Source of the DNA: a virus
Virus record (IMG/VR): IMGVR_UViG_3300044712_001740
Coordinates: 1 to 25,522 of that record
Reading direction: 5' to 3' (one strand)
DNA: 25,522 nt
In this document: positions 1-25,522 of the stretch, one piece after another
Layout of the letters: each line of letters begins with the position of its first letter
Numbering within the stretch: the stretch's first letter is position 1
Notes under the pieces: model-generated
Told to the model about the DNA's origin: nothing
The model's input: only the letters and a program-made list of their open reading frames with translations
Databases searched by the model: none
Program-made: the position numbers and the translations under genes

Positions 1-1302
1 GAGAACCTCCTTCACCAAAGTGGTGATATGTTTTAATCCCTGAAGCAGTTCTTTTTCCTGCTCAGGGTCGAGCATCAATGATTCAGGATGCTGGGTTTTT
101 TTCCCAGTGTCTTCTGTATCGCCTTCGGGTTGCTCGTCTAATTGCGCGAGCACGTCGTTCAAGTTATCACGCGCTTGGATAATCTTGCCTTCGTTCTTGG
201 CGCTCAGCACGCGACCGCGTTTGATTTGCGCGTGCACCGCTTTTCGCGCGTTGGCGATTCCGCTCTTGGTCAGCGTGTCGATTCCAAACCCAGGAGAGCG
301 CAATTTGAAACTCTTTTGCGCTGGTAAACTGTCGATGATCTCGCTTAGCTCAGTGACCTTCCATTCACTGTGCGGTGCCGCGACCATTTGGTCATCGGGT
401 TTGGAACGCGCCGACACTCCGTGCACCGCGTCTTCGCCAAAGCCATCGCCGACGAATGCAATGGGTGGAACGAACAACGCATCTTTGAATGTCACGGTCT
501 TGCCGGCTTCGGGGTGGGGGACTTCGTTGCATTCGCCCATCACCCAATCGAATTGCAGCATGGTTGCGTCTTCTGGAACATCAAAGACATATTCGCGGAA
601 CATGGCGAAGAGTGTTTGTGCGCCCATGTCGCTCTCGACCGACAAGCGCCGAATCCAAGCCCCCGTTTCGCGCTTGCCTTTATCGAGCGCCTCATCGACA
701 TTGAGCGATTGACCGAATTTACCGCGCCAGGTCTCCAATTGCTGAAGCGTTTTCTCACGCTCAGCATCATCCAGCGACTTGTCCACGATCACGTGCGCGG
801 CGGTCGTGGCAAACACATCGCTTGCGTCCTGGCTTTCGCCAAACGCTTTTACCGCCAAGCGCAGTGCGTCTTGATTCGATGGAATCGGGACCAAGCTCCA
901 TTCCAACAATTCCCATTCCGTGAAATCGGTGCCGCCCACGGTGTTAGGTTTACCAGAGATCGGAATGAATCCAATCGACGCCGTGCGAATCCACTCGCCT
1001 TCCCAGAGCAGGCGGATCACGTTTTGCGGATCGAGATCATTCGCCGCCGGGCGCAGCGTGAAATCGGCGATAATTCCATCGGCAGTTTTTTCGAGCACGT
1101 TCGACTTGCCCACCGTCGACCAATAATCCCGATAGTTGTGTCCGAACATCACCACGGGATTTTTGAGATAATTGTCCATGTTCGCTCCGCTGGGGAGCAC
1201 GTGGTCATTATCCCGATCCTTGCTCGCGGTATTGATGATGATGCGCCCGCCGTCCTTGCGTTTGTCGAGCACTTTGATTTCAAATGTTTTGTGGATGGTC
1301 AC
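1..1302 (-). CDS. HK97/XkdF-type prohead serine protease (partial, runs off window)
   Basis: This open frame has 434 codons without a stop and leaves the window at position 1, so its C-terminus is missing. It starts at GTG 1302, with the SD GAGGTG about five bases upstream. The N-terminal ~165 residues match the caudoviral prohead protease (S78) pattern: FGHNY with a likely catalytic His55, the TASIGF segment with likely nucleophile Ser109, and the EWSLVPIPSN strand at about 134-143. Such proteases process the capsid and scaffold during head assembly. Residues ~375-434 contain GRVLSAKNE followed by a helical, coiled-coil-like stretch, as in XkdF-type proteases. The middle (about 170-340) is unrecognised. 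At more than 434 residues it is about twice the length of a simple HK97 protease, so a fused scaffold is possible. It lies directly downstream of the portal module, as expected. Confidence 0.85.
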   Translation of the reverse strand, partial: MTIHKTFEIKVLDKRKDGGRIIINTASKDRDNDHVLPSGANMDNYLKNPVVMFGHNYRDYWSTVGKSNVLEKTADGIIADFTLRPAANDLDPQNVIRLLWEGEWIRTASIGFIPISGKPNTVGGTDFTEWELLEWSLVPIPSNQDALRLAVKAFGESQDASDVFATTAAHVIVDKSLDDAEREKTLQQLETWRGKFGQSLNVDEALDKGKRETGAWIRRLSVESDMGAQTLFAMFREYVFDVPEDATMLQFDWVMGECNEVPHPEAGKTVTFKDALFVPPIAFVGDGFGEDAVHGVSARSKPDDQMVAAPHSEWKVTELSEIIDSLPAQKSFKLRSPGFGIDTLTKSGIANARKAVHAQIKRGRVLSAKNEGKIIQARDNLNDVLAQLDEQPEGDTEDTGKKTQHPESLMLDPEQEKELLQGLKHITTLVKEVL

Positions 1303-1303
1303 T

Positions 1304-1531
1304 CTACACCTCGCTTTGTAATTTTGCCGACATAATTTGCTTGACGGCGATCAATGTATCGTGCGCGCGCTGGCTAAACTGGGACATCACGCGATCGCAC
1401 TGTTTGCAGTACGCGTAAGCGTGTCCTGTACCGCGATACTCAGGTTCACATGTGTGCGATTTGGCGACGATGCGCACGGCGCGTCGTTTTGTCGTCCCGG
1501 TTTTACGAACGATGTTTAATGCGTCGCTCAT
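1304..1531 (-). CDS. Small Cys/His-containing protein between portal and protease
   Basis: The product is 75 residues and is not recognised. It starts at ATG 1531 with SD AGAGG about seven bases upstream, and its TAG stop is one base before the protease GTG. A basic N-terminus (KTGTTKRRAVRIVAK) precedes a possible metal-binding set: SHTC at about 25-28 and YCKQC at about 41-45, followed by a helical tail. Small zinc-knuckle proteins are common between phage structural genes, but the function cannot be assigned. The tight spacing on both sides supports it as a real gene. Confidence 0.7.
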   Translation of the reverse strand: MSDALNIVRKTGTTKRRAVRIVAKSHTCEPEYRGTGHAYAYCKQCDRVMSQFSQRAHDTLIAVKQIMSAKLQSEV

Positions 1532-1541
1532 AGAATTCCTC

Positions 1542-3629
1542 TCAACGTGTTCTCAATTTGGCTTGCATCGAGCAACGGCAGTTAATGTCTTCCTCGGCAA
1601 TGCCAATTTGACCAGGCGCAGGTCCCGATCCATCGCCCACCTCAAAGTTATCTTCGAGCTTCACGGTCTGGCCGTGCGCATCCACGTGGCTATCGCGCGT
1701 GCGGTCATCCAGCGCCGCGAGCCAAACCTTTTCCTCGACAACTTCGCTTTGTTTCCACGCCTCGAGCGTGCCGCCATTCGCCGCGCCGATCACTTCCGTA
1801 CGCGCAATCGTTTCGCCGCTCGACCGGATGCGATTGCCCATCACGGATTCGACACGCTTTTCTAAATCGGAGATATTCTCGCCGGCATCGATGCCCGCCG
1901 ATAGCGATTGCTTGAGGTCATTCCACGTGGTCTCGTTCACGCGCTTGGCGAATCGCTGCGCACGCGCCCTGAGGAATCGCACGACGCGCGGCTCATCCAC
2001 ATCGAAATCCATTTCTATGGAAATGTCGGCGAGCGCATTCGTGCCGGCATCCTGGATAATTTCGCGCAAGGTCGGTTTGACGCGCTTGGCAAATTCAGCG
2101 TCCCAATCATCACGGTCAAACGGATCATCGGCAATCTCTCGCGGATTATCTTTGATGATTGCGCCGGCGAATCCCTTGCCGGAAGCGCTCAATCGCGTGA
2201 GCACTTCACGCTGTTGTTCGCGGAACACATCCGCGACCACATCGCCCAATTTCTTTTCCCAAGGCGTCGTCCGCTTGACGAACAAATCGAAGAGCTTGTG
2301 GTGCTCCTCAGAATCGTAGGCGACGGTTTTTGCGCGAACGGTTTTCGACTTGCCGGCCGCGCCGCTGATTTGCTTGCCTGCGGAGGTCACGGGCACGAGC
2401 GACAACGGCAAATAGCCGACGTCGCCGCCGTCAATGATCGGCAATCCCAGGCCCAGGTACGCACTCGCCACGTTGATCGGATAACCCCACCGCGCGAGCA
2501 CGTCGAGCATTTCGACCTTGTTTTTCAGATCCTTTTTGAGCGCGGCAACCTGGGACGTGTCGGTGACAATCGACTCATCGGGCGCGAGCGCTTTCACGCG
2601 TCGAAAATATTCGGTGAGGTGTGTGTCGCGAAACATCGCCATTGGCAACAAGGTCAATGACCACAGCACCCAATGTGCGGTCTCAAAATTCTCATACGTG
2701 TCGCGACCCCATCCCATAATCTCGTCGGGCACGCCAAAGATCGCGCCGATTTCGTCGCGCGCGAGCTCGCGCTGACCCAGCCACTCTAAATCCTTGGGTC
2801 GCATATCGAGCGGCTTGATGTCGGTGACACCTTGCTCGAGCACCACGGGCTTGTGTGAATTCTCGAATCCGCCGAACTTGCCCATCAACGCTTTTTCCAA
2901 ATCGTCGCGCTCGGTCTTGGTGATTCCTTGCGGCGCGATCACGGCATAATCTGGTCGCGCCGATTTTTGGAAGAAGAGCTTTGACCACGCTTGCGCGTAC
3001 ATATCGATGAGAATCGAATTGCGAATGGCAGAGATCGGCGAAATGCCACGCCACGGATTACGCGGGTTGTAGAACTTGAAATGAACGAATTCTTCGGTCG
3101 GCAAGGTGTACCCTGTCTTGCCACTGGAATTCTGAATCCCGTCATCGATCTTGTATTCGGCAACGCCGTAATATCGCAATTTGGCTTGATCAGGCACGAC
3201 GCTGATGATGTGCGGTTGACGCGGCCAGATTTCCAAATACGTGCCGCGTGCGTTTTTCACGAGCTCCCAGCCCTCTTCGCCGCCGAGCAGCATGTCAATG
3301 CACCATTGCTGCCACATGTCCGCACTCGACATCGTGTCGTTGACGTCCGTCAGCAATTTGGCTAGATCGTGATTCTCGATCACTTCATCGCCGCGCCGCA
3401 CTTGCAAGGGGAGAGGCGAAACATTATTCGCAATGACAGTGATTGCTTTGCGCACCCACACGTGCGACTCGTAATTCCCGAGCGCGCTCAAATAGGAAAA
3501 AGACGACGATCCAGATACCACGCCGCTTTGAAACGAGCCAATATGCTGACGTTCCAGCACTTCGGGGTGCAGGTCCGCCATTGATTTTCCACGCGCGCGT
3601 TCTTGGATGCGCGCAAGCACATCACTCAC
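1542..3629 (-). CDS. Phage portal protein fused to MuF-like head morphogenesis domain
   Basis: The 695-residue product has two phage head domains. Residues ~45-410 fit the HK97-type portal family, which forms the dodecameric ring through which DNA is packaged; features include VWVRKAITVIANNVS (58-72), VHFKFYNPRNPWRGISPI (182-199) and RDEIGAIFGVPDEIMGW (291-307). Residues ~555-690 fit the Mu gpF-like minor head protein: ARTEVIGAANGG (609-620), DDRTRDSH (641-648), GQTV (653-656) and a closing INCRC (682-686). Fusions of this kind occur in some phages but are not the usual arrangement. The start is GTG 3629, which overlaps the TGA of the upstream small gene as GTGA. The terminase upstream and the protease downstream give the standard head-gene order. 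Confidence 0.92.
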   Translation of the reverse strand: MSDVLARIQERARGKSMADLHPEVLERQHIGSFQSGVVSGSSSFSYLSALGNYESHVWVRKAITVIANNVSPLPLQVRRGDEVIENHDLAKLLTDVNDTMSSADMWQQWCIDMLLGGEEGWELVKNARGTYLEIWPRQPHIISVVPDQAKLRYYGVAEYKIDDGIQNSSGKTGYTLPTEEFVHFKFYNPRNPWRGISPISAIRNSILIDMYAQAWSKLFFQKSARPDYAVIAPQGITKTERDDLEKALMGKFGGFENSHKPVVLEQGVTDIKPLDMRPKDLEWLGQRELARDEIGAIFGVPDEIMGWGRDTYENFETAHWVLWSLTLLPMAMFRDTHLTEYFRRVKALAPDESIVTDTSQVAALKKDLKNKVEMLDVLARWGYPINVASAYLGLGLPIIDGGDVGYLPLSLVPVTSAGKQISGAAGKSKTVRAKTVAYDSEEHHKLFDLFVKRTTPWEKKLGDVVADVFREQQREVLTRLSASGKGFAGAIIKDNPREIADDPFDRDDWDAEFAKRVKPTLREIIQDAGTNALADISIEMDFDVDEPRVVRFLRARAQRFAKRVNETTWNDLKQSLSAGIDAGENISDLEKRVESVMGNRIRSSGETIARTEVIGAANGGTLEAWKQSEVVEEKVWLAALDDRTRDSHVDAHGQTVKLEDNFEVGDGSGPAPGQIGIAEEDINCRCSMQAKLRTR

Positions 3630-3799
3630 AGTTTCACCCCAGCTTCATATCCTTCGACAAACGCCGCCCACGCCAATTTGAAAACCTTGACGATCACACC
3701 GAGCACATACCCAATCGCGAGCGGAATCGCCGCGACGGTCCACGCGAATACGCGGATAGGTTTAATTTGTGCAGCACGTTGTTGAATTCGCTCTAGCAT
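3626..3799 (-). CDS. Small single-pass membrane protein
   Basis: This is a 57-residue product starting at ATG 3799, which shares one base with the terminase stop (TAATG). An SD AAGGAA lies just upstream. An in-frame ATG at 3820 would put the start inside the terminase gene and is less likely. One hydrophobic span runs from about residue 17 to 45, with basic flanks. It could be a holin-like or head-associated membrane protein, but no family is recognised. The GTGA overlap with the portal start suggests translational coupling. Confidence 0.65.
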   Translation of the reverse strand: MLERIQQRAAQIKPIRVFAWTVAAIPLAIGYVLGVIVKVFKLAWAAFVEGYEAGVKL

Positions 3800-5190
3800 T
3801 ATTTCCTTGCTCGCATCCACGCCCAGTAGCGGAATGCGTCATTGGCATGATCGTTCCCATCGTTCGGTTTTTCGCTGTCAGATTTCGCGCCGGGCGGATA
3901 TTGGAATGCCTCGGTGATCTCCCACAAGAAATTTTTACAGCGTCGATTAACCCGGAGCGTACGCACTCCGTTCCCATCGCAGATCAATCGCCGGACAACC
4001 TTGATGCCTTCTACCACTTCGTGCGGCTGGTAGCGATAAACAATGTCCGCTTTGCGAAACAGTTGTTGAAGCTCTTTGGCTTCAGGGCTGCCGATGGCCA
4101 GTTCAGGCAATCGCACTCGCGCCGGTCTCTCTATGCCTTGTTCAGCAAGCTGTCTGATTTGCGCATCATCCATCGGCTCGGGTTCGCGACACCATCGCGC
4201 AATCGTTTCATTCGATGCACATTGCAATTCGTCCGGCAATTTCTTGCCCGCCATCGCGATACACTTGTCCAATACTTCGCGCACGCACGTTTCGCCTAGA
4301 TGCTTCGAGTGATACAACTCGTCAAAAACTAGAATCCGCGTGCTCGTACGCTGAATGAACAAGATCGCGCGCGGGTCGATGTATCCGTCGTCCACTGCCA
4401 ACTCGAATGGCAGATTCGGATCAGGTTCATCATCAGTTAGATTCTCGGCACCGAACTCGGCATACACCACGCCTTCGAAGGTGACATACCAGTTGCCGTC
4501 TCGCCAGGCTTGCCGTAATTTATCTGGCAAGGTGTCGAGCATTTCCCAATACGATGTGTCTAGGTGCGGATTGTCTCGCGGCGATCCAGGCACAAACGCA
4601 AACTGGTCTTCTTTGCCTTTCAAGTTATCCGGCAAACTGCGTTCGACGAAATAGGCGCGCGCCCAGCGTTGACCAACCCCATTAGGATTGCTCGCCGCGA
4701 CGAAATACGTGTCCTTGATTCCTGGCCAACGAAGCGAACCGCGCAGCATATCGAAAACTGTCTCTCGGTTTTTGGTCAATTCGTCGATGGCGATGCCGGC
4801 GAATTCGGCGCTTTGGTATTTGCTGGGATCATCCAGATTGCGCAGTGCAATTTTCCCGCTGCCATATCGAGGCTTGAGAAAAAAGCACAAGCCATCATTG
4901 CGCGTGTCCTTGATTTCTCCCAACCAAGATGGGAATTCAACGGCGATCTTGCTGACCTGACGTTCGACCAGGCTTGGGTAATCTTCGCAGAAAAGACCTA
5001 CACGCACATGCTTGTATCCCTGCGCGCCCCAGCGCATCAAGCGGCGCAGTTGATACCAGCGCAGCCAATACGATTTACCAGGTCCACGGCTGCCGCCATA
5101 CAGTGTGTATCGATGAGCGTCTGCGATCTGGGTCGCATTCCACTGTTTGTCAAAGAACCCGCACAATTCAGAAAACGCTAATTCGGCCAC
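3799..5190 (-). CDS. terL: Terminase large subunit
   Basis: This is the packaging motor: an ATPase that pumps DNA through the portal, plus a nuclease that cuts concatemers. The product has 463 residues, normal for the family. Walker A is GGSRGPGKS at 32-40. Walker B is IAIDE ending at Asp136-Glu137, followed by LTKNRE. The coupling motif lies around AASNPNG (165-171). The RNase H-like nuclease half shows AVDDGYIDP with Asp267/Asp268 and a C-terminal DHANDAFRY acidic motif. The start is GTG 5190; no strong SD is visible, so coupling to terS eight bases upstream is likely. Its neighbours are terminase small subunit and portal. Confidence 0.95.
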   Translation of the reverse strand: MAELAFSELCGFFDKQWNATQIADAHRYTLYGGSRGPGKSYWLRWYQLRRLMRWGAQGYKHVRVGLFCEDYPSLVERQVSKIAVEFPSWLGEIKDTRNDGLCFFLKPRYGSGKIALRNLDDPSKYQSAEFAGIAIDELTKNRETVFDMLRGSLRWPGIKDTYFVAASNPNGVGQRWARAYFVERSLPDNLKGKEDQFAFVPGSPRDNPHLDTSYWEMLDTLPDKLRQAWRDGNWYVTFEGVVYAEFGAENLTDDEPDPNLPFELAVDDGYIDPRAILFIQRTSTRILVFDELYHSKHLGETCVREVLDKCIAMAGKKLPDELQCASNETIARWCREPEPMDDAQIRQLAEQGIERPARVRLPELAIGSPEAKELQQLFRKADIVYRYQPHEVVEGIKVVRRLICDGNGVRTLRVNRRCKNFLWEITEAFQYPPGAKSDSEKPNDGNDHANDAFRYWAWMRARK

Positions 5191-5197
5191 GCGTGCG

Positions 5198-5728
5198 CTA
5201 ACGATCCATCTTTACCAGGATCGGCTCCTCAACTTCAAATTTGTCCACGAACAATCCGTGATGACGCCCTAGTTGAACAAGCGCCGCTTGCGGATCATGA
5301 AGCTCGATCTCTGTCTCGGCTTCCGTCCAAGGATTCTCATCGCTTCCGCCGACGCGCTTTTTAACCTTGGCTTTTTTGAGCAAATGCAGTTTGGCGCGCG
5401 CATCGTCGGTCGTAAGATCGATCAACCCGGTACGGGTCATAAAGGGCGACAAATCGCCGCGCGCGTGATCAGAGAGACGTGCCAGAACCTCATCGGCATC
5501 CATTGCCATTTTGCTTAATCGCTCGGCAATTAATGCTTGAATGCTAACATTTGCTAACAATCGAGCGCCTTGGACATTCGGTTTGCTTTTGTAGCCAGCG
5601 CGGCGGGCCGCTTCACTAGCATTCCAACAGACAAGATAGGACTCGACAAAAACGCGCATTTGATTTGTCAGTCCATTGGTGGTGCGAATAGTTTTTTTCT
5701 TGCCTTTGGGTTTAGTTTTCGCGCTCAC
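5198..5728 (-). CDS. terS: Terminase small subunit
   Basis: This 176-residue protein fits the Terminase_2 family, which recognises the packaging site and loads the large subunit. The N-terminal helix-turn-helix region contains LTNQMRVFVESYL and NASEAARRAGY (about 36-46), typical of these proteins. The rest is helical, with a charged C-terminal region for large-subunit contact. I chose GTG 5728 rather than the TTG two codons earlier for two reasons: the GTG forms a GTGA overlap with the upstream small gene, and a GGTGA lies about six bases upstream. Confidence 0.88.
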   Translation of the reverse strand: MSAKTKPKGKKKTIRTTNGLTNQMRVFVESYLVCWNASEAARRAGYKSKPNVQGARLLANVSIQALIAERLSKMAMDADEVLARLSDHARGDLSPFMTRTGLIDLTTDDARAKLHLLKKAKVKKRVGGSDENPWTEAETEIELHDPQAALVQLGRHHGLFVDKFEVEEPILVKMDR

Positions 5729-5865
5729 TTGCAATCACCAGTTCCAACGATAGGATCATTGTTTGCGTCGAGTACAACAGCGAGCAGGAACAAAATCAGA
5801 ACCAAGATGTAGACCTGCTCGCCGTCATAATCAAAACGGTTGCGGCTTGCCAGGCGCGCCGCCAT
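5725..5865 (-). CDS. 46-residue membrane protein
   Basis: This short gene is easily missed. It starts at ATG 5865 inside the end of the upstream membrane-protein gene (35-base overlap), behind a GGGGATGGATGT SD-like stretch, and stops in a GTGA overlap with terS. The product has a basic N-terminus (ARLASRNRF) and one hydrophobic span (YILVLILFLLAVVL) at about residues 19-32. The function is unknown; a holin-like role is possible but unproven. The 4-base coupling to terS is the main support for it. Confidence 0.55.
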   Translation of the reverse strand: MAARLASRNRFDYDGEQVYILVLILFLLAVVLDANNDPIVGTGDCK

Positions 5866-6709
5866 ACATCCATCCCCAGGGCGCAAAGATGCGCACCCAG
5901 AGTGCCGATTGGCCATTGCGCAACACATCTTGCAGACCGAATGATTTTGCAAATCCATTCGCACGCGCTTCATAGCTTCCGGTCCACGCGCCATCACCAT
6001 TGACGTTGTACGCTTTGCCATACCACGCGTCATATTGTTCTTGCATCGTCAACAGTTCTGGCACACTGATGCCAGTGACGACCGCCATTGCGTAATGATA
6101 TTCTTGCGCGGGGCCTGCAGCGCTCGCCGATGGTGCGACAAACGCAATCGCCAATGCGACGACACCCAGCATCACGAGAATCATCACAATGCGTTTGGAA
6201 AATGCGGCAATCGCAGACCGAGCATCAAGACGCAAGGCAATGTGGGTCTCGGCTTTCATTCCACCTAGCTTGATGCCGCCGAATGAAGTCGCAAGAGAGC
6301 CAAACAAAGCAAAAATAACTTCATAGACCTTCATCTGCGCATACTGATCGGGGATGAACGAAGCCAAGGTGACGCCGCCAGCGGTCAGCATCGCGATCAA
6401 CACGGCGCTGACAATCTGCTTGACTCGCGCATACTTGTCATCGGGAATCCAGCCCAGCGCATAGCCGACAACGGTAGAAATCAACCCAGAGCCGATTACC
6501 CACGCGGCGAATTGCGCCAAAGTGAGCGTGATCCAATCCGACGGCAATTCAACGGCGCGCGCGCCAAGGGTCGGTGCTGCGGGAAACCAAACTGACCAAA
6601 GCACTTGCAGGGTCGTTGCGATGATAACAAACGGCGCGAAAAGGAATGTGATGGGATCGTATTTGAACAACGTCCACCATCCGCGCAATTGCTCGAAATA
6701 ATTGATCAT
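5831..6709 (-). CDS. Multi-pass membrane protein, unknown function
   Basis: The product has 292 residues with about five transmembrane spans (roughly 21-42, 60-83, 96-115, 126-145 and 172-192). A hydrophilic C-terminal part of about 95 residues is rich in Trp/Tyr/Gly (for example APWGWMYGG near the end). The start is decided by the ribosome binding site: AGGAGG sits six bases before ATG 6709 but directly against the ATG at 6715. The last hydrophobic span ends in APSASAA, resembling a signal-peptidase site, so the C-terminal part may lie outside the membrane. The family is not recognised. Its place upstream of the terminase genes suggests a phage function. Confidence 0.75.
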   Translation of the reverse strand: MINYFEQLRGWWTLFKYDPITFLFAPFVIIATTLQVLWSVWFPAAPTLGARAVELPSDWITLTLAQFAAWVIGSGLISTVVGYALGWIPDDKYARVKQIVSAVLIAMLTAGGVTLASFIPDQYAQMKVYEVIFALFGSLATSFGGIKLGGMKAETHIALRLDARSAIAAFSKRIVMILVMLGVVALAIAFVAPSASAAGPAQEYHYAMAVVTGISVPELLTMQEQYDAWYGKAYNVNGDGAWTGSYEARANGFAKSFGLQDVLRNGQSALWVRIFAPWGWMYGGAPGKPQPF

Positions 6710-6765
6710 GTTCATCCTCCTAGAGTTATTCGTTACGGCACTGGTTTGTGCCGCAAATCCAATTA

Positions 6766-6984
6766 CTATCTCAAATCTCTGAACGCATTGAGCGCATTCA
6801 TAATGCGCGTGTACGCTCGTTCCATATCCCAGCCGCGTGTGTGCGCCAGGATCAATTGCTCGAATGCAAAGTTGAGACAAATGCGTCGCTCGTCATCCTC
6901 AAGACCCTTTTGCCAGGCTTCGTCTTCGACGATGAGCGAATACATTTTCTGCAAGTCAGCTTGGGAGAGCATCACACTGCTCAT
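6766..6984 (-). CDS. Small helical protein, unknown
   Basis: This 72-residue, largely alpha-helical acidic-then-basic protein is not recognised. Its ATG at 6984 overlaps the TGA of the upstream gene as ATGA, which indicates translational coupling. The sequence is well mixed, with many amphipathic helix patterns (DLQKMYSLIVEDEAWQKG, ERRICLNFAFEQLIL), and does not look like a shadow frame. Confidence 0.7.
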   Translation of the reverse strand: MSSVMLSQADLQKMYSLIVEDEAWQKGLEDDERRICLNFAFEQLILAHTRGWDMERAYTRIMNALNAFRDLR

Positions 6985-7328
6985 CGTGCCGCCTCATCAT
7001 CGTCATCCTCATCGTCCTCGTTTTCGCATTCGCGAACTGGGATCGGCGGTGGCGTCATTCCGTTTTTGATCATCAGCGCGTGCAGTTGCCCAATGTGCTC
7101 GAGGAGTTTGATGATGTAATTCGCATCGCGTTCGATCTTCCGTTCCGCTTTTCTCAAGCGTCGCTCGATGGATTGTAGGTCTGTTTTTTTTGCGTTGCGT
7201 CTATCGGTGATCACGCCTCGTACTACTGCAAAAATTGCTGTGACAAAACCGCCTAGAGCAGTGAGTAGAGCGGACAGCTGTAAAATTACGACAGCGATGG
7301 ATGAGAGTTGATCGGCAGATAATTCCAT
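6981..7328 (-). CDS. Small membrane-anchored protein with coiled coil and acidic tail
   Basis: The product has 115 residues. A hydrophobic span covers about residues 10-38. It is followed by a charged helix likely to form a coiled coil (about 45-85) and ends in an Asp/Glu-rich tail (ENEDDEDDDDEAAR). One membrane helix plus a coiled coil resembles phage holin/spanin-type accessory proteins, but no family can be named. It is coupled by ATGA to the next gene. Confidence 0.7.
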   Translation of the reverse strand: MELSADQLSSIAVVILQLSALLTALGGFVTAIFAVVRGVITDRRNAKKTDLQSIERRLRKAERKIERDANYIIKLLEHIGQLHALMIKNGMTPPPIPVRECENEDDEDDDDEAAR

Positions 7329-7331
7329 GAT

Positions 7332-7580
7332 TTATTGCGTCCCTGGCTTTTGATAATTTCCGTTCATCAATTCATTCAACCGTTTCTCTTCGATGTACGC
7401 CACTGCGCCTTTCGCTTTAGTCAGTTGCACTTTCACGCTGCGCTTGCGCGGCTTGCGCGCGCGTTCGGCAATCGCATCATTCGTCAGATGCTTTTGCATC
7501 CACGCCGCCACATCCTCGTATCCGTTGGTCTTCGCAATCTGTGCGACTCGGCACACTCGCGCCGTGAAGGTTTGGTCCAT
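7332..7580 (-). CDS. Small basic protein; possibly the 3' half of a frameshifted gene
   Basis: From ATG 7580 the product is 82 residues, basic and helical (AKTNGYEDVAAWMQKHL, then RKPRKRSVKVQLTKAKG). No family is recognised and no good SD precedes this ATG. The frame stays open upstream to 7679 and overlaps the Cys-containing frame 7477-7749. Losing one A from the run of five at 7589-7593 would fuse the two frames into a single protein of about 136 residues. The region may therefore be one gene with a frameshift, or two overlapping genes. Confidence 0.55.
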   Translation of the reverse strand: MDQTFTARVCRVAQIAKTNGYEDVAAWMQKHLTNDAIAERARKPRKRSVKVQLTKAKGAVAYIEEKRLNELMNGNYQKPGTQ

Positions 7581-7749
7581 TGACAATCTTTTTCTCGACA
7601 ATAGTCGCGAGTTCTTGCACGTGTTTTGATCCAGGTGCCTGAACTCTGATTCGCACGTGAACGTGCGTGCGATGCGCAACTAATCCGTACTGCCAGAAGA
7701 TCGCGCGTCCGCACAAGGGGCAGTGAGCTTTAGAATCGTAAATGCTCAT
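7477..7749 (-). CDS. Small CxxC protein overlapping the next frame
   Basis: The frame starts at ATG 7749. The N-terminal ~52 residues look genuine: AHCPLCGRAIFW gives a CxxC knuckle, followed by RTHVHVRI and VQELATIVEKK. After about residue 54 the sequence (SRTDCEDQRIRGCGG) looks like an out-of-frame reading of the neighbouring gene. A partner CxxC is not seen. The start lies only about 14 bases downstream of an intrinsic terminator, and no strong SD is visible. Confidence 0.45.
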   Translation of the reverse strand: MSIYDSKAHCPLCGRAIFWQYGLVAHRTHVHVRIRVQAPGSKHVQELATIVEKKIVNGPNLHGASVPSRTDCEDQRIRGCGGVDAKASDE

Positions 7750-7757
7750 GGTTGGAA

Positions 7758-7796
7758 AATAAAAAAGCCCGACGCGAAATTAATCGCGTCGGGCTG
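7758..7796 (-). terminator. Rho-independent terminator
   Basis: Read on the minus strand, AGCCCGACGCGA and TCGCGTCGGGCT form a perfect 12-bp stem with a 6-base loop, followed directly by a T-rich run. It closes the unit containing the 26- and 67-residue genes. The other strand lacks a T run after the stem. Confidence 0.9.
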
Positions 7797-7807
7797 GCTT
7801 TGTGTCT

Positions 7808-7888
7808 CTAACCCTTGCGTTTGTTTTTTAGCAGTAAGGCAACAATGATCCCAAAGAGAATGCCTACTACAAAATACAAAACTTCCAT
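7808..7888 (-). CDS. 26-residue membrane microprotein
   Basis: This short ORF runs from ATG 7888 to TAG 7808. The product is one hydrophobic helix (VLYFVVGILFGIIVALLL, residues 3-20) followed by a basic KNKRKG tail, with positive-inside topology. A GCGGGAT stretch lies just upstream of the start. The ORF is immediately followed by a strong terminator. The clean architecture supports it as a real small membrane peptide; its function is unknown. Confidence 0.5.
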   Translation of the reverse strand: MEVLYFVVGILFGIIVALLLKNKRKG

Positions 7889-7934
7889 CTATCCCGCTTT
7901 CAACGAACGGCGTTTCTTGTCTGTCCCGTTTCGC

Positions 7935-8138
7935 CTATTTGCGTTTTTCGATTGTCAGCTCACCTAGACTCAGGACTCCTTCAATGCCGATGGAATGAAT
8001 TTTACCGTCACGATATTGCTCGCTGAATCGAGAGTTGCGCAAAATCCACTTGAGCACGGACAGAGCCGTTTCCGGGTCTACCATTGTCGACCCAGTAATG
8101 ACGCCATAAACAAACGCGCTTAGTTCCGGTGGTGTCAA
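7935..8138 (-). CDS. Small hypothetical protein (TTG start)
   Basis: This 67-residue protein of unknown family starts at TTG 8138 with SD GAGGAG about ten bases upstream. The sequence is well mixed (ALSVLKWILRNSRFSEQYRDG). It is the first gene after the promoter at 8360-8389 and is followed by the 26-residue microprotein and the terminator, so these two may form a short transcription unit separate from the packaging genes. Confidence 0.6.
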   Translation of the reverse strand: MTPPELSAFVYGVITGSTMVDPETALSVLKWILRNSRFSEQYRDGKIHSIGIEGVLSLGELTIEKRK

Positions 8139-8359
8139 TCTTCAACGACTCCTCGATTCAGAAGACAATCGTCAGTGCTGGGCGGCGCAACGTGGAGGTA
8201 GCGACCAATTGGTCGTTGATTGTTTTAGGACTGCCGCATCATTATGCGCGCTAGGAAGATGAGGAACCCCGCGCGCAGGGTCCCTCCGCGAACTATATGC
8301 CGATTCTAAAAGTAGCCAAGGGGAACAACGCCAATTGAACTAGCGTTCTATCTGTGGAT
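8139..8359 (-). other. Long untranslated leader/intergenic stretch
   Basis: About 220 bases separate the promoter from the first start codon, and I see no gene in them. The stretch contains a GC-rich hairpin-forming segment (GGGACCC...GGGTTCC, around 8254-8275) and a perfect 12-bp palindrome GACCAATTGGTC at 8203-8214. No tRNA or known riboswitch fold was recognised. It lies next to the recombinase gene, so it is also a candidate place for an attachment site, but no duplicated core is visible in the window. Confidence 0.3.
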
Positions 8360-8389
8360 AATATACAACAAACTGGGGATAATTGTCAA
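8360..8389 (-). promoter_or_regulatory. Sigma-70-type promoter
   Basis: On the minus strand, a perfect -35 TTGACA (8389-8384) is followed by an 18-bp spacer and -10 TATATT (8365-8360). It lies just beyond the recombinase stop codon and reads toward the 67-residue gene. Confidence 0.6.
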
Positions 8390-8399
8390 TGAGAATCTT

Positions 8400-9356
8400 T
8401 TAACCAGATTTCTCGAATGTCTTGCGATGCGCCGCTCGCATCTTCGCCAAACTTACCTTGGCGTAAATTCTAGTTGTCGCTGGAGATGAGTGTCCTAGCA
8501 TGTCTTGGACTATTGCCAGGTTATCCGTTGACTCTAGCACTTTGGTTGCAAACCAATGCCGCAACCAATGGGGAGTGACTGCCACATCTAATTTGGCAAT
8601 TTCGCACAACGATTTCAAAACATCACGGACCGTATCCGTCGTGATGGGCAATGCAATCAATCGCCTGGATGTCATCGCATTATGCCTCGAAAAAACGGGC
8701 GTCGTCTCAGTGTTCAGTGTGCCGCGTGCGTTCCAGTAATCGATCAGCGCCGACCATGCCTCGCCATTGAAAAACACATTCCGTTGTTTGTCGCCTTTTC
8801 CAGTCACTCGCGCCGAATGGTTAGTCCGATCCACATCGCCGATTCGTAACCCTACAAGCTCGCCAACGCGCATTCCCGACGACCGCAATGATTCGATCAA
8901 TGCGATATTGCGTAATCGCTCTAATTCGTTCCGTCTGTTGGTGTCGGTGTTCTTGCTGGGTGTTACTTCGACAGATCGCGCCGCATGGCACAGAGCATCA
9001 ATCATCTCATCGTCAGGCAAGCGGGGCAGGTGCTCGGTACGCTTGGCGGCGGATTTCAAAAACTCTCGCAATTGTTCCATCTCAGCCGTATCAAAGTTCA
9101 GAATACGTTTTCCAACACACCAACGATAGAACAATCCGACGGCAATGAGATAATTCGCTTTGGTGTCATGTTTGACCCGATCATTTAGCCAGCTTGCGAA
9201 CGCAGTCACCACATCAATCGTCACCGCGGAGTGACTGTCCTTTAGATATTCGCCAAATTTCCTTAACCCAGTTCGATACGCCAACTTTGTGTTGGGAGAA
9301 TGCTGGGATTCGATATACTGTAGAAACTCATCAAGATTAGAGTCCAAGATATTCAT
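8400..9356 (-). CDS. Tyrosine recombinase / integrase (XerC/D-like)
   Basis: This complete 318-residue recombinase cuts and joins DNA through a 3'-phosphotyrosine intermediate. Residues ~5-90 fit the SAM-like core-binding domain. The catalytic domain (about 110-310) shows all expected residues: Arg163 in SSGMRVGEL, the Lys loop GKGDKQR (186-192), His263-xx-Arg266 in TPHWLRH, His289 in LGHSS and nucleophile Tyr298 in TRIYAKV. Length and motifs are closest to XerC/D-type integrases, which act in phage or element integration and dimer resolution. The start is ATG 9356; its SD is weak. A perfect 13-bp inverted repeat lies just upstream and may control it or be its binding site. Confidence 0.95.
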   Translation of the reverse strand: MNILDSNLDEFLQYIESQHSPNTKLAYRTGLRKFGEYLKDSHSAVTIDVVTAFASWLNDRVKHDTKANYLIAVGLFYRWCVGKRILNFDTAEMEQLREFLKSAAKRTEHLPRLPDDEMIDALCHAARSVEVTPSKNTDTNRRNELERLRNIALIESLRSSGMRVGELVGLRIGDVDRTNHSARVTGKGDKQRNVFFNGEAWSALIDYWNARGTLNTETTPVFSRHNAMTSRRLIALPITTDTVRDVLKSLCEIAKLDVAVTPHWLRHWFATKVLESTDNLAIVQDMLGHSSPATTRIYAKVSLAKMRAAHRKTFEKSG

Positions 9357-9380
9357 AGGGCAGTGGCTTTCGCTTTTGCG

Positions 9381-9422
9381 TTATACTACTCCCGATAACG
9401 CAGATTATAGGGAGTAGTATAA
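9381..9422. repeat. 13-bp inverted repeat upstream of the recombinase
   Basis: TTATACTACTCCC (9381-9393) and GGGAGTAGTATAA (9410-9422) are perfect inverted copies separated by 16 bases. The spacer holds TATAAT (minus strand, 9408-9403). A second overlapping dyad, GCGTTAT/ATAACGC, shares the left arm. The site may be an operator over the integrase promoter or a recombinase binding site. Confidence 0.7.
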
Positions 9423-9467
9423 TAAGCTAAATCAACTCGACGTAAAGTAATTCAATCGTAATTTGCT

Positions 9468-10001
9468 TCATATCGCAATCCCTGTGTTGTTGCAAATCAA
9501 GCACGATCCTTTATCGTACTTTTTCCCTTCCAAGCACGATCCTTTATCGTACTTTTTCCCTTCGCACCTGGGACACAATGTTGCATTCCATTCCCACAAA
9601 CCTTGCGCGCCTTTCGCCTGGATTGGATTTTTCAATGGGCGAATGTTTTCAAGCATCCAACCAAAACGATTTTCTGAAAAATCACCGAATGCCGATTCAC
9701 GCAATGACACTGATGGAATTTTATTTGTCGGGATGCAAACTACAAGCGTTGCGATAGCGACAACACAACCTCTCGGAAGAGAGTTGTACACATAATAGCC
9801 CGCTTTATCCAACACACTCTTGAAAGGTTCTTCATCGCGAGTCATTCGCATAATCCTCAATATTTCTTTTTGCGGAATATTCTTCGCGGCGTGAATCGCA
9901 ATGTCTCCGTGATAGGTTGTCGACCACGACCGCGTCTCAATTCGTTTTGCACCAATGGCGATCAGAGTCGCCCAAGGTTGCCAAAGTGTGATCGCTTTCA
10001 T
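9468..10001 (-). CDS. ASCH-domain protein with C-terminal Cys cluster
   Basis: The 177-residue product begins with the characteristic ASCH/EVE-superfamily opening: ITLWQPWATLIAIGAKRIET (4-23), then HGDIAIHAAK (31-40) and LPRGCVVAIATL (75-86). These are PUA-like folds thought to bind RNA or modified bases. The C-terminus has CPRC and CLIC pairs resembling a zinc ribbon. An 11-residue unit (EGKKYDKGSCL) is duplicated between them by a 33-bp tandem repeat, adding a further cysteine. The start is ATG 10001 with SD AAGG, and it overlaps the upstream stop as ATGA. The cellular role is unknown; RNA binding is a family-level inference. Confidence 0.82.
   Translation of the reverse strand: MKAITLWQPWATLIAIGAKRIETRSWSTTYHGDIAIHAAKNIPQKEILRIMRMTRDEEPFKSVLDKAGYYVYNSLPRGCVVAIATLVVCIPTNKIPSVSLRESAFGDFSENRFGWMLENIRPLKNPIQAKGAQGLWEWNATLCPRCEGKKYDKGSCLEGKKYDKGSCLICNNTGIAI
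9499..9564. repeat. 33-bp tandem duplication inside the ASCH gene
   Basis: Two adjacent 33-base units (9499-9531 and 9532-9564) are identical except at the last base. The length keeps the reading frame and duplicates 11 residues of the Cys-containing C-terminus. Confidence 0.95.
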
Positions 10002-10327
10002 TTTGCCTTCTTGAATTTATTCGCTTCGGGACAATCCGCGAAATGACTAATGGCATCGGCGGTGATTGGCATGCGCTTGTTTGTTTTCGGATTCACCACC
10101 CACCAAATTTCTTTGCCGCACGCTTTGCACAAATCCGCTGTCCCAACAATGGCGAGAAACTTGCGAATGTTGGTTTGCAACTGCCCTGTTTGTTCGGCGA
10201 TGCCGCCGATCGCGCCGAACGCGATCACCACACCATCGGGAGCCATTATCTTTTCCAAGTAATCATCTACGCGTTTTTCAAGCTGTTTCAAATCCACGGT
10301 CACTTTACAAGCTATTTGGTTTTCCAT
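9998..10327 (-). CDS. Small Cys-containing protein
   Basis: The 109-residue product is unrecognised. It has a helical N-terminus (LKQLEKRVDDYLEKIM), a Gly/Ala-rich middle and a C-terminal metal-binding-like pattern: CKACGKEIWW (about 67-76), a Lys/Arg-rich turn, then HFADCPE (about 95-101). This resembles the short phage-type zinc-binding module that recognises or decorates other proteins. The start is ATG 10327 with SD AGGAGA; the stop is coupled by ATGA to the ASCH gene. Confidence 0.72.
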   Translation of the reverse strand: MENQIACKVTVDLKQLEKRVDDYLEKIMAPDGVVIAFGAIGGIAEQTGQLQTNIRKFLAIVGTADLCKACGKEIWWVVNPKTNKRMPITADAISHFADCPEANKFKKAK

Positions 10328-10336
10328 AGAAATCTC

Positions 10337-10618
10337 CTATCTAACCACAAAATGTTGATCGCTTCGTTCGCACACATTCCCAGATTGTACGCCCGTCTCG
10401 ACCAAGGCGTTCCAACTCGCATCGCTCATTTGCGTTCCCATCATCAGCGAGAGTGTACGCCGTCGAATGATAATTTGGGGACCTGTGATGATTAGCTTGT
10501 CGCTCTCGACAATAAACCACGAACCTTGCGATTCGGCGCTGAGCGTAATTGCTGCACCTAGCGCACTGAGGATAGATCGAGAGTGCGCATTACTGGCTTT
10601 GATAGTCAGTTGAGCCAT
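10337..10618 (-). CDS. Small hypothetical protein coupled to the HerA-type ATPase
   Basis: This is a 93-residue protein of unknown family. Its ATG (10618) shares one base with the ATPase stop (TAATG), and GGGGG lies upstream as a possible SD. It is predicted mostly beta in the middle (GSWFIVESDKLIITGPQIIIRRR). No membrane helix or catalytic motif is seen. Coupling suggests it works with the ATPase. Confidence 0.7.
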   Translation of the reverse strand: MAQLTIKASNAHSRSILSALGAAITLSAESQGSWFIVESDKLIITGPQIIIRRRTLSLMMGTQMSDASWNALVETGVQSGNVCERSDQHFVVR

Positions 10619-12384
10619 TAGCGTGTACCCCCTTGGAACAATTCGTCACTGGCACGTGCACGTCCGCTATCACGTGTTACCAACTTGCGCGCCTTCAATT
10701 CTTTCAGGTATGTGTCCACGCTCGTTTTCTTATATCCTGTGGATTCCATAATGCTCTGCAAGTAAATCGATTCAGGATACACAGAAAGCACAGCTTGAAA
10801 AATCTTTTTCTCTCCACCATTCAACTCGCGCAACCAATATTCTTGTAACGCAATTCCAGTCGGCAATGGCTCAAAACTTTCTGGCAACGCCGCGGTTCCG
10901 GCATCAGTAATTCTGAAAACCCCATCACACTTTGTAATTAATCCGCGCGAAACAAGTGTCTTGGTGTACGTCTCGCGGCTGGTCTTGCGATAGTTCGTTA
11001 AAACGGCGAGTTGCTCCATCGTCACCCCATCGGGATATTGCGCCGCTGCGATCAATACTTTGGTTTCACCTGGCTTGAGATGGGTATCGTCAGCGGCATC
11101 ACGCCTGATACCATGTCCCGCAAGCAACTCAGCGCCAGTTGCGACCACTAATTTTCTTGGTTGCGGTTGGGGTGATTGGCGCATCGGTTGTTTCGCCATC
11201 ATGATCAACGCGTTAAGATGATCCAACGTATCTTGACGAATAGGGACCGCGTTCACAATAGTCGCTCGTGCATCATCGAGTTTTTCAATAATAGATTTCC
11301 ATTCATCCAATTGCTTGGCATCTAATTGAGCAATCTTTTCAAGCACCCCGATGTCTTCGGTAAGAATTACCGGCACTTCAACGCGCTCGGTTTTTATTTC
11401 GACTTGCGTCTGCACTTGAACGGGACGTCGTTGTGCTTCCATCTTTAATCGCGCATTTTCTTTTCGCAGTTCGGCGAGTTCGTTCTCCTCGTGTTGCACC
11501 TCAGCAGGCAAGTCTTGGAATTGCGTGAGCGCATTGCGAATCGCACTCGTTGGCGCTGGGATGACAAGCTCGTTACGCTGTCCTGCCCCCAAGTGAGTCG
11601 TCTCGCCTTGATCGGCGTGGAACTGCGCCACACCCTTGACGTTCAGCGCCGGTCCCAAGCCGTACCAATCACCCGGAGTCAAATTCCGCAAAGACATCTT
11701 GTTTTCTTTGTTGAATCCAAGGTTATCAGCGGCTCGATCCATATCCACGTCGAGCACAGTTTGCCCAGTCAATTGATTCTTGAGCGTGCTGATCGCATCC
11801 TTATTGACCTTGGTAATACGATTGGTCGCGGCGATTAAGCAAAATCCGCGTTTGCGGCCCAACGAGCCTAGTTTCTTGAACGCGTTGAGTGATTGCATCA
11901 ATGGATCGTCGGACTTGCGACCGCCCGCCGATTGCGGTGCCAGCTCTTGATATTCGTCGGCGAACACAAAAACCGAATGCCACAGCTTGCGCGGAGCGTT
12001 CACCATCGCCATCACGAAATCGGCGGCATACAAATTTCGATTCGCTTCCTCTAATTCGGATAGATCGATGACGGCGCTCACTTTGGTTTCGAGTAGACGC
12101 AGCGCTAGGCGCTTGGCGGTCCGCACGTCGGCAGGAATATCCGCCCCATCCATATTCCCGACGATGAGCAAATCTACTTTTTCACGGAGCGTGCTGTACT
12201 CGCCTTCCCAGTCAAAGATAATGATCTGAGTGTGTTTGGCGGCGCGCTCGGCAATCGTCCGCATCAATGACGACTTGCCACCGCCGCTCGTCGCATTTAT
12301 GAACATGCGCGTTTCGGAAAGCACACCCAAGTCCAGTTGGATTGATTTACCATCAAGCGTCGAACCGATTTTGATTTTGCTCAT
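10618..12384 (-). CDS. HerA/FtsK-superfamily ATPase with C-terminal winged helices
   Basis: The 588-residue product is a soluble P-loop motor ATPase of the HerA-FtsK type. Walker A is ATSGGGKSS (31-39). IIFDWEGEY (54-62) follows, as in HerA proteins. Walker B is VFVFADE ending at Asp143-Glu144. IAATNR near 185 is the expected sensor strand. Residues ~290-330 are a Glu/Lys-rich coiled coil. The last ~150 residues contain two winged-helix-like units (VTMEQLAVLTNYRKTSRETY and IYLQSIMESTGYKKTSVDTY). HerA ATPases form hexamers that move DNA or power partner nucleases. No membrane segment is present, unlike the second ATPase at 22809-24830. It has SD AGGAGA and follows the E1-like gene and one small gene. 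Confidence 0.88.
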   Translation of the reverse strand: MSKIKIGSTLDGKSIQLDLGVLSETRMFINATSGGGKSSLMRTIAERAAKHTQIIIFDWEGEYSTLREKVDLLIVGNMDGADIPADVRTAKRLALRLLETKVSAVIDLSELEEANRNLYAADFVMAMVNAPRKLWHSVFVFADEYQELAPQSAGGRKSDDPLMQSLNAFKKLGSLGRKRGFCLIAATNRITKVNKDAISTLKNQLTGQTVLDVDMDRAADNLGFNKENKMSLRNLTPGDWYGLGPALNVKGVAQFHADQGETTHLGAGQRNELVIPAPTSAIRNALTQFQDLPAEVQHEENELAELRKENARLKMEAQRRPVQVQTQVEIKTERVEVPVILTEDIGVLEKIAQLDAKQLDEWKSIIEKLDDARATIVNAVPIRQDTLDHLNALIMMAKQPMRQSPQPQPRKLVVATGAELLAGHGIRRDAADDTHLKPGETKVLIAAAQYPDGVTMEQLAVLTNYRKTSRETYTKTLVSRGLITKCDGVFRITDAGTAALPESFEPLPTGIALQEYWLRELNGGEKKIFQAVLSVYPESIYLQSIMESTGYKKTSVDTYLKELKARKLVTRDSGRARASDELFQGGTR

Positions 12385-12393
12385 TAGAATCTC

Positions 12394-12735
12394 CTAGAAC
12401 AATTGTCCTTGCTTCGATACAATCTCATCTTCGTGTGTCTCGTTCGGGTCCCACACAAGGCGTATGCCCCGCCAACTATTCCCAAAATCAATTTTTTGAA
12501 TCTGAATACTACGCCGAGTCGCCCTAAACGCCATCCGTACGGTTTCTAGTTCTCCTACTCCTATCTCGCGGTATCGGCATTCCACATCCAAGGTCAGTTT
12601 ACCTGCGAACATATAGCATCGCAAACGTAACCCATTTCTATGCACTCGTTCGAACTTTGAGAAATCATCTTGAAACGAATTTGCTTGCGCATAATCCAAC
12701 ATCGCTTTTGAAATCATGACCAATGTTTCTTCCAT
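12394..12735 (-). CDS. Small hypothetical protein after the E1-like gene
   Basis: This 113-residue protein of unknown family has an ATG at 12735 that shares a base with the ThiF stop (TAATG). The sequence is beta-rich in the middle (RLRCYMFAGKLTLDVECRY) and ends in a charged tail. It sits between the E1-like protein and the HerA-type ATPase, so it may link the conjugation cassette to the motor; this is positional inference only. Confidence 0.7.
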   Translation of the reverse strand: MEETLVMISKAMLDYAQANSFQDDFSKFERVHRNGLRLRCYMFAGKLTLDVECRYREIGVGELETVRMAFRATRRSIQIQKIDFGNSWRGIRLVWDPNETHEDEIVSKQGQLF

Positions 12736-13592
12736 TACTTCTTTCCCTTCACGACCAATTGGTCATCTTTCAACATGGTCGCTTCGCTCAACGTCGGCAC
12801 GTCGATAATGTACGCTTTGGTGCCTCCCCAGTTCAAATCAAAATTCAATGCAAACCATTTAGGATTCCGCTCGACGAGGAACGTATAGAGCAATTGCAGA
12901 GCATACGCCGCGACCACGCGATTCACCATCAGCGATTGCTCGCCGGCGGCAGTCGCTTCGGCGCACGACCGCGGAGCGCGTGCTCGCTTTTGGCTCGGTG
13001 TCTTGATCAAGTCAGGATACATCAGCGTTGGCGCTGGCAATCGATCAATCATTCCAAGTGCGATTGTTCTCATCATGTGATTTGCGTCTGTGATATTTCC
13101 AACAGAGACTTGTCCGCTATGGTTCTCGTTTCCGCAATCGAGCCACCACAGTTTTCCACTTGCTTTCGTAACCGCACGGTGGATGATCTGGCGCGCCGCT
13201 GGATTGTCCACTGCCCCAATAACCATGTTCAATGTGTCTTTTGCAGGATCGCCGATAAATGTGTCGAGCGCATCGATGGCGCGCGCACTAGCGCCGAACT
13301 TGCACCCATAAGCCGCGTTGAGGCGTTCCGCAATGACTTGCGCTTTAGGCTTACCCAGGTCTGCGATAGAAAACAGTTGACGACCGACATTCTTTGGCTC
13401 GACGATATCTTTATCGATGATGGTAGCGTTGAGCGCAACGCCACCATCTGAGAGCGTTTGCTGTAATGCAACCAGCCCGGACGCGAGGTGCGAGCCCGTG
13501 CCCCCTGCTCCGACGAGCACAATCGAAACGTGTTTGAAATCAGGAATATGCAATTTAATGAGTGGCGCATTACTCAGGGAAAGAGTCTTCAT
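12735..13592 (-). CDS. ThiF-family E1-like adenylyltransferase (PRTRC ThiF type)
   Basis: The product (285 residues) is a Rossmann-type adenylyltransferase that, by family, activates the C-terminus of a ubiquitin-like protein with ATP. The nucleotide loop is GAGGTG at 28-33. Asp60/Asp62 (IIDKDIVEPKN) and Arg71 (NVGRQLF) match the ATP/Mg-binding positions. AVDNPAARQ (127-135) is the usual crossover region. A candidate thioester cysteine is Cys210 in PRSCAEA, followed by helices of the kind seen in PRTRC ThiF proteins. The start is ATG 13592 with SD GGGAG, overlapping the JAB gene by 23 bases. With E2-, JAB- and ubiquitin-like neighbours, a conjugation role is more likely than thiamine or molybdopterin synthesis. 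Confidence 0.9.
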   Translation of the reverse strand: MKTLSLSNAPLIKLHIPDFKHVSIVLVGAGGTGSHLASGLVALQQTLSDGGVALNATIIDKDIVEPKNVGRQLFSIADLGKPKAQVIAERLNAAYGCKFGASARAIDALDTFIGDPAKDTLNMVIGAVDNPAARQIIHRAVTKASGKLWWLDCGNENHSGQVSVGNITDANHMMRTIALGMIDRLPAPTLMYPDLIKTPSQKRARAPRSCAEATAAGEQSLMVNRVVAAYALQLLYTFLVERNPKWFALNFDLNWGGTKAYIIDVPTLSEATMLKDDQLVVKGKK

Positions 13593-14250
13593 GTGTTTTC
13601 TCCCATTCGCTTGACAGTACGTATTCTACTTCCGGGTCAACTTGGTCGAATAATAAACTGGCATTTACATCAAAAATATCCGTCATCGGCACATTCCAGT
13701 GATGACCATAAACACCCACGCGACACGCAATTTGAGGGAGTTTGCAAACCGAAGAGCTATCATCAATAGCGCCAATCACCACGTAGAATCGGAAACCTTG
13801 CTCGTCTGCGTCGTCAGTCGTCGAGAAGAATGCGCCAAGGGTACCGTGCGAATGCAAATCGATAATGACGTTATGATTTGCGTCTTCATATTTGAGACTA
13901 GCAATATCTCCAACTTGCTTTGGCGCGATACATTTCCAACCTAGCAGGTCCAGCATCGCACTATGCTCGTTCCAGTACAATTGATACATCGATTCATTCG
14001 GTAATTTTTTGCGAGCGTCTTTCAAAATCGAGCGCAACCATGTCGAAGGGACACGCGGCACTTTCAGTTTGGCGTACGGCTCAACGGTTTCTAATCCGTG
14101 ATTGTGCGCATACGCGACCGGGACCATTGCCTCAATACGCGAATCTTCCGCGCGGACGAACAAGCCATTCCCTGCAACAACGTATTGATAAACTAAGTTT
14201 TTTGGCAGAGTCGGCAGAGGCAAACACTCGGCGAGAATCGAATCACGCAT
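13570..14250 (-). CDS. JAB/JAMM metallopeptidase (PRTRC protein A-like)
   Basis: This 226-residue protein carries a complete JAMM zinc motif: His133 and His135 in LHSHG, then ten residues to Asp146 (FSTTDDAD), with a candidate catalytic Glu upstream in ESMYQLYWNE (86-95). JAMM enzymes cleave isopeptide bonds to ubiquitin-like proteins or trim their C-termini. The ~100-residue N-terminal part is longer than in minimal JABs, as in PRTRC protein A. I chose ATG 14250, which overlaps the upstream gene by eight bases; in-frame ATGs at 14286 and below lie inside that gene. It sits directly before the E1-like gene. Confidence 0.88.
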   Translation of the reverse strand: MRDSILAECLPLPTLPKNLVYQYVVAGNGLFVRAEDSRIEAMVPVAYAHNHGLETVEPYAKLKVPRVPSTWLRSILKDARKKLPNESMYQLYWNEHSAMLDLLGWKCIAPKQVGDIASLKYEDANHNVIIDLHSHGTLGAFFSTTDDADEQGFRFYVVIGAIDDSSSVCKLPQIACRVGVYGHHWNVPMTDIFDVNASLLFDQVDPEVEYVLSSEWEKTHEDSFPE

Positions 14251-14557
14251 CGACAGCATCATCATCGTCATCGGCATTGTCTCCACCCAAATCTATTTCG
14301 ATTTTGTTATTTTCTCGGTCAACCGTCAACCCAGGCAATCCCAATTGTTGCTCAATGGGTTTAAGTGTCATTTTGATGGGGGTTGCGTCAAACTGCCAAT
14401 AAGCCAGTTCATTACGCACCTCCAATGACGACTCGTCGAGCGTAATCGACATCGTCAAGCGAATTTCTTTTTTACCAAAATCCGCTTTCGCTCCAACTAC
14501 GGTGCAACGTTCAACGTGTACGGTCTTGCCGTTTTTGATGACATTCTGTTTTTCCAT
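14243..14557 (-). CDS. Small acidic-tailed protein between E2-like and JAB genes
   Basis: The product has 104 residues, with alternating beta strands in the core (KEIRLTMSITL, WQFDATPIKMTLKPIEQQL) and a strongly acidic tail (GGDNADDDDDAVDA). A Gly-Gly at about residues 91-92 precedes the acidic tail. No family is recognised. As I recall, the standard PRTRC order has no gene here, so it may be an added substrate, ubiquitin-like protein or regulator. The start is ATG 14557 with SD AAAGGA; it is placed two bases after the E2-like stop. Confidence 0.75.
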   Translation of the reverse strand: MEKQNVIKNGKTVHVERCTVVGAKADFGKKEIRLTMSITLDESSLEVRNELAYWQFDATPIKMTLKPIEQQLGLPGLTVDRENNKIEIDLGGDNADDDDDAVDA

Positions 14558-14559
14558 CT

Positions 14560-15351
14560 TTAATCCTTTCCAAGTAATTGTTTCACTGTCATAGCTGAGA
14601 CTAGTTCACCTTGCGGGAATTTTGTCTTATTTTTCAACGAGCGTAAGAATTGGAACAAGTTTCCATAGCGGCTAGTTCCCCGACGAGAGCGGTGCACTCG
14701 TGGCTCTGTTGGAACAAACTCTGCATTCTCATCGTCGTCGTCTTCATCTTCTTCATCGTCATTGTCAGTGTCTTTTCTTAGCGACTGAACTTTCCTCTGC
14801 GCCAAATCCGAATTAAATCCACTCTCGAAAAATAATGTTGCGGCTTGACGCAATGTTGTCGCGCTGGCTTTTGGAAACTCCACCGACCCAGCACAAATCA
14901 AACCATCTTCATTCACATTAGGCAGAGGAGCTAGATACAACATATCCGTATCTTGCAATGGACGAGACTTGGCGGCAAAAATGGAATACTGTTTCCCGGT
15001 GCCAATAAATACAAAACCGGGCATAGGCACACGGAACGCCACATTACTCTTTCGCCCGTGCGCAAAGTTCAACGTGCGCACAGACGGCGGGATCCACATT
15101 GCAATACTCACTTGATTGCCGCGCTTTTTCCAAAACAAGGTTTCCGAATCCAACAATCCGGTGCTCGAACCGAATACCTGAAATGACTGTGCGACGTGAT
15201 CGTAGGCAACGGGATACGTTACGGTAGGTTCGCCGCGATCAAATTCCGTCATCCAAATTGATTCATCGGTGAACGTCAATGCCAGGCGAGGCACTGAATC
15301 AAATGCTTTATCCGGCAATGGATCGGGTCTGTTTTTATTTTTCTTTTTCAT
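14560..15351 (-). CDS. E2-like conjugating protein (PRTRC protein B / Prok-E2 family D)
   Basis: This 263-residue protein matches the PRTRC protein B pattern: after a beta-rich N-terminus come YLAPLPNVNEDGLICAG (139-155) with the candidate catalytic Cys153, then FFESGFNSDL (174-183). In the Prok-E2 family this cysteine is proposed to accept the ubiquitin-like protein from E1. An unusual insertion of about 18 Asp/Glu residues lies at ~196-211, followed by a basic stretch and a short C-terminal helix ending LLGKD. The ATG at 15351 has SD GGAGG seven bases upstream, which decides the start over an earlier TTG. It overlaps the upstream gene by 17 bases. Confidence 0.85.
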   Translation of the reverse strand: MKKKNKNRPDPLPDKAFDSVPRLALTFTDESIWMTEFDRGEPTVTYPVAYDHVAQSFQVFGSSTGLLDSETLFWKKRGNQVSIAMWIPPSVRTLNFAHGRKSNVAFRVPMPGFVFIGTGKQYSIFAAKSRPLQDTDMLYLAPLPNVNEDGLICAGSVEFPKASATTLRQAATLFFESGFNSDLAQRKVQSLRKDTDNDDEEDEDDDDENAEFVPTEPRVHRSRRGTSRYGNLFQFLRSLKNKTKFPQGELVSAMTVKQLLGKD

Positions 15352-16192
15352 CAAACACCTCCGCAAGTGTTCTCTGTTTGACGGGCTGGGTGATCTGTTT
15401 CAGCGTCTCGCGGTCTTCCAGGAGAGCCAGCGCCATTTTCCCCAGGTTAGCATTCGTCGCGTCGTTATCGATGTGCGCTTTCAGTTCAAGAATGGCTTTG
15501 TGCAAAGGGCCTGCTTTTTGCCACTGATTTTCCAAGGACCTGATTTCACTCACGTTCCAATCATGCGCGCCGTAATCGAAAAATTCGTATTCATCCAAGA
15601 TGTCAAAACCGGTTGCGCCGTAGGCCATTTGCACTAGCCCTGTCAATGCGCCCCACGGCTTGCGCCATGTTCGACCGCGCGGCGGTCTTGGCGCTTTAGC
15701 GCGCGGTCGTTTTTTCGGCAGAAACACATCGGCGATTTGTGCGGGCAGTGCTGGATAAATTTTGTAATCCGATACATGCCGTTTTAGATTCGAGTCGTTG
15801 TAGTGCGAACTATACTCAAACCACGGTTCGACACATAAACAGAGCGCCAAGGAATCCGATTCAAATGGATCATTCCACGCATCAAACCCTTGCGGCTGGA
15901 CTGGGATATAGTCAAACGGATGAGTGTCTTCATCTACGCTATAGAATTCATCGGGTGATATAAGCGGGAATCGGTCCGCGCAGTATCCCATCACTTCGTT
16001 GTACCACATGAATGGAGAAAGTTTTTGGCGCGAAAAGAAAACCGGGTCGAGTTGACGATACAGTTCTGGGAATTTCTTGTACTTCCGGTCTTGGTATATC
16101 TCGATCAACGCCTCAGATAGCCACGTGCGGCGATACATCCCAGGCGCAGCCAAGCTGATGACCTTTTTCCAATCCACACGTGGCGCAATCAT
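15335..16192 (-). CDS. Unrecognised cassette protein, in the position of PRTRC protein F
   Basis: The product has 285 residues, is rich in Trp/Tyr/Pro in the first half (SPFMWYNEVMGYCADRFP) and has a Pro/Arg/Lys-rich linker at about 160-180 (KKRPRAKAPRPPRGR). A helical C-terminus ends RTLAEVFDEKEK. I cannot match it to a domain. It lies between the ubiquitin-like gene and the E2-like gene, which is where I recall protein F in PRTRC cassettes, so homology to F is possible but unproven. The start ATG 16192 overlaps the upstream stop by one base (TAATG), with GGGGAG upstream. Confidence 0.75.
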   Translation of the reverse strand: MIAPRVDWKKVISLAAPGMYRRTWLSEALIEIYQDRKYKKFPELYRQLDPVFFSRQKLSPFMWYNEVMGYCADRFPLISPDEFYSVDEDTHPFDYIPVQPQGFDAWNDPFESDSLALCLCVEPWFEYSSHYNDSNLKRHVSDYKIYPALPAQIADVFLPKKRPRAKAPRPPRGRTWRKPWGALTGLVQMAYGATGFDILDEYEFFDYGAHDWNVSEIRSLENQWQKAGPLHKAILELKAHIDNDATNANLGKMALALLEDRETLKQITQPVKQRTLAEVFDEKEK

Positions 16193-16629
16193 TAAAGCAC
16201 GCTCCCCGAGCAAACGACCAAAGGCGTCAATTGAGAAAGCCGTTTACGAATCTCAATGACATTTTGCGCTTCCTGGTTCATTAAACTATTCACCTCGTCA
16301 AAATCAATTCGAGTTTCCATTTCCACAGCACCATCGCGCGCAACGGCGTCGATGGTGTCGGCAGCTTCTGCAATCAATTCGTCGGTCTCGATGCTATCGA
16401 CCATTCTTCTAACGACAGAACGCAATGGGTTGGCGTTGGTTGCGCCTTTGATGCCAGCCTTCTTTGAAAAGACATACGTCACCGTATCCGTCTTTTTATC
16501 GGTGAGCGTTTCAATCTTTGGATCGGCAAGCTCAGGAAACAGCCGCGACATATGGCTCTTGACTTCATCGAGAGCCAACTCGCCAATATCCATATTCTGA
16601 TCACCATATCGCGCGATTCGTTTACTCAT
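16192..16629 (-). CDS. Ubiquitin-like PRTRC protein C-type domain with C-terminal extension
   Basis: From ATG 16629 the product is 145 residues. Residues ~18-62 resemble PRTRC protein C (prokaryotic ubiquitin-like): LDEVKSHMSRLFPELADPKI, a turn, then TVTYVFSKKAGIKG, matching the family pattern of EEV..., YPEL..., LVYEF... and a Gly-x-Lys-Gly end. Family members, as I recall, stop near that glycine. Here an 83-residue helical extension follows and ends SGSVL without Gly-Gly. The ATG at 16629 has SD GAGG about seven bases upstream and overlaps the previous stop by eight bases; an earlier ATG at 16710 lies inside the previous gene. The likely role is the conjugated modifier or a cassette scaffold. 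Confidence 0.72.
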   Translation of the reverse strand: MSKRIARYGDQNMDIGELALDEVKSHMSRLFPELADPKIETLTDKKTDTVTYVFSKKAGIKGATNANPLRSVVRRMVDSIETDELIAEAADTIDAVARDGAVEMETRIDFDEVNSLMNQEAQNVIEIRKRLSQLTPLVVCSGSVL

Positions 16630-17182
16630 CTTCATCCTCACTCTCTTCGTCGTCATCCTGGTCTGCGTCAAGATCATCACGCTCGGCATCAATATCTTCC
16701 ACTGTATCAAGTGCTCGATGCGGATTGTTATTATCTTGCGTCACGCTTTCATCAACTTCGATCTCTGGTAGATTCTCTTCCGCTTCCTCAATCGTATCCT
16801 CGGGTTCCGTGATAGGTGGCGTTTGCGCATCGATGGCCGCTTCAGCGGCATCAGGAGCTTCATCGTGTTCATCCTCAGCGACCGATTGGTCGTCTCCGTT
16901 CTTTCCTTCGACCAACTCCCCAGCTTTGAAAATCTTTTTCCCTTGAGGGGTTTTCTTTGAGCTTGATACCGGATTCCCAGATTTTACTTTGACAACCTGA
17001 GGTTGACGCTTTTTGATTTCTACCCACACCTGGTCAAGTAATTTATACCGATCCGCAAACAATCCTGAGCAAATAACTGGCATTTCGCCCTGCGGCGCTC
17101 CGCTGATGACAATCTTGAGCATTTTCGCTTTCTCCGAAACTGTCATCAAGATCACAATATCCTTGGTGTCTTTGTCGCTCAT
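16622..17182 (-). CDS. PRTRC protein E-like protein with acidic tail
   Basis: The product has 186 residues. The N-terminal ~65 residues (IVILMTVSEKAKMLKIVISG, then LDQVWVEIKKRQ) resemble PRTRC protein E, which opens with a similar LMMTVS-type strand. A basic linker (about 66-90) leads to a C-terminal half dominated by Glu/Asp and ending DDDEESEDEDE. The acidic tail suggests nucleic-acid mimicry or protein binding. ATG 17182 overlaps the previous stop as ATGA and has SD GGGAG. Placement directly before the ubiquitin-like gene agrees with the E-C order I recall for PRTRC cassettes. Confidence 0.68.
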   Translation of the reverse strand: MSDKDTKDIVILMTVSEKAKMLKIVISGAPQGEMPVICSGLFADRYKLLDQVWVEIKKRQPQVVKVKSGNPVSSSKKTPQGKKIFKAGELVEGKNGDDQSVAEDEHDEAPDAAEAAIDAQTPPITEPEDTIEEAEENLPEIEVDESVTQDNNNPHRALDTVEDIDAERDDLDADQDDDEESEDEDE

Positions 17183-17880
17183 AGGACGCTCCCGCATTTA
17201 TTGCAAATGCCACTTTCATCCAGCACAGGTGCACCGCATCCTGCGCACGTCGCAATCTCAAACGGCAATGCGCTCACCCGCACGACCTTGCCACAGTCGC
17301 CACATTTCCACCCCGTGTCCCATCGTTGATAAACCGTTGGAGCTTTGCCGCAATGCGGACACACATCGCTCAACCCAGCCGCGGCAACAGCTTTTTCGCT
17401 TTCGCGTTGCTTGGTCGCTTGTTCATCTTTCTGGAACATCGATGTTGTTTTCGGAATCACCTTATCGACGACTTGTTGAATTTTCTCAGCCGTTGCAGTC
17501 GCAATGCTCTCGCCTTTTTTCTTGAGATCGTTCTGCACGCGCGTAATCAACTTGGGATCGTTGGCGATGGGCTTGAGCACGCGCGCCGAAAATTCATTAC
17601 GCGGCTTATCACCGGTGACTGCTTCGATTTTCAGCGACGTAGTAAACCCATCGGCCAGGCGCAACGCTTGGCGTTCTCCGAAACCAAACGTCTTTTGAAA
17701 ATACTCTTCCGGGGTTTTGTATCCACGCGCTTTCCATCCATTGCGGTCGCGGAGTTCGATAATTGCTTTGCCGACTTCTATAAAGCGACTCATTCCTTCG
17801 TGTACCGTCTGCTCCAGCTTCTCAACCTCTTTGAGTTTGAGGTCTGGAAGAGTAGTTTGATTTTGTAATCCGTCTGTCAT
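17179..17880 (-). CDS. ParB-like/HTH protein with two C-terminal zinc ribbons
   Basis: This 233-residue protein has a helical region (about 25-130) including GYKTPEEYFQKTFGFGERQA, reminiscent of the KorB/ParB or DUF3102-type HTH found in plasmid and phage proteins. A Lys/Glu-rich helix follows. Two zinc ribbons close the protein: CPHC...CGDC (174-196) and CAGC...CNKC (212-229). Zinc ribbons suggest contact with DNA or with partner proteins. ATG 17880 has SD AAGGAG; the earlier in-frame start at 17925 lies inside the previous gene. It may take the place of the ParB-related member of the cassette, but this is inference. Confidence 0.68.
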   Translation of the reverse strand: MTDGLQNQTTLPDLKLKEVEKLEQTVHEGMSRFIEVGKAIIELRDRNGWKARGYKTPEEYFQKTFGFGERQALRLADGFTTSLKIEAVTGDKPRNEFSARVLKPIANDPKLITRVQNDLKKKGESIATATAEKIQQVVDKVIPKTTSMFQKDEQATKQRESEKAVAAAGLSDVCPHCGKAPTVYQRWDTGWKCGDCGKVVRVSALPFEIATCAGCGAPVLDESGICNKCGSVL

Positions 17881-17905
17881 TGTTGCTCGTCTCCTTATCA
17901 AAATT

Positions 17906-18562
17906 TTATTTACTGAAAATCTCACGTAATCGCGCCGCGCAATCCATCTTCACATCGCCCTGTGCCCTGCTCACTTCGTCGTCGCGTCCAAGCAACTCCG
18001 CGCCCTCTGCGCACAAATCCGCAATCAAATGTTCGAGCGGTGACTTGTGATCAATCAAGTCATCGGGTTGGGACTCGTTCTTGGACGATTGTATCTCTCG
18101 TTCCAATCGCCGCGCCGACCATCCGCCCGCCTGCGCTTTTTTCGCAAAGTCGATTTGCTGTTTCACGTCTTTGACGGCCGCGAGCTTTTGCCGATGCGCG
18201 AAGGTGATAGTATTTTCGTCACCGCGCAGTGACGGCATTGCTTCGATGAGCTTTGACGTATTACGGACCGCCCACGCCCAGTTTTGGATTGTCTCGGCGT
18301 CAAACCCAATCTCTCGCGCGATCTTCTGCGCTGTGTGATTCCATTCCTGCGTTCCGAACTCATACCAATTGGATACGATGACGCGAAAATCGTCTGTGGC
18401 TTTTCCAAGCTGGATCTCGAAATTCTTGAGCGTGTGGCCATAATCGCACCACTGCTCATAGCTGGGCATCCGCTGAAGCATCGGCAATTCGGGAATCGAT
18501 AAAGCCGGTTTTGCGGATGGGCGTGTATTTGTTTTCTGGACTGTGAGCGATTTCTTTGGCAT
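17906..18562 (-). CDS. ParB/KorB-like helical protein, unknown function
   Basis: This 218-residue, mostly helical protein has an N-terminal basic tail, then WCDYGHTLKNFEIQLGKATD and NWYEFGTQEW, an HTH-like segment (AQKIAREIGFDAETIQNWAW), and FAHRQKLAAVKDVKQQIDFA followed by GGWSARRLEREIQ. This last pattern resembles the ParB HTH region, where a helix reads out DNA and a basic helix follows. The fit is suggestive rather than firm. It lies just upstream of the zinc-ribbon protein and the ubiquitin-like cassette and ends with the helix LREIFSK. Confidence 0.68.
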   Translation of the reverse strand: MPKKSLTVQKTNTRPSAKPALSIPELPMLQRMPSYEQWCDYGHTLKNFEIQLGKATDDFRVIVSNWYEFGTQEWNHTAQKIAREIGFDAETIQNWAWAVRNTSKLIEAMPSLRGDENTITFAHRQKLAAVKDVKQQIDFAKKAQAGGWSARRLEREIQSSKNESQPDDLIDHKSPLEHLIADLCAEGAELLGRDDEVSRAQGDVKMDCAARLREIFSK

Positions 18563-18568
18563 TGGTTC

Positions 18569-19207
18569 CTACTCGTACTTGTGATAGTCGTTGACGACCA
18601 TAACCTTGTTTTCAATTGGCTCAGTGATTGCAGGCGCTTCACCGATGCGCGCGCCTTCCGGCACATGCGCAAACGAGCGATTGAATTTTAGTTGACCCTC
18701 CGGCAGCGTGACGCTCATCGGCACGTCGTAGACCTTGACCACCTTGCCCCACACCATCAACTTCACATCCTTTGGATTGCCGCCCTGCTCTTGCATTTTC
18801 TTTTCTGCGGCGGCGATGATGTCAGCCATCGTCACATCTTCCGATAAGGTGTAACCACCTGCTAGTACGAACTCACCACATTCACGACTCACCGATAGAC
18901 CATCCCCAGCGCCATCGTCGGTGAAATCCTCATACTCGGCTTTGCCTTGCACAACCAATTCCTTGCCGACGTTGAGGTTTCCGTCGAACGACACGCCGTT
19001 GATGATCATCTCCGCAAATGCGGCAGGCGGAATACCATCGCCGCGCCATTTGAGCAATACCACGCGGTCACCAAATTGCATATTCTTGGCGATGTTCAAT
19101 TGGCAACGGCGCGATGCGCCATGCTTTTGCGCGGGTTCAATAAAACCTTTTGGATCGCTGATGTAGTGGAAGTATGTACTGTGAGGTTTGGAAGTTTGTG
19201 TTGTCAT
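18569..19207 (-). CDS. Hypothetical protein (possible beta-barrel/OB-like)
   Basis: The product has 212 residues and is not recognised. It is beta-rich and Gly-rich, with alternating strands (GDRVVLLKW, LVVQGKAEYEDF, LMVWGKVVKVYDVP), which could indicate an OB-like or barrel fold. No catalytic motif or membrane span is seen. ATG 19207 follows the previous stop by two bases, and the TAG lies six bases before the next start, so it is part of the same operon. Confidence 0.68.
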   Translation of the reverse strand: MTTQTSKPHSTYFHYISDPKGFIEPAQKHGASRRCQLNIAKNMQFGDRVVLLKWRGDGIPPAAFAEMIINGVSFDGNLNVGKELVVQGKAEYEDFTDDGAGDGLSVSRECGEFVLAGGYTLSEDVTMADIIAAAEKKMQEQGGNPKDVKLMVWGKVVKVYDVPMSVTLPEGQLKFNRSFAHVPEGARIGEAPAITEPIENKVMVVNDYHKYE

Positions 19208-19209
19208 TT

Positions 19210-19917
19210 CTAAATCCCAGATTCAATCAACTGGGTCAACACATCACGCATATCGTGACCCGTCAACTCGTTCAGCTTGTCCATCCGCATCTTGTCCGTA
19301 ATTCTGCGCTTGTGCCCTTCGCGTTCCGTTTCTAAAACCTTGTCGATTAACTCATCGAGCAATTGCGGAGTTAGTGAGAATTTACGCTCGGCGAACAACG
19401 CTGTTGCACTGGCTCGTTTCAATCGCGCGTATCGGAAGAGCAATTCGTATTCATCGGTCGTGTGCAAATAGGATTGCTCATCGATAAAGTAAGGGCGAAA
19501 ATATTCAACCGCCCTTGCCCAGCGCCTCACGTCCGTGTGCATGTCCAACGACAACGCTTTCATTGCCGCCGCATTTTTTCGCAACTGATTGAACAACAAC
19601 GCCAGCCCGCGCAAGCTCGCCGCCGTGTACCCGCGCAGACTTTGATAGGTCTCGTATTGCGCATCCGTCATCGGCTGGTCGATTGCCATCACCGTTACAC
19701 CCAGAACGCGCTTGGTTTTTTCGTCCGCATACTTGAGCAACACCGCTTCGGCGTCATCGATATTCTTGTCGTCCAAGCTGGTGAACTTGGATTTCTTGAG
19801 CACGTTGACGACATGGTGCCCATTCGGTTTTCCGTTCGCATCTCGAAAGTAATCCGGCAACCTCTGAAGCAAAGCTAGGTATTTATTTGTAGTAATCGGG
19901 AATGGTTGTGCAATCAT
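19210..19917 (-). CDS. Helical hypothetical protein
   Basis: This 235-residue, highly charged and mainly helical protein is of unknown family. Segments such as RKNAAAMKALSLDMHTDVRR and LLDELIDKVLETEREGHKRR look like amphipathic helices, and the C-terminus DMRDVLTQLIESGI is helical. ATG 19917 overlaps the upstream stop as ATGA. It is encoded in the same operon as the cassette, ahead of the beta-rich protein. Confidence 0.68.
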   Translation of the reverse strand: MIAQPFPITTNKYLALLQRLPDYFRDANGKPNGHHVVNVLKKSKFTSLDDKNIDDAEAVLLKYADEKTKRVLGVTVMAIDQPMTDAQYETYQSLRGYTAASLRGLALLFNQLRKNAAAMKALSLDMHTDVRRWARAVEYFRPYFIDEQSYLHTTDEYELLFRYARLKRASATALFAERKFSLTPQLLDELIDKVLETEREGHKRRITDKMRMDKLNELTGHDMRDVLTQLIESGI

Positions 19918-20177
19918 TTTTTATTCCGTCCACTGAAATCGTGTCCGCGTTTGATTTCTTCAGGATGCGCTCTTTGATATTTTGCCAACTTCCACTGCAT
20001 ATGGAGTGCATTTCTCAAGCAGTGAGGCGAAACATTATGATAGATCCGCACGCAACTATGCAAGATAGCCAATCCGCGCCTATGGCGTTTGATTTTTACG
20101 CAATTCGCTGTTTTCCACACAATGATCTTGATTGATTCAATATTCGAAAGATCACGGTGAACACATTCAGATTTCAT
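19914..20177 (-). CDS. Small basic protein, coupled at both ends
   Basis: The product has 87 residues, is rich in Lys/Arg/His/Cys and is unrecognised. Composition alone would make it doubtful, but its ATG (20177) forms ATGA with the LuxR-type gene stop, an SD GAGG lies about eight bases upstream, and its own stop forms ATGA with the next start. A shorter version from ATG 20000 (28 residues) is also possible. A DNA- or RNA-binding role is possible from its charge. Confidence 0.55.
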   Translation of the reverse strand: MKSECVHRDLSNIESIKIIVWKTANCVKIKRHRRGLAILHSCVRIYHNVSPHCLRNALHMQWKLAKYQRAHPEEIKRGHDFSGRNKK

Positions 20178-20563
20178 CTGACCCTCTGCTTCATCGCTTC
20201 GGCGAGTTTGAATCGACTGTGGATGCCAAATTTTCTAAAGATGTTTGTCTTGTGTCTTTCGAGAGTATTGATGGTGATCCACAACCTCTGACAAATTTCT
20301 TTCCCAGACAATCCTTGCAGCACCAATTCGGCGACTTGTTTTTCTCTCGGCGTCAACCCGTTCAATTCGTTTTGCTCAACTGCTTGCGCCAGTTTATCCT
20401 CGCCACGCGAAGCGCCAACGGTGCTTTCGGTGAAAAGTTCAGGATGCAATTTTTGCGTTCGCTTCAGGTCCCGCGAGAATGCCGCTGGTGTTTCGCCGCG
20501 CACTTCCATCGTTACGTTCCTGCCACGTTCATCTATCCATTGCCATTGCAAGCTGATCGACAT
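20174..20563 (-). CDS. LuxR-type helix-turn-helix regulator
   Basis: This 129-residue protein has a LuxR/GerE-type HTH at about residues 68-125: LTPREKQVAELVLQGLSGKE, then ICQRLWITINTLERHKTNIF and RKFGIHSRFKLAEAM, with the family's Thr-Val/Thr-Leu recognition helix spacing. The N-terminal part is short, without a recognisable receiver or autoinducer domain. ATG 20563 is favoured because AGGTGG lies six bases upstream; a GTG three codons earlier is also open. As an early gene of the long operon it may regulate the cassette. Proteins of this type also include phage-borne and sigma-like regulators. Confidence 0.85.
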   Translation of the reverse strand: MSISLQWQWIDERGRNVTMEVRGETPAAFSRDLKRTQKLHPELFTESTVGASRGEDKLAQAVEQNELNGLTPREKQVAELVLQGLSGKEICQRLWITINTLERHKTNIFRKFGIHSRFKLAEAMKQRVR

Positions 20564-20572
20564 CGCGTCCAC

Positions 20573-20875
20573 CTATTTCTTAATCTCGCCACCCGCAGAA
20601 ACAAATCCAAGTTCAATCGAATACTTGCGCGTCATTTCATCGGCAATGCGTCGGCGCTCCACCACCATTGCGCGGTACACTTTCTTGACGTTGACGCGAT
20701 CTTTGAGAGCTGGGTGATGTTTCAGGACTGCTTCGGCTCGGCAAATGCTGGCTTGTGTGTCCGCATACATTGCTTTGAGTTCGGTGATGTCCATTGCACG
20801 CAACACACTGCGTTCGATTCTAAAACATTGCGTGACGGTTTGCCCGTCCTTGCCAAGATGTTGTGATACGACCAT
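20573..20875 (-). CDS. Small helical protein, first gene after the promoter
   Basis: This 100-residue product is not recognised; it is helical and basic (NVKKVYRAMVVERRRIADEMTRKY). ATG 20875 lies three bases after the T run of an intrinsic terminator, so the gene is read only if transcription passes it. The only SD-like sequence (AAGG) lies in the terminator stem. A longer version from 20944 would run through the terminator and is unlikely; a later start at about 20794 cannot be excluded. Confidence 0.6.
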   Translation of the reverse strand: MVVSQHLGKDGQTVTQCFRIERSVLRAMDITELKAMYADTQASICRAEAVLKHHPALKDRVNVKKVYRAMVVERRRIADEMTRKYSIELGFVSAGGEIKK

Positions 20876-20878
20876 AAT

Positions 20879-20927
20879 AAAAAAACCGCCTTTCTCTTGT
20901 GTTCCGAAAGCACAAAGGGAAAGGCGG
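20879..20927 (-). terminator. Intrinsic terminator / attenuator in the operon leader
   Basis: On the minus strand, CCGCCTTTC pairs with GAAAGGCGG (plus an imperfect 5-bp upper stem CTTTGTG/CACAAG) and is followed by seven T residues (20885-20879). It lies about 130 bases after the predicted transcription start and just before the first ATG, in the typical position of an attenuator. Confidence 0.8.
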
Positions 20928-21004
20928 CAGATAATGCTTGCCAATAAACGCTAATTGTGATAACTTAGCGCCAGCCTCGCCGAAGTTACTTTCGGTTTGG
21001 GTCA

Positions 21005-21039
21005 GATTCGGCAAGTTGCTACGAACAACTTGCCGAATC
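21005..21039. repeat. Perfect 14-bp hairpin in the leader
   Basis: GATTCGGCAAGTTG and CAACTTGCCGAATC form a perfect stem with a 7-base loop. Plus-strand reading is followed by GTTTTT, so it could also terminate plus-strand transcripts, though no plus gene precedes it. In the minus transcript it is near the 5' end. Confidence 0.8.
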
Positions 21040-21060
21040 GTTTTTACACTTACAATTAGC

Positions 21061-21089
21061 ATTATAACCGAACGCGGTTATTTTGTCAA
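21061..21089 (-). promoter_or_regulatory. Consensus sigma-70 promoter with internal operator dyad
   Basis: On the minus strand, perfect -35 TTGACA (21089-21084), a 17-bp spacer and perfect -10 TATAAT (21066-21061). Between and overlapping these lies the dyad ATAACCG/CGGTTAT (21064-21081), in the classic position for a repressor site. The -35 overlaps the stop codon of the HTH gene. A further inverted pair ACAATTAGC/GCTAATTGT lies at 21052-21060 and 20950-20958. Confidence 0.85.
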
Positions 21090-21562
21090 GTACTGATTTT
21101 GCTAGCAGTTCCCGAAGGTGGGCGCCCCCTGTGCGATTTTGTTTTCGAATATTTTCCAAGAGACGGTTTATACACAACCCACCCAAGGTTCTTCAGATAT
21201 ACGGCAGATATTTTATTGGTTGAAATCAACACGCGAATTTGTCTATCCTTCACGCCAAGAATTTCAGCCGCTTCAGCCGTAGTACACAAATCTCTCAGCA
21301 TCTTTTCCATCATCGCCTTGATTTCTTTTTTGTCGGAAGACGGGTATGAGATGTATGACATTCGGGACTCTTTGGTTCCTTCGGCTGGCTCGCCATCACT
21401 TGTTCCAACTCGCTTGCGCATTGCTCCATCGCCCGCGCTGTCGCCGTCAAATTGTTCTCGCGCAACTCCATCGCCCGTTCCCGCCACTGCTGAATTAAAT
21501 CGCTCATCGTCATTCTCTCCTCGCTTATTTTTGGTGTTGCGCGCAACAGATTTCTTTTTCAT
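21086..21562 (-). CDS. Excisionase/MerR-type HTH protein frame
   Basis: The C-terminal part is clear: LCTTAEAAEILGVKDRQIRV and KISAVYLKNLGWVVYKPSL form an excisionase/MerR-like winged HTH, followed by a basic tail with an RGRP AT-hook-like motif. Such proteins act in element excision or repression. ATG 21562 has SD AAGGAG, but residues ~11-75 are low-complexity and Gly/Asp/Arg-rich, and look like a shadow of the overlapping frame 21310-21513. The HTH may instead be made by frameshifting from that frame, or from ATG 21361. It overlaps the consensus promoter, so it may control itself. Confidence 0.7.
   Translation of the reverse strand: MKKKSVARNTKNKRGENDDERFNSAVAGTGDGVAREQFDGDSAGDGAMRKRVGTSDGEPAEGTKESRMSYISYPSSDKKEIKAMMEKMLRDLCTTAEAAEILGVKDRQIRVLISTNKISAVYLKNLGWVVYKPSLGKYSKTKSHRGRPPSGTASKIST
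21310..21513 (-). CDS. Overlapping zero-frame ORF leading to a slippery site
   Basis: From ATG 21513 (SD GAGGAG) the product is 67 residues. Its first ~45 residues (SDLIQQWRERAMELRENNLT, then MEQCASELEQVM) look like a real amphipathic helix pair of the kind found at the N-terminus of small phage/plasmid HTH proteins. It meets A AAA AAG at 21331-21325 with AAA and AAG in the zero frame and stops 12 bases later. A -1 shift joins it to the excisionase-like HTH. Confidence 0.6.
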   Translation of the reverse strand: MTMSDLIQQWRERAMELRENNLTATARAMEQCASELEQVMASQPKEPKSPECHTSHTRLPTKKKSRR

Positions 21563-21768
21563 ATCACTCTCCTTGCGCACATTATACACCCTACCGCAAA
21601 CTCACCAACATCCAATATATGCACACGCGTTCTAGTGCCGTTTATCTCGCTCCAACCATCGACATCATCTGTTGTTTCAGCGCACCCGTGCCGCTTTGCG
21701 CACACCCAGGTTATAGGTTGCCATTCTTTTCCGTCTCCATCTCCGCCATAATGTGTGACTACTTGCAA
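21559..21768 (-). CDS. Small hypothetical protein (TTG start)
   Basis: This 69-residue protein starts at TTG 21768 and ends in an ATGA overlap with the next ATG. The SD is weak (GGAT at about -11). The sequence (HYGGDGDGKEWQPITWVCAK and several cysteines) is not recognised. Coupling and composition make it plausible, but it could be a leader ORF. Confidence 0.42.
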   Translation of the reverse strand: MQVVTHYGGDGDGKEWQPITWVCAKRHGCAETTDDVDGWSEINGTRTRVHILDVGEFAVGCIMCARRVI

Positions 21769-21798
21769 TCACCCTATCCATATTCCCGCTTTGACCCA

Positions 21799-21822
21799 GG
21801 TTATCCCCGCGCAGGAATAACC
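21799..21822. repeat. Inverted repeat between the relaxation-like and small genes
   Basis: GGTTATCCCC and GGAATAACC form a dyad whose half-site GGTTAT resembles the arm of the operator at 21064-21081. It may be a second site for the same regulator or a weak transcription stop. Confidence 0.4.
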
Positions 21823-21848
21823 CTCGTGGGAAATCCAACAACTATAAA

Positions 21849-22664
21849 TCACCGCAAGGTGAATCGCTCGCTGTCAAAAACACCTCGTTTGAGTTCTTCG
21901 AGCGCGTACACCAAGATGATGATTTCAACACCGCCTCGATCAACATCCTGCAATCGATTCAGCTCCATCAGCATCTTGTTCAGCCGCTTATACGTCGGCA
22001 CCACAATGCGACACGAGCCGTACGCTTGGCACGCTTTCACCCACTTGGCCAAACCAGCGCGATTTGATTTCCCATCGACCTCGTATTCGAGCGGCACGTC
22101 AATCACATCAGTTAGCAGTAAATCGGGTTCAACGCGTCGGCGCTGGGTCGGGTGCAGATGCGCATCGGCGTCGCTGAGGTATCTGATTTGCGGTTCCCAA
22201 TCAACCCGCCAACGAATTTCCGTTTCCATCTTCGCAATCGCTTCGCCCATCTCAACAATCCCTAGACCGTGATCAACATTGCCACCGCGGCGCACCGCCC
22301 AATGGATTTCGCTCTCGGCGGGATCGATCCCCGTTAGTTCGCGGAAGCGCATCGCACCCAACTGCGTGAGCACATACAGCTTTGTCGGTGGCGCAGACGA
22401 ATGGTCGTGATACGTCGCCGGCTTGCCGTGCACGGTGTACGCTTCTATGAGCTGCGTCTTGATCGGCTGGCGGCGGGCATCGGCAAGCGCATTGCGGACC
22501 GTGTTCGGAGCAAAGCGATAATGCTCCAACGTGCGCACGATGGCGCTTGCGCGTGCCAGCCCCGTATATCCAATGAGGAGCAATATCGCGTTACTGGCTT
22601 GGCGTTGGCTCATTAGGTGTTCCGCGAGAGCAGGCGGGTGAGCGATGAAGAGCGGTACGGTCAA
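21849..22664 (-). CDS. Replication-relaxation-like winged-helix protein
   Basis: The 271-residue product resembles the Replic_Relax family of plasmids and integrative elements. A winged helix at the N-terminus (SNAILLLIGYTGLARASAIV, then NTVRNALADARR) is followed by a YVLTQLGAMRF strand (about 97-107). A C-terminal core has PDLLL (about 180) and EYEVDGK (about 194), then WVKACQAYGSCRIVVPTYKRL. The PD...ExD.K spacing is nuclease-like. The start is TTG 22664, with AAGGA about seven bases upstream; ATG 22613 is an alternative. It is probably involved in DNA replication or transfer, which fits the FtsK-like ATPase and repeat-rich spacer next to it. Confidence 0.65.
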   Translation of the reverse strand: MTVPLFIAHPPALAEHLMSQRQASNAILLLIGYTGLARASAIVRTLEHYRFAPNTVRNALADARRQPIKTQLIEAYTVHGKPATYHDHSSAPPTKLYVLTQLGAMRFRELTGIDPAESEIHWAVRRGGNVDHGLGIVEMGEAIAKMETEIRWRVDWEPQIRYLSDADAHLHPTQRRRVEPDLLLTDVIDVPLEYEVDGKSNRAGLAKWVKACQAYGSCRIVVPTYKRLNKMLMELNRLQDVDRGGVEIIILVYALEELKRGVFDSERFTLR

Positions 22665-22687
22665 GAAAAATCCTTTTTGTGAGACAC

Positions 22688-22731
22688 TTTTTAATGCTTA
22701 AAAACTCATCCGACTTTTTAAGCATTAAAAA
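22688..22731. repeat. 17-bp inverted repeat
   Basis: TTTTTAATGCTTAAAAA (22688-22704) and TTTTTAAGCATTAAAAA (22715-22731) are perfect inverted copies around a 10-base spacer. The AT-rich stem with flanking A/T runs could be a bidirectional terminator or a DNA site for replication or recombination. Confidence 0.85.
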
Positions 22732-22746
22732 TTCAGCTATTCGACA

Positions 22747-22810
22747 GTGGGAAATCTGGATTCCACATTTCCCACATTCCCACATTCCCACATTCCCACA
22801 TTCCCACATT
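22747..22810. repeat. Tandem 8-bp repeats, iteron-like
   Basis: Five perfect copies of CCCACATT occupy 22771-22810, preceded by a degenerate copy (TCCACATT, 22762-22769) and an inverted GTGGGAAAT (22747-22755) that pairs with 22767-22775. The array ends over the FtsK-like stop codon. Confidence 0.9.
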
Positions 22811-24830
22811 ATACGGTTACAAGTGCCCGAAGCGATTCGGAAATGTGGCGCGCTACGTTATAACCACGTTCGTTCTTTGAGACCGGTGTCAGCAATCCTT
22901 TTTTCTCAAGCCAAAATGCCGCCGCGTTGACCTCATCTGTTTGACACCCTACTCCGCGCGCCACGTCTGAAATATTGAATACTCCATTCAGGGCGTCGCA
23001 GGCATATCGCACCATCTTCATGATGTTGGGAGATAATTTAGGCACGCCATCTGAATTATCAATGTTTTGGTCTAGCATCTTGGGTGCATCACCGGGAGGA
23101 ATCTCTTTCATCGGTGGGCGCGGTACATCGATCTCAAAGGATTGGCACGGCGCAATCGTTCCGCGATACATCAACAACATGCGGCCAGGCATGCCGCCCA
23201 GCTTTTGCGCGCCGCCACATCCTAGCACAGCAACACTGTTCGTTGCTGTGGGTACCGAAAAGGAAACCCGCACGATGGCGTTCGCCAAGATTTGTGGATG
23301 GATTGTTTTTGTGTCTGGGTATTGAGTGGAGGCAATCAGGTGGATTCCACTGGCACGCGCTTTTTGCGCGATTTCAACCATGCTATCCATATCGTTTTGG
23401 AACGAAGCAATCTCGTCGATGATTGCAACGATATGATCGAGCGCGTACGGTCGCCCATCGGATTGGTTGTAATCAGAGACATTCTCCACTCCAAATTCGC
23501 GCAGCAGTTTGTTGCGCTCGTTCATTGTGTCGATCAATCTTCCAAACTCACGTCCGGCATCATCGTCTTCAACATAGCGAACGTTCTGTTTGTTCGCGTA
23601 CCGCGCGAACGAAACACCGCCCTTGCCATCGATCAACACGACCGATGCAACACCGCCGCGAACAAGCGATTGGATCCATCCATGCAAGAATCGAGTCTTG
23701 CCCATCCCGCTCGACCCAGCCACGAGCGCGTGCGTGATGGATGGTAACGGAACCCAAACGTCGGTCCCGTTCTCGTTTGTACCCACGGGTAGTGACAACC
23801 TGCTGGGCGACATTTCCGGTAACCGCTTTTGCTCGAACGGCTTGGAAATCTGGATATTCGGTGCCGCGAGATGTTCGGGCGTCTCTGGTTCTTCGATAAT
23901 GTCATCAACCGCCGCGCCGGACTGGGTTCCAGCGGCAAGCACCAACGAAACAGTTTGATCACGCTTGATCACATCCGCATCAACCGCGCCGACGGTCATT
24001 TGTGCCGATGCAGTCAACCTGGGACGCATTTCCGCCATTGCGCCAGGCAAGCGTCCTGGACGTATCACATCAAACCCGCCTCCAAGTTTTGGAACAACAA
24101 TGGTCAGCTCGTCGTTGGCGTCGCGCGTTTCTCCTAATCTTACCTGCGCCGAATTTCCCAGCTTAAAAACAAGCAACACTAAACCGACAGACCCAGCGAC
24201 AATAAAAATAACAATCGCCATTGCCGATCCATACGAGCGAATCCAATCGGTGCTTCTCTCGTTCGTCTGTTTTTCTATATACGTCTGGGTGTCTTCAGTG
24301 GTCCGCGTCTGCACTGCTGATACAATGATCGCGGTTTGTGACGCGCTGGCTGTTGCCGATGCGACGGCCAGTTGTTGTGCTGTGACGGTTTGAGACACGC
24401 TCAACGAGTACGCGGTTGCAGACTGACGCGCTTCTTCGGTCGATTTCGCAATCGCGATTTTTTGCGCAACACTGGTTTGCTCTGCGCTTTGCGCTTGGGA
24501 TGTTTTTTGAGCCGAAACCGTGATTTGACCAGACACCAAGGTCTGCGACGCGTCGCGCGCGTCCTTCGTTTGATTCGCCGCTATCGTTGCCTGCGCAGCG
24601 AGTGCTTGCGCCTGCGCCGCCGATACGGTCGTCTGGCGAGACGCCTCGATCATCTTTTGATAATCCTCATTTGCCTTCATGCTCGCCTCAATCGCCGCTT
24701 TATCGAGTTGAGCCGATGGCGGAAGCGTGGGCGGCGGCGTAATGCTTGACGTGCTCACCGCCGATTCGGCTGAGCACGCGACGATAAAGATGATTGACAA
24801 CACCGAGAAAACTTGGACTAGATGTTTCAT
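22809..24830 (-). CDS. FtsK/HerA-type membrane ATPase with lipoprotein-like N-terminus
   Basis: From ATG 24830 the product is 673 residues. It opens with a signal peptide and lipobox (IIFIVACS, Cys19), then a long Ala/Gln/Thr/Ser-rich coiled segment (about 45-180), one membrane span (about 200-224) and a cytoplasmic motor domain. Walker A is GSSGMGKT (372-379), LIDGKGG and FARY follow, Walker B is IIDE (470-473), and STQYP (501-505) is typical of FtsK/TcpA/TraSA. A winged helix (about 605-655) ends the protein. FtsK-type motors transfer double-stranded DNA. A lipidated, exported N-terminal stalk on such a motor is unusual. The lipid attachment is predicted from motif only. Confidence 0.85.
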   Translation of the reverse strand: MKHLVQVFSVLSIIFIVACSAESAVSTSSITPPPTLPPSAQLDKAAIEASMKANEDYQKMIEASRQTTVSAAQAQALAAQATIAANQTKDARDASQTLVSGQITVSAQKTSQAQSAEQTSVAQKIAIAKSTEEARQSATAYSLSVSQTVTAQQLAVASATASASQTAIIVSAVQTRTTEDTQTYIEKQTNERSTDWIRSYGSAMAIVIFIVAGSVGLVLLVFKLGNSAQVRLGETRDANDELTIVVPKLGGGFDVIRPGRLPGAMAEMRPRLTASAQMTVGAVDADVIKRDQTVSLVLAAGTQSGAAVDDIIEEPETPEHLAAPNIQISKPFEQKRLPEMSPSRLSLPVGTNENGTDVWVPLPSITHALVAGSSGMGKTRFLHGWIQSLVRGGVASVVLIDGKGGVSFARYANKQNVRYVEDDDAGREFGRLIDTMNERNKLLREFGVENVSDYNQSDGRPYALDHIVAIIDEIASFQNDMDSMVEIAQKARASGIHLIASTQYPDTKTIHPQILANAIVRVSFSVPTATNSVAVLGCGGAQKLGGMPGRMLLMYRGTIAPCQSFEIDVPRPPMKEIPPGDAPKMLDQNIDNSDGVPKLSPNIMKMVRYACDALNGVFNISDVARGVGCQTDEVNAAAFWLEKKGLLTPVSKNERGYNVARHISESLRALVTV

Positions 24831-24963
24831 AGCGTCTTCCATTTTCCGAAAAAACCAAAAAGGCGAACGTACAGAACGCGCGATTCGCCATACGTAAAAA
24901 ATAAAAACCAGGATAAAATTGGATCGCATCTCCAAGACATCAAAAATCCAGATTCAATGTGTT

Positions 24964-25506
24964 TCATTTCCACCACCTCCCCGCCATCTTCATTGCGCCC
25001 GATTTCCGAACCTGTCGGCGTGACACTCGCCGCGTTGTCATCTGCGCAACACTGGGTTGTTTGCGAGTGGCAAACATTGGAGTATGGTCCGTGCTAATTC
25101 GCGCAACCGTCGGCACTTGCGCCGATTGCTTTTGCATATACCAGCGCGACCACAGTACCCCGAGGTACGTCAGCGCCACGACAATGACCAACACAATAAT
25201 TGGCATCACGCATGTCACCGTGCTCAATGCGGATTGTGCCGCAACATTGCTTGCCGACAATGACGTGATTGCCGCCGCGTTACTCTCTGCCAGCGACGTG
25301 CTCGCCAATGTGCTGTTGATCGCATCGGCGGGCGCTTGCACCGTTTGCTGCACGTTGCGCGCGGTCGTCGTCGTAACAATGACGACAATCACGCAGACGA
25401 CTGTGATCATCGCAACCAACTTGAGTCCACCTAGTTTGACGAACAATAAAACACCTGCCAGCAATCCAAGCCCGATCAACCCGACGATCATCTGCTCATT
25501 GCTCAT
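24964..25506 (-). CDS. Three-helix membrane protein
   Basis: This 180-residue protein has hydrophobic spans at about 7-24, 28-46 and 101-124 and a basic C-terminal tail (RRVSRRQVRKSG). The segment between spans 2 and 3 is Ala/Ser/Thr-rich (INSTLASTSLAESNAAAITS), similar in style to the coiled stalk of the next gene. ATG 25506 has SD GGGAG. Lying just upstream of the membrane ATPase, it may form part of the same complex; the family is not recognised. Confidence 0.75.
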   Translation of the reverse strand: MSNEQMIVGLIGLGLLAGVLLFVKLGGLKLVAMITVVCVIVVIVTTTTARNVQQTVQAPADAINSTLASTSLAESNAAAITSLSASNVAAQSALSTVTCVMPIIVLVIVVALTYLGVLWSRWYMQKQSAQVPTVARISTDHTPMFATRKQPSVAQMTTRRVSRRQVRKSGAMKMAGRWWK

Positions 25507-25522
25507 TTCAGAACTCCCATCT

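Follow-up and report, generated by a model that had tools for sequence, protein, structure and literature searches.

What kind of putative conjugation system is represented by a set of E1-, E2-, JAMM- and ubiquitin-like genes lying on phage-like DNA, and how would a phage produce and use its modifier? Both questions are raised by positions 12735-17182 (minus strand) of the window, i.e., the whole 25,522-nucleotide stretch analysed here, which is the entire IMG/VR record IMGVR_UViG_3300044712_001740. In this cassette, the genes for an E1-like ThiF protein, an E2-like protein B, a JAMM peptidase A and a ubiquitin-like (Ubl) protein C are tightly packed, most of them overlapping their neighbour by 1-44 nt, so that they are to be regarded as one operon. 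All the genes named in a preliminary description of this DNA were found where it had placed them, on the minus strand. The features on which the argument draws are given below, where "clade" stands for the window and its three nearest relatives (L002-L004).

1..1302, minus strand: prohead protease, running off the contig end (phrog_80, 1.4e-9)
1542..3629, minus strand: portal protein carrying a fused head morphogenesis domain of the Mu F type (PF04860, 184 bits; PF04233, 64 bits)
3799..5734, minus strand: terminase, large subunit at 3799-5190 and small subunit at 5198-5734 (phrog_2, 1e-22; phrog_51, 1e-30; PF03592, 78 bits)
8400..9356, minus strand: tyrosine recombinase (integrase; PF00589, 100 bits)
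10618..12384, minus strand: HerA/FtsK-type ATPase with an HTH tail (PF01935, 50 bits; L003, 1e-89; L004, 4e-24)
12735..13592, minus strand: ThiF-type E1 (adenylating enzyme), ATP site and Cys210 conserved (about 155 relatives)
12963-12965, minus strand: codon of the catalytic Cys210 of ThiF
13570..14286, minus strand: PRTRC-A-like JAMM peptidase, likely an enzyme of Ubl maturation and deconjugation
14243..14557, minus strand: extra 104-aa protein with an acidic tail, between B and A
14560..15351, minus strand: E2-like protein B
14893-14895, minus strand: codon of the catalytic Cys153 of B, counted from the ATG (Cys158 when counted from an upstream TTG)
15335..16192, minus strand: F-position protein, of a family present in 68 PRTRC-like loci
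16192..16443, minus strand: C, helical C-terminal extension of 83 residues that follows Gly62 and whose removal by cleavage is predicted (continuous ORF)
16444..16629, minus strand: C, ubiquitin-like domain ending in SKKAGIKG, with Gly62 as the predicted mature C-terminus (alignments of 101 Ubls; AlphaFold core)
16622..17182, minus strand: E-position protein with an acidic tail, conserved in the clade only (4 members)
17179..17925, minus strand: zinc-ribbon protein (weak zinc-ribbon matches), the first gene conserved with the cassette (4/4 clade phages, E 2e-36 to 2e-55)
17906..18562, minus strand: upstream HTH regulator of ParB-HTH/LmbU type (PF17762, 30.5 bits; LmbU, 41.6 bits)

The enzymes and the family of the cassette

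The three enzymes proposed for the cassette, namely a ThiF-type E1 with Cys210, an E2-like protein with candidate Cys153 and a JAMM peptidase, are well borne out. ThiF passes the TIGR03736 model (179.6 bits, cut-off 144.75), its Cys210 is kept in 150 of 154 relatives, and R71, K83 and D129 are conserved in all 156. Protein B matches Pfam Prok-E2_D with 85.5 bits (cut-off 25), its Cys is invariant (144/144) and 141 of 145 homologues have an HPN-like Asn. In A, the HSHG-x9-D motif is present, E98, H145, H147, S155 and D158 are nearly invariant, and the scores are 37.6 bits for Prok-JAB (cut-off 25) and 75.5 bits for TIGR03735 (E 4e-21, cut-off 101.8). Altogether, the catalytic residues of the E1, the E2 and the JAMM peptidase are conserved in 130-156 relatives, and the operons contain an intact A. 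A search of PDB structures returned no relevant chain for C, B and A at E 0.1-1, and none for ThiF at 1e-6. Between B and A lies the gene at 14243-14557, absent from the preliminary description, whose product has no family match and no phmmer match across 157 loci; as a candidate second Ubl it was rejected for having neither family nor relative.

Is this, then, a PRTRC cassette? PRTRC sets (NCBIfam TIGR03735-03742) comprise ParB, E, C, F, B, A and ThiF on plasmids, and the literature searched contained no biochemical evidence or demonstrated function for any of them. The window shares with them the gene order, including the E and F positions, the E1/E2/JAMM/Ubl kit, a ThiF above the cut-off, homologous B and A proteins and a Ubl with the G-x-K-G ending. 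To that extent the original assignment stands, but membership of PRTRC proper does not. Like A, B is homologous but remains outside its PRTRC model (TIGR03737, 66.6 bits, E 2e-18, cut-off 131.45), and C reaches 18.2 bits with TIGR03738 (cut-off 45.95) and 13 bits with Prok_Ub. No homology to PRTRC E could be detected for the protein that had been labelled E-like (no TIGR03741 match; profile-profile probability 1.4%), and the F-position protein behaves likewise towards PRTRC F (no TIGR03742 match; 0.2%), in comparisons that used 41-42 canonical members, so that both equations were rejected. The window further differs in the extra gene between B and A, in its location in a tailed phage and in the long extension of its C, as opposed to the 69-74 aa of the two plasmid C proteins examined; the upstream ParB-HTH/LmbU-type gene gave no PRTRC ParB match. 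Since B, A and C score below the PRTRC cut-offs and the E and F proteins are non-homologous, the cassette is PRTRC-related, of Iyer type 6d, and not PRTRC sensu stricto.

Type 6d was described as a JAB, an E1, an E2, a Ubl with a conserved C-terminal Gly and an alpha-helical protein, forming a predicted protein-modifying and de-modifying system (PMC1779556). Components of these kinds occur in the window, the alpha-helical protein as a candidate only: the E1-like and JAB proteins are encoded by separate, adjoining genes, the E2-like protein has its conserved Cys, a conserved Gly ends the beta-grasp domain of the Ubl (although the extension follows it here), and the F-position protein, mostly helical in its AlphaFold model, may be the alpha-helical partner; the fold of this model has no match in PDB or BFVD. 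However, the type 6d Ubl is small and standalone, and neither phage carriers nor poly-Ubl are described for it (PMC1779556). Moreover, Iyer et al. call a His downstream of the E2 Cys absolutely conserved (PMC1779556), whereas the window B has Ser186 in its place. Its three nearest relatives do have the His, and only about 60% of the homologues carry one in this stretch, about 40% being without it, so that it is not a strict requirement of the B-homologous family.

In the Bil system (BilA-D), a Ubl is matured by a JAMM peptidase and conjugated by an E1 and an E2 (PMC11354881), a working like that proposed below for the window. Nonetheless, Bil has another type of E2 (CEHH) and another E1 architecture, and it is a bacterial anti-phage defence, whereas the window cassette is phage cargo. 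The two-domain Ubl BilA, a CEHH E2 and a BilD-type E1 are all missing from the window, where the Bil profiles yielded a marginal BilD match for ThiF (16.9 bits) and no match for BilA, BilB or BilC.

A different function might be read into the same genes. ThiF is homologous to ThiF/MoeB, and Ubl sulfur-transfer carriers such as ThiS, MoaD and Urm1 are known, which would fit a module in which ThiF forms a thiocarboxylate on C for a phage-specific modification of nucleotides, tRNA or a cofactor, A being only a maturation peptidase and B no ligase. We hold this to be quite improbable, in view of the membership of B in the Prok-E2_D family with its invariant Cys, of a conserved operon with no sulfurtransferase, rhodanese or metabolic enzyme, and of the conjugation that Iyer et al. 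infer from the JAB linkage (PMC1779556).

Tailed phages as carriers

The packaging genes reported along with the cassette (portal/MuF, TerL, TerS and prohead protease) do share its contig and strand, with TerL, portal and prohead protease on one contig as in a tailed phage genome. A chimeric or bacterial contig, in which the cassette would not be phage DNA, could account for the somewhat lower GC across the cassette (0.46-0.50 versus 0.53-0.56 in the head module), and IMG/VR contigs may be fragments; this explanation is mostly refuted, and hardly credible, against continuous operons on one strand, four independent clade contigs with tailed-phage genes, and the isolated phages BgVeeders33 (Burkholderia gladioli) and KLEB27-3 (Bacillus australimaris), which carry such systems. 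Because all four clade members are on tailed-phage contigs and BgVeeders33 has a canonical PRTRC set, the phage linkage is real and no assembly accident.

A role of the cassette in packaging or in a phage-plasmid life cycle is not supported: the structural modules differ among the four clade phages, the cassette being common to all. The window TerL has no match on the contigs of six relatives, but those of L002 and L003 have other terminase types. In three of the four members, the HerA/FtsK-type ATPase gene lies close to the cassette. The window encodes an integrase, and the L002 and L003 contigs do so as well, which suggests that these phages are temperate, and the host of the window phage is probably a member of the Chloroflexota. 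Might the cassette instead stabilise the replicon of a phage-plasmid, through partition, copy number or addiction, given that canonical PRTRC sets are on plasmids and adjoin a ParB-family gene, and that the window has an HTH_ParB-like gene upstream? This is rather unlikely: the integrases speak against it, the upstream HTH protein also has an LmbU-type match and lacks conservation within the clade (no match in the relatives), and neither ParA nor Rep could be recognised in those window proteins that were scanned.

The ubiquitin-like protein, its tails and its arrays

That C is ubiquitin-like, as first described, is clear from its relatives and from the beta-beta-alpha-beta-beta core of its AlphaFold model, although family models match weakly; Foldseek gave weak matches only (E >= 0.13), the best ones being beta-grasp proteins. 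The Ubl domain ends in G-x-K-G and is followed by 83 more residues in the same ORF. In the model, the core has a pLDDT of about 94, values below 50 are confined to residues 63-65, and three helices follow. This precursor-like architecture had been missed in the preliminary description.

The boundary itself is fixed. Among 101 non-redundant Ubls aligned, P1 is Gly in 101 (a count that omits a few Ubls whose match stopped short of the model end), P2 is Lys in 100 and P4 is Gly in 87; at P1' the entropy leaps from 0 to 3.5 bits, and the sequence after P1 varies freely. Two thirds of the Ubls in the set bear tails, of up to 112 aa, which belong to unrelated families and all start at the same residue. 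On the ThiF tree, no fewer than 8 changes between the tailed and the tailless state are seen, every one at the Gly boundary, and two of the three closest relatives of the window C have no tail or one of 3 residues only. A small protein X, a conserved domain with a conserved end of its own, forms a fusion with the Ubl in 35 ORFs, whereas 15 loci have a separate gene for it, which in 10 cases lies at most 70 nt from the end of C. This pattern resembles that of eukaryotic ubiquitin-ribosomal protein genes, in which a Ubl is likewise fused after Gly to an unrelated small protein. Membership of the window tail in this family was rejected (E = 63 with a model built without it; hhalign 1.6%); the tail agrees with X in position and size only.

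Five lineages of large phages have Ubl genes made up of near-identical copies joined head to tail (4 in L009, 6 in L073, and 2 each in L080, L183 and L184), each repeat keeping the full G-x-K-G. Between repeats, at least 60% of the synonymous but 0-9% of the nonsynonymous sites have changed; the arrays are under protein-level constraint, in a polyubiquitin-like design. This synonymous divergence, together with the presence of one array in an isolate genome, led to the rejection of an assembly artefact. Relatives of the KLEB27-3 poly-Ubl turned up only via ThiF, its own sequence finding none in IMG/VR or in other phages.

Polyubiquitin genes, strings of near-identical copies, occur in animals and plants. 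Like the phage arrays, eukaryotic polyubiquitin consists of head-to-tail near-identical repeats with saturated synonymous divergence and a short extra tail; the likeness is one of design, and the processing enzyme predicted for the phages is the JAMM peptidase. Precursor and polyubiquitin-like designs were called primarily eukaryotic by a 2007 survey (PMC1949818). Tandem Ubl domains are also found in Multi_ub/type 6e operons, although these have 2-3 domains, an E1-JAB fusion and an inactive E2 (PMC1779556, PMC11354881), whereas the phage arrays are of the PRTRC-C type, with 2-6 near-identical copies and an E2 that is encoded separately and retains its Cys.

Would C have to be a precursor at all? 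Its extension could stay attached as a second domain, for instance an adaptor, and the poly-Ubl proteins could be uncut multivalent scaffolds, with no conjugation through Gly, or only where C ends at it. Bacterial multi-Ubl proteins such as BilA and Multi_ub do occur as tandem proteins (PMC11354881, PMC1779556), tails are as frequent as stated above and X has its own conserved end. We consider this unlikely, however: it would leave an internal P1 Gly invariant, unrelated tails beginning at the same residue, X also being encoded on its own in that position, near-identical repeats each with a full G-x-K-G, and an intact JAMM A in the operons.

A working model and its meaning

We therefore prefer release from a precursor, and the cassette is probably a phage-borne system of Ubl conjugation and deconjugation, a module of a temperate tailed phage whose modifier would be freed by the JAMM peptidase. 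C would be translated as Ubl plus extension, and A would cut after the invariant G-x-K-G, exposing the terminal Gly. ThiF would adenylate this Gly, take the Ubl as a thioester on Cys210 and pass it to Cys153 of B, which would attach it to lysines of some phage or host protein, the F- and E-position proteins perhaps acting as its substrate adaptors, and A could also undo the attachment. Large phages would obtain a modifier of this kind from a poly-Ubl of 2-6 copies cut at every G-x-K-G, as in eukaryotic polyubiquitin. Against this model stand the Ser found in the window B where a His is expected, the failure to relate the window tail to X, the absent or very short tails in two of the three closest relatives, and the weakness of the Foldseek matches of C. 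The benefit might conceivably be that proteins of the host or of the phage are modified in lysogeny or at takeover, for host control or counter-defence.

In more general terms, and with somewhat less assurance, we favour the view that bacterial viruses encode true polyubiquitin-like genes, both as PRTRC-C-type arrays (2-6 copies) and as Ubl-X fusions, which would be cut by a phage JAMM peptidase and feed a phage E1-E2 pathway that acts on proteins of host or phage in the course of infection, the window representing the fusion form in a temperate phage. Bacterial ubiquitin-like conjugation has so far been read mostly as anti-phage defence. Phages themselves, though, own complete E1-E2-JAMM-Ubl sets, and these have been repeatedly exchanged between phages and bacterial genomes. 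The isolates BgVeeders33 and KLEB27-3 make their function directly testable, and the precursor and polyubiquitin-like designs would offer an independent example of ubiquitin gene architecture.

A divergent PRTRC-related cassette

The preliminary description placed a 4.5-kb PRTRC-like ubiquitin-type cassette at 12735-17182, and its genes are real, although, when each protein was compared with the PRTRC models, only ThiF exceeded its cut-off. The window is a complete IMG/VR virus record of 25,522 bases, itself a fragmentary contig, in which every gene discussed here lies on the minus strand; between the zinc-ribbon gene (17925) and position 12394, each gene overlaps the next by 1-44 bases except at one point, where 2 bases separate them.

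Cassette proteins with matches to PRTRC models
12735-13592, minus strand: ThiF (E1-like); PRTRC_ThiF 179.6 bits, passing the curated cut-off of 144.75; Pfam ThiF 65.5
13570-14286, minus strand: A (JAMM peptidase); PRTRC_A E = 4e-21, below the curated cut-off; Pfam Prok-JAB 37.6 (cut-off 25)
14560-15366, minus strand, ATG at 15351: B (E2-like); PRTRC_B E = 2e-18, below the curated cut-off; Pfam Prok-E2_D 85.5 bits (cut-off 25)
16192-16629, minus strand: C (ubiquitin-like, Ubl); PRTRC_C at just 18.2 bits, below the cut-off

In the profile search of the window proteins, those in the E and F positions matched no PRTRC model. Since five models (B, A, C, E and F) were thus below cut-off or without a match, the cassette is not classed as PRTRC but as a divergent relative of that system, of type 6d. 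The F-position family comprises 68 loci, many of them from Chloroflexota, Cyanobacteria and Acidobacteriota.

The catalytic residues first read from the sequence are all present, namely HSHG-x9-D in A, Cys153 in B (Cys158 if counted from an upstream TTG; 144/144 aligned relatives) and Cys210 in ThiF (150/154). Conservation in A extends to E98 (129/131), H145 (133/133), H147 (133/134), S155 and D158 (134/134 each), and in ThiF to R71, K83 and D129 (each 156/156 in the alignment of relatives gathered here), which are alike in kind and spacing to Arg73, Lys86 and Asp130 of MoeB (listed in PMC12355090). Window B has Ser186 where its viral relatives L002-L004 have His, and around 60% of homologues keep a His in this stretch; Ser186 speaks against a fully typical E2.

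The Ubl as a predicted precursor, and its arrays

A feature absent from the preliminary description is that C looks like a precursor: a 62-residue Ubl ending in ...VFSKKAGIKG is followed by 83 in-frame residues, an extension that makes it longer than the C proteins of two inspected plasmid PRTRC sets (69-74 residues). Among 101 non-redundant Ubls, a count that omits those whose match stopped early, the last Gly (P1) is invariant (101/101), P2 is Lys in 100 and P4 Gly in 87, and entropy rises from 0 bits at P1 to 3.5 bits at P1', the residue after the predicted cut. Tails of more than 40 residues follow 34 of 56 viral and 31 of 45 cellular Ubl domains; they belong to several mutually unrelated families, and tail state changes at least eight times on the ThiF tree (a quick search), each time at the same residue. 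One tail family, X (about 80 residues, usually with GF at the end), shares an ORF with the Ubl, as a fusion, in 35 cases and has a gene of its own at 15 loci; at 10 of these, that gene lies within 70 bases of where C ends. Ubiquitin-ribosomal protein fusions show the same pattern. Membership of the window tail in X was not supported (leave-out model E = 63). AlphaFold gives window C a confident beta-beta-alpha-beta-beta core and then three helices, the only stretch with pLDDT below 50 being residues 63-65, directly after Gly62; Foldseek matches to this two-domain model were weak, the best being mostly beta-grasp (protein L, GB1, ubiquitin-like domains).

Two further observations concern this region in relatives. 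A small protein, MTLEEL...PVLP, has its own gene in Burkholderia phage BgVeeders33 (L008 7171-7356), and in related (pro)phages (L051, L058, L072) a tail AAMTLEQL...PVLP is apparently fused behind the Ubl G-T-K-G. In L003, the palindromic stretch at 7137-7172 (CCCTCTCCCAAAGGGAGAGGG), between C and the next gene, resembles a mobile intergenic repeat.

Other loci encode head-to-tail arrays of PRTRC-C-type Ubls.

Poly-Ubl arrays
L009:2703-3452: gp199 of Bacillus phage KLEB27-3, a C homologue; four 57-residue repeats, each ending in KAGVKG, plus a 7-residue tail
L073:1764-2843: six repeats whose short linkers differ, then a tail of 11 residues; the array recurs in four assemblies
L080:5402-5824: two repeats, as in its relatives
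L184:5795-6175: two repeats, from a further ThiF scan
L183:4639-5004: two repeats, from the same scan

Between repeats of one gene, at least 60% of synonymous sites differ (74% in L184, 82% in L183) and 0-9% of nonsynonymous ones; each copy has therefore stayed constant as a protein while its DNA diverged towards saturation. KLEB27-3 is an isolated phage, in whose annotation gp199 is only a hypothetical protein; TerL lies on the L183 and L184 contigs, and portal and TerL on two L073-type contigs.

Phage setting and mobility

As first described, the packaging genes share the element with the cassette: the window carries a portal fused to a Mu-F domain, TerL, TerS and a prohead protease, besides an integrase. 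Related ThiF genes were found at 80 IMG/VR loci, and of 50 contigs tested, themselves predictions, 18 carry Phage_portal and 16 TerL. In the ThiF tree the window forms an all-viral clade with L002, L003 and L004 (SH-aLRT 99). L004 has portal and TerL, and L002 and L003 between them have terminases, tape-measure, head morphogenesis, endolysin and integrase genes. All four members have in common the zinc-ribbon gene, E, C, F, B, A and ThiF but differ in the type of their structural genes, so the cassette is a module that passes between unrelated phages. The same quickly searched tree requires at least eight switches between viral and cellular contigs. BgVeeders33 has a set in which E, C, F, B and A each score above the PRTRC cut-off and are followed by ThiF, and KLEB27-3 has relatives of C, B, A and ThiF. 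The closest cellular relatives are from Chloroflexota, which suggests, and does not show, a host in this phylum.

Some neighbouring and distant genes are also worth recording. A HerA-type ATPase with winged-helix regions (10618-12384, minus strand), weakly matching the terminase-like phrog_2666, adjoins the cassette and is near it in L003 and L004 too. Ahead of the FtsK/SpoIIIE ATPase at 22809-24935 (minus strand) come a lipoprotein-like signal (LSIIFIVACSAESA) and a long stretch of repeats, which is odd for a DNA translocase. Distant ThiF relatives (29-31% identity) occur in large phages (Salmonella phage Arash, OQ632216; Vibrio phages, OZ195729 and relatives). TerL matches at G041:C1:97341-99428, G052:C1:174052-176013 and G053:C1:210184-211722 are broken by several in-frame stops, not all of one kind, which suggests that these large phage terminases contain introns or inteins or are encoded by split genes.

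Novelty and proposed pathway

Of 26 papers containing 'PRTRC' (subscription papers and preprints lying outside the search), no listed title or abstract opening deals with PRTRC in phages, and a 2021 survey covering 224 jumbo phages makes no reference to Ubl, ThiF or JAB. The known bacterial poly-Ubls (type 6e; PMC1779556, PMC11354881) have 2-3 domains and an operon design different from that of the phage arrays. The novelty of phage-borne PRTRC-related and poly-Ubl systems is provisional.

The most economical reading of the cassette, whose preconditions are present in the sequence, is in line with what Iyer et al. 2006 (PMC1779556) predicted for such operons. The JAMM peptidase A would mature C by cutting after G-x-K-G, much as BilC is reported to mature BilA (PMC11354881); ThiF would activate the mature Ubl, which would pass through B and be conjugated to its targets, and A would reverse the conjugation.
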